Part shown: positions 1 to 64,000 of the stretch, piece by piece
Layout of the letters: every line of letters starts with the position of its first letter
How positions within the stretch are numbered: position 1 is the first letter of the stretch
Source: Lycium barbarum
Lineage: Eukaryota; Streptophyta; Magnoliopsida; Solanales; Solanaceae
Reading direction: 5' to 3'
Assembly (NCBI RefSeq): GCF_019175385.1
Contig: NC_083343.1
Location: forward strand, 52,722,457 to 52,786,456
DNA: 64,000 nucleotides
Translations under genes and position numbers: made by a program
Notes under the pieces: generated by a model
Databases searched by the model: none
What the model saw: only the letters and a program-made list of their open reading frames with translations
What the model was told of the DNA's origin: nothing

Positions 1-1884
1 TAATGAAGTTATTAAAATTGGATTGGACGAAATTGGAAATAAGAAATTGCAAAAATTGATGTTATACGAAATCGCGGGTTGAAAAGGATTTAGAGAAGTT
101 GTTGAGTTCTTGGAATTGTTATGGGCTGAATTGTGAGAATTTTATATGTATATCTCTGTTGTTGGTATTTCTGTGTTAACAGGAGAATAATTGGAAATTC
201 GGGTTAGGCGAATATATAGGGAAAATGCTGCCCGATTTTCGTTAAGTCCTTAAATAATGAAAAACCCTTAACGAGAAAGTATAAGCCAAAGAATAAGTTC
301 TATACGCGATGGGCTACGGATTGACGAACTAGAAAGTGTAGTTACTAACGATAACGTTACTTTTATATTAAATAGGCTAAAAGAGCGACGAAGCGAACGG
401 GTTTGCGAATAATCGTTAACAGGTATGTAAAGCTGTCCCTTCTTTCTTTTGGCATGTCTTAGATTTAAGTGATGAATGATATGAACTTTGGGGTAATTCT
501 ATTCATAAGTCTTGAGTGTCATTCATGATTCTTATTCACTTCTTGATGCTGGAACTCTTAAGTGACTGAGTTTCCCCTCGAGTCCTCCATACGTTGGATA
601 TTAGTTGGTGTGTAAGAGTTCCTATTCTTAAATATTCTGTAATGGTTAACGTCCTTGACTTCCAATAGTTTTTTTTTGCATTATCTTGGCACATGACGTA
701 TGATTCCTGAGGCTCTATTTGATATAGTTCTTATTGACATCCATACTTACCATGACTATTGTCTTGATATTCGAGTGTTAGTTAGTCCACTTATTCTATT
801 GAGTCTCAGATGATGATGTAGTGGTATATGGTTGCTCATGATATTCTACTCGTACATATTGTTATTGTATCATTCACCGAGTCCCGGGCCGGGTATGTAT
901 TCGTGCACAGTTTCACTGCATTGTTCACCGAGTCCCTCACTAGAGGGTCGGGTACGTTATATGATGATATGATAATATGATGATGTGATGATACGATGAT
1001 ATGATTATGGCACCGAGTCCCATGATGGGCCGGGTACGGTATACGTGTACACGACTTTATTCACCGAGTCCCTCACTAGAGGGCGGGGTACGTATGTATA
1101 TGATGATATGATGGTATGATGATATGATGATATGATTTTATTCACCGAGTCCCATGATGGGCCGGGTACGGTATATGATAATGATATGCATGATTTTGTT
1201 TCGTAAGGCACAGGTACAGTGATTTCTTGATTATCATACTTGTCTCCTGGAATCTCTACTTCAGTTATGATCTTCCTTATTGTATTTCATGCTTTATATA
1301 CTTAGTACATATTCCCTACTGACCCCCATTCTTCGGGGGGCTGCGTTTCATGCCCGCAGGTACAAGTAGTCGGTTTGGTGACCCTTCAGCTTAGGAGTTC
1401 TACTCAGCCGTTTTGGAGGCTCCGTTGTTCCGGAGTCTAGACCTTTGGTTCGGATCTTATGTTGTATATGTATATGTTTATCCAGGGGTACGGTGAGGCC
1501 CTGTCCCATCATATTTCGCTATTCGTACTCTTAGAGGTCTGTAGACATATGTGTGGGTTGTGTATAAGTTCTGTTCAGCTGTGTCTAAACGATGTGCGAT
1601 GGATATGTCCGTCTGTGATGGCAGCCTTGTCGGCTTGCATATGATATGATATTGATGTGTAGTGGCAGCCTTGTCGGCTTGCGTATCATTTTATGATTTG
1701 ATCAATTGTGACTCCTAAGGAGACAGTCTATCTGACTATACATATATGATGACGTTATGAACCGTTGGAGTTCTTTTGCAAGTTTCCGTATTGTTCATAG
1801 ATTCAGTTTGATTATATTTAACAGGTACGTATACGAGTGTCCAGATCGGGCACCAGTCATGGCCTACGGGGTTGGGTCGTGACA
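1..1884 (+). mobile_element. LTR, family B, 5'-truncated by window edge
   Basis: This is the 3' part of a Ty3/gypsy-type LTR read on the plus strand. It ends at GGGTTGGGTCGTGACA, the usual end of these LTRs. Its body matches the reverse complement of the LTR at 25626-28103. Landmarks are a TATA/core promoter (about 211-245: TATATAGGG then ATGCTGCC), a 5' splice-site-like CAGGTATGTAAAG near 422, tandem repeats at 868-1180, a three-hairpin block at 1302-1360 and another hairpin near 1490-1513. No primer-binding site follows the end, so it is a 3' LTR or a solo LTR. The many small ORFs in it are not conserved. Confidence 0.85.
868..1180 (+). repeat. Degenerate tandem repeat in LTR (CACCGAGTCCC units)
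   Basis: About five units start with CACCGAGTCCC near 875, 927, 1011, 1060 and 1142. They alternate between a CCATGATGGGCC arm and a CTCACTAGAGGG arm, so each unit is partly palindromic. They are separated by simple GATGATAT-type sequence. Confidence 0.75.
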
Positions 1885-2393
1885 GGAGATTCCCTATCCT
1901 CTCTCCTTTGCTACTTGTATGTCACAATATCATTAGCCAATGGCTCCGTTGCCAACATCTTAACCTCTAATCCAGTATAGCCTTGCTATCCTTTATAATA
2001 TCTTTTAAGTTACTCGTTACCATTCTCTTGTCGTATTCTTCCTTTTTATAAGCATCCACTTTCTGATGTTATATTATCCAAGATCCTTACCAATAATGCT
2101 CAGCACTGTCTCAAATACCATCTTGGCTTCTATCCGTTTATTGCTGGCCTTCAAATCTCACTAACTTGTTTCAGAAAGGGATCTCACTTAAAGTTTAAGT
2201 ATTCACATTAAACGTGTTGCAGTGTCAGTTGATTTCATCTTACACTTGCATTTCTCTCATCCGCTTCCCCACTTTAGGGTGTACCCATATCATTATCTAT
2301 TTATATTCTACTCTATGTCCCCATTTCAAAATTTCAAATTCATATGATTCTTTTCCAATACGGTTGGTACACTGCACCATATCCATGTCTTCC
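1885..2393. other. Non-coding retroelement-like flank
   Basis: There is no coding potential here. The base composition (T/C-rich, read rightwards) resembles the non-coding internal regions of the minus-strand elements elsewhere in this window. It lies between the end of the family B LTR and the start of the family C LTR. I cannot assign it to a particular element. Confidence 0.5.
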
Positions 2394-3017
2394 TGTCACA
2401 CCCTAACGATGATAGGGCATGATGGGCACCCGACTCTCATCAGAGTCGAGCGAACCCTTAGACATTCGCTCTATTAAAACCTGTCATTTCAAAAACTTTT
2501 AAGAACATAAAAATTTTCCCATTTGAAAATCATTATCTCTAAATGACTCAACTGATATCACTTTGTCGACATCTCAACAAACATACCACAGGACACTGTC
2601 TGCAGAAGTCTCTAAGAAGTGAACTGAACATTATGAGTCAGGACAGGGCCCTGACATACCCATAATCATACATATCTATACATGACTCAGCACAACTCCA
2701 GAATGAGGTGGAACTTTCCAATCCCAGCAGACGTCAGAGCATCCTAGCTATATACTTAACCTGCCAAGCAATCTGGGGCTGCGGGCATGAATGCAGCGTC
2801 CCAAGGCAAAAGGACGTCAGTACGGACAATGTACTTAGTATGTAAGGTGGTAACAAATCATAATCATAATTTGATTTAAGATAGAAGAAATAACAATATA
2901 ACTCAATACCTGCAGCCTACGCTGGAAGAAACATAAATGTATACACAAAGTCTCAAAACAACATTTAAGTAAATAATGCAATCCAACACACATGCCGCTT
3001 CCGACATGTTAACAAAA

Positions 3018-3168
3018 TGGTCCCTTCGGACAGCCGCTTCCGGCTAGTATTACAATAGTCCCTTCGGACGGCCGCTTCCGGCATAATAATACTGGCCCCT
3101 TCGGGCAGACGCTTCCGGCTTAGTAATGATCGCCCATTCGGGCAGCCGCTTCCGGCTTAATAATGATG
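3018..3168. repeat. 36-40 bp GC-rich tandem repeat, left part
   Basis: Four units of the type CCCCTTCGGGCAGCCGCTTC plus an AT-rich linker start near 3018, 3057, 3094 and 3131. Two more units lie at about 11221-11295, on the far side of element A. Each unit contains complementary CCTTCGG/CCGGAAG-type arms. Confidence 0.8.
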
Positions 3169-6100
3169 TGTCACACCCCAATCCCGACAGGGTGTGATGG
3201 GCACCCGACCCCATATCTGGAGCCGAGCGAACCCACTGACTCTTATTACATACATAAACTCTTGAATCACTTAAGAATAAAATACATAGTAAGCTCTCCA
3301 AATCTTTTTTCATAAGTAAAGTCTATCATCATATAGGACCCGTGACATGAACATAATAACATATTTACTGGCGAAGCCATGTACAAAGTTGACACTCTAT
3401 ACCCACGACTCTGTCTGCAAAGTCTCTAACATCGAAAATAACATCATGGCTCATATACTCTGACTCAGCAGCGCTCCAGAACAAGTGGAGTCTACCGACC
3501 CCGCTGGAACGTCTTCTATGCTAGCTTCACTCGTCTGGGTGTACCTGCGCGGCATGAATGCAGCCCCCGAAGAAGAGGGGTCAGTACGAACAATGTACTG
3601 AGTATGTAAGGCAAGAGTAATAACATAAGATCATGGTAGAAGACATAGAGAATAGTATATAGTAAGAACATAACTTGTACCTCTGCTTGCCTCCTAGGGC
3701 AGATATCAAGTAAGCTAACTTTCCCTTTTTGCAACGACATATACACATTTACATGTAAACTGCCCAACCATATAGGTACGGGGTACTTCTGTCTGAGCAT
3801 ATCATGGAACAAAAGAGTAACCTGAACATATGAGTGCCCTGGGGGCGGATGCCATGCATGCTTTATCTGGTCATGTCATATCATGTCGTATCATATCATA
3901 TCATGTCATGTCATATTATATCATATCATGTCATATCATAGCGTGTCACATCATATCATGTCATATCCTATCGTGTCATATACTGTCGGGTCATAGCATA
4001 GCACCGAACAATGTCGGCTCGCCCACATAGCACCGAAATACATCGGCTCGCCCATATATCCCGCGACCAAGCATCCCGCGTCCGGGATGGTAAGCCAGCT
4101 GACCATGTGGCAATGAAACATGTTTCCCTTCCAATCCCCATGTATCCTTTCCCCCCACCCCATGTACATATTCATATCTCATATACATATGTCATATAAG
4201 CATGCAGGAGAGCCCAAAGAAAATCATGTATCCATCGGAGTGACGTAAAGTCGGTGACCTCCGATTACATTATGGAATAACCGTGATCGCTTTGTCTCAC
4301 CTAGAAGGAACGAGTATTTTAAGGCGAGACTATCAACGGAGAATGGCATTAGAAGAAAACATAGTATGAAATCATGGGCATCATAGAGATCAATTCATGT
4401 GCTTTGAAATCTTTAGAGAATAACGTCACGACCAAGGAATAGAATTAAAGATCATGAACTAGTTGGGCACTTTCATACTCACATTGAATTCTTGACTTAA
4501 GACACTTGGTAATGGAATCATTCTTGTCATACTTATCATGGACATATTCTCTTCCTTACATCATCATTATCATTATTATCATAGAAATATTCTCCTTGGA
4601 ATAGTTACAGTACTTGTCACTTGATAAACGGAACAATAAGGAAAATCCGGGAACAATGGCCAACCTCGGGTCAAATGAGGCGGCGTACCAAATTTACGTA
4701 CATTACATTTCATGACGTCACTCGTGGGGGTTTTAAGGTAGTCAGGTCATATTTATGCAAGTTCTAGATGCTTCGGAGGTTTTTCCAACATTTCGCACAC
4801 TTTCTAATTCAATTCCATTGAATGAAAAGGAGAAACTTTAGGTGCGGATTCCGGAGAATAGAGTTGTCCCCGAGGCTCGTATCCAACCTAGTATTCCTAA
4901 GACATGCCAAGCAAGAAAGGATATAACCTTACATACCTTTTACCGCTCCTTATGCTACTCCAAATTCACGTTGCAAATCCGCCAGAATCTACAAATTGGT
5001 CATATTTACCAAACCTTATTTAGCGCATCTAGAAGTTGAATCTTAAGGTAACATTTATCTACCGAAATTTCGGCAGCACTTCCCCTATAAATACACCATC
5101 TCCAAAACTTCAACTTAGCCAATTTAATCAACAACAATCCGGGAATTCAACCCGGCCAAATTATCAACAACAATGCCAACAATCATAATAACAATTTCAA
5201 TTAACATACTACTTCCTTCAAGACCTTCCAAGTCCAACAAAAACAATAACAACCCTATAATTTATATTCCAACAACACCATACTGACAACCTTATATGCC
5301 ATACATGCAAGAACATCATATTCAATCTTCATAAACTTCTAGAACAAGTTTCCAACAATTACCACCTAAACTAAAATTATTAAGCATCCATTTTCCATCA
5401 TAGATTTCACTACAACAACAACCAACATGCAAGATAAAATTTGCTAACTCTTCTAGCACCACACGGCCACACATGTACACTACATATTTTCATGAGTTTC
5501 ATTCACTTCAACATACCACAACAATCGTGATACTAAGTAAAATTAATTCATCATTTCTCCACAAATGCAACTAAATTCGGCCAACACCATACTCACACGG
5601 CCACACTTCAACATTCATGTTTTCATGTTTCTCATTCATTTACACATCCTACAATATACACAAGCATCCATAACATATAAAGAAGATTTGTTCTTACCTT
5701 TTTTTCCTTCAACTTTCCTCTTGGTTAAGATTATGAATTTGTACAAATGGATGATTTTCTTGTTCCAACAACTCTTCCATGTTGTAGAGGGCCTTCCAAT
5801 TGGTGGGATTGCTAGGAGAAAATATTTTTTTGTGATCAATTTCCATGGCATTAATTTTTGGTGTCTTGGCTGAAATGGCCCTTCCCCTTTCTTTCTTCTT
5901 TGTTCTTTAAAATTCTAGAAATTTCTAGGAAATGTTATAAAATAAAGATGACTTAGTCATCTTTTAAGCTTATTCATTAAGCTTCTAATTGGGCCTAAGC
6001 CCACCCCCTTTGAATGGCCCAAATGGCCTCTTTAATTGGAAGCCCACCTTTTTTTTTATCCTACAATTTATGAAAAAGTATTTTCCAAATTCCAAATTTG

Positions 6101-6294
6101 CCCTTCGTCTTCCTCCATATTTCCACGAGTCGTATTGCGAATTTCCCTTCATGCCCTTGACCTTTCTTAATATTCCCACTTCAAAATTTTCATAAACAAC
6201 TTGTACACCAAACAAGATCAAAATTATAGTCTTGTTCTTAATCTTCCGCAATTATCTTAAATTATCCGAATGCTCAAAAATGCGGGATATAACA
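3169..6294 (-). mobile_element. Element A, 3' LTR
   Basis: Runs from TGTCACACCCC to ATATAACA, giving TG...CA ends on the minus strand. It contains the three-hairpin block (3544-3602), a TCAT/GTCAT microsatellite (about 3870-3990), the splice-donor-like motif (ACATAC at 4931-4936, read as GTATGT) and the TATA/core promoter (5061-5094, with the palindrome CCGAAATTTCGG). The ORFs shared with the other LTR (for example at 5565-5873) lack codon conservation and are chance. Confidence 0.92.
3870..3990. repeat. TCATATCATG-type microsatellite in A LTR
   Basis: An imperfect 5-bp microsatellite of ATCAT/GTCAT steps. The same tract is at about 8845-8965 in the other LTR. Confidence 0.8.
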
Positions 6295-6331
6295 TCCTCC
6301 CCCCCTTTAGAACATTCGTCCTCGAATGTTC
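6295..6331 (-). promoter_or_regulatory. Element A polypurine tract and adjoining hairpin
   Basis: On the minus strand, TAAAGGGGGGGGAGGA abuts the LTR start TGTTATATCC and is the plus-strand primer. Just upstream is a perfect 9-bp inverted repeat, GAACATTCG/CGAATGTTC (6310-6318 and 6323-6331), with a 4-nt loop. Confidence 0.88.
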
Positions 6332-7336
6332 AACTGACCTCATGGAGGGGGTCCCTTTATGTCTTGTAGTACTTCGGGAGGGGGTCCCTTTATAGTCGCC
6401 CTTTTCTCCATGTCCATTCCATATCTGTTGTCCTACTTTCCTTACTATGAAACTCGTGGATCCTTACATGAGTCCTCATTCCATGTCATGGGTTTCTTTT
6501 ATAGCTGCTCTTTCCATTATACCCGTTCCTTATCCTTTACCTTATGATCCTTATAATCGAACTCTTTGACTTTTCGTGAGTCACCGCTCCATGTCATAGG
6601 TTTTTCTAACTCCCTGTGTCACCTCATTATCCTTATTCTTTCCGGGTCCTTCCTTTTCTATTATTGTCTCGTCACCGCACCTTAACGGAAGCCATGTCTT
6701 AGTACGCAATCCTTACTTAATGATTCAATGTAGCCGTAGGCTATTTCTTTTTCCTCAGGTCTATCTCTTAGTATACTTTATTTTGCTTCTACTCTTCTCC
6801 CAAGTATTCGTGCGACACGCCGACATATTTTAAACTCTTATTCCAAGCTAATAGATTTCCTTTTCTGACACTTGATAGTGTTGCAATTTCTTTTTAGGTC
6901 TAATATAGTATGATCTCCCCCCCTTTAGGGGGCTCCTTATATACTAACCGTTTTCGAGTACCTTCCTCTTCTTGCTATTTCTTCATATGAATTCTAAAGC
7001 TCGTGAACTATTCCTTTGTTTAATTAATTCCTTCCTTGTCATAGTGCCGGTTACTGGAACTCTGAGATTCACCTATACAATCATCTTGGAATATTCTACA
7101 TCTTCACATGTAGATATATAATTACTATCAGCTAGCCCGCAAAGTACGTCCAAATGCTGTTCAAGCCTATCCTAATTTTAGGGCTGTGATGCACTCCCTG
7201 TCTCTTTACCGAGCTAATCCACCTTGTCTTACGCGTCCTCTTAAGGTTTCCAGCCATCCCATATACTCTAGTTTTCCTTAGGCTACGCTAATCTCCCATT
7301 TGTCCCTTATGTCTGAATATGCAGAATTTCTTGTAA

Positions 7337-7435
7337 ACTTCCCAGGGGGTCACCCATCATGAAATTTCTCCCACCTGAGCACGCTTAACCCAAAAACTTC
7401 ACTGGAATTCGGTGTCTTAATGCTGATATTTTCGC
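7337..7435 (-). other. 5S rRNA-derived sequence inside element A
   Basis: On the minus strand this region is collinear with plant 5S rRNA. It starts ATATCAGCATTAA and CACCGAAT (5S: ATACCAGCACTAA, CACCGGAT), has the same 48-nt span to GTTAAGCGTGCT (identical to the box A region), and continues to GATGGGTGACC and CCTGGGAAGT (box C region, with CCC for CTC between). The middle (intermediate element) has diverged. It is not an intact gene. It is in the element's sense orientation. The 5S comparison is from general knowledge of the plant sequence. Confidence 0.85.
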
Positions 7436-8045
7436 TTCCGCTTCCTCACATGACCTTTATTACATGTTCTGGAGCAAGTCGACGTCTTACAGGTCCCGAA
7501 ACATTTGCGTAACTCGTCCTTTCTTTTACAATTACGGTTTTACCCTTTTGGTTTCCGATGTTCATCTTCCGCCTGCGTGTATGGCTACCTCCTGTTCTTG
7601 TCTTCCAGATTCTCAATTGTAGCGATCTCACCTTCGTTGCCACGCCAGACCCATAGGTCCTCTAGAACAACACATCCCATATATCGTCTGTTTATGGCAT
7701 TCCCTTTTTCCGCGTCTCTTTCTATTAAACGTATCCATTCTGGTAGAACTTCGTCTACCACTCCTGCTATTTAAAATCAGTACATAGCAAATATCGACAA
7801 TACTTCGCAAAACATATCGCTATATGACATATTCCAGCCATCAGAACTTCCAGTTCCAAGAAATAAAACAATTATCCAGGCTTACCTTTGTAACTTGCCA
7901 TCTCGTCACTTGTCTTCTTTCGTCACCACTAGGCGGCTGCGAAAATTCGACGGTTAGTATAAGGAATCTCATTTCCTATGACTTGGCTTTGTCGCACGAT
8001 CTAAGACAGAAAGAAGGTCAACAATTCCTAGATGCCCCGCAACCT

Positions 8046-8085
8046 CCTGTTTATAAATGTGGCCAGCTTCACACCCATAAACAGG
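8046..8085 (-). promoter_or_regulatory. PBS-proximal kissing-loop-like hairpin (element A)
   Basis: In RNA sense it has an outer 9-bp stem CCTGTTTAT/ATAAACAGG (perfect), a 3x3 internal loop, an inner stem TGTG/CACA and an 8-nt loop AAGCTGGC containing self-complementary AGCT. The same architecture recurs beside every PBS in the window. Confidence 0.75.
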
Positions 8086-8128
8086 ACTCTACTGGACACG
8101 ACTTTGCAGACAACCCTTAGACCGACCT

Positions 8129-8140
8129 GCTCTGATACCA
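8129..8140 (-). promoter_or_regulatory. Primer-binding site, element A (initiator Met tRNA)
   Basis: The minus-strand TGGTATCAGAGC is complementary to the 3' end of plant initiator-Met tRNA. It lies 3 nt inside the LTR end at 8144. Confidence 0.92.
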
Positions 8141-8143
8141 CTT

Positions 8144-11100
8144 TGTCACACCCCAATCCTGACAGGGTGTGATGGGCACCCGACCCCATATCTGGAGGCG
8201 AGCGAACCCACTGACTCTTATTACATACATAAACTCTTGAATCACTTAAGAATAAAATACATAGTAAGCTCTCCAAAAAGTTTTTCATAAATAAAGTCTA
8301 TCATCATATAGGACCCGTGACATGAACATAATAACATATTGACTGGCGAAGCCATGTACAAAGCTGACACTCTATACCCACGACTCTGTCTGCAAAGTCT
8401 CTAACATCGAACAAAACATCATGGCTCATATACTCTGACTCGGCAGCGCTCCAGAACAAGTGGAGTCTACCGACTCCGCTGGAACGTCTTCTATGCTAGC
8501 TTCTCTCGTCTGGGTGTACCTGCGCGGCATGAACGCAGCCCCCGAAGAAGAGGGGTCAGTACGAACAATGTACTGAGTATGTAAGGCAAGAGTAATAACA
8601 TAGGATCATGGTAGAAGACATAGAGAATAGTATATAGTAAGAACATAACTGGTACCTCTGCTTGCCTCTTAGGGCAGATATCAAGTAAGCTAACTTTCCC
8701 TTTTTGCAACGACATATACACATTTACATGTAAACTGCCCAACCATATAGGTACGGGGTACTTCTGTCTGAGCATATCATGGAACAAAAGAGTAACCTGA
8801 ACATATGAGTGCCCTGGGGGCGGATGCCATGCATGCTTTATCTGGTCATGTCATATCATGTCGTATCATATCATATCATGTCATGTCATATTATATCATA
8901 TCATGTCATATCATAGCGTGTCACATCATATCATGTCATATCATATGGTGTCATATCATGTCGGGTCATAGCATAGCACCGAACAATGTCGGCTCGCCCA
9001 TATATCCCGCGACCAGGCATCCCGTGTCCGGGATGGTAAGCCAACTGACCAGGTGGCAATGAAACATGTTTCCCTTCCAATCCCCATGTATCCTTTCCCC
9101 CCACCCCATGTACATATTCATATCTCATATACATATGTCATATAAGCATGCAGGACAGCCCAAAGAAAATCATGTATCCATCGGAGTGACGTAAGGTTGG
9201 TGACCTCCGATTACATTATGGAATAACCGTGATCGCTTTGTCTCACCTGGAAGGAACGAGTATTTTAAGGCGAGACTATCAACGGAGAATGGAATTAGAA
9301 GAAAACATAGTATGAAATCATGGGTATCATAGACATCAATTCATGTGCTTTGAAATCTTTAGAGAATAACGTCATCACCAAGGAATAGAATTAAAGATCA
9401 TGAACTAGTTGGGCACTTTCATACTCACATTGAATTCTTGACTTAAGACACTTGGTCATGGAATCATTCTTGTCATACTTATCATTGACATATTCTCTTC
9501 CTTACATCATCATTATCATTATTATCATAGAAATATTCTCATTGGAATAGTTACAGTACTTGTCACTTGATAAACGGAACAATGGCCCACCTCGGGTCAA
9601 ATGAGGCTGCGTACCAAATTTACGTACATTACATTTCATGACGTCACTCGTGGGGGTTTTAAGGTAGTCAGGTCATATTTATGCAAGTTCTAGATGCTTC
9701 GGAGGTTTTTCCAACATTTCGCACACTTTCTAATTCAATTCCATTGAATGAAAAGGAGAAACTTTAGGTGCGGATTCCGGATAATAGAGTTGTCCCCGAG
9801 GCTCGTATCCAACCTAGTATGCCTAAGACATGCCAAGCAAGAAAGGATAAAACCTTACATACCTTTTTCCGCTCCTTATGCTACTCCAAATTCAAGTTGC
9901 AAATCCGCCAAAATCTACAAATTGGTCATATTTACCAAACCTTAATTAGCGCATCTAGAAGTTGAATCTTAAGGTAACATTTGTTTACCGAAATTTCGGC
10001 AGCACTTCCCCTATAAATACACCATCTCCAAAACTTCAACTTAGCCAATTTAATCAACAACAATCCGGGAATTCAACCCGGCCAAATTATCAACAACAAT
10101 GCCAACAATCATAATAACAATTTCAATTAACATACTACTTCCTTCAAGACCTTCCAACTCCAACAAAAACAATAACAACCTTATAATTTATATTCCAACA
10201 ACACCATACTGACAACCTTATATGCCATACATGCAAGAACATCATATACAATCTTCATAAACTTCTAGAACAAGTTTCCAACAATTACCACCTAAACTAA
10301 AATTATTAACCATCCATTTTCCATCATAGATTTCACTACAACAACAACCAACATGCAAGATAAAATTTGCTCACTCTTCTAGCACCACACGGCCACACAT
10401 GCACACTACATATTTTCATGAGTTTCATTCACTTCAACATACCACAAAAATCATGATACTAAGTAAAATTAATTCATCATTTCTCCACAAATGCAACTAA
10501 ATTCGGCCAACACCATACTCACACGGCCACACTTCAACATTCATGTTTTCATGTTTCTCATTCATTTACACATCCTACAATATACACAAGCATCCATAAC
10601 ATATAAAGAAGATTTGTTCTTACCTTTTTTTCCTTCAACTTTCCTCTTGGTTAAGATTATGAATTTGTACAAATGGATGATTTTCTTGTTCCAACAACTC
10701 TTCCATGTTGTAGAGGGCCTTCCAATTGGTGGGATTGCTAGGAGAAAATATTTTTTTGTGATCAATTTCCATGGCATGAATTTTTGGGGTCTTGGCCGAA
10801 ATGGCCCTTCCCCTTTCTTTCTTCTTTGTTCTTTAAAATTCTAGAAATTTCTAGGAAATGTTATGAAATAAAGATGGCTTAGTCATCTTTTAAGCTTATT
10901 CATTAAGCTTCTAATTGGGCCTAAGCCCACCCCCTTTGAATGGCCCAAATGGCCTCTTTAATTGCAAGCCCACCTTTTGTTTTGTCCTACAATTTATGAA
11001 AAATTATTTTCCAAATTCCAAATTTGCCTTTCGCCTTCCTCCATATTTCCACGAGTCGTATTGCGAATTTCCCTTCATGCCCTTGACCTTTCTTAATATT

Positions 11101-11220
11101 CCCACTTCAAAATTTTCATAAACAACTTGTACACCAAACAAGATCAAAATTATAGTCTTGTTCTTAATCTTCCGCAATTATCTTAAATTATCCGAATGCG
11201 CAAAAATGCGGGATATAACA
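8144..11220 (-). mobile_element. Element A, 5' LTR
   Basis: The 3077-bp partner of 3169-6294. The three-hairpin block is at 8519-8578, the microsatellite at about 8845-8965, the donor-like motif at 9857-9862 and the TATA/core promoter at 9987-10020. The right end ATATAACA is followed directly by the duplication TGATG. Confidence 0.92.
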
Positions 11221-11891
11221 TGATGGCCCCTTCGGGCAGCCGCTTCCGGCTTAATAATTATGGCCCCTTCGGGCAGCCGCTTCCGGCTTAATATCACAAT
11301 TATGTCAACACAAATTTAATCCACAAATATCAATACAAGAAATGATGCTATGGAATGTAAACATAAATCGTAAATGAAATGAAATAGTAAAATCTCGCAC
11401 CCCCTTCGGAGTGGTTTTGAAAATCGAACTTTATGTTCCCTTTATTATAAAACTAATTTCCTCGAAATCATTAGTAAAACCATATATACAACTCAACTGG
11501 CACCTTATGGATGTTCCCTTCGGAACAGAATAGGAGTACAATATCAATAAACCATCACGAGGAACATATAGACCTTACTCGTCTAAGAATGGAGTCATAT
11601 AGAGTACATATAGAACGAAAGCACAAGAATCATGCCAAAGAAAGAAAGGTTTGCCTTACATACCTTTAGCGCTTATTTGTCACACAATATGTATACGCTG
11701 CCCAATAATACTTCAACCTATACTAAGACGCCAACAACTGTGGTTAAGCTACGGGGAGATTCAAAACGTATTCTAACGTTAGTAACTCCTTTCTAGATGT
11801 TTAGACGAGGTTTTCTCTTGTAGTAAAACCAACTACATACAACCAATCCCACATCAATAAGTATACATTGAACACCAATCCGGACAGCCCA

Positions 11892-14800
11892 TGTCACGAC
11901 CCAGCCCCGTGGGCCGCGACTGGTGCCCTTCTGGGACACCCCAAACGAACTCACACCCAGATCATCGTAATTCAAACTCAACCGAACTCAGCATACGTTA
12001 TTCGAACTCAACATCACAATCAGACATCTACCGAACACTTATTCTAAGCAGTCGCCCGTACAGATCAGACAAATTTACAAATCAGAAAGGAGGCGGAATA
12101 TACTTCGCCAAATTTCACACACACACATCAGAGGGGTGGCGGAATGTACATCGCCCCCAAATGCATACACACACATACAAACTCAGAGGCCGTCTTGGCC
12201 ATAGTAGCGTACGGGCCACTCAGGAACGCAAAACAGACTCACATGCGAACACACCGGACCCACGACCCACAAATCTGACTACAGTCCTCTAGACAAAACA
12301 GAACATAAGAACATAGGACGGGACAGGGCCCCGCCGTACCCACTCATCCAAATATACAGAATACAGACACAACAAAAGATATGTACCAATGGCTAGGCTC
12401 CGAATCAAAGGGGAGCTCTCCAACACAGCAGAATGAGTAGCCTAGACTGAAGGACCACCCAAACGAGCTTCTGTACCTGCGGGCATGAAACACAGCCCCC
12501 GAAGAAACGGGGGTCAGTACGGGAGAAGTACTGAGTATGTAAAGCAGAAGGTACAGAAATCACAAACACAGCTGGAGTCAGGAAGAACAAACACACCAAC
12601 ATCGTAAACAAAGCAAACCTGCGCGGGAGGCGAACGTACAAATGCAAATCAAATCATGTATAGGGTTTAGGAACGTGGTCACCCCCCCGACGCTGGTGCC
12701 ACAACACATCATAACTCCAGAAGTTTTCAAATCTCCATACAGTCTCCAGACACATCATATCACACACACATCATATCATCAGAACATATCAAATGCCATA
12801 TCACATCATAACTCCATAAGCGGTAACCGGCCCTATGGCGAGGCCTCGGAAACCGTAACACATCATAACTCCCGAATATATTTTAGCGCGCACGATCACA
12901 AAGTCGGCCCGGGTACCGACGAACGAAATCACAGCAGACAGCACGAACAGAGTAGTTCAGAAACCATATGCATATCAAAAATAACTTGTCGGACTCAACA
13001 TATAGTTTACGTATAGGTATATACTGACGCCAGAAGGCTCGGAGCAGGAATCAGATTGATCAAAGTTTATGTGTAAAAGTTACGAAGTTCCAAACTGCCA
13101 AATTCTCAAGAAAAAGCGTTCATAAGTCATTTTCCGAAAATCTCACATCATTCAGAGGGGAAAACGTACATTAATGGCATAGGAAGTTTCAAACGCATCT
13201 TTGGTCATAAACAGACGGTCGCAGATTATAACGGACACAAACGGACCAAACAAACCGAATAAGGGGAGCCTCGGGGCTCGCAGGCCCGCCTCGGGTCAAA
13301 TTGAGGCGGCGGACACAAATCACAGACTTTCGGCTCCATAGAGCCATCTACGAAATTTTCGAGGAGTTTCGGACACAACAGCACAAGTTATGGAGGTACG
13401 AACATTCTTTTAACCAAATGCGACAAAAAGGGTTCAATCGCGCTGAATGAATAGTGCTCGAACTTGAACTTCGATTTCCAAGAGCAGGGTTATTCCCGAG
13501 GGGCCGATCTTAACCTAGTATGTCTAGGACATGCCAAAAGAATGATAGGTAGGCTTTACATACCTGGTTGGCGCCTTACGCTCCTCAAATCGCAATTCCC
13601 GTTTCGTCCAGAAACTGCAAATGGTCACTTTTACCAGTTACTATTCATGAGAATTAACATTTTAGTCTTTGGGCTATATTTGGCTACCGAAATTTCGGCA
13701 GCACTTCCCCTATAAATCTAACACCCCCGAGACTTAGCTCGGCTCAAAATACAACAACAACAACAGCCCAAACATCATTAAACCATACAAACCACAATCA
13801 TACTACATTAACTTCAAAATTTCACTTTAATACATAAGTTGGCAAATTCTTGATTCAACTTCAAAATTCCAATTCTATTTCCACATTAGTCCATTCATTC
13901 ACTCATTCACAATTATTCAAACACACCACCAACAAGTTCCAAACCACAAGCAAACATCCCCAAAGTTCACTACTTTCCAATTTTCATTCAAAATACCAAA
14001 AGTTACGACGAACGCTCTAACTTGCGTAGTTTCATTCCAAATTCGTTATCATCAACCATAAATCTTATTTAAGGTCTTTAGTATCATAAATATACTATGA
14101 TATACACAAATATACCAAAGGTATACACTTTCCGATAACGTCCGAAATTATTTTCTAACACCAACTCAATTCTTTAATCAATCCTTTACAACATAAGGAT
14201 CACAACAACACATTATTCAAACTAAACAAGATAAAATTCTTATGCCTTGCACCTCATTCCCTCACGGCCAAACACACCCTTTATACACACACACACCATG
14301 CACAAACACAACACCATCCCACAATCCTCATGCAACATCAATCACTATCACATATATGTCCATTTCATAACATTAAAACATAAAAATCTTACCTTTTTCT
14401 TGAATTTCCGACTTGTCGCAAACGTCGCTCTTTCTCCAAACTACTTGTATCACGTCGGAGAGCGTCTTGAGTACTTCACAATTATGTAAAACTTGAGATT
14501 TTTGAATCAACAACAAAACTTGGATGATTTTTCTTTTTCTCCTAACCCTTTCGGCCGAGAGCCTTTATTTGATGCCCTTTTTTTTTTTTTTTTTTTTGAT
14601 CTTGATTCTAGATAATTCAAAGGGTTACATGATATATATCCACTATGTTGATCATGTGCATGGCACATGATCATTTAACAAAGGGGCTTGGGCCATGAAT
14701 ATGGCCGGCCACCCCTAGCTACTTGGGCCACAATTTTTTTGTTCCATTTCTTGGCCCGATTCATTAAACGTCCCGTTTTGTAATTCCCGAAACTAATTTC

Positions 14801-14950
14801 CAAATTTACCCTCGGCCTTCCCCGAGGTCTTGACATCAATGATTTCATAATCAACATGAGCATAGCAACTTGAATCAAAATATCTCCTCAACACACACAA
14901 GTCTTATTTATTTCTTGATTTCCCGTTATACGAAAATACGGGACATAACA
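11892..14950 (-). mobile_element. Element D, 3' LTR
   Basis: Runs from TGTCACGACCCAGCC to GGGACATAACA. It contains the three-hairpin block (12477-12535), a CGGCGGGG.../CCCGTCC hairpin near 12318-12340, the TATA/core promoter (13686-13719), the donor-like motif near 13558-13563 and a T-tract (about 14579-14597). ORFs of 133 and 124 codons repeat in both LTRs but have no recognisable domain. Confidence 0.93.
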
Positions 14951-14987
14951 TTCTCCCCCCCTTAAGAACATTCGTCCTCGAATGTTG
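14951..14987 (-). promoter_or_regulatory. Element D polypurine tract and hairpin
   Basis: The minus-strand PPT CTTAAGGGGGGGAGAA abuts the LTR. It is next to the inverted repeat GAACATTCG/CGAATGTTG (14966-14987), which has one terminal mismatch and a TCCT loop as read here. Confidence 0.88.
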
Positions 14988-15299
14988 AATCGACCTCATG
15001 GGTGTCGCACTACTCCGGGAGGGTTCTCTTGATAGTTGTCCTTTATTGATTTCTCCGACATATCTTCTCTACCAATACCAGGGGTAGATTTCTCACGTCA
15101 CCGATTCCCATGCCTTCATAATACATTTCCTCATACCCTACGAAATCCCCAAACCCTGCACTATATTCTTGTAATGGTCAGACGCTTTCCAGACATCATC
15201 GTCAATATCATTTCCTTGTCACACTCCTGAGTTCTCTTACCACATCGTCGTAATCTCTCTTTACTTCATATCTGACACTTCATGCCAACAGATTCAGAA

Positions 15300-15800
15300 C
15301 TAAAACCGGACGGATTCATAATCGGAGGCAGACATACTCAACTATGGCGGTCGGATTCGTAGTCAACATCAAAGGTACGGAAGCATATCAGACACATCTG
15401 AGATCGGAGTCAGACGTACAAAGGCGTATCAAACGAATTCGTAGGCAGAATCAGACACACTAAGATATAATAAACAGATTCACAATCGAAATCAGACGTA
15501 TGGGATCATATCGAACAGATCCGAAATCAAAAGTGAATATACAAAATTGTTTCATACAAAGTTGTGATCAGTCAAACCGAAGTGTATCAAACACACACGC
15601 GGTCAAAATCAAACGCATCGAAGCATATCAGACGGATTTATATCCAGAGTCAGACCCACAGAGGTGTGCCAGACAGAAACGGACTCAGAATCAAACGCAC
15701 AAAAGGTTCATCGGACAGGTACATGGTCGAACTCAGAATTACAGAGGCGTACTAGGTAGAGCCTCCTCGGAATCGGAAGTGCAGAAGCACCACAGATAGA
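15300..15800. repeat. Degenerate 41-bp tandem repeat
   Basis: Units containing GGATTCATAATCGG-like then CAGAC(G/A)TA-like blocks recur at a regular 41-bp step: near 15312, 15353, 15394, 15435, 15476 and 15517, then less regularly to about 15800. The units are strongly diverged. Overlapping ORFs are products of the repeat. Confidence 0.7.
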
Positions 15801-16281
15801 TTGTCAATTTAGGATCAAATCGTTCATATTAAGGCTCCAATAATTCATGAGAATTTCCCTTTATTTGCAAACTCACTCACCAAGTCGCCACACAATTCGT
15901 CTTGCGTCTTACGTATCGACTTCCTTCAAAAATTCCACTTGCTCACACTGCTTATCTTTTATTTATCACAACATTAGTTTCCGGGGCTCGGCTCTTAGCC
16001 CTCATAGGCACCAAATGAGAATCATACACACACACATACACATACATATACACATACACACGTTTATTCATACCTTACTGGCGAACATCTCTGGCTGTTA
16101 TTCAAATTCGTTCAATTTCCCAAGAGGTGTTGTACCCTTTCCTTTTTGCCCATTTAGTCCGCCTCGTTCCGCGCGACTCCCGAAAGGGCACCAATTACTC
16201 CACACACATCCTATTACCTTTTGGTTGCCTCAAATTCCCATTTACATTAATCATACTTACACTTATGAAAAACTTTGCATT

Positions 16282-16382
16282 ACTTCCCAGGGGGTCACTC
16301 ATCCAAGAATTGCTCTGGCTTGAGCACGCTTAACCCTGAAACTTTTACACATTTTGACGTGTTAGGGCTGATATAATTTCGC
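16282..16382 (-). other. 5S rRNA-derived sequence inside element D
   Basis: On the minus strand this is collinear with plant 5S rRNA: ATATCAGCCCTAA (5S ATACCAGCACTAA), then GTTAAGCGTGCT (identical) at the same 48-nt spacing, CCAGAGCAATTCTTGGATGA (5S CGAGAGTAGTACTAGGATGG), GTGACC and CCTGGGAAGT. It lies downstream of gag in the element's sense orientation. The 50-60 nt before it also resemble element G (ACAAAGGTCGT). Confidence 0.87.
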
Positions 16383-16654
16383 CAATTTCCCCGTACGACC
16401 TTTGTCACGTAATTTTAGGCCAAACGGGGTCTTAGCAAATTTTTCGGAAATTTTTCGTAGCGGGTCCCACTCTGACCCAAAGAGGTCGTTTGCTTTTCTG
16501 GTTGTGTGGTCTATCGTTCTAGCCTTCCAAATCCCATATATTTTCCTCCCACATGTACAGATAACTGCCTCGGATATTTTCATTAATTCGGATTCTTACC
16601 CTACCTTTACTGACACACACAAAAAAGAATATCGCATAATACTGAGGTACAAAC

Positions 16655-18127
16655 CTACCATTGCACATATTCATTAAACAAAAGGGTTAGTAGTATACCT
16701 GGGTCTGTGTCTGGGGGTGCCTCTGGGTCCTGCCGACCAGTCAAAGCGTAGATGCGGTTCGAGGGACCGCTAGAATCTGAACCCCCACCACGGCCTCTAC
16801 CGCGGCCCGCTGGTGCTGGCATACCTCGCCCCGTAGAGCGCGTGGCCGAAGGGGTAGATGACGAACCAGCAACGGATCTCATCGGTGGTGCTGCGCTACC
16901 GGAACCGCCTGCCCACGGACAATCCCGCATGATATGGCCCTGGCGGCCACAAGCAAAACAGGCCCCTGTGACCCTGAAGCACTCACCTGGGTGCGATCTT
17001 CCACAATATGAACACGGGGGCATAGGTGGCCTAATCTGACTGGGACCCCTGCTCGCCTGAGGACCTGGGGCTCTGCAACTCTGGTCTGCCCTGGACGGTC
17101 CTGCGCCATCAAATCTCTTACTAACAGACTGTGTGTCCCGGCCTGACGGAGGAAAGTACCCACTGGACTGATACTGAGGCTGCCCGCCCCGAGAATCTCC
17201 AGAATAACCCGCTGATCTGGCCCTCTTGGGCCGTCTCCCATCATACTCTCTGCTGGGCCGATCTGCTCGGTGCCGGTTCTCCATCCCCTGGGCGTAGGCC
17301 TGTAAACGGGCAATGTCCATATCTGTCTGTAATGACACCGCCATACAGCCGTCAATCAGGTAACGATCCAACCCCATAACATATCTATGCATCCGATCTG
17401 TCATATCTGCCACCACGGCAGGGGCATATCGGGCCAGGGAATCAAACTCCAAATTATATTCACGAACGCTTCGACCCCTCTGCTGCAGATGCAAAAATCG
17501 ATCAGCTCGCTCCCGTCGTAACTCTGGGGGCAGAAAGTGGCGGGTGAAAGCAGTCACAAACTGATCCCACATAGCTGGAGGAGCACCCTCACCCCGGGAT
17601 AGCTCCCGAGTCTCATACCAATGCGCGGCAACATCCCGAAGTCTATGCGAGGCTAGCTCAACCGACTCGGTCTCTGAAGCCCTGACCAAGTCTAATGCAC
17701 GCCGCATCCCCCGAATGAAGTCATGGGGGTCCTCGTCGGGCTTAGACCCGAAAAACTCTGGAGGGCCGCATAACAAGAACTCCCGAACTCTCAGGCTGTC
17801 CCGCCTGCCCTCATCATCATCGTCCCTCCGCCCGCGACTGCGAGCCTGTCCGGCTACAATCGTGGTCAACAACTGTACAGCCTCCCTCAGGGTCCTATCC
17901 TCCGCCCCTGGCTGAGGAGCTGGAGTCTCAGGAGCGGGTACGCGGACCTCTGGAGCTGCTGAGGGTCCCGCTCCAGGCTGTACTAATGGGGGTGTAGCAG
18001 ACCCCTCAGAATGAGGTGCAACCTCAGGCAGATCATAGACACGAGCCCGAGTAGCCCGTTGTGCCTGACTGGTCTCTCCCACCTTCGCCTTGCCCTTCTG
18101 AGCGGCCGTTGCCTTCTTCGGAGGCAT
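16655..18127 (-). CDS. gag: Gag polyprotein of element D (intact)
   Basis: Encodes the retrotransposon Gag, which forms virus-like particles and packages element RNA. I start it at MPPKK (18127); four extra upstream codons (MFAV) are open but the CAG lying 2 nt before this ATG looks like a splice acceptor. Numbering from the upstream Met, there is an Ala/Pro-rich N-terminus, a Gag core (about 140-260, with HFLPPELRR and GRSVREYNLEFDSLARYAP), then two zinc knuckles: CSYCGRSHPGEC (about 376-387) and a classic CX2CX4HX4C, CFACGRQGHIMRDC (394-407). An Arg/Gly-rich tail ends at DPGILL plus about 10 unrelated residues, exactly where protease begins in element T. Length is about 490 aa with no stops or frameshifts. 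Confidence 0.92.
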   Translation of the reverse strand: MPPKKATAAQKGKAKVGETSQAQRATRARVYDLPEVAPHSEGSATPPLVQPGAGPSAAPEVRVPAPETPAPQPGAEDRTLREAVQLLTTIVAGQARSRGRRDDDDEGRRDSLRVREFLLCGPPEFFGSKPDEDPHDFIRGMRRALDLVRASETESVELASHRLRDVAAHWYETRELSRGEGAPPAMWDQFVTAFTRHFLPPELRRERADRFLHLQQRGRSVREYNLEFDSLARYAPAVVADMTDRMHRYVMGLDRYLIDGCMAVSLQTDMDIARLQAYAQGMENRHRADRPSREYDGRRPKRARSAGYSGDSRGGQPQYQSSGYFPPSGRDTQSVSKRFDGAGPSRADQSCRAPGPQASRGPSQIRPPMPPCSYCGRSHPGECFRVTGACFACGRQGHIMRDCPWAGGSGSAAPPMRSVAGSSSTPSATRSTGRGMPAPAGRGRGRGGGSDSSGPSNRIYALTGRQDPEAPPDTDPGILLTLLFNEYVQW

Positions 18128-18240
18128 CACTGCAAACACAACAACGGGTCAGGTCAGAATGACCCTAATAACACAGCTCTATCGCACGATCTAAGATTCC
18201 AAAGAAAGGGCAACACAACATCCTAGATGTCCTGTAGTTT

Positions 18241-18280
18241 CCTGTTTATAGATGTGGTGCACAACACATCGATAAACAAG
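18241..18280 (-). promoter_or_regulatory. PBS-proximal kissing-loop-like hairpin (element D)
   Basis: RNA sense: outer stem CTTGTTTAT/ATAAACAGG (one U-G pair), inner TGTG/CACA, loop TTGTGCAC with self-complementary GTGCAC. It lies between PBS and gag. Confidence 0.75.
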
Positions 18281-18321
18281 ACTCTACTAGACACGGCCTG
18301 TAGACATTCCGAGGACAAACC

Positions 18322-18333
18322 GCTCTGATACCA
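18322..18333 (-). promoter_or_regulatory. Primer-binding site, element D
   Basis: TGGTATCAGAGC on the minus strand (initiator-Met tRNA type), 4 nt from the LTR end at 18338. Confidence 0.92.
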
Positions 18334-18337
18334 CTTT

Positions 18338-21300
18338 TGTCACGACCCAGCCCCGTGGGCCGCGACTGGTGCCCTTCTGGGACACCCCAAACGAACTCAC
18401 ACCCAGATCATCGTAATTCAAACTCAACCGAACTCAGCATACGTTATTCGAACTCAACATCACAATCAGACATCTACCGAACACTTATTCTAAGCAGTCG
18501 CCCGTACAGATCAGACAAATTTACAAATCAGAAAGGAGGCGGAATATACTTCGCCAAATTTCACACACACACATCAGAGGGGTGGCGGAATGTACATCGC
18601 CCCCAAATGCATACACACACATACAAACTCAGAGGCCGTCTTGGCCATAGTAGCGTACGGGCCGCTCAGGAACGCAAAACAGACTCACATGCGAACACAC
18701 CGGACCCACGACCCACAAATCTGACTACAGTCCTCTAGACAAAACAGAACATAAGAACATAGGACGGGACAGGGCCCCGCCGTACCCACTCATCCAAATA
18801 TACAGAATACAGACACAACAAAAGATATGTACCAATGGCTAGGCTCCGAATCAAAGGGGAGCTCTCCAACACAGCAGAATGAGTAGCCTAGACTGAAGGA
18901 CCACCCAAACGAGCTTCTGTACCTGCGGGCATGAAACACAGCCCCCGAAGAAACGGGGGTCAGTACGGGAGAAGTACTGAGTATGTAAAGCAGAAGGTAC
19001 AGAAATCACAAACACAGCTGGAGTCAGGAAGAACAAACACACCAACATCGTAAACAAAGCAAACCTGCGCGGGAGGCGAACGTACAAATGCAAATCAAAT
19101 CATGTATAGGGTTTAGGAACGTGGTCACCCCCCCGACGCTGGTGCCACAACACATCATAACTCCAGAAGTTTTCAAATCTCCATACAGTCTCCAGACACA
19201 TCATATCACACACACATCATATCATCAGAACATATCAAATGCCATATCACATCATAACTCCATAAGCGGTAACCGGCCCTATGGCGAGGCCTCGGAAACC
19301 GTAACACATCATAACTCCCGAATATATTTTAGCGCGCACGATCACAAAGTCGGCCCGGGTACCGACGAACGAAATCACAGCAGACAGCACGAACAGAGTA
19401 GTTCAGAAACCATATGCATATCAAAAATAACTTGTCGGACTCAACATATAGTTTACGTATAGGTATATACTGACGCCAGAAGGCTCGGAGCAGGAATCAG
19501 ATTGATCAAAGTTTATGTGTAAAAGTTACGAAGTTCCAAACTGCCAAATTCTCAAGAAAAAGCGTTCATAAGTCATTTTCCGAAAATCTCACATCATTCA
19601 GAGGGGAAAACGTACATTAATGGCATAGGAAGTTTCAAACGCATCTTTGGTCATAAACAGACGGTCGCAGATTATAACGGACACAAACGGACCAAACAAA
19701 CCGAATAAGGGGAGCCTCGGGGCTCGCGGGCCCGCCTTGGGTCAAATTGAGGCGGCGGACACAAATCACCGACTTTCGGCTCCATAGAGCCATCTACGAA
19801 ATTTTCGAGGAGTTTCGGACACAACAGCACAAGTTATGGAGGTACGAACATTCTTTTAACCAAATGCGACAAAAAGGGTTCAATCGCGCTGAATGAATAG
19901 TGCTCGAACTTGAACTTCGATTTCCAAGAGCAGGGTTATTCCCGAGGGGCCGATCTTAACCTAGTATGTCTAGGACATGCCAAAAGAATGATAGGTAGGC
20001 TTTACATACCTAGTTGGCGCCTTACGCTCCTCAAATCGCAATTCCCGTTTCGTCCAGAAACTGCAAATGGTCACTTTTACCAGTTACTATTCATGAGAAT
20101 TAACATTTTAGTCTTTGGGCTATATTTGGCTACCGAAATTTCGGCAGCACTTCCCCTATAAATCTAACACCCCCGAGACTTAGCTCGGCTCAAAATACAA
20201 CAACAACAACAGCCCAAACATCATTAAACCATACAAACCACAATCATACTACATTAACTTCAAAATTTCACTTTAATACATAAGTTGGCAAATTCTTGAT
20301 TCAACTTCAAAATTCCAATTCGATTTCCACATTAGTCCATTCATTCACTCATTCACAATTATTCAAACACACCACCAACAAGTTCCAAACCACAGGAAAA
20401 CATCCCCAAAGTTCACTACTTTCCAATTTTCATTCAAAATACCAAAAGTTACGACGAACGCTCTAACTTGCGTCGTTTCATTCCAAATTCGTTATCATCA
20501 ACCATAAATCTTATTTAAGGTCTTTAGTATCATAAATATACTATGATATACACAAATATACCAAAGGTATACACTTTCCGATAACGTCCGAAATTATTTT
20601 CTAACACCAACTCAATTCTTTAATCAATCCTTTACAACATAAGGATCACAATAACACATTATTCAAACTAAACAAGATAAAATTCTTATGCCTTGCACCT
20701 CATTCCCTCACGGCCAAACACACCCTTTATACACACACACACCATGCACAAACACAACACCATCCCACAATCCTCATGCAACATCAATCACTATCACATA
20801 TATGTCCATTTCATAACATTAAAACATAAAAATCTTACCTTTTTCTTGAATTTCCGACTTGTCGCAAACGTCGCTCTTTCTCCAAACTACTTGTATCACG
20901 TCGGAGAGCGTCTTGAGTACTTCACAATTATGTAAAACTTGAGATTTTTGAATCAACAACAAAACTTGGATGATTTTTCTTTTTCTCCTAACCCTTTCGG
21001 CCGAGAGCCTTTATTTGATGCCCCTTTTTTTTTTTTTTTTTTGATCTTGATTCTAGATAATTCAAAGGGTTACATGATATATATCCACTATGTTGATCAT
21101 GTGCATGGCACATGATCATTTAACAAAGGGGCTTGGGCCATGAATATGGCCGGCCACCCCTAGCTACTTGGGCCACAATTTTTTGTTCCATTTCTTGGCC
21201 CGATTCATTAAACGTCCCGTTTTGTAATTCCCGAAACTAATTTCCAAATTTACCCTCGGCCTTCCCCGAGGTCTTGACATCAATGATTTCATAATCAACA

Positions 21301-21394
21301 TGAGCATAGCAACTTGAATCAAAATATCTCCTCAACACACACAAGTCTTATTTATTTCTTCATTTCCCGTTATACGAAAATACGGGACATAACA
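18338..21394 (-). mobile_element. Element D, 5' LTR
   Basis: 3057 bp, nearly identical to 11892-14950. It carries the TATA/core promoter (20132-20165), the putative splice donor (ACATAC at 20004-20009, read AGGTATGT), the three-hairpin block (18923-18980) and a T-tract near 21025. The right end GACATAACA is followed by the GCCCA duplication. Confidence 0.93.
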
Positions 21395-23274
21395 GCCCAC
21401 ACAATATTCTAAACAGCCCACATTCATAACATGCAATAACGATTCACATACGACTACGACATTCTCAAGTTACTTCTAATAGTTTGTAGCCTTAACGTTT
21501 GCATGTAATAACTTATAACAGCCCATCCAACATACAATATGATGTATACTCTTAACTTATAATTAGTATTTCCAACTTAATGAAAACACAAGTCCAAAAC
21601 AGTCCCTAACCAACAACACATCCAAAACAGTCCCTAACCGACAACATAACAATGTTCGGAATTCTTGCAAACGTTTACGAACATACTAAGCCAACCACAT
21701 ACGATTTTTACACATCATTTCATGTCTTCTTTTCATATAATTTCAGTAAGTTATGACGAGCTATCCACACGACAAGTACGACATCAATTCATACGCAACT
21801 ACGCTATATCGTCATTTCTATAATCCTTACAACAATTCTCAAACGACTTTAGTTTCAACTCCAATCATTAAACACCTTCATTTCCATCATAAATTTCATG
21901 ATAATAACAATCAAAATATCAAGTAAAAACAGTTCACTAACTTCCTCACAAAACAGTCCACACACGGTTTCAACATGCTTCAACATCACTTCACATAAAA
22001 TCATAGATTCACTTTATTTTCATACTAACACAACTTCACCTTTAACCTTCCAATTCTTTTCATTATTTTTACCATGAGATCTATGATAGTAACATCCATA
22101 TTTATTAAATAAAATTAGTTCATTAATTCCACCAAAACAGTCCCCTCGGTCACAACAACATTCCAACACCAACATTCATGATTTTATGCATGTGATTCAT
22201 GTTCTTCAAGTTACAACCATACTTCAACATCAACACATATAACCTCATGGTTACTATCATGTTCCAACATCATCAACCCTTATTTCATAGATAAAACTTA
22301 TATCTACTCATCTACATCACCCTTAATGCATGGAAAAGAAAGTTAGATCTTACCTTGACAACTTGACTTCTCTACTTGGCTAGAGTTGGTGACTTGAGAT
22401 GAAAATGGTTCTTGTTGCTCCAAAGACTATCTTCAAGTTTTAGGGACCTTATAAAGGGTTGAAACACCTTGGAAAGTAATTTTTGGATCAAGACTTAAAG
22501 AGCTCAAAAATCAGCCCCTTGGCCGAATGCTCTCTCTCTCTAGGCTTAGGTTTTCTTTCTTTGTGTTGTGTAGTTGAAATGAATTGTGATGGCTGATTTC
22601 TTGGTCATTATTTGGTTCAACTTTTATGCCTACAAGTTGTTCACATGCTCCACTTATGGCATGATTCATTCCATTAACTTTACACTTAAAATTTTCTAAT
22701 TTTTTTTCTTCAACTTTCGGCTAAGTGTGTTGGCTGATTTTTCATCTTTGTTTCCTTTCTTCTTTCTTTTCAATTGTTTACAAGACAATCTCATCTGTGG
22801 TGAATGATTCACACACCACCCTTTGTCCATTGTAATCATTCCAAGATGAATGATCCATATTTAATGTGAAATGATCCCTCCACCATGTTATGTCTTCCTA
22901 AAATAATGTACACTTTTATAAAGTAATGCATGCTTCAATATTCAATTGCATGACTAACCTTTTCCTCCTCCAAATTTCAGCTCCTTGGCCGAATATACAT
23001 GTATATTTCTTCCAATTTAATTGTCCACAATATAATGAAAGTGTAGTGGATTAATCAATAATTAATGCATATTTGTATGTCTTCCATAATAGCCTTATTT
23101 TAGATGACTTTGAGTCATCTTTTGGACATGGCATGTTAATGTTCATATTGACTCATTGTTGCCACTAATTTTTACTTAACACCATAATTAAATAGTTCCT
23201 AATTTCCAACAACATTTGTATACTAAGTAAATTTATAACCGATTAGTTCTAGTTTAGAAATTAAAGTCCGAGGT

Positions 23275-25609
23275 TTCTATCCACATTCCATTCATTCCAA
23301 TTAGTAATTAGCTACTGCTTATAGTCGTTTCAAATTCTCTATTTGGTAGCACTTATATTCTAATGATAAGTGTCCCAAGCTTTCTTATAACACTATCTTT
23401 ATCCCAACGGATATCACCTGTTTCCTCTAATAACCTCACAATACATCAGTTGTTTCGCAAATCTACAATCCTTGTCCTTTAAGGATTTCACTATTTTCCG
23501 AGGTGAAGTCACATACACGCAGTGCTCCTTTATGCCTCATGCTCTTTCATTCTTGTTGTATACGCAACGCTAACTTCTAAATTACTCAAAATCATATCAA
23601 AGTCGTCTTAATAGTGGTCTTGTCTTATCACCTTCTCGTCGTACTACACCTTAAGTTCGTAGCTATATATTTCCTTTTATCCTATACTCATACTCAATTA
23701 ATTATGCTTGTTTCGAGTGCTTCCTTTAGTGTTCCTTTCATTTCTCCAGTCTATGTCCATCTTTTATTTTGTGCATGAGAAATCTCATGCTACTCCTGTA
23801 TCCTTTGGAAAACACTACCTCTACATAACCCCTTTTTCATTTTCAAAACACATCCTGTTCATTCCTATTTGTTCTTACCATACCAGTCATTTCTGGCATT
23901 CATTCTGTCTCGTTGCTCATCTTCCTTTAGGTTGGTCTTTCACAATTCTGTCTCTTATATTACTCGTTTTCCTAGCTATACATGTCATAACGCATCGCTA
24001 CACTGTAATCCCACTTGCTTTCTTCTTATCTCCTTCTCTCTATTAACTCTTTCTCTTTCCATGCTCGCCTTCACTTTCGTTACCACTTGATCTCTATTCT
24101 GAACTTTCCCTATAGGAGTTTGTAAGTTCCTTTTTTTTTTAATTTGTTCTATATTTGCTTTTTCGTTTCACGCTGATCACCTCATATCCTTTAGTTACTT
24201 CCTCGCTAGGCTTTACTCATTTCTATAACAATCCTTATGGTATTCACATTACATCCTGTTCGTAATCCATCCTATAACGTAACACTTCTTAACCTTATTC
24301 ACGATTCTTACTATGTTTTAATTACACTCTGTGGAGTAGGCGTATTTAACCCTTCACCCTTTCTGATCAATCTTATCCTTATTATCTCACAAGCTGTCTT
24401 ATCAATATCCCCATAATTGCCACCTTTTTCTAAATCATTCCTTAGTGTCACAAGCCCTTCCCAATCACCTTAGCATTTCACCAACAACATACGAAATACA
24501 TGATCCTAGACAGCTCACAAGTTTATGTTTTTCCTTTCACAAATTCCATCTCCAATTAGTTGATTAAGAACTAGTAGAATGTCATCATGATGCATTCTCC
24601 AACCACCATAAGAAGAAGAATTAGAATCCGACCGGCACCACGGGACTCCTAATGCTTGATTCACATAGTTTACTTCCAGATTTGTTCTTGGGTCATGAAC
24701 GAACTATTTAGTTCATAAACTACCTGTTGTATGCTTTGTACTCTTCCAATAAAAGTGAAACTTAATTGCTGGACGTTTTTTCTCTTCAACATGAGCATTT
24801 TTCTAAGGTAAAATGTGGCTGGAAAATATTCTGGTCCGTTCAAATGAATTCCAAACTTTTGCTGCTCATATTTGCTTCTTCGAAATCAAATTTCCCAAAT
24901 AAGAATGATGCCTCTTACGGATGACATAGAGGGTATCTCTTAAAGCCTTACCTCAACATAATAAATTTTCCCTATCGGTACCGACTTTCAAGACATATTA
25001 TGAACTTATATCTCATTCTCTTCTTTTTCTATTTCTAGGAAAATTTTGGCAGAGTTTCCTCTGTATTTCTTACTTGTCCCAAAACCTGCACGCAGGAAAT
25101 ACCAACAATGCCTCACAGGGCCAACATATATACGCATATATCATATCGTATCATAGCCACACAGGGCTCCCAATTTCCAATAAAAAGTATAAAGGTGTCG
25201 GAACTTACCTCACATATCACACCTCGAGACGTACCTAATCCTTTAACGATCTATCCTGTTATACCTTCCGATCTACCTCCCTTTTCATTCTTCAACTTTA
25301 CATGTTAATCATACCTAACTATTCTTACCTTATCCGACATGCCTCTTTCGCACCATTACTTACCTGTGTACTTTGTAACTTCCAATATCATCAGTCGCTT
25401 CCTTCTGTCGATGTCGTTCTTCAGCTGAAATCAAAGGTTAGTATAAGGAATTTCATTTCCTATGGCTGGGCTCTATCGCACGATCTTAGATATGAAAGAA
25501 AGGTAACATCCTAAATGTCCTGTAGCTTCCTGTTTATAGATGTGGTGCACAACACACCGATAAACAAGACTCTACTAGACACGGTCTGTAAACACTCCGA
25601 GGATGAACC
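23275..25609 (-). other. Non-coding internal region leading to the family B LTR
   Basis: This 2.3-kb T/C-rich (plus strand) sequence has no Gag or Pol similarity in any frame. It ends at a PBS and the B LTR, so it is the 5' side of a LARD-type internal region. Its left boundary with the C LTR has no PPT, so it is truncated. At about 25035-25155 it holds a module also seen in T LTRs and in F internal DNA. I found no 5S-like sequence in it. The 112-codon ORF at 23708-24046 has no recognisable domain. Confidence 0.6.
25529..25568 (-). promoter_or_regulatory. PBS-proximal kissing-loop-like hairpin (B element)
   Basis: RNA sense: CTTGTTTAT/ATAAACAGG outer stem, TGTG/CACA inner stem, loop TTGTGCAC (GTGCAC palindrome). 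It lies about 40 nt from the PBS. Confidence 0.75.
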
Positions 25610-25621
25610 GCTCTGATACCA
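25610..25621 (-). promoter_or_regulatory. Primer-binding site of the B element
   Basis: TGGTATCAGAGC on the minus strand, 4 nt from the LTR end at 25626. Confidence 0.9.
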
Positions 25622-25625
25622 CTTT

Positions 25626-28103
25626 TGTCACCACCCAACCCCGTAGGCCGTGACTAGTGCCCGAGCTGGGCACTCGTATACATATCTGTTAGACATAATC
25701 AAACTGAAACTAAACATAATCTGGAAGATTGCGAAAACATAACGTTATCTCAGGACATCACATACATATATCAAGGCAACCTGTCTCCTGAGGAGTCACA
25801 ACCATAAAAAGATAACATAGTACACAAGCCGACAAGGCTGTCATAACGTATGGGAACGTCCCAACTATACATACGCAAGCCGACAAGGCTGCCACTACGA
25901 ATGAGAATGTCCCAAAATGCAAGTCATGCTAACACAGCCGAACAACATCTATATACAGCCCACACATATGTCCACAGACCTCTAAGAGTATCGATAGCGA
26001 AATATGACGGGACAGGGCCCCGCCGTACCCCTGGATAAACAAATACATATACATATGAAACGCACCCCCCCCCCCCCCCCGAAGAAAGGGGGTCAGTACA
26101 GAATATGTACTGAGTATATAAAGCATGAAATACAGTAAAAAGGATCATAACTGAAATAGGGGGTACAGAAAACAAGTACAATGTCCAGAATACCAAAACA
26201 CTTGCCCTATTGAAACATAAATCATGCATGTCAATATCATATATCATACCCAGCCCATTATGGGACTCGGTGAACATGGTCGCCACCCCGTCTTTGGCGC
26301 CATAACACAGCATAACTCCATAAACACATCATAATGCCATAACACAGCATAACTCCATAAACACATCATAACGCCATAACACAGCATAACTCCATAAACA
26401 CATCATAACGCCATAACACAGCATAACTCCATAAACACATCATAATGCCATAACATAGCATAACTCCATCACATATATATATATATATATATCATATTCC
26501 GGCCCTCTAGTGAGGGACTCGGCGAACAATGCAGTGAGACTGTGCACGATAACATACTCGGCTCGGGACTTGGTGAAGGACATATTGAGGCATGCACGAG
26601 CAGAGTAGTGAGCAACCATATGCAATTTAAAATAGTATCAAGACTCTAACAGAATAAGAAGAAGGGATTAACACCTGAGTATCAATAGCGACAATCATAT
26701 CAAATATCCCCCGAATGTCATCATGATTAATATCAAAAGAGCCTTAGGAGTCATAGACATATGTCAATATAGTATAAAACAGCTTATAGAAGTCAAAGAC
26801 ATGAGTTATCGTAGAGTTTCTAAGAATAAGAGCTTATATATATCGACTACTATCCAACGATAGAAAACTTGAGAGGGAAGCTCAATCATTTTAAGAGTTC
26901 TAACATCAAGAAGTGAATAACAATCATGAATCACACTCGAAACTTATGAATAGAATTACCCCAAAGCTCATATCATTCGTCACTTAAATCAATGACATGC
27001 CAAAAGAAAGAAGGGACAGCTTTACATACCTGCTGAAGGTTATTCGTAATCTCGTTCCCTTCGTCGCCCCTTTAGCCTATTTAATATACAATTAACGCTA
27101 TCATTAGTAACTATACTTCCTAGCTCATAAATCTGTGACCAATCGCCTATAGAACTTATTCTTTAACTTATACTTTCTCGATTAGGGTTTTTCATTAGTT
27201 AAGGACTTAACGGAAATCGGGCAGCATTTCCCCTATATATTCACCTAGCCCGAATTTCCAATTATCCTCCTGTTATCACAGAAATACCAACAATGACAAC
27301 AATAGCAATATTCGTATAGAATCCTTACAATTCAGTCCATAAAAAACCCTAACAATCCAATAACCCTTTTTAATCCTTTTCAACCCACACTTTCGTATAA
27401 CAACGATTTCATGCAATTTTTTACTTCCAATTTCATCCAATACAATTTTAATCCTTCCATTAAAACACCATTAATACAATTATACTACAAAACAAGAATA
27501 TCTTACCTTAATTTTCTCGGAGGAATTTTCTACACTTAATTGCTCCAATTTTACAATTTCTTCTACCCCAACTTAAAATCCAATGTTGCTATCACCTCCT
27601 TGAACTTGTAATGCACTTGGAACTTGATCAAAATATTCAAGAATGCAATTTTTCCTTCAACACCATGGCTGGCCGAGAGTAGCCATGGAGATTTTGTGAT
27701 TTTCTTAACTTAATTTTTCTTGAAAATGAATTCAAAGTGTAAATTTGCTCACTATTATTCATATATATATGGTAGTTTATAGGAGGACACGTGCCGCCTC
27801 CCTTGTGACTCACTAATCCACTTCTTGATTTTTTTTTTAATTTAATTCGGGCGGGGCCCACTTCTATTAATTAAATTAATTAATTTTAATAAATCATTAA
27901 TCCTTACTTAATAATCTAATCACAATTAATTAGTTCCTAATCTCCAATAATATTTCTACACTAAATAAAATTTATAAACAATTTGTGTACTAATTAAAAT
28001 TGAAAATTAAAAGTTCCTATTTCATGTTCGAAAATAATCCCGTCTTTAACTTGAGTCGATTTGCTTGCGAATAATTCGACGTATAAAAATACGGGGTATA
28101 ACA
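25626..28103 (-). mobile_element. LTR, family B (5' LTR, minus strand)
   Basis: A 2478-bp LTR from TGTCACCACCC to GGGGTATAACA. It is the same family as 1-1884 in opposite orientation. It includes a C-tract within the three-hairpin block (26052-26112), a 37-bp tandem repeat (26300-26478), an AT microsatellite, the donor-like motif near 27024-27029 and the TATA/core promoter (27211-27241). I found no partner 3' LTR for it. Confidence 0.85.
26300..26478. repeat. 37-bp tandem repeat in B LTR, then (AT)n
   Basis: Four near-identical 37-bp units (CCATAACACAGCATAACTCC plus 17 bp) start at 26300, 26337, 26374 and 26411, with a partial fifth at 26448. An AT dinucleotide run follows at about 26473-26494. 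Confidence 0.92.
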
Positions 28104-28817
28104 CTTCAATCCTCATGTATACAAGTTAGCTAGTATTCCATTCTCATTCTGTCTTCCTTCCTTTGGTTTAACTAGCCACGCCACAGTTACTCGCCGTCCT
28201 GCGAGCGTCCTTCTTCTTCGTTCCTCATTTCTTTATTAACGGATAACTCCCTTGCTCGAATACAGCACTTTCTTCTTTCTCTTGTTGACTCCTCCGATGC
28301 TATCTTGGCTATCCCTACTTGTACTTGTTGAGCTTAGATACGTGCTAGATTATCCCCTCGTAATTCATCAGCCACGCTTTCCGATTCATCATAGATTTTC
28401 TTATACTAATGTCCCATTGCTTGTTCAACGTTACTCTGCTACTGACAAATCCTTACTCTTAACAGTTACGTTTCTTCAACCATCCGTCTTAATTCCTTTC
28501 CATTATAGGTTATAACCATATCCTCAATACGATTTTTTAAATACGTACATTTCTAATGTTCCATCACCATCTCTATTATTCCTCGTAGCAGGATTATATA
28601 TTGCGATGAACCAATAATCATAGTTCGAACTGATCTATAGCTCACAATATCTTTGAGTTCTTTCAAACTCTCCCTTTAATTGCTTTGCCTCAAATCTTGC
28701 AATATAACTTATAATTATAAGGTTAGGGCAATTCTCACTTTACCACAGCTTCTTTCCAACATCAGTATCGTATACTTACCCTTGACTTCCTTATTCCAGT
28801 GATCACTTAGTTAGCTA
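28104..28817. other. Non-coding retroelement-like segment
   Basis: 714 bp with no credible coding sequence, between the end of the B LTR and the start of a truncated B-like LTR. Composition resembles the LARD internal regions. No PBS precedes 28818, so it is probably the host DNA of that LTR. Confidence 0.5.
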
Positions 28818-29066
28818 TCTGTCACGACCCAAACCCGTGGGCCATGACCAGTGCCCGAGCTGGACACTCATATACAAACCTATTAAATATAGACAAACTG
28901 AAACTAGGGACAATATGGAAACTTATTAAAACAAACGAAGGATTCACAACGCCACATATCGTAAACCTGTCTCCCCTGGAGTCATGGCTAACCAGAGCAT
29001 AACAATAACATAATACGAAAGCCGACAAGGCTGCCACTATACACAGGGATATCCAAAGCAAACCAT
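28818..29066 (-). mobile_element. Truncated B-like LTR fragment
   Basis: Starts TGTCACGACCCAAACCC and follows the first about 250 bp of the B LTR, then stops abruptly near 29066 where plus-strand LARD internal DNA begins. It is a 3' LTR remnant (no PBS at its left). Confidence 0.7.
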
Positions 29067-29573
29067 ATAATGAAAGTATCAACGATGGGTAGTTTGGAAA
29101 TTTTTGAAGGGAAGAAAGAACGCAGTGCCTATGAATGAAATAAAAGAGTTCATCGGATATTAAAAAGTAGTTCATGGACCATTGATTATATGGAGCATGA
29201 GAGTATACGCTATGGAATTATATGAACCATCGACGTGAAGCAATGCTCAATCATATTCGTAAGGAATCCACACCGGAGAGCCAACAAGGAATAACGATGG
29301 ACGAAACAAGCGCCAATATAAAGAAATCAAAGACAAGAATACTTGTGTCAATAAATGACCTGGGAAGGACAAGGATAATAAGTTGGCACAAAGGATTAGA
29401 AAAACCCATGACACGGAATGAGGATTCATGTAAAGACCGAGGGGTTCGATTATAAAGAAAATAGGGTGAAAGATAAGAAACAAGCATGAAGAAAAGGACA
29501 ACTATCGAAAGGACCCTCCCGAAGTATTATAACACCCCATAAGGCTAGTTGAACATTCGAGGACGAATGTTCT
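29067..29573 (+). other. 3' internal end of element H (LARD, family A-like)
   Basis: A non-coding stretch that aligns with the reverse complement of the PPT-proximal internal part of element A (shared CCATGACA..GGAATGAGGA and ACCCTCCCGAAGTA-type blocks). It ends in a perfect hairpin GAACATTCG/CGAATGTTC (29551-29572) before the PPT. Its 5' portion is missing. Confidence 0.7.
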
Positions 29574-29587
29574 AAAGGGGGGGAGGA
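29574..29587 (+). promoter_or_regulatory. Polypurine tract of element H
   Basis: AAAGGGGGGGAGGA directly abuts the LTR start TGTTATATCCCG at 29588. Confidence 0.88.
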
Positions 29588-31601
29588 TGTTATATCCCGT
29601 ATTTTGTACATTGGGATATTCCGAGCTAACTACGATAAGGCTATTCTCCGATTTTGTCTTAATGAACAAGTTGCTTGTAAGTATTATTAGTATGGAATAT
29701 TAAGGAAGGCTAGGGGTAAAAAGGGAAATTCGCAAGAGGGCTCATGGAAATATCGAGGAAGGCTAAGGGCAAATTTTGAATTAGGAAAAATAATTTTTCA
29801 TGAATTACAAAACAAAACAAACAAAAAAAGAAAGAAGTTGGGCTTAACGAAATGGGCCAAGTGGCCGGCCATGTTGGGTTGGGCTTTGGCCCACATAGAT
29901 AAATTATACATGTGCATAAAAAGATGACTAATTAAGCATATTTCTCATCTTCATCTTTTGGAAACTTGGAGAAGCTTGGAGCGAAAGAAAAGGAAAGAGC
30001 CATATTCGGCCATGGCTAGGGGAAAATGATGCCATAAGATTGATCAAGAAAAATTATTTTCTTCTAGTATTCCAACCAAATGGAACGTCCTCTTTAACAT
30101 GGAGTGGTTGTTGAAGCAAGCAAACCACTCTTTGTGCAAATTCCAACCCCTAGCCGAGTAAAGAGGTGTGTGGAGAAAGGTATGTGTTCAATCCTCTTTT
30201 ACTTGTGTTAGGAATGATTTATGCATGTTGTAGTATTGAGAAATAAATGAAATTCATGAAATAGGTATGTGTATGCTATGGCCGAATAAGAGTGAAAATG
30301 GTAGGATGTGATGAATTGAATTTTATTTAGTAGTTTGATTGTTGTTGTTGTGGATTTCATGAAGAGAATGAGGTTTGATGACTTGAAATGAATTTGTAGT
30401 TGTTGTGGGATTATTGAATGAGTTAATGTAACACTAGTATGGTTTCTTACATTTGTACGAATGATATTGCTAAAGTATAGATTGTTGGTGTAGTTTATGA
30501 ATTTGGAAGAAAGGAAATGTGTTGTTAGTGTTCTTGTGGAATTTGGAAGGTTTCGAGTGAAGTAGTATGTTGATTCGGTTGTTGTGAATGTTATGTGAAT
30601 TGTTTGAAGTATTCTTGAATCATGTTAGAATGATTTCGGATAAATACTTAAATGTTGGATCATTGGCATTAGCTTGAATATACGTGAATGAGTTGAATAA
30701 AAATGAAATGCCGTCAAATTGTGTAGAAAGAATTGCTAGTGTTAGAATGCATTGGAAATAATTATTGAAGTTGGAGATATGATTGTTGGTATTGTTGTTG
30801 ATAATTTTGCCGAGTTGAATTCTCGGATTGTTGTTGATAAAATTGGTCGAGTTAGATTCTCGAGGATGGTGTATTTACATGGGAAATGCTGCCGAAATTT
30901 CGACAGATTATAAATGAATTCATTTGAAAAGCTAAGGCAAGCGTGTGACAATGAATCTAATGATTATGTAAATCTTCTTGAATGTAGACTAGCAAGTTTG
31001 GACAAATAAGCGTAGCTAATTGGACGTGGAACAGGTATGTAAGGCTTACCCTTTCTTTCTTTTGGCATGATCCTTGTGAAACGAACATACGATATGTATA
31101 TGATTCCAAAGGAACTCCCATTCTTGGAGCCACTAGGATGGCTAACGTTCTTCATTTCCATAAGCTGTTCCATATGGTTTTGATGCGTGTTTATGATGTC
31201 CGAAGTTCAGTTTGATATTTTTCCGAATGGCATTCGAAAGATAATTGATATGACTAAAGTTTTGATCTTCAAATGCTAGCACGTTCGATTATTCCAATGA
31301 GTCTTTGATATATTTTGATAAGTACATATGGCTCCAAAAATGGATTCTGTAACGTTCGTAGAAAGTTCTGTACTTAAAACGCCCATAACTTCCTTGTACT
31401 AAGTCGGATTGATCCCAAACTTGTTTCTGAGCCTTCAGGTGTCGGTAAGTATACTTGTCTATTGAGTCTTGATTTATGTGCATATGGTTTCGCACTACTC
31501 TGCTCGTGCATACTATTGTTATATTGTTCGCCGAGTCCCAGGCCGGTTATGTCATTGTGCACACTATGTTATACTCGGCATTAAAATGTTATGTTATATA
31601 C

Positions 31602-31908
31602 GGATCGGGTTGCACGTTCCGTAGCAATATAATATATGTATATGGATCGGGCTGCACGTTCCGCAACAATATAATATATGTATATGGATCGGGCTGCACG
31701 TTCCGCAGCAGTATAATATATATATGGATCGGGCTGCACGTTCCGCAGCAATATATATACGGATCGGGCTGCACGTTCCGCAGCAATATATTTATGGACC
31801 GGGCCGAACGTTCCTCGGCACTAATATATTATATTTATGGATCTGGTCGTACGTTCCTCGGCACTATTATATCGATATATGGATCGGGTTGTACGTCCCA
31901 CAACACTA
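31602..31908 (+). repeat. Eight-unit 35-43 bp tandem repeat in H LTR
   Basis: Units begin GGATCGGGCTGCACGTTCCG (or variants) at 31602, 31644, 31686, 31726, 31761, 31796, 31839 and 31881, separated by AT-rich linkers of variable length. ORFs repeating 'GSGCTFRSN'-like peptides here are products of the repeat. Confidence 0.93.
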
Positions 31909-32020
31909 TTAGTTATTCTCATATATGATATATGATGTCAGCATACATGATGACTCCATCCACCGCGTCCCTCACTAGAGGGCCTGGATCTGTTATATGT
32001 ATATGTATATGATGACATAT

Positions 32021-32856
32021 TGTCACAACCCAACCCCGTAGGCCGTGACTAGTGCCAGATCTGGGCACCCAAACCCATCTATCAAATGCATTCAAGTATA
32101 TAGCAGAAGCCGTCAAGGCTATATTCTAAATTTAGATAATTTCCAGAAAAATTTCGGCAGAGTTACCTTTGTTTTACAGACTATCCAAAATAACCCTGCG
32201 CACAGAAAATACCAACAAAGGCCACACCGGCCAACAAAGCAACATGTAAACATATGCGGACCGGCCGCGGCGGCGAATGGGATCGCCCAAACACATCATA
32301 TACACACATCCGTACAGAAAGACCCAACCCACAAACATGTCCACAGACCTCTAAACAGACCGACAGAATCATATGACGGGACAGGGCCCCGCCGTACCCA
32401 AATAGTCAGATATACAGAAATATATACATAACAAAAGGTGTATGTACCAAAAGTGGACTCCGGATCAAAAGGGAGTACTCCGAAATAGTAGAAAGTGGAG
32501 CCTACAGTGATGGATCACCTGTGTCTGTACCTGCAGGCATGAAACGCAGCCCCCGAAGAAAGGGGGTCAGTACGAAAGATGTACTGAGTATGTAAAGCAT
32601 AGAGTACAGAAATATGAGCCACAACTGAAAACAAACAGGATACAAAGGGGAAATCCTGAACAGTATATCAAAATCTGTATCAAAACCATATATACGTAAT
32701 GCAAACAAAATCATGCAAAGCTCAGGAACGTGGTCACCACTCCGACGCTGGTGCCACACACAGCATAACACCGGAAGGTTCAAATCTCCGTACATCCCCG
32801 AGCACACATATCAGCATAGCATATCACCAGCCATATCACAGCATAACTCCAAACGG
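32021..32856 (-). mobile_element. Array T, left LTR fragment
   Basis: Matches the first about 810 bp of the complete T LTRs (TGTCAC end, three-hairpin block at 32531-32587), then breaks at AAACGG near 32856. About 14 bp of filler-like sequence precedes gag-homologous DNA at 32871. Confidence 0.88.
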
Positions 32857-32870
32857 GACCTCTGTCTGTA

Positions 32871-33980
32871 CCTGGGTGGTCTGGGCTGGCTGGGACCTCT
32901 GGCTACCTGTGAACCTGACGCTCTGGAACTCTGACCGGCCCCAGACGGTCCTGCACTGTCAAATCTCCTACCGGCTGGCTGTGTACCCCGGCCTGACGGA
33001 GGAGGATGTCTGCCTGACTGCTGCTGCTGAGGCTGTCCGCCTCGAGAATCTCCAGAATAACCTGCGGATTTGGCCCTCTTGGGCAGCCTCCTGTCCCGAT
33101 CGCTGCTGGAATAATCAGCTCTTTGTCGATCTTCCATGCCCAGGGCATAAGCCTGTAGTCGGGCAATATCCATGTCTGTCTGCAATGCCACCGCCATACA
33201 GCCATCAATCAAATAGCGGTCTAACCCCATCACGTATCTGTGCATCCGATCGGCCATATCTGCTACTATGGTAGGTGCATACCGGGCCAAAGAATCAAAC
33301 TCCATATTATACTCACGGACGCTCCGACCCCTCTGCTGCAAATGCAAAAATCGGTCAACCCGCGCCCGCCGTAACTCTGGGGGCAAAAAGTGGTGAGTGA
33401 AAGCAGTCACGAACTCGTCCCAAGTAACTGGGGTAGCACCCTCACCCCTGGATAGCTCCCAGGACTCATACCAGTGAGCAGCAACATCTCGTAGTCTATG
33501 CGAAGCCAACTCAACAGACTCACTCTCTGAAGCTCTCACCAAATCTAGTGAGCGCCGCATCCCTCGAATAAAGTCATGGGGGTCCTCGTCGGGCTTAGAC
33601 CCGAAAAACTCTAGAGGGCCACATAATAGGAACTCTCGAACCCTCAGGCTGTCACGCCTGTCATCATCGTCATCATCTCTCCGCCCGCGTCTGCGAGCCT
33701 GCCCCGCTACCAGTGTAGTCAATAACTGCACAACCTCTCTCAGTGTCCTGTCCTCCGCCCCTGGCTGAGGAGCTGGAGGCTCGGGTGCGGGTACTCGGGC
33801 CCCTGGAGCTGCAGATGGACCTGCTCCAGGCTCCGCCGGTGGTGGTGTAGCGGATCCCTCTGAATGGGGCACAACCTCGGGCAAATTATAAACACGAGCC
33901 CGGGTAACTCGCTGTGCCTGACTGGTCCCTACTATCTCTGCCTTGCCCTTCTGGGCCGCCGTTGCCTTCTTCGGAGGCAT
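32871..33980 (-). pseudogene. gag: Truncated gag of the left T unit
   Basis: A 3'-truncated copy of the T gag. It starts MPPKK at 33980 with the CAG acceptor-like site at 33983-33985. The Gag core (HFLPPELRRARVDRFL, EYNMEFDSLARYAP) is open. It stops being Gag just before the first zinc knuckle, where the deletion junction fuses it to LTR sequence, and the reading frame then runs into unrelated residues until about 32811. Without knuckles it would not be a normal nucleocapsid. It is about 97% like the right copy by eye. Confidence 0.88.
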
Positions 33981-34087
33981 CACTGCAAACATAATAACGA
34001 ATCAGATCAGAATCATCCTAATAGCATAGCTCTGTCGCACGATCTAAGATTCCAAAGAAAGGTAACACCCTAAATGCCCTGTAGCCT

Positions 34088-34127
34088 CATGTTTATAGAT
34101 GCGGTGCACAACACACCAATAAACAAG
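34088..34127 (-). promoter_or_regulatory. PBS-proximal hairpin, left T unit
   Basis: RNA sense: outer stem CTTGTTTAT/ATAAACATG (one mismatch), inner TGTG/CGCA (one U-G), loop TTGTGCAC. It is slightly decayed compared with 42162-42201. Confidence 0.7.
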
Positions 34128-34170
34128 ACTCTACGAGACACGGCCTGTAGACATTCCGAGGACAAACCTG

Positions 34171-34182
34171 GCTCTGATACCA
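34171..34182 (-). promoter_or_regulatory. Primer-binding site, left T unit
   Basis: TGGTATCAGAGC on the minus strand next to the LTR end at 34187. Its presence shows that the middle LTR served a second internal region. Confidence 0.9.
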
Positions 34183-34186
34183 CTTT

Positions 34187-37095
34187 TGTCACGACCCAAC
34201 CCCGTAGGCCGTGACTAGTGCCCGATCTGGGCACCCAAACCCATCTATCAAATGCATTCAAGTATATAGCAGAAGCCGTCAAGGCTATATTCTAAATTTA
34301 GATAATTTCCAGAAAAATTTCGGCAGAATTTCCTTTGTTTTACAGACTATCCAAAATAACCCTGCGCACAGAAAATACCAACAAAGGCCACACCGGCCAA
34401 CAAAGCAAAATGTAAACATATGCGGACTGGCCGCCGCGGCGAATGGGATCGCCCAAACACATCATATACACACATCCGTACAGAAAGACCCAACCCACAA
34501 ACATGTCCACAGACCTCTAAACAGACCAACAGAATCAAATGACGGGACAGGGCCCCGCCGTACCCAAATAGTCAGATATACAGAAATATATACATAACAA
34601 AAGGTGTATGTACCAAAAGTGGACTCCGGATCAAAAGGGAGTACTCCGAAATAGCAGAAAGTGGAGCCTACAGTGATGGATCACCTGTGTCTGTACCTGC
34701 GGGCATGAAACGCAGCCCCCGAAGAAAGGGGGTCAGTACGAAAGATGTACTGAGTATGTAAAGCATAGAGTACAGAAATATGAGCCACAACTGAAAACAA
34801 ACAGGATACAAAGGGGAAATACTGAACAGTATATCAAAATCTGTATCAAAACCATATATACGTAATGCAAACAAAATCATGCAAAGCTGAGGAACGTGGT
34901 CACCACTCCGACGCTGGTGCCACACACAGCATAACACCGGAAGGTTCAAATCTCCATACATCCCCGAGTACACATATCAGCATAGCATATCACCAGCCAT
35001 ATCACAGCATAACTCCAAATGGAGCCCGGCCCTATGGCGAGGTCTCGGGAACCGTAACACAACATACGGCCGAATTTATCATAGCGCGCACGAATCATAA
35101 CCGGCCCGGGAACCGGTGAACGAAGTCATAATAAGGGCACGAGCGGAGTCGTGAGCAAACAATGCAACTTATAAGTTAAAACACTTTTTGAAACTTGATA
35201 ATATCATAGGCTAACTCATTAATCAAATAATTCGAAGAACTAGTCAATACGGGGTTCGTTTCACAAAAGTATTTCCAACATAGTATTTATGGTTCAAAAT
35301 ATAGTTTAGAATATTGTGGCAGTCAAAACATTATTTTATGATAGCCAAATTCATAACCAAAAGTGTTTTGCCGACATTATACAAGAATGGGCATAATAGA
35401 GCCAACAAAGAAGTCTCGATGCTAGCGGGCCCACCGCGGGTCAAGTCGAGGTGGCGGACATGAATCACAGACATTTGGGGTCTATGGAATCATACATGGA
35501 AGTCTCGAGGCAACTTGATTACATTTACAAAAGTTTCGGACATTAGATCACTTTTCAATATAATATGAGTTTTGTAATTCAATTCAATTGAATGAAAAAT
35601 ACTAAATTTCCAATTCGAATTTCTAGGAACAGAATTGCCCTCGGGGCTCCAATATCGACCTAGTATACCTAAGACATGCCAAAAGAAGGAATGGGTAGCC
35701 TTACATACCTTATATGCGTCTTACGCTCGCCCAAAACTCAAGTCCCGTTTCGCTCAGAATCTGCAAATGGCCAAAGTTACCAATTAGGGATTTCAAGGCT
35801 TAAGAATTCACTTAACCTCATTTTTGTCTACCGAAATTTTGGCTGCATTTCCCCTATATATATAACACCCCGAGACTTAGCTCGACTGCATATACAACAA
35901 CAACAACAACCCACAATATCACAAACATCACAAGTCATAACAAAATCACTCTAACGTCAATATTCTTTCTTTCTACCTAATTCAACAACTTTCATCCAAA
36001 CTTCACAACATCAAACCAATATCAACATTATCTTATTTATTTACTCATTGAAGATTATTCAAACACAATCCAATAATGTCCCAAGCGATTTATATGGATT
36101 TAAGCAATCCGCCGCTTTCCATATTCTACCCGAAACGTCAACAACTACGACGAGCATACTAACTCGCATTGTTTCATTCCAAATTCATTAACAACAACAT
36201 GAATTCTTATTCTAGAACCTTACTCCCATACTTACACAAAAATCATATAAAATTCACATAATTTCTCATAATTACATATAAGGAATTTCAATGCCAATTC
36301 AATTCATTAAACCTTCATTTGCATCACAAGAGGTCACCATCATACAACTAATCAATCCAAACAAACTTGAATCCACTTCTCCTCCTCCCTATATGGTACA
36401 CGGCCAAACACCTTCCACCCACACACACGGCCGTGCACAACACAACACAATCCCATATTCTTCATCCAATTCTAATCACTATAACATATATATCCATTTC
36501 ATAACATAAAAACATAGAAATCTTACCTTTTTCTTGAAATTTCGACTTGCCACAAACGTGGTTCTTTCGCTTAACTAATTGTATCACGTCGGAGAGCGTC
36601 TTGCATAATCTATGAATACAAGAAGGATAAGATGTTTAGATTAGAATCAAAGCTTGGAATTTTTTTTTCTTTTCCTATAGGGTTCGGCCGAGAGGGGCTT
36701 TTTGAGCTCTTCAATTTTTTTTGTTTTGATTTGTTCTTCTTGAACATTCTAAGGATTAGCATGAATATATAGTATGCTTCCTTGATTTAATGATCATATG
36801 CAAAGCACATGATCTATTTGTTGGGTTTGGGCCATGGTTTGGCCGGCCACCCCTTGGCTTTGAGTTTCAATTTTTGCATTAATATTTTGAGCCCAATTAG
36901 TTGAAATCTCATTTTGTAATTTCCGAAACTAATTTCCGAAATTCCAAATTTTCCCTTGGCCTTCCTCCACATTTCCACACCAATATTTTTCATAAACAAC
37001 ATAGGCATATTAACAAAAATCAAAATATTGCCTTACAACATACAAGTCACAATTATTTCTAAATTTCCAATTATGCGAAAACACGGGACATAACA
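34187..37095 (-). mobile_element. Array T, middle LTR (shared)
   Basis: A 2909-bp LTR from TGTCACGACCC to GGGACATAACA. It is at once the 3' LTR of the complete right unit and the 5' LTR of the deleted left unit, as shown by a PPT on one side and a PBS on the other. The three-hairpin block is at 34697-34753, the donor-like site at 35703-35708 and the TATA/core promoter at 35830-35864. Confidence 0.93.
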
Positions 37096-37132
37096 TTCTC
37101 CCCCCCTTTAGAACATTCGTCCCCGAATGTTA
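37096..37132 (-). promoter_or_regulatory. T polypurine tract and hairpin
   Basis: The minus-strand TAAAGGGGGGGAGAA abuts the LTR start TGTTATGTCC. Upstream is the inverted repeat GAACATTCG/CGAATGTTA (37111-37132), with a terminal mismatch. Confidence 0.88.
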
Positions 37133-37223
37133 AATTACTCTTATAAGGTCTTATGAGCATTACGGGGGAGTCCCTATCTTGTAAGTAGTACACATAATTC
37201 ATCCATCGATTAATACAACAAGT

Positions 37224-38429
37224 TTAAAAAAAGTTTAGATTACCTGTGGGCGTAGGAAACAAGTGGGGATATTTCCTCCTCATCTCCTCCTCCGACTCCC
37301 AGGTCATCTCTTCCCGGTTGTTTTTGCGCCATAGGACTTTAACACAAGGCACTTCCTTAGTGCGTAGTTTCCTAACCTGCCGATCCAGAATAGTTATAGG
37401 CTGCTCTTCATAAGACAAATGCTCCGTTACCTGAATATCATTTACTGGGAATATTCTGGAAGGATCACCAATACATTTTCGCAGCATGGACACATGAAAT
37501 ATCGGGTGCACTGCCTCCAAATCGGGTGGTAAGTCTAGCTCATAGGAGACCTCGCCTATCTTCCGAATGATTTGATACGGCTCGATATACCGCGGGCTTA
37601 ACTTACCCTTCTTACCGAATCTCATAACACCCTTCATAGGCGATACCTTCAGAAATACCCAGTCGCCAATCTGGAACTCTAATGGTCGACGTCGTCTATC
37701 TGCATATGCTTTCTGTCGGCTCTGTGCAGCCAATAATCGCTCCTGAATAAGTTTTACTTTATCCACTGCTTCCTGGATCACATCTGGCCTAATTAATTTG
37801 GTTTCGCCCACATCGAACCACCCAATAGGAGATCTGCATTTCCTGCCATAAAGAGCTTTGTACGGTGCCATCTGAATGCTGGAGTGATAACTGTTATTAT
37901 AGGCAAATTCAATAAGCGGCAAATGATCATCCCAGCTACCTCTGAAATCAATAACGCAGGCCCGCAACATATCTTCTAGCGTCTGAATAGTGCGCTCGGC
38001 CTGCCCGTCGGACTGAGGATGAAAAGCTGTAATGAGGCTCACCTGAGTCCCTAATCCCTCCTGAAATGACCTCCAGAAATTTGCCGTAAACTGGGCACCT
38101 CGATCAGTAATAATAGATACAGGGACTCCGTGAAGTCTGACTATTTCTCTTATATAAGATCTAGCATAATCCTCAGCCGAATAAGTAGTCCGGACGGGGA
38201 GGAAGTGGGCTGATTTCGTCAATCTGTCAACAATAACCCAAATAGAATCGTACCTGCGTGGCGTGCGTGGTAACCCAACAACGAAATCCATATTGATCAT
38301 CTCCCATTTCCAGGCTGGAATTTCCATCTCCTGTAATAATCCACCGGGCTTCTGATGTTCAATTTTAACTTGCTGACAATTTGGGCACCAACGAACTCTG
38401 CAATATCTTTCTTCATACCGTCCCACCAA
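37224..38429 (-). pseudogene. pol (IN): T integrase core and chromodomain-like tail
   Basis: The 401-codon ORF encodes the integrase from the CC half of its zinc finger (CPNC, residues 15-18) to the end of pol. The catalytic DD35E triad is complete: D48 (NMDFVVGLP), D109 (ITDRGAQF) and E145 (GQAERTIQTLEDM). After the C-terminal DNA-binding region (FLKVSPMKGVMRFGKKGKL) comes a chromodomain-like tail, about 338-401 (VKVLWRKNNREEMTWESE), typical of chromoviruses, where it targets insertion to marked chromatin. The first nine residues are out-of-frame read-in. A 4-nt deletion near 38390 separates it from the upstream pol frame. It ends 128 bp from the LTR. Confidence 0.93.
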
Positions 38430-38749
38430 TACAAACTTCTGAGATCATGATACATTTTAGTGGAACCAGGATGAACAGAATACCGTGCATTATGCGCCTC
38501 GCCTATGATTTGTCGCCGTAAGCCTGCAACATCCGGTACACAAAATCTGCCTTCATATAATAATACCCCTTCAGGCGAAATTTCAAACGGAGTCTTTTCT
38601 TTATTAAGAGCCACATCTCTGTACTGAACCAGAATAGGATCCTCAAACTGTCGTTGCTTTACTTCTTCTATAATAGATGATTCAGCAACTGCACGAACAG
38701 AAATCACAGAATCTCTAGAATCTGCCAAACGAACTCCAAGGCTGGCCAA
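38297..38749 (-). pseudogene. pol: T pol fragment: RNase H-integrase linker and HH zinc half
   Basis: An open segment continuing the pol frame after the nonsense codon at 38750-38752. It has the usual spacer (FEISPEGVLLYEGRFCVPD) and the His half of the integrase zinc finger (EAHNARYSVHPG, YHDLRSLYWWDGMKKDI). After EFV (near 38390) the frame is lost by a small deletion, and the last about 30 codons are not pol. The apparent start is not a real initiation site: in an intact element this is inside the polyprotein. Confidence 0.9.
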
Positions 38750-40915
38750 CTAATGAATTTCACGAACCAAATCTTTCTTACCAGGTGGTACATCAGCCAA
38801 GCTGCCCATAGACTTGCGGCTAAGTGCATCCGCTACCACATTGGCTTTCCCAGGATGGTGCAGAATATCAACGTCATAATATTTCAATAATTCAAGCCAT
38901 CTTCTCTGCCGGAAATTCAGTTCCTTCTGCTTAAAAATATACTGGAGACTCCTATGGTCCGTATAAATATCAACATGGACCCCATATAAATAGTGCCGCC
39001 AAATCTTCAAAGCGTGAATCACCGCGGCCAACTCAAGATCATGAGTGGGATAATTCTTCTCATGCGGTCTGAGCTGCCGGGAGGCATAGGCTATAACTCG
39101 ACCGTGCTGCATCAACACACAGCCTATCCCAATACCAGAGGCATCACAATAGACAACATACCCGTCTGATCCTTCTGGAAGGGCTAGAACTGGAGCTGTA
39201 ATTAATTTTTCTTTCAACATCTGAAAGCTGCCCTCGCAGGCATCAGTCCACTGAAATTTTGCTGCTTTCTGAGTAAGCTTCGTTAGTGGTGCCGCAATAG
39301 AAGAAATAATTTCCACGAACTTCCGATAATATCCGGCTAACCCCAGAAAACTGCGAACCTCTGTCGGTTTAGTAGGCCTGGGCCAATTCTGCACAGCTTC
39401 AATCTTCTGCGTATCGACCCGAATACCATCTGCTCCAACAATATGCCCCAAGAATGCCACAGAAGTTAACCAGAATTCACATTTGGAAAATTTAGCATAT
39501 AATTTTTGTTGCCGAAGAATGCCAAGTACTGTTCTCAAATGATCTGAATGCTCCTTTGCTGATCGTGAATAAATCAAAATATCATCAATAAACACAATCA
39601 CGAACATATCCAGGAAAGGCCGAAATACCCGATTCATCAGATCTATGAATTCCGCTGGAGCATTAGTCAGCCCGAAAGACATCACTCTGAATTCATAATG
39701 CCTGTACCGGGTCCTGAAAGCAGTCTTCGGAATATCTGATTCTCGCACTCGCACCTGATGATAACCCGAGCGCAAATCTATCTTTGAAAAATATTTGGAA
39801 CCCCGCAACTGATCAAACAAATCATCAATCCGGGGGAGGGGATATTTATTCTTTATAGTCACCTTATTTAATTGCCGATAATCAATACACATTCGCAGTG
39901 ACCCATCTTTCTTTCTTACGAATAATGTCGGCGCTCCCCAGGGTGATGTGCTGGGTCTGATAAAGCCTTTATCCAACAGATCCTTCAGCTGCTCTTTCAA
40001 TTCCTTCAATTCAGCCGGTGCCATTCTGTACGGAGGAATAGATATAGGCTGCGTATCTGGCAACAAGTCTATAGTGAAATCTATCTCCCGTTTAGGCGGA
40101 AGACCCGGAAGATCATCTGGAAACACATCTGGGAATTCATTAACAACCGGAACAGACTGAAGAGTAGGTGTCTCGGCTGTAGTATCGTGCACCCGAACCA
40201 AATGATAAATATAACCTTTCTGAATCATCTTCTTAGCCTTAAGGTACGAAATAAACTTACCCCTCGGCGATGCTGTAGACCCGAACCACTCTATAACTGG
40301 TTCCCCTGGAAACTGAAAACGGACTACCTTTTTCTGGCAGTCAACATTAGCATAACAAGAAGCCAACCAGTCCATACCCATAATGACATCAAATTCCAGC
40401 ATATCTAATTCTATCAAATCAGCTTTAGTGCAGCGATCACATATAGTCACAGAACAATCCCTGTATACCTGCCTCGCTATAATACAATCCCCGACCGGGG
40501 TAGCTACCTCAAATGGATCTATAGGCTCAGACACTATCCCAATTTTACTAGCAACGAGCGGGGAAATATATGATAAAGTAGAACCAGGATCAATCAGTGC
40601 ATATACAGATCTGGAGAAAACTAGTAATGTACCTGTGACGACATTCGGCGAAGCCTCCTGATCCTGGCGGCTAGCCAATGCGTATATGCGGTTCGAGGGA
40701 CCGCTAGAACCCGAAGCACTGCCACGGCCTCGACCGCGTCCCGCCGACATACCTCGCCCCGCAGGGCGCGCAACTGATGGAGCAGATGATGAACCAGCGG
40801 CTGATCCCATCTGCTGAGCTACACTACCGGAATCGCTCGCCAACGGACAATCTCGAATAATATGGCCCTGACCGCCGCATGAAAAACAGGCTCCGGTAAC
40901 TCGATAGCACACCCG
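38750..40915 (-). pseudogene. pol (PR-RT-RH): T protease, reverse transcriptase and RNase H
   Basis: The longest pol segment (730 codons from 40942; the gag-pol frame is entered near 40915). Numbered from the ORF start: second zinc knuckle [14 protein letters not shown] (19-32), protease with [13 protein letters not shown] (D118), a conserved linker with [19 protein letters not shown] about 290-500 ([10 protein letters not shown] with D389; FIDDIL with D453-D454), the hinge [11 protein letters not shown], and RNase H about 590-710 (YCDASG D600; THDLELA E637; YTDHRSL D662). All catalytic residues are present. It ends at a TAG that is CAG in relatives (C-to-T). With a frameshift upstream and another after it, the polyprotein cannot be made from this copy. 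Confidence 0.95.
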
Positions 40916-42054
40916 GGATGTGATTTCCCGCAATGAGAACAACGGGGCCTGGGTGGTCTGGGCTGGCTGGGACCTTTGGCTACCTGTGAACCTAACGCTT
41001 TGGAACTCTGACCGGGCCCAGACGGTCCTGCACTGTCAAATCTCCTACCGGCTGGCTGTGTACCCCGACCTGACAGAGGAGGATGTCTGCCTAACTGCTG
41101 CTGAGGCTGTCCGCCTCGAGAATCTCCAGAATAACCTGCGGATCTGGCCCTCTTGGGCGGCCTCTTGTCCCGATCTCTGCTGGAATAATCAGCTCTATGT
41201 TGGTCTTCCATGCCCAGGGCATAAGCCTGTAGTCGGGCAATATCCATGTCTGTCTGCAATGCCACCGCCATACAGCCATCAATCAAATAGCGGTCTAACC
41301 CCATCACGTATCTGTGCATCCGATCGGCCATATCTGCTACTATGGTAGGTGCATACCGGGCCAAAGAATCAAACTCCATATTATACTCACGGACGCTCCG
41401 ACCCCTCTGCTGCAAATGCAAAAATCGGTCAACCCGCGCCCGCCGTAACTCTGGGGGCAAAAAGTGGTGAGTGAAAGCAGTCACGAACTCGTCCCAAGTA
41501 GCTGGGGTAGCACCCTCACCCCTGGATAGCTCCCAGGACTCATACCAGTGAGCAGCAACATCCCGTAGTCTATGCGAAGCCAACTCAACATACTCAGTCT
41601 CTGAAGCTCTGACCAAATCTAGTGAGCGCCGCATCCCCCGAATAAAGTCATGGGGGTCCTCGTCGGGCTTAGACCTGAAAAACTCTGGAGGGCCACATAA
41701 TAGGAACTCTCGAACCCTCAGGCTGTCACGCCTGTCGTCATCGTCATCATCTCTCGGCCTGCGTCTGCGAGCCTGCCCCGCTACTAGTGTGGTCAATAAC
41801 TGCACAGCCTCTCTCAGTGTCCTGTCCTCCACCCCTGGCTGAGGAGCTGGAGGCTCGGGTGCGGGTACTCGGGCCCCTGGAGCTGCTGATGGAGCTGCTC
41901 CAGGCTCCACCGGTGGTGGTGTAGCGGATCCCTCTGAATGGGGCACAACCTCGGGCAAATCATAAACACGAGCCCGGGTAACTCGCTGTGCCTGACTGGT
42001 CCCTGCTATCCCTGCCTTGCCCTTCTGGGCCGCCGTTGCCTTCTTCGGAGGCAT
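40819..42054 (-). pseudogene. gag: T gag, frameshifted in the zinc-knuckle region
   Basis: Starts MPPKK at 42054 (four upstream codons are also open; CAG acceptor-like site at 42057-42059). It has an Ala/Pro-rich N-terminus, a Gag core (DEFVTAFTHHFLPPELRRAR, EYNMEFDSLARYAP) and a basic/Gln-rich linker. The first knuckle begins [10 protein letters not shown], then loses frame near 40913-40916. Compared with D gag (HPGECFRVTGAC), one base is missing. The second knuckle and the rest continue in the next frame as the pol segment. The last about 29 codons to 40819 are not Gag. In this group gag and pol are normally one ORF, so I read this as a mutation. Confidence 0.92.
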
Positions 42055-42161
42055 CACTGCAAACATAATAACGAATCAGATCAGAATCATCCTAATAGCA
42101 CAGCTCTGTCGCACGATCTAAGATTCCAAAGAAAGGTAACACCCTAAATGCCCTGTAGCCT

Positions 42162-42201
42162 CCTGTTTATAGATGTGGTGCACAACACACCGATAAACAA
42201 G
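42162..42201 (-). promoter_or_regulatory. PBS-proximal kissing-loop-like hairpin, right T unit
   Basis: RNA sense: CTTGTTTAT/ATAAACAGG outer stem, TGTG/CACA inner stem, loop TTGTGCAC with GTGCAC palindrome. It is identical to the copy in element G. Confidence 0.77.
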
Positions 42202-42244
42202 ACTCTACGAGACACGGCCTGTAGACATTCCGAGGACAAACCTG

Positions 42245-42256
42245 GCTCTGATACCA
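42245..42256 (-). promoter_or_regulatory. Primer-binding site, right T unit
   Basis: TGGTATCAGAGC on the minus strand, 4 nt from the LTR end (42261). Confidence 0.93.
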
Positions 42257-42260
42257 CTTT

Positions 42261-45144
42261 TGTCACGACCCAACCCCGTAGGCCGTGACTAGTGCCCGAT
42301 CTGGGCACCCAAACCCATCTATCAAATGCATTCAAGTATATAGCAGAAGCCATCAAGGCTATATTCTAAATTTAGATAATTTCCAGAAAAATTTCGGCAG
42401 AGTTTCCTTTGTTTTACACACTATCCAAAATAACCCTTCGCACAGAAAATACCAACATGTAAACATATGCGGACCGGCCACCGCGGCGAATGGGATCGAC
42501 CAAACACATCATATACACACATCCGTACAGAAAGACCCAACCCACAAACATGTCCACAGACCTCAAAACAGACCGACAGAATCATATGACGGGACAGGGC
42601 CCCGCCGTACCCAAATAGTCAGATATACAGAAATATATACATAACAAAAGGTGTATGTACCAAAAGTGGACTCCGGATCAAAAGGGAGTACTCCGAAATA
42701 GCAGAAAGTGGAGCCTACAGTGATGGATCACCTGTGTCTGTACCTGCGGGCATGAAACGCAGCCCCCGAAGAAAGGGGGTCAGTACGAAAGATGTACTGA
42801 GTATGTAAAGCATAGAGTACAGAAATATGAGCCACAACTGAAAACAAACAGGATACAAAGGGGAAATACTGAACAATATATCAAAATCTGTATCAAAACC
42901 ATATATACGTAATGCAAACAAAATCATGCAAAGCTCAGGAACGTGGTCACCACTCCGACGCTGGTGCCACACACAGCATAACACCGGAAGGTTCAAATCT
43001 CCGTACATCCCCGAGCACACATATCAGCATAGCATATCACCAGCCATATCACAGCATAACTCCAAACGGAACCCGGCCCTATGGCGAGGTCTCGGGAACC
43101 GTAACACAGCATACAGCCGAATTTATCATAGCGCGCACCAATCATAACCGGCCCGGGAACTGGTGAACGAAGTCATAATAAGGGCACGAGCGGAGTCGTG
43201 AGCAAACAATTCAACTTATAAGTCAAAACACTTTTTGAAACTTGATAATATCATAGGCTAACTCATTAATCAAATAATTCGAATAACTAGTCAATACGGG
43301 GTTCGTTTCACAAAAGTATTTCCAACATAGTATTTATGGTTCAAAATATAGTTTATAATATCGTGGCAGTCAAAACATTATTTTATGATAGCCAAATTCA
43401 TAACCCAAAGTGTTTTGCCGACATTATACAAGAATGGGCATAATAGAGCAAATAAAGAAGTCTCGATGCTAGCGGGCCCACCGTGGGTCAAGTCGAGGTG
43501 GCGGACATGAATCACAGACATTTGGGGTCTATGGAATCATACATGGAAGTCTCGAGGCAACATCATTACATTTACAAAAGTTTCGGACATTAGATCACTT
43601 TTCAATATAATATGAGTTTTGTAATTCAATTCAATTGAATGAAAAATACTAAATTTCCAATTCGGATTTCTAGGAACAGAATTGCCCTCGGGGCTCCAAT
43701 ATCGACCTAGTATACCTAAGACATGCCAAAAGAAGGAATGGGTAGCCTTACATACCTTATATGCGTCTTACGCTCGCCCAAAACTCAAGTCCCGTTTCGC
43801 TCAGAATCTGCAAATGGCCAAAGTTACCAATTAGGGATTTCAAGGCTTAAGAATTCACTTAACCTCATTTTTGTCTACCGAAATTTTGGCAGCATTTCCC
43901 CTATATATATAACACCCCGAGACTTAGCTCGGCTCCATATACAACAACAACAACAACCCACAATATCACAAACATCACAAGTCATAACAAAATCACTCTA
44001 ACGTCAATATTCTTTCTTTCTACCTAATTCAACAACTTTCATCCAAACTTCACAACATCAAACCAATATCAACATTATCATATTTATTTACTCATTGAAG
44101 ATTATTCAAACACAATCCAATAATGTCCCAAGCGATTTATATGGATTTAAGCAATCCGCCGCTTTCCATATTCTACCCGAAACGTCAACAACTACGACGA
44201 GCATACTAACTCGCATTGTTTCATTCCAAATTCATTAACAACAACATGAATTTTTATTCTAGAACCTTACTCCCATACATACACAAAAATCATATAAAAT
44301 TCACATAATTTCTCATAATTACATACAAGGAATTTCAATGCCAATTCAATTCATTAAACCTTCATTTGCATCACAAGAGGTCACCATAATACAACTAATC
44401 AATCCAAACAAACTTGAATCCACTTCTCCTCCTCCCTATATGGTACACGGCCAAACACCTTCCACCCACACACACACGACCATGCACAACACAACACAAT
44501 CCCATATTCTTCATCCAATTCTAATCACTATAACATATATATCCATTTCATAACATAAAAACATAGAAATCTTACCTTTTTCTTGAAATTCCGACTTGCC
44601 GCAAACGTGGTTCTTTCGCTTAACTAATTGTATCACGTCGGAGAGTGTCTTGCATACTCTATGAATACAAGAAGGATAAGATTTTTAGATTAGAATCAAA
44701 GCTTGGAATTTTTTTTTCTTTTCCTATAGGGTTCGGCCGAGAGGGGCTTTTTGAGCTCTTCAATGTTTTTTTGTTTTGATTTGTTCTTCTTGAACATTCT
44801 AAGGATTAGCATGAATATATAGTATGCTTCCTTGATTTAATGATCACATACAAAGCACATGATCTATTTGTTGGGTTTGGGCCATGGTTTGGCCGGCCAC
44901 CCCTTGGCTTTGGGCTTCAATTTTTGCATTAATTTGTTGAGCCCAATTAGTTGAAATCTCGTTTTGTAATTTCCGAAACTAATTTCCGAAATTCCAAATT
45001 TGCCCTTGGCCTTCCTCCACATTTCCACACCAATATTTTTCATAAACAACATAGGCATATTAACAAAAATCAAAATATTGCCTTACAACATACAAGTCAC
45101 AATTATTTCTAAATTTCCAATTATGCGAAACACAGGACATAACA
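42261..45144 (-). mobile_element. Array T, right (5') LTR
   Basis: 2884 bp, close to the middle LTR apart from small indels (for example a deletion near 42457). It holds the TATA/core promoter (43877-43911: TATATATATAGGGGAAATGC on the minus strand), the putative splice donor (43750-43755), the three-hairpin block (42744-42800) and the GGCGGGG/CCCGTC hairpin (about 42588-42610). The right end CATAACA abuts the CATAT duplication. Confidence 0.93.
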
Positions 45145-45819
45145 CATATGATGTCGGCACGCATGATCTATGTTTGGAAAGTAAGTATTTTGGTACTCGG
45201 GAGGATTTACTCATTTTCTGTACTTCTTCTGACATATGACATCGGTATGCATGATTTACGTTCGGAAAATAACCACCTTGGTATTCTGGCTAATGTACTT
45301 ATTTTTTGTACCGTTGTTCCGGTTATGTTTCTATTTTCTGTATTTCATGCCTTACATACTCATTATATATTCCGTACTGACCCCTTTTCATCGGGAGCTG
45401 CGTTTCATGCCGCGCAGGTACACCCAGATGAGTAGAAGCCACTACAGAAGACGTTCCGGCGGAGTTGGCGAGCTCCACTTCCTTTCGGAGTGTTGCCGAG
45501 TCTGAGCACATATGTTATGATTTCTGATTAATGTTTGAGACTTTGCTGACAGAGTCGTGGGTATAGTATGCCAGTTTTGTAAGCGGCTCCATCAGCCGAT
45601 ATGTCATTCTATTTTATGTGAGAAAATTCCATATAATTACAGATTTTTGTTTGATTTGAGAACAACGAAACGGAATATTTCTGAAAGTTGTACTATGTAT
45701 TTCATCTTTATTTGATTTAAAAATCCAAAAAGATTATGTGTGCATTAAGGGTCAGAGGGTTCGCTCGGCCCTAAGTAAGGGTCGGGTGCCCATCACACCC
45801 TAGGGAGATTAGGGTGTGA

Positions 45820-47342
45820 AAGATCTCCAACCGGAGTAGATACCTCAAAGGTTTGATTGGCTCAGGTTTCACCCCAATACTACCAACTACATAAGGGGTA
45901 ATATAGGAAAATGTAGAACCCGGATCTATCAAGGCATATACATCACAGGAAAATATGCATAGTATACCTGTAACCACATCTGGGGAGGACTCAAGATCTT
46001 GTCGTCCAGCTAAAGCATATATACGGGGCTGAGTGGCACCTGAAGTAGGTAATCCCCCTCGGCCTCTACCTCGGCCCGCTGGAATTTGAGGAGTCTGCCC
46101 TATCGGGCTCATTGAAGAGGAGCTAGCTACTGATCCTGTGGGCTGAATCCCCACTCTACCGCTCGTCGACGGGCAATCCCGCATCATGTGCCCAACCTGG
46201 CCACAGGCATAGCAAGTATCCGAACCTTGGCAACACTGTCCGGAATGTAGTCTACCGCACTGGTTGCATCGCGGTACAGATGGTATCCTCTAACTATAAT
46301 CTTCCCTGAGCTGAGAATCCGAGGCCCTTGAACTCTGACCTGGTCCTGAACGAAAGGAGCGATCAAATCTCCTACCCGTGAATCGAAGAGGTGCACTAGT
46401 CACCGACTGGCTTGAATGTTGGGAATAAGTCTGCCTCGATCCCCCTCTATAATCACTGCCTGCCCCCATAGATCTGGCCCTCTTGCTTTGCCTTCCATCA
46501 ACATCACGATCACCTCGTGGTGGTGGCTGTCGTCCCTCTATGTTCTGGGCATGGGCTTGAGTTCGGGAAAAAACAAACCCTTCTTGTAGCGAAGCCGTCA
46601 AACAATCCTTGAACAAATATGGCCCCAAACCATTCACAAACCTATGCACCCTATCTCCCATATCGGCCACCATAGTCGGGGCATATTTAGCCAAGGAATT
46701 AAATTGCAGGCTATACTCCCGGGCACTCATATTTCCTTGCTTCAAATTTAGAAATCTATCCGCTCTAGCTAGGCAGACCTCGGGTGGCAAATAATGGCGA
46801 ATGAAGGCATCGACGAATTCTTGCCTAACGGGAGGAGGCACATTCTCTTTTCTCGATGGTATCCAATTATTATACCACAATATCGCCACATCTCAGAGTC
46901 TATAAGATGCCATCTCTACGGATTCAGTCGCGGAGGCATGAATAATTCTCAATGTTCTCAACATCTCATAAATAAAACCTTGCAGGTCTTCATTCGGCTT
47001 TGACCCGAAAAACTCCGGAGGATTCAAACTCATAAAATCGCGAGCTCGGGTACAAGGTGACCGATCACTTGGGCCCGCATTTTGCCGCTGTGCCTGTGTG
47101 GCATCCAATTGTGTCAATAAATGGATGGTCTCGGTCACTTGTTGACCCGAAGCAACCGGTGGAGGAACTGGAGCTGAAGCTCCTCCTGGTTCTTCTACAT
47201 TGGGCGGGGTGGAGGAAGTATTAGATAGGGCCTCATTACGTGACTCGCCCTCATCTACATCCGTTGGTGGCTCTCTTACTACTCGCCTGTTTGTTGTAGT
47301 CTTGCCCTTCTGGGTGGCTGTAGCTTTTCCCTTTGGCGGCAT
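45820..47342 (-). pseudogene. gag: Element E gag-protease remnant
   Basis: A decayed Gag of another gypsy lineage. It starts MPPKGKAT at 47342 with a CAG 2 nt upstream. One frame is kept across two nonsense codons: a TGA at 46890-46892 (R in relatives) and a TAG at 46290-46292. The Gag core includes RHYLPPEVCLARADRFLNLK and EYSLQFNSLAKYAPTMVADM. Two zinc knuckles are visible: CNQCGRLHSGQC and CYACGQVGHMMRDC (about 46185-46262). Protease starts with [15 protein letters not shown] (near 45925), loses one T at about 45855 (frameshift), and is cut at 45820 by the H LTR. RT and integrase are absent from the window. Confidence 0.9.
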
Positions 47343-47449
47343 TTCTGAAATCACAACACACTATTAGGGAGGGTTAAATCTTATACACGGCTCTATCGCA
47401 CGATCTCATAAGAAGAAAGATGGTCATTTTTCTAAATGCCCTGTAGCCT

Positions 47450-47488
47450 CTTGTTTATTAGCGTGACGCGCACCACACCATAAACAAG
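47450..47488 (-). promoter_or_regulatory. PBS-proximal kissing-loop-like hairpin, element E
   Basis: RNA sense: outer stem CTTGTTTAT/ATAAACAAG (perfect, with U-A where others have U-G or C-G), inner TGTG/CACG (one U-G), 8-nt loop GTGCGCGT containing GCGC/CGCG. The sequence differs from the other families but the shape is the same. Confidence 0.75.
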
Positions 47489-47531
47489 ACTCTACTAGAC
47501 ACGGCTCGTAGACACTTCCTAGGACTGAACT

Positions 47532-47543
47532 GCTCTGATACCA
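47532..47543 (-). promoter_or_regulatory. Primer-binding site, element E
   Basis: TGGTATCAGAGC on the minus strand, 4 nt from the LTR end at 47548. Confidence 0.9.
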
Positions 47544-47547
47544 CTTC

Positions 47548-49852
47548 TGTCACGACTCGACCAGGGGCCGCGACGGGTACCCGGGGCTAACCACCGAGCA
47601 CCCCTCATTCTACTGCTTAGCATACTCATTAAACGTTCTTTTATCAAAACATACTCAAGTTATAAGAAAATCATCTTTCATTCGGCAATATATGCATGGT
47701 AGCAACCTCGTGAGACCATTCTACCCACACTGCGTATCTACGAGCCTCTACTAGAGTACTAGACATATGGGCGGGACAGGACCCCGTCGTGCCTAAAACA
47801 TACATGTACATAAAAGAATAATCATAAGAACCTCCGAAACAATGGAGTGCTCTCAAGTCAGCTGACAGCTACTACGAGTCTGGATCAAGCTCACCTCCCT
47901 GTCTACCTGTGGGCATGAACAGAGCGTCCAAAGAAAACGGACGTCAGCGAACATTGTACTGAGTATGAGAGGTATAAACAATAATATCACATCGATGAAA
48001 TAAAGGAAGCATCAATAGGGAACATCTGTATCTGACTGTCAAATATAGAGAAAATGATGCATGCTGGCTTACTCAAAATCATCATCATATCATATATGCA
48101 TAAATGTACAAACTGCCCATCCATATTGGATTGGTGTGATAATCATTAGCCTGCGTTCAGGCCTCCCGCGTCCAGAGTATCATCTCATGCCGCCCACTAG
48201 TGGTGTCATCCCATGCCGTCTGGCCATAGTGTATAGCTGCCCGCCTTATCGGTGACTGCCCGGCCAAATAGGCGCAGTGTTATATCATCATCATAATATG
48301 CTCATCATAGTGCATGCATAAAGAATCAAGGACAACTATGCTTTATCGGGGTGACGTAAAGTCGTGATCCCCCGATTTCCTTGTGGAGCACTTATTAACA
48401 TCCTGCCTCACCTTGAAGGGAATAGTATATGAGGTGAGTGTAAGCAATAAATGACATCATTGACGCTTTAGGAACATCATATTATGAACATCTAGAACTT
48501 CTATACTTTAACTCATTACCATGTGTAGCTATTTAGGGATATAGGCTCATATCTTTCCGGAACTCAAGAGATTCATGGAGAAGAAAGAAAGTCATGCTAT
48601 TGGATTCACGTCATAGAAAGAAAGGACTAGCCTCACATACCTTTTGCGCTTAACTAATCTATCGTTCGCTTGGTTTCCTTCGGTGCCCGCGTTTCTACAT
48701 TCAAGAGGAATCGCATTAACATTAGTTAGTCGGCTATGAGAACATTTTGCTATTTCTAGAGAAAATTGGGCAGCACTTCCTTTGTTTCTACTACTTTTCT
48801 CACATTCTATATCAACTCCCAAACGTACCTAACAATATTCACAATATCGCAACAACAATCATCAATCATCTACATTTACCACAATTTACCATTTATCTTT
48901 GATTTCTCCACAATTATGATTATAACTCGTTATCGCGTTTTCTCATATATAATACTTATTCCATGGTCTAAATGTCACTTATAACATTTTCCCAATCACA
49001 TCATACCAACATTCATGATTCATCCCAATCACTATTCAACAATGACACTATTCACACATTCATGACCCAATTTCTATGTCTTTTCACAATCCAAGTGTTT
49101 CAACTTTTAACCACTCAAACCATATAAAAAAGGGCATAAAACTCACCTTAGATGATAGATGAACAACACTCAAGTGGAGCTTCTCTTCTTGCACCAAAAC
49201 CCTAATTCACTTCTCTTGAATTTTCTTGGTTTAGATGAACTTTTAATGGGTTTCATACACTTGATTTCATGGATTTGGTGTAGTAAATCTTGGTTTTCCT
49301 TTAGTTTCTTGTGGATGAATGATGGAGAAGGTTCTAGAGGGTTCTTAGAGAGAAGAGAGTGAAAGATGAAATGAAATAAAATCAAGGAGGGGTCCTTATA
49401 TTAATTCAAGAAATCAGTCCCGACCGAGATGTACGGTGCGATCGACGGAGCGTCGATTGGAAAGACGGAGCGTCGATCTGGCTGTCGAAGTCGTTAAATT
49501 TAAAGTGAGCAATCTGTCATTTGTTTTTCATTTGACGGTGAGAAGAACGGTCCGTCGAACTGATCGACGAAGCGTCGACCTGTTCGTCGAATGGTCTTTG
49601 CTCCAGCTAAATTTTACAGTACAATCGATGAAGCATCGACTTGTCCGACGGTACTAAGAACGATCGTCGAACCCCCTTTCGCAGAACTGCGGTGAAGTTT
49701 CATTTAACGAGCTTTTCTCTCTGGCCTCTATCTTCTATGGAATCTTAATTAGAATTATTAAGTATCCCTTCTTACTTGTAGGGACATCTTGTTCACCTTA
49801 TCTTACGTTAGTCCCTTCACCGCTCTACAACCCAAAGTTCCGAGGTGTAACA
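47548..49852 (-). mobile_element. Element E, 5' LTR
   Basis: 2305 bp from TGTCACGACTCG to GAGGTGTAACA. It holds a variant three-hairpin block (47906-47963), the donor-like motif (48635-48640), a degenerate core promoter (48758-48784) and an inverted-repeat-rich stretch near 49430-49680 (GACGGAGCGTCGAT-type). It is followed directly by F LTR sequence, which suggests that E inserted into that LTR; the matching duplication on the far side is not visible. Confidence 0.85.
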
Positions 49853-51948
49853 CATGAGCTATAAGAGAAAGGTATAACTTGCATGAGTTTCATAGGCAAA
49901 TACATTTCGTACATATATCATATTTTACATAATCATGGTACATATGTCATCACATCACCTATATCATCACATCATAATCCTCGTCGTTAACCCACGTCCG
50001 GGTAACCATCATATGCCGCCCACTAGTGGTGATCATGCCCGGCCCTCTAGGCTCGGTGTAAACATAGCAGCCTGCCTTAGCAGTGACATGCCCGGCCATT
50101 TAGGCACGGTGGAATCATACGCAGCTCGTCTTAGCGGTGACATGCCCAGCCATTTAGGCATGGTGGAATTGTATTGTCATATAGTCAATCATAACCCATC
50201 ATTATTACACATCTCATGAACACATCATAATATTGTTATAGCTTGACAATCTCATACATAACATAGGCATGTTATAAGCTAGAATTATTGATCATCTTAT
50301 AAACATATCATGACTTAGCATCATTTCACATTTATCATTAAGAGCATACATTAGATATTTGAAGGCAACTATGGCTATGTCGGGGTGACGTAAGGTTGTG
50401 AACCCTCGATTATATTATGAACATTTGTAAGTATTTTGCCTCACCTTGAAGGAAATAGTATATAAGGTGAGTGTTAACAATAATGACATCATTAACATTT
50501 TAGAAGCATCATATCATGAACTCTACAATCTCTATACTTTAATTCATCATCATCATTATCATGCTCGTATGTAGTTTGATATATTTACGGACTCATAAGC
50601 TCCATCATATAGGAGGATCATGGAAAAACTTGGAAGATTCATGCCTTTGAAGGAAGGGATTAGCCTTACATACCTTTTTTGTTTAACTAATCTATCGCTT
50701 GCTTGTTCTCCTTTAATGCAAACGTTCTACCTTCAAGAGAATTCATATCGACATTAGCTAACAATTATAAGAACGGACTTACTAATGCTAGAGAAAATTG
50801 GGCAGTACTTCCTTTGTTTATACTACTTTTCTCATGTTCTATATCAACTTCCAAACTTTCATATCAACAATCACAATATCGCACACGACAATCATCATTT
50901 ATCTACATTTACCACCATTCACCATTTCCCTTCAATTTCTCCACAATCATGGTTATGACTCCCTATCGCGTTTTCTCACATATAATACCTATTCCATGGT
51001 CTAAATGTCATTTATAAAGTATTCACGATCACAACATACCAACATTCATCATTCATCCCAACCACTATTCAACAATGACACTATTCACTCATTTATGACC
51101 CGTTTTCTATGTCTTTCTACAATTCAAGTGTCTTACACTTCCAATACCTTCAGAACCATGGTATGGTCATGAAACATACCTTATATGATGGATGAACAAG
51201 CCTTGAATGGAATTACTCTTCTAGCACCAAAACCCTATTTCACTTCTCTTGGGATTTCTTGGCTTGGATGACTTTCACTAGGTTTCATACACTTGATTTC
51301 AAGGTTTTGATGTAGTTGATCATTGATTCCCTTTGATTTCATGTAGATGAATATTGGAGAGTGTTCTAGAGTTTTCTTGAAGTGTAGAGAGTGGAAGTGA
51401 AATGAAATGAAATAAGAAAGGGTCCTTTATACTAAATTGAAAGCTGTCCTGACCAACTTATACGGACCAACATACGGTCCGTACATTTTATACGGACCGT
51501 ATGTGCGTCCGTACGTTTATTCCATAGAGTGGTGTCCCTCTATGCTAATTATAAGGCCTCACATATGGCCAGTATAATTTATACGGTCCGTATGTTTGGC
51601 CGTATAGTGCCCAGTTGTTCCGTTTTCGTTCTCGTCGACTCGTTTGATCTCCGATCCTTATGGAACCTTCTTGACACTTGTTTAACACCTCAATACCAAT
51701 CTAAAGGACGTTATCACCCATCTCTAAGACATCATTATGCCATCATTAACTCGTCACTCATAATTCCTACCCGACACATAACATATCCTTTACTTCCTTT
51801 GCCAAACTTCTTCCTTTTTGTCACATGTCTTTGAATCTCGATTAGGACCATAAAATGCTATTTATTACTTCCCCGAATCATTTTATACCTAATTTTCCTA
51901 GCTAGCGTATTCACTGTACATTAATGGGGAATTTTCCAAGGTGTAACA
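49853..51948 (-). mobile_element. Element F, 3' LTR, partial
   Basis: Related to the E LTR (shared GCCGCCCACTAGTGGTG block, same GGTGTAACA terminus) but lacking the first several hundred bp, which would lie beyond E. A donor-like motif (about 50667-50672) and a degenerate core promoter (50791-50820) are visible. At about 51457-51610 it is rich in TACGGTCCGTA-type palindromes. Confidence 0.8.
51457..51610. repeat. TACGGTCCGTA palindrome cluster in F LTR
   Basis: Several copies of TACGGACC, TACGGTCCGTA and TACGGACCGTA with AT spacers, able to pair with each other in several registers. An analogous cluster built on CGTCGA steps is at about 49430-49680 in the E LTR. Confidence 0.75.
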
Positions 51949-52129
51949 TTCTTCCCCCCATTTGGAACACTCGAAATTCTACGAAAATTTCGCCAGAGTT
52001 TCCCCTGTAATATGGCACTACCATCTGCCACAACAACCCATACTAACATTGCCTCACAGGGCCACAACACAATAGAATTTATAAATTGGCCACACACGAC
52101 CAAAAGCATGAAAAGTAAGCATACATACC
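51949..52129 (-). other. Element F polypurine tract and 3' untranslated internal region
   Basis: The PPT reads TGGGGGGAAGAA on the minus strand at 51949-51960, next to the LTR start TGTTACACC. Between it and the end of pol lies a sequence (about 51965-52075) related to the module seen in T LTRs: GGAAACTCTGGCGAAATTTT and GGCCCTGTGAGGCAATGTTA. Confidence 0.75.
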
Positions 52130-54168
52130 TTATATTGTTGGTGTTTCATCTTGAATCTCTCTTGGGGGTTGGAATAAGTGCGGATACTTAGATTTCTTAC
52201 TCTCTTCTGCTTCCCAAGTCATTTCTTCCCGGTTGTTGTTTCGCCACAAGACTTTGACTGAAGCTACTTCCTTATTTCTAAGTCTCCGTACTTGCCTGTC
52301 TAGAATGGAAATGGGCACTTCTTCATATGACAGCTTTTCTGTCACTTGGACTTCATCAATCGGAACAATCCTCATGGGATCTCAAACACACTTGCAGAGC
52401 ATCAAAACATGAAAGACTGGATGGACCGATTCAAGCTCTGAAGGCAAGTCCAATTCATAGGCTACATGACCCACCTTGCGGTTAATTTTATAGGGTCCAA
52501 TGTATCTAGGATTAAACTTCCCTTTCTTTCGAAATCTCATCACCCCTTTCATTGGCGATACTTTCAAAAATACCCAATCATCAACCTGAAATTCCAAGTC
52601 TCATCGGCGATTGTCCGCATATGACTTTTGGCGACTTTGGGTTGTCAACAATCATTCTCGGATCACCTTGACTTTCTCTACTGCTTGCTGAATCAATTCA
52701 GGGCCTATTAGTTGTACTTCTCCTATTTCGAACCATCAAATTGGGGACCTACACTTTCTTCCATATAAAGCTTCATACGAAGCCATTTGAATACTGAAAT
52801 GATAGCTATTGTTGTATGAAAATTCGATTAGAGGCAAATGATCATCCCAGCTACCACAAAAATCTAGTATACATGCCCGCAGCATATCTTCCAAAGTCTG
52901 AATAGTACGTTTGGCCTGTCCATCGATTTGCGGATGAAATGCCGTGCTAAGCCTCACCTGGGTACCTAGACCTTCTTGAAAGAACTTCCAGAACTTGGCT
53001 GTAAACTGTGCTCCTATATCTGTGATAATGTATAGTGGAATGCCATGGAGCCGCACAATATCTTTGAGATACAACCTGGCATAATCTTCCGCTGTGTATG
53101 TGGTTCTGTCTAGAAGAAAATGAGCTGCTTTCGTCAATCTATCCACGATCACAAATATAGAATCATACCTGCCTCGAGAACGAGGTAACCTCACGATAAA
53201 ATCCATATTGATCACCTCCCATTTCCAAGTAGGGATTTCCATAGCTTGCAATAATCCTCCAAGCTTTTGATGTTCGATCTTTACTTGTTGGCAATTTGGA
53301 CATTGGGCTACAAATTTTGCTATGTCTCTCTTCTTGCCATCCCACCAATATATCAATTTGAGATCATGATACATCTTGGTTGCACCTGGGTGAATAGAAT
53401 ACCAAGAACAATGGGCTTCTTCTAAAATTCGTCACCGCAATTCTGCCACATTCGGCACACATAGCCTGCCTCGGTATCTAAGAATTCCATCCATAAAAAC
53501 TTCAAATAGAGACTTCTCTTTTTCATAAGATATGTCTCTATAATGGCTCAACTGAGGGTGTTCATATTGCCACTCTTTCACTTTCGTATCCAAGGACGAA
53601 TTTGTGGGATCATTAATACTAATCCCTGCATTACCCGAATCAATTACACGTACTCCAAGATTAGCTAGTTGGTGAAGCTCGTAAATCATCTCTTTCTTTT
53701 CCGGAGGGACTTCGCATAAGCTGCCCATTGATCGGCGGCTAAGCCCATCGGCTACCACATTTGCCTTTTCGGGATGGAACAAAATGTTCACATCATAATC
53801 TTTTAACAATTCTAACCACCGCCTCTACCGCAGATTTAACTCCTTCTACTTGAAAATATACTGAAGACTCTTGTGATCTGTATAGATATCGACATGCACA
53901 CCATACAAGTAATGTCTCCACATCTTCAGTGCATGAATAACCACAGCCAATTTAAGATCATGAGTTGGATAGTTCTTTTCATGTTTTCGCAGCTGTTTCG
54001 AAGAATAAGCAATAACTCTACCGTGATACATTAACACGCATCCTAACCCAACGCCGGAAGCATCACAGTATATTACATAACCATCTGGCCCTTCTGGAAG
54101 TGCTAAGACCGGAGCTGAGGTCAATCTGTCTTTCAATTCTTGGAAGCTGCGCTCACAAGCATCATTCC
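52130..54168 (-). pseudogene. pol: Element F pol, 3' part: RNase H, integrase, chromodomain
   Basis: An old Pol with one reading frame preserved throughout but broken by at least eight nonsense codons, most explained by C-to-T or G-to-A changes. RNase H (about 54160-53700) has YCDASGVG and YTDHKSL, but the catalytic Glu of THDLELA is Lys here (THDLKLA). Integrase (about 53430-52640) keeps CPNC, NMDFIV and ITDIGAQF, with the conserved RG changed to IG, and the E of RTIQTLEDM. The C-terminal part has WVFLKVSPMKGVMRF and a chromodomain-like VKVLWRNNNREEMTWEAE ending near 52130. The 5' side is cut by element G at 54168 and resumes at 63033. Confidence 0.9.
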
Positions 54169-57100
54169 TGTTATATCCCGTACTTTCGCATGTTCGGGAA
54201 AATTCAAAATAATCTTGATTTGTAAGGAATAAGGTTATATGTTGGTTTGAATTAATATATGTGTGTGTGTTGTCTATGAGAAATATTATTGTGGAGTTGC
54301 TAAAGAAGGCCAAGCGCAAAATTGAGATTTCGGAAATTAGTTTCGGAAATTACAAAACGAGATTTTTAATGATTGGGCTCAACAAAATGAAAACAATTTT
54401 GGGCCCAAATGTTAAGGGGTGGCCGGCCATGATGGCTTAGGCCCAAGCCCATGGGAAATTCTCCATGTGACAATTAATTGGATAAGGATTAACATTATAT
54501 ATGTGAAGCCTATCCTTAGAAGATTCAAGAAAAACAAAAGCAAGAACAAGAAAGAAAAAAAAAGGGGGGCATTCGGCCTAGAGAAAGAGAGAAAGAAAAG
54601 AAAAGAAACAAATTCTCTAGCTTCCAATATTGATTAAAAAATCTTGTTCCTCTTGAATTCTTAACAAGTGCAAGACGCTCTACAACGTGGTGTAATTAGT
54701 TGGCGAAGAAGGCAACGTTAGTGGCAAGTGAAAGTTGGAAGAAAAGGTAAGGATTCTATGTTCTTATTATGTTGTGGAAGCTTTTATATGTGTTGTGACG
54801 TGTAGAAAGGAATGAAAGCATGACATTGTAAATATATATAGATGTAGCCATGTATGTGTGTGATGAAGTTTTTTTTCCGTGAGCCATGGTATAGGCAAGG
54901 GAAGGTGAATTGAATTCTATTTAGTCCGTTAGTTATGTCGTTGTGGCATTTGTGACGTAAATTAAGGTTTAATGACTTAGGACGGCGTTGAAATGGCATG
55001 TATGTTGTTATGGAAAATTTTGTGTTTTACTATGGTTTTATGTAATCATGTAAGTAAAGGTTTAAAGTGGGAAATGATGTTGTTGTTAATGAATTTGGAA
55101 GAAGACGACGCGACTTTATTGTTTTGTCGCATTTGTTGAAGTATCGGATAGAGTATGGAATTGGCGAATTGTTTGAATCCTTAAGTGTTGCTTGAAATGT
55201 CATTGAAATGTATTTAAATAATCCTTAATTAGTTAATGGATATGGAAACCGTGGATATCAGCGTGGTATTGTGAAGTTGAAATGAAAAGTTTGCTTTATG
55301 AAGAAAAGAGGAATCTTTGCATTATAGTGCGATTTGTGATAGTTGTTTATATTGTTGGATGGGTTGTTGTTGTTGTTGTTGATATATTGAGCCGAGCTAA
55401 GTCTCGGGGATGCTATAGGTATAGGGTAGATGCTGCCGAAATTTCGGTAGACAAATATAGACTTAAGTGATTTCCTAAAAGCTCGCAACTCACAATTGGT
55501 AAATGTGATCAAATTGTAGATTTTGGCGAACTTGAGGCTTGATTTTGGAGACGTATTAGGGGCGGAAAAGGTATGTAAAGCTTATCCCTTCCTTCTTTTG
55601 GCATGTCCTAGGTATACTAGGTTGAGATTTGAGCCTCGAGGACAATTCTACTCATAGAAACCCGAGATTGATTTTTGATACTATTCATTCAGCGCAATTG
55701 AACTCCAAAAGGCGCATTTTGTTGGAAAAATGGTTAGGCATCCGTAACTTTCACAAATGTAATCCGATTGCTCTGAAACTTTCATTGATGACTCTGTAGA
55801 GTCTAATGTTCGTGATTTTTTTTTTGCCCGCCACCTCGACTTGACCCGAGGTGGGCCCGCTATCCCCGACTCCTCTTCTATGGTCCTGTTTGTCTCGTTC
55901 TTGTACGCTAAGTCCAGGGAACTTATGGTTCTTGTTCCGACTACTAAACGGGAGTCATTCTAACTGTTCTGAGTGTAATTGAAGGTTTATTAAAACAACT
56001 GTGGAGACAGAAACCCTGATATACTCTGTATGGCTTTAGCCAATGCACTTTTGTCCGGAGCTCACAGGTAGCTCCTGGTTATTATGTTGTTTACTATATG
56101 ATAGGTGCTATGACCACCTTTATGAGCCTTATAAAATATTTTTGACATCTAGAACGTTTTCGGAAATCTTACCTTGATATTCTGGATAAACTACTTATCT
56201 TCTGTATTTTCCTAATATACGATATTGGCATACGTGAATCTTGTGTGATGCATGAATCTGGCATGCGTGTGTGTGGTATTGGCCGCTGGACCCTCGACCG
56301 CGGCGTGTCCGACATTGACCGCTGGACCCTTAACCGCGGTAAGCCGGATGTGTGGCATTAACCGCTGGACCCTTGACCGCGGTATGCCGCATTTGTGATA
56401 TTGACCGCTGGATCCTCGACCGCGGTTTGCCCGACCTAGACCGCTGGACCCTCGACCACGGTATGTCGAATTTGTGATAGTGACCACTGGGTACTTGACC
56501 GCGGTATGTGTGATAGTGACCGCTGGGCTTCTGGCCGCGGCAATTTTGTGTTTGATTTTCTGTGTGTATAAAACAAAAATGTTTTCCAAAAGAAAACAAG
56601 CATTCTGGCATTCTGATTGCTGTATTGATCTTCCGGAACTCCTTGTGCCTGTTTTGTACGCCGGCTGCAACTCTTTAGTATTCTAGTTATTGTGCTCACT
56701 TTCTATATAGCGTACTTCGGTTGTGACTTCGCTTTCTGTGTTATCTGCTTTACATACTTAGTACATATTCCGTACTGACCCCCTTCCTTCGGGGGGGCTG
56801 CGTTTCATGCCCGCAGGTACAGATTCACGTTTTGGTGACCCACCGGCGTAGGATTTCCCTTTTGCTGTTCGGAGTGCTCCCTTTGTTCCGGAGCCGACGT
56901 TTTGGGTACATACTCTTCTGATGTATATGTTTATGTTTATTCAGGGTACGGCGGGGCCCTGTCCCGCCATCTGATTCCGTTGTTCCGTACTAGAGGTCTG
57001 TAGACATAGACGTGGGTAATGTACAGTTTTGTCTGGACGTGTTGTGTGAATTGTGTTTGGGCGGCTCATCCACCGTGGCAGCCCTACCGGTTGCATGTAT

Positions 57101-57297
57101 GTATGTTTTGGTACGTTATGTATGGTCTGAAAGCCCTGCCGACTTCTATGCAGTAGATATGGTTGTAGGCACCCGTGTGGAGCCACGTCTGGTAATTATT
57201 TATGTACAGGTCATTTGTATGTTGAATCTGGTAAATGAGCGCGTAGGGGGTGCCCAGCTCGGGCACTAGTCACGGGCCATGGGGATGGGTCGTGACA
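54169..57297 (+). mobile_element. Element G, 5' LTR
   Basis: From TGTTATATCCCG to GGGTCGTGACA. It holds the TATA/core promoter (55413-55450: TATAGG..., ATGCTGCCGAAATTTCGG), the putative splice donor AAAAG|GTATGT at 55571, a seven-unit GC-rich repeat (56280-56545), the three-hairpin block (56758-56817), a hairpin GGCGGG/CCCGCC (about 56949-56967) and a terminal inverted repeat GTCACG/CGTGAC. Small ORFs here are repeated in the other LTR without sign of selection. Confidence 0.93.
56280..56545 (+). repeat. Seven-unit GACCGCTGG/GACCGCGG repeat in G LTR
   Basis: Each unit has GACCGCTGGACCCT then TGACCGCGGTATG-like DNA and a short linker, about 30-45 bp in all. The GCGG and CCGC parts let each unit fold on itself. 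The same array is at about 61990-62275 in the other LTR. The 152- and 159-codon minus-strand ORFs (Arg/Ser/Gly/Pro repeats) are made of this array. Confidence 0.9.
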
Positions 57298-57301
57298 GAA
57301 G

Positions 57302-57313
57302 TGGTATCAGAGC
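57302..57313 (+). promoter_or_regulatory. Primer-binding site, element G
   Basis: TGGTATCAGAGC, 4 nt after the LTR end (57297); initiator-Met tRNA type. Confidence 0.93.
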
Positions 57314-57354
57314 GGTTCGTCCTCGGATTGTCTACAGACCGTGTCTAGTAGAGT

Positions 57355-57394
57355 CTTGTTTATCGGTGTGTTGTGCACCACATCTATAAACAGG
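57355..57394 (+). promoter_or_regulatory. PBS-proximal kissing-loop-like hairpin, element G
   Basis: CTTGTTTAT/ATAAACAGG outer stem (one U-G), TGTG/CACA inner stem, loop TTGTGCAC with GTGCAC palindrome. Just upstream, TCTAC...GTAGA (about 57331-57352) can form another stem. Confidence 0.77.
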
Positions 57395-57501
57395 AGACTA
57401 CAGGGCATTTAGGTTGTTATCTTTCCTTCTGGTCCTAGATCGTGCGATAGAGCTGTGTTATCAGGATGTTTCTTCCCTGACGAATTGTTATATTTTCAGC
57501 A

Positions 57502-58983
57502 ATGCCTCCGAAGAAGGCCACGGCTGCCCAGAAGGGCAAGTCTACAGCGGCAGGTGAGACCAGCCGAGCTCAGGTGACTACTAGGGCTCGTGCCCAGATT
57601 GAGCCAGATGTTGTGCCTTCGACGGCCAGTTCTGCTACGCCACCAGTATCCGAGGGATTTGGAGCAGCCGCAGCTGCAACACAGGGGGCAGCTCCACCGC
57701 CAGCTCCCGCGGCACCAGTACCTGTACCTCCAGCCCCCTAGCCAGGGGCGGATGATGGGACCCTGCGAGAAGCAGTCCAGTTATTGACTCAATTAGTAGC
57801 AGGGCAGGTTTACAGACAGGGAGCAGGGGATGATAGTGTAGACAGACGCGATAGCCAGAGGGCCCGTGATTTTCTGCTTTGTCGCCCCCCAGAGTTTTCC
57901 GGGTCAAAGTCCGCAGAAGACCCTCAGGAGTTCATCCGACAAGTGCAGCGTACCCTGCGATTGATTAGTGCCTCCGAGACAGAGTCGGTTGAGCTGGCAT
58001 TGTACCGGTTGCACGATGTAGCAGCTAATTGGTACGAGTCTTGGATGTTGTCCAGAGGCGAGGGTGCCCCTCCAGCCATATAGGGAGAGTTTACAGAGGC
58101 CTTCCTGGCCCATTTTCTACCTCCGGAGGTGAGGCGGGCCAGAGTAGACAGATTCCTGCTATTGAGACAGAGGGGCAGGAGTGTCAGGGAGTACAGCCTG
58201 GAGTTCGATTCACTGGCCAGATATGCGCCCGTTTATGTCGCTGATATGACTGACCGGGTGCACCGGTATGTGATAGGGCTAGATGATTATTTAGTTGACA
58301 ACTGCACGGTGATGGCGGCCCAGACAGGGATGAACATTGCCCGTATACAGGCCCACGCCCAGAGTATGGAGGACCGACACCGAGGGCGTCAGCCTGACAA
58401 GGATTATGACAGGGGTCTGCCCAAGAGGTCCCGATCCGCGAGATATTCTGGAGAATCGCGAAGCAGGCAGCCTCAGCAGCAGCAGAGCAGATATCCTCCC
58501 CAGCCAGCACCGAGCACACCCCCACAGTTCCCCGGCTGGGAACCGGGTGGTGCAGAGTATTCGAAGGCAGGCCAGAGCTCTAGGGCTTTAGACTTACAGA
58601 TGGACAGAGGTTCCAGCCAGTGGAGGCCACCTTTAACCCGCTGCCCTCTCTATAGGAGACACCACCGGGAGGGGGAGTGTCGTCGTGCCACGGGTGCTTG
58701 CTTTACCTGCGGCCAGCAGGGCCACTATATGAGAGACTGCCCACTAGGGGACCGCGCCGGGGGAGCAGCCCAGCCTACGGGGTCAGTCGCCGGTTCGTCT
58801 TCCCCTTCCATAGCTATGCGCCTGATGGGACGGGGCACACCGGCACCAGCAGGCCGTGGCAGAGGTCGTGGCGGAGCCCCCAGTTCTGGCGGTCCATCGA
58901 ACTGCCTATATGCGCTGACCAGCCGGCAGGACCCAGAAGTGGTACCAGATGCAGACCCAGGTATACTATTAATCTTTTCTTGA
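57502..58983 (+). pseudogene. gag: Element G gag with two in-frame stops
   Basis: A full-length Gag frame of 493 codons starting MPPKK, with CAG 2 nt before the ATG. It is interrupted by TAG at codon 80 (57739-57741; Gln in relatives) and TAG at codon 194 (58081-58083; Trp in relatives), both single transitions. The Gag core after the second stop is open (HFLPPEVRRARVDRFLLL, EYSLEFDSLARYAP). The first zinc knuckle has lost its second Cys (CPLY instead of CxxC); the second, CFTCGQQGHYMRDC, is intact. It ends DPGILLIFS and stop, at the same point before protease as element D gag. Either a trans-supplied Gag moved this copy or it died after insertion. Confidence 0.93.
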
Positions 58984-59917
58984 GGAATTTGTGTGTAGAT
59001 AGATCTGTACTCTATCATATTATGTGATTTTCTTCTTCCGGGTGTTAGTAAAAGTAAGGTAATCTTCAACCCAGTAGACCTATATGAGATAACCATAAAT
59101 ACACATATGGAAATGGACATTGAGGATTCAGAAGGGCGATACGATAATTGTATGGTTAAGACCGGGGTGGGACCCGCTACGAAATCTTTTTGAAAATCTA
59201 CCAACATCGCGATCTGCCCTGAATTGCGCGACAAAGGTCGTGTGGGGCAGTCAACGCAATTATATTGACATTACGCATCAAAACGCATAGAAGTTTCAAA
59301 GTTAAACGAGCTTGGGCCAGAGTAATTTTGGGATGGGTGTCCCCCTGGGAAGTACCCCGAAATTCTCATAAATATAGCTATAAAAGGCAAATGGGAAATT
59401 TGGAGTAACCTACAGGAAATTAGAAGTACTAAATGGTTGGAAACCTTGAATAGGTCGAGTAGGCTAAGGCGGACCCAGTCGGTAAAGAAAAAAAGAAGCG
59501 CAACACAGCTCTGTGATCAGAATAAGTTTGAGTAGATGTTCGGAAATGTTTTGGTGGGCAACATGGCAGTAAATGCATAGATAGGTATATGATGTGTCGT
59601 TCATGACTGTACCGATCCGTAGTGGGCCCCAGCGGCCAGTGTTACGATATGTGAGAGATGTTAGCTAAACAAAATTCGGGAGACAAGTAAAAGGTGTGAT
59701 ATGGAAATGTTCTGAAGTAAACGGATACTGACCTCGCCACAGTAAGGGTAGAAGCTTCTGGTACGACGATATTAAGGAAGAACAGAAAAGTAAGTGGACG
59801 GAAGAAAAAGAGATAACAGTTGTAACTTTTGGAACTCCTCGAAGGAAAGACGGGAACCTCCCCGGGTATATCAAGAGACCCCACAAGGTCAGTCTAACAT
59901 TCGAGGACGAATGTTCT
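58984..59917 (+). other. Element G non-coding region between gag and PPT
   Basis: 934 bp without coding potential, replacing pol. It shares with element D the sequence just after gag (CAGGTATACTA), a block GTGGGACCCGCTACGAAA near 59167, ACAAAGGTCGT near 59231 and the 5S-like sequence, then diverges. The end has the hairpin AACATTCG/CGAATGTT (59896-59915) before the PPT. Confidence 0.82.
59256..59353 (+). other. 5S rRNA-derived sequence inside element G
   Basis: Collinear with plant 5S rRNA: ATATTGACATTACGCA (5S ATACCAGCACTAATGCA), GTTAAACGAGCTTGGGC (5S GTTAAGCGTGCTTGGGC), CAGAGTAATTTTGGGATGGG (5S GAGAGTAGTACTAGGATGGG) and CCTGGGAAGT. Box A and box C have point changes, so it is more decayed in those boxes than the copies in A and D but closer in the middle part. 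Confidence 0.85.
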
Positions 59918-59932
59918 AAAGGGGGGGGAGGA
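59918..59932 (+). promoter_or_regulatory. Polypurine tract, element G
   Basis: AAAGGGGGGGGAGGA directly before the LTR start TGTTATATCCCG at 59933. Confidence 0.93.
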
Positions 59933-62900
59933 TGTTATATCCCGTACTTTCGCATGTTCGGGAAAATTCAAAATAATCTTGATTTGTAAGGAATAAGGTT
60001 ATATGTTGGGTTGAATTAATATATGTGTGTGTGTTGCCTTGAGAAATATTATTGTGGAGGTGCTGAAGAAGGCCAAGCGCAAAATTGAGATTTCGGAAAT
60101 TAGTTTCGGAAATTACAAAACGAGATTTTTAATGATTGGGCTCAACAAAATGAAAACAATTTTGGGCCCAAATGTTAAGGGGTGGCCGGCCATGATGGCT
60201 TAGGCCCAAGCCCATGGGAAATTCTCCATGTGACAATTAATTGGATAAGGATTAACATTATATATGTGAAACCTATCCTTAGAAGATTCAAGAAAAACAA
60301 AAGCAAGAACAAGAAAGAAAAAAAAAAGGGGCATTCGGCCTAGAGAAAGAGAGAAAGAAAAGAAAAGAAAAAAATTCTCTAGCTTCCAATCTTGATTCAA
60401 AAATCTTGTTCCTCTTTAATTCTTAACAAGTGCAAGACGCTCTACAACGTGGTGTAATTAGTTGGCGAGGAAGGCAACGTTAGTGGCAAGTGAAAGTTGG
60501 AAGAAAAGGTAAGGATTCTATGTTCTTATTATGTTATGGAAGCTTTTATATGTGTTGTGACGTGTAGAAAGGAATGAAAGCATGAAATTTTAAATATATA
60601 TAGATGTAGCCATGTATGTGTGTGATGAAGTTTTGGCCGTGAGCCATGGTATAGGCAAGGGAAGGTGAATTGAATTCCATTTAGTCCGTTAGTTATGTCG
60701 TTGTGGCATTTGTGACGTAAATTAAGGTTTAATGACTTAGGACGGCGTTGAAATGGCATGTATGTTGTTATGGAAAATTTTGTGTTTTACTATGGTTTTA
60801 TGTAATCATGCAAGTAAAGGTTTAAAGTGGGAAATGATGTTGTTGTTAATGAATTTGGAAGAAGACGACGCGACTTTATTGTTTTGTCGCATTTGTTGAA
60901 GTGTCGGATAGAGTATGGAATTGGCGAATTGTTTGAATCCTTAAGTGTTGCTTGAAATGTCATTGAAATGTATTTAAATAATCCTTAATTAGTTAATGGA
61001 TATGGAAACCGTGGATATCAGCGTGGTATTGTGAAGTTGAAATGAATGTTTTGCTTTATGAAGATAAGAGGAATCTTTGCATTATAGTGCGATTTGTGAT
61101 AGTTGTTTATATTGTTGGATGGGTTGTTGTTGTTGTTGATATATTGAGTCGAGCTAAGTCTCGGGGATGCTATAGGTATAGGGGAGATGCTGCCGAAATT
61201 TCGGTAGATAAATATAGACTTAAGTGATTTCCTAAAAGCTCGCAACTCACAATTGGTAAATGTGACCAAATTGTAGATTTTGGCGAACTTGAGGCTTGAT
61301 TTTGGAGACGTATAAGGGGCGGAAAAGGTATGTAAAGCTTATCCCTTCCTTCTTTTGGCATGTCCTATGTATACTAGGTTGAGATTTGAGCCTCGGGGAC
61401 AATTCTACTCATAGAAACCCGAGATTGATTTTTGATACTATTCATTCAGCGCAATTGAACTCCAAAAGGTGCATTTTGTTGGAAAAATGGTTAGGCATCC
61501 GTAACTTTCACAAATGTAATCCGATTGCTCTGAAACTTTCATGGATGACTCCGTAGAGTCTAATGTTCGTAATTTTTTTTTTTGCCCGCCACCGCGACTT
61601 GACCCGTAGAGTCCTGTTTGTCTCGTTCTTGTATGCTAAGTCCAGGGAAGTTATGGTTCTTGTACCGACTACTAAACGGGAGTCATTCTAACTGTTCTGA
61701 GTGTGATTGAAGGTTTATTAAAACAACTGTGGAGACAGAAACCCTGATATACTCTGTATGGCTTTAGCCAATGCACTTTTGGCCGGAGCTCACAGGTAGC
61801 TCCTGGCTATTATGCTGTTTACTATATGATAGGTGCTATGACCACCTTTATGAGCCTTATAAAATATTTTTGACATCTAGAACGTTTTCGGAAATCTTAC
61901 CTTGATATTCTGGATAAACTACTTATCTTCTGTATTTTCCTGATATACGATTTTGGCATACGTGAATCTTGTGTGATGCATGAATCTGGCATGCGTGTGT
62001 GTGGTATTGGCCGCTGGACCCTCGACCGCGGCGTGTCCGACATTGACCGCTGGACCCTTGACCGCGGTAAGCCGGATGTGTGGCATTAACCGCTGGACCC
62101 TTGACCGCGGTATGCCGCATTTGTGATATTGACCGCTGGATCCTTGACCGCGGTTTGCCCGACCTAGACCGCTGGACCCTCGACCGCGGTATGTCGAATT
62201 TGTGATAGTGACCGCGGGGTACTTGACCGCGGTATGTGTGATAGTGACCGCTGGGCTTCTGGCCGCGGCAATTTTGTGTTTGATTTTTTCTGTGTATAAA
62301 ACAAAAATGTTTTCCAAAAGAAAGCAAGCATTCTGGCATTCTGATTGCTGTATTGATCTTCCGGAACTCCTTGTGCCTGTTTTGTACGCCGGCTGCAACT
62401 CTTTAGTATTCTGGTTATTGTGCTCACTTTCTATATAGCGTACTTCGGTTGTGACTTCCCTTTCTGTGTTATATGCTTTACATACTCAGTACATATTCCG
62501 TACTGACCCCCTTCCTTCGGGGGGGGGGGGGGCTGCGTTTCATGCCCGCAGGTACAGATTCACGTTTTGGTGACCCACCGGCGTAGGATTTCCCTTTTGC
62601 TGTTCGGAGTGCTCCCTTTGTTCCGGAGCCGACGATTTGGGTACATACTCTTCTGATGTATACGTTTATGTTTATTCAGGGTACGACGGGGCCCTGTCCC
62701 GCCATCTGATTTCGTTGTTCCGTACTAGAGGTCTGTAGACATAGACGTGGGTAATGTACAGTTTTGTCTGGACGTGTTGTGTGAATTGTGTTTGGGCGGC
62801 TCATCCGCCGTGGCAGCCCTACCGGTTGCATGTATGTATGTTTTGGTACGTTATGTATGGTCTAAAAGCCCTGCCGGCTTCTATGCAGTAGATATGGTTG

Positions 62901-63032
62901 TAGGCACCCGTATGGAGCCACGTCTGGTAATTATTTATGTACAGGTCATTTGTATGTTGAATCTGGTAAATGAACGCGTAGGGGGTGCCCAGCTCGGGCA
63001 CTAGTCACGGGCCATGGGGATGGGTCGTGACA
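59933..63032 (+). mobile_element. Element G, 3' LTR
   Basis: 3100 bp, nearly identical to 54169-57297. Differences include a longer G-run in the hairpin block (62485-62551), a small deletion near 61605 and scattered substitutions. Core promoter at 61171-61207; GC-rich array at about 61990-62275. It ends at CGTGACA followed by the ATTCC duplication. Confidence 0.93.
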
Positions 63033-64000
63033 ATTCCACTGAAATTTAGCTGACTTCTGGGTTAGCTTCGTCAATAGGGTTGAAATAGATGAGAAGCCCT
63101 CTACGAATCTTTTATAATAACCTGCCAATGCCAGGAAACCACGGACTTCTGTAGGCGTCATAGGCCTTGGCCAAGTCTTCACAGCTTCAAATTTATAAGT
63201 GTCGACTCGAATGCCATCATCCGAAATAACATGGCCCAGAAATGTTACAGAATTCAGCCAAAACTCGCTCTTTGAAAATTTTGCATATAATTCTCGGGCT
63301 CGATGAATTCAAAGAACGATACGTAAATGATCTGCACGCTCTGATTCTGTGCGAGAATACACCAGAATATCATCAATAAATACTATCACAAATAGATCCA
63401 AGAGAGGCCTGAATACATTATTCATTAAATTCATGACACTGACGGAGCATTAGTCAACCCAAAAGACATCACCCGGAATTCATAGTGGCCATATCTTGTT
63501 CTGAAGGCTGTTTTGGGAATATCTTCTTCTCTAACCCTCACTTGATGATAACCCGACCTCAAGTCTATTTTAGAAAACCACTTGGCACCCTGTAGCTGAT
63601 CGAATAAGTCATCAGTCCTTGGGAGGGGATATTTGTTCTTTATCGTCACCTTGTTCAACTGCCTGTAATCGATGCACATTCGTAGAGAACCGTCTTTCTT
63701 TCTCATGAACAAGACTGGTGCTCCCCACGGCGATGAACTGGGTCTAATAAACCCCTTCTCGAGCAAGTCTTTCAACTGTGCCTTTAGCTCTTTTAATTCT
63801 GCCGGAGCCATTCGATAAGGAGGAATAGAAATAGGCTTGGTGTCCGGCAACACATTAATGGCGAAATCAATTTCTCTTTCTGGAGGAAGGCCTGGAAGTT
63901 CATCAGGAAATACATCCGGAAACTCATTCACTACCGGAACGGATTGGAAACTTGGCGACTTTGCTTCAGTATCATGAACTCGAACTAGATTATAAATATA
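63033..64000 (-). pseudogene. pol (RT): Element F pol, 5' part: reverse transcriptase
   Basis: Continues F pol beyond the G insertion to the window edge. The RT has VRVHDT near the edge, [19 protein letters not shown] (near 63930), [37 protein letters not shown] and SFGLTNAP (about 63431-63931, open). A frameshift follows near 63435. The catalytic FIDDIL is readable at about 63362-63385, a stop lies near 63305, and the connection ([19 protein letters not shown]) runs to the insertion point. F protease and gag lie outside the window. Confidence 0.92.

Follow-up and report, generated by a model that had tools for sequence, protein, structure and literature searches.

A single 5S rRNA-derived block occupies one place, downstream of gag, in diverged families of gypsy-type LTR retrotransposons of the host genome and has been mobilised together with these families. 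Judged from its bases, the block is most likely a retained candidate TFIIIA-binding control region, for which we infer both the binding and the function. We put at about one half the probability that it represents the internal control region of a 5S gene which was captured once by a pol-less, gag-carrying chromovirus-like gypsy element and was kept for its DNA-binding boxes.

The 5S-derived block in three elements of the window

The window, i.e. the whole stretch of 64,000 nucleotides that was analysed here, holds three elements with this block, termed A, B and C (Table 1). For element A, the sequence-only reading had described a diverged copy of nearly the whole plant 5S rRNA in sense orientation between primer binding site (PBS) and polypurine tract (PPT), and thus in the interior of a gypsy-type element and not in its LTR. 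PBS, PPT and the position of the block between them were all confirmed. The proposed check with the Rfam model RF00001 (cmscan) matched the whole model (1-120) on the minus strand of element A with 27.7 bits (E 0.00099 for a 401-base stretch and 0.16 for the whole 64 kb), a score that falls below the curated gathering score of 38, and a default RF00001 scan of the 64-kb window reported no match. Smith-Waterman alignment of element A with a plant 5S sequence, identical to the host 5S at locus L111 except for position 93, ran over 103 nt without a gap and scored 82. The shuffled-sequence control, in which the best of 1000 dinucleotide shuffles of the element A interior scored 36, rules out a chance origin of this likeness. 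The 48-nt spacing that had been noted as equal to that in 5S rRNA holds, because nt 1-103 align gap-free. The next-best Smith-Waterman places in the window were two further real copies, in elements B and C, which the earlier reading had missed. Here the tail motif occurs with one mismatch each, at 16282 (-) and 59332 (+), where none was expected by chance.

Table 1. Position of the features of elements A, B, C and E in the window
Feature	Position	Strand	Remarks
Element A 3' LTR	3169..6294	-	target duplication CATCA at 3164-3168
Element A PPT TAAAGGGGGGGAGGA	about 6295-6309	-	directly ahead of 3' LTR start
Element A 5S rRNA-derived block	7316..7439	-	RF00001 27.7 bits; 103-nt gap-free alignment
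Element A preserved core (5S nt 51-103: box A, intermediate element, box C, tail)	7337..7389	-	
Element A PBS TGGTATCAGAGC	8129..8140	-	exact match
Element A 5' LTR	8144..11220	-	target duplication CATCA at 11221-11225
Element B 3' LTR	11892..14950	-	target duplication TGGGC
Element B 5S-derived block	16282..16384	-	core 16282-16334; Rfam 15.3 bits, E 1.2 in 251 bases
Element B gag frame (capsid, zinc knuckle)	16655..18148	-	PF03732 E 7.6e-18, PF00098; stops short of protease domain
Element B 5' LTR	18338..21394	-	PBS 18322-18333
Element E, pol-bearing relative	37224..42075	-	gag 40819-42075; protease-RT-RNase H 38750-41035; integrase and chromodomain-like end 37224-38444
Element C 5' LTR	54169..57297	+	target duplication ATTCC; PBS 57302-57313
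Element C gag, open part	58084..58983	+	PF03732 E 4.6e-10; ends GILLIFS before protease domain
Element C 5S-derived block	about 59252-59353	+	core 59301-59353
Element C 3' LTR	59933..63032	+	

The interior of element A spans about 1.85 kb between PBS and PPT, and has no frame of 150 codons between stops; tblastn queries made from the gag and pol frames present in the window detected neither gene there (best E 0.61). Its PBS is presumably of the initiator Met tRNA type, and its 5' and 3' LTRs are 96.1% identical. With its long LTRs and long interior without coding sequence, element A is the only one of the three that can be classed as a LARD. The description as a coding-free LARD was therefore right for element A, but the block is not confined to such an element, as gag is present in B and C. 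Element A is embedded in a short tandem array whose 37-bp GC-rich unit has CCGGAAGCGG motifs (2994-3164 and 11187-11293).

Elements B and C (LTR-LTR identities 99.5% and 97.4%, respectively) each possess gag besides LTRs, PBS and PPT, and the same tblastn queries detected no pol in either, which places them among TR-GAG elements. Their 5S blocks are internal and lie about 350 nt downstream of gag; RF00001 gave no 5S match in element C even at E 10. The modules of A, B and C are homologous over about 500 nt, and the interior of element A corresponds to the post-gag module of the gag-bearing families. A profile search of the window with this module found three places, i.e. A, B and C, and no other at E up to 1, and the core was present in 3/3 module copies. 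Several annotated relatives of the B gag (P0004, P0005, P0008, P0009, P0015 and P0016; Lycium and Solanum dulcamara) share a similar short tail that follows VVTGT or a like stretch, as if a spliced RNA had skipped pol. P0014 (493 aa, on an ENA contig of 1863 bases) shares the ending GILLIFS of the C gag, so that a shortened gag with an open frame also occurs elsewhere.

Element E is a pol-bearing relative which may belong to the Tekay-like Ty3/gypsy chromoviruses (RVT_1 1e-36; rve 32.2 bits and Chromo 21.9 bits, both slightly under their cut-offs), and element F carries gag and protease-like sequence. Neither E nor F matched the 5S module in the profile search (E up to 1). One LTR seems to be shared by element E, as its 3' LTR, and a truncated gag-only unit, as its 5' LTR (32020-37132 and 37224-45153); the truncated unit has a PBS at 34171 and stands in tandem with E. 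Pol pieces were detected by tblastn on either side of C (53672-54193 and 63033-64000), which places the insertion of C in the pol of another pol-bearing element. A palindrome at 51456-51518, seen on both strands, scored 28.8 bits with the MIR4380 precursor family, far under the cut-off of 83.

Copies in the host genome

The host genome (1.67 Gb) contains 3591 exact matches of a 34-place pattern of the derived core, vs 398 exact matches of a 25-base pattern of the 5S-gene core, a ratio that is rough because the assembly may have collapsed 5S arrays and the patterns are of unequal length. The reversed control of the derived pattern gave no match. First-look candidates for the A, B and C blocks in DNA searches numbered 3408, 1036 and 2443, respectively; 40 places of each were scored, and all of them matched. 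A genome-wide search had been suggested earlier for LARDs with this block, and the block was indeed found in large numbers, but the B- and C-type loci that were read are mostly gag-bearing and not LARDs. Upstream gag on the same strand was present at 26/30 B-type and 28/30 C-type loci and at 0/30 A-type loci, and a pol match lay within 1.5 kb of the block at one of 30 A-type loci and at 0/30 loci of both B- and C-type (best-matching copies with 1.5 kb on either side, not a random sample). The tail motif mostly followed the end of the gag match by 365 nt in B-type loci and by 344 or 362-364 nt in C-type loci. The 5S block is a standing module of pol-less families, with A representing a family that is also without gag.

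In several places hits followed each other at regular distances (4978, 4963 and 4997 bases on C9; 5639 and 5640 on C5; about 8.86 kb on C1), and this even spacing points to tandem LTR-interior arrays. The cores of host 5S genes form a regular array of 391-base units at C6:25.57-25.59 Mb, with a switch of direction near 25.584 Mb, and an irregular array at C5:75.97-76.20 Mb.

Conservation within the block

Box A and box C are preserved in the block, and the spacers, the 5' half and the 3' end have drifted. Box A (nt 51-62) was identical to 5S at 12/12 positions in A, 12/12 in B and 10/12 in C, and box C (nt 80-91) at 11/12, 10/12 and 10/12, respectively. Eleven of the 12 bases of nt 92-103 agreed with 5S in each of the three elements, vs 30/50 (A), 23/50 (B) and 26/50 (C) for nt 1-50. 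These counts agree with the sequence-only reading in that box A and most of box C are kept in element A. Its further statement that the intermediate element has drifted is half right, since A, B and C each retain four of the five bases at nt 68-72. As in a type 1 Pol III control region, box A, intermediate element and box C stand at 5S spacing, with nt 51-103 gap-free not only in A, B and C but also in 20 loci that were chosen for varied spacers from 100 listed (23 copies together). TFIIIA contacts these boxes in 5S genes, and boxes kept at 5S spacing with free spacers between them are what a DNA-binding control region predicts.

In the alignment of A, B and C, 38 of the 53 core columns were invariant, compared with at most 26/53 elsewhere in the module. 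Among LTR windows, 31/3436 reached 38 invariant columns; they form three peaks, the best of them over a TATA-like stretch, so that the core is as conserved as the top cis-sites of the LTR and not more. The LTRs of A, B and C are strongly conserved at about 1190-1240 and 2400-2640, stretches with the look of a promoter and an RNA-end signal, and contain TTTATAGGG and GCCGAAATTTCGG in one and ACATACTCAGTAC in the other.

Box A was left out of the search pattern, and the test of box A was thus not selected on box A itself. All 12 bases were found in 16 of the 20 loci and 11 bases in the other four. Among six cluster representatives the mean identity of box A was 0.872, vs 0.65-0.67 for the flanks and nt 1-50, 0.525 for nt 104-119, and 0.495 for the spacer between box A and the intermediate element. 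None of the 322 twelve-column windows outside nt 51-103 reached 0.872, but the best window outside the core (0.839) came near to it, which counts against the explanation we prefer. When box C was left free between two anchors, 4112 matches were obtained genome-wide, of which 3591 (87%) had all 12 bases of box C exact, and the four spacer bases directly before box C took at least 10 states among the listed matches of the 34-place pattern. Both the box A and the box C test remain biased towards copies whose anchors are intact. Coding constraint on the core was ruled out, as stops interrupt every sense frame of the core in A and in B. A protein search with a chance frame across the core of C found nothing.

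Transcription and RNA structure

Runs of four or more T are a Pol III stop signal. Such runs were present within nt 1-103 in 15/23 copies, A and C included, which makes it doubtful, from the bases present, that most of the 23 yield a full-length 5S-like Pol III transcript. A T-run at nt 112-114, a useful terminator position, was found in 12/23 copies, and seven of the 23, B included, had this run and no internal one. The upstream flank of the blocks, read by eye, had no evident match to the host 5S flank. All three blocks fall short of a functional 5S gene with its full fold and an Rfam score of 38 (A 27.7 bits, B 15.3, C none).

An explanation at the level of RNA, which we regard as unlikely although it survives better than the other alternatives, is that a 5S mimic in the genomic RNA binds TFIIIA or ribosomal protein L5 and thereby affects export, splicing or packaging. 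The 5S-mimic splicing of host TFIIIA (P5SM) is a known precedent, the block is in sense orientation in A, B and C, and helices II and III were paired in 253/345 cells (0.73), vs 0.27-0.57 in slid-partner controls. Double changes in these helices kept the pairing in 47 cases and broke it in two, and those of helix III, 31-46 from GC to AT and 34-41 from CG to TA, are widely shared. However, the double changes trace to these few pairs and are maybe just two or three events, helix I is paired at control level (0.45; slid 0.34-0.59), and in most clusters the IV/V arm no longer pairs in its outer part. Only 9/15 (B) and 8/15 (C) pairs of helices II and III are kept, vs 12/15 in A, and the free variation of the spacers between the DNA boxes also speaks against an RNA mimic. 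With moderate confidence we favour a putative TFIIIA platform over such a mimic. Among the functions proposed earlier, a platform for TFIIIA or Pol III would fit best. Decay of the 5' half and of helix I makes an RNA-borne site for ribosomal protein L5 a poorer fit (helices II and III are partly kept).

Origin and history of the module

Nine departures from the plant 5S sequence used for alignment are common to A, B and C; eight of them are also departures from host 5S, since the host gene at L111 has C at position 93. Six positions outside the search pattern were derived in at least 21/23 copies; the AATT at about 74-77 belongs to the search pattern, and its presence in 23/23 is no evidence for the 20 loci. 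Substitutions that are common to the copies and absent from the host 5S gene argue for one old capture, from which the block likely derives. Independent 5S captures by A, B and C are ruled out by the eight shared derived bases.

The block might alternatively be a passive fossil, a piece of 5S in noncoding filler whose similarity among copies stems from their youth or from gene conversion with 5S genes, and this we consider slightly less probable still than the RNA mimic. Many copies are recent (LTRs 96-99.5%) and genomic 5S is plentiful (the 398 exact core matches). Conversion should, however, have restored the letters of the genes and erased the derived ones, which persist, and youth leaves unexplained why constant boxes stand beside differing spacers and flanks in the same copies. 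This alternative is therefore already weakened.

Across PBS and gag, B is 80.7% identical to E, after which the match ends; for C the identity to E in this part is 67.3%, and the similarity between B and C continues into the module. B is thus near E early and near C later, which suggests that gag was swapped with pol-bearing relatives while the 5S module remained. As the histories of gag and module differ, gag is unusable as a clock for the module, and gag third positions as a neutral yardstick (B-C identity 139/292; Fisher p 3.5e-6 vs the core) were dropped as confounded by recombination.

Least probable of the alternatives is that the source was not a 5S gene but the insertion of a 5S-derived SINE or a Cassandra-like element, of which the promoter module was retained: the pattern of boxes is Cassandra-like and a SINE3 insertion origin has been proposed for Cassandra and Ajax (PMC10886601), but the 5' half is also 5S-like in A (30/50), beyond the approximately 70-bp Cassandra core, and no PBS-like TGGTATCAGAGC adjoins the block in A, B or C.

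Proposed role of the module

In the explanation that we prefer, a pol-less gag-carrying gypsy element would have captured the control region of a 5S gene once, and its chromosomal copies would bind TFIIIA and then TFIIIC/TFIIIB, like a 5S gene. The Pol II promoter of the LTR would remain the replicative promoter, and the bound internal site would most likely aid the copy, either by keeping it open or through local Pol III initiation. A short 5S-like RNA would be plausible only for copies without a T-run in the body and with the terminator at nt 112-114 (7/23). More tentatively, the internal 5S control region may be under selection, such that a gag-bearing gypsy element pairs a Pol II LTR promoter with a TFIIIA/Pol III docking site which, amplified to thousands, could represent a TFIIIA sink or dispersed chromatin marks.

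If true, this would amount to thousands of dispersed sites, several times more than assembled 5S genes. If the module was kept through family divergence and gag exchange, Pol III-type sites would be selectable in large LTR-driven elements. For annotation it should be considered that most 5S-like core copies in the host genome sit in retrotransposons, and that such cores can inflate 5S counts and FISH or ChIP signals.

Comparison with known systems

To our knowledge, 5S promoters in LTR elements are known only from the LTRs of miniature elements (Cassandra and Ajax). No paper on 5S sequence inside a gag-bearing gypsy element, a TR-GAG or the interior of a LARD was found by title or start of abstract among the open-access papers searched. 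With the host 5S genes, the source of the module, the block has in common box A, part of the intermediate element and box C; it differs by the eight shared derived bases, the decayed 5' half and 3' end, and the T-runs in many copies. Element A resembles LARDs in its long LTRs and large noncoding interior without gag or pol, but there is homology between this interior and the module that follows gag in the gag-bearing families. B and C resemble TR-GAG elements in having two LTRs, PBS, gag and PPT with pol not found, but they carry a post-gag 5S module, and none is mentioned for TR-GAG in the accessible part of the source (PMC10552921).

Cassandra is the closest parallel for the block itself. 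As described in the respective papers, the boxes in Cassandra LTRs are conserved and the motifs between them variable (PMC10853983), tandem LTR-internal arrays occur (PMC7215508), and the elements measure 565-860 bp (PMC10886601). According to Gao et al., no other TRIM family carried 5S sequence (PMC4717578). In A, B and C, too, the Pol III promoter boxes are kept and the inter-box motifs are variable, and the even spacing of hits suggests tandem LTR-interior arrays. However, Cassandra has its 5S sequence in the middle of each LTR, whereas that of A, B and C is internal, with PBS on one side and PPT on the other. Cassandra and TRIMp3 are also short (less than approximately 1 kb) and noncoding, whereas here the LTRs measure approximately 3 kb and gag is present in B and C.

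Ajax and the proposed TRIMp3 are likewise non-autonomous LTR elements in which the 5S-derived promoter part is kept and the upstream part diverged. By Kojima, a SINE3 insertion origin is reported for Cassandra as a proposal and is proposed for Ajax, which is described as a short non-autonomous nemertean element of 421-434 bp with 5S in its LTR and a diverged upstream part (PMC10886601). Unlike B and C, Ajax is without gag. A non-autonomous LTR element bearing a 5S promoter is therefore known, and what is different here is its place in the element, the size, the gag and the host lineage.
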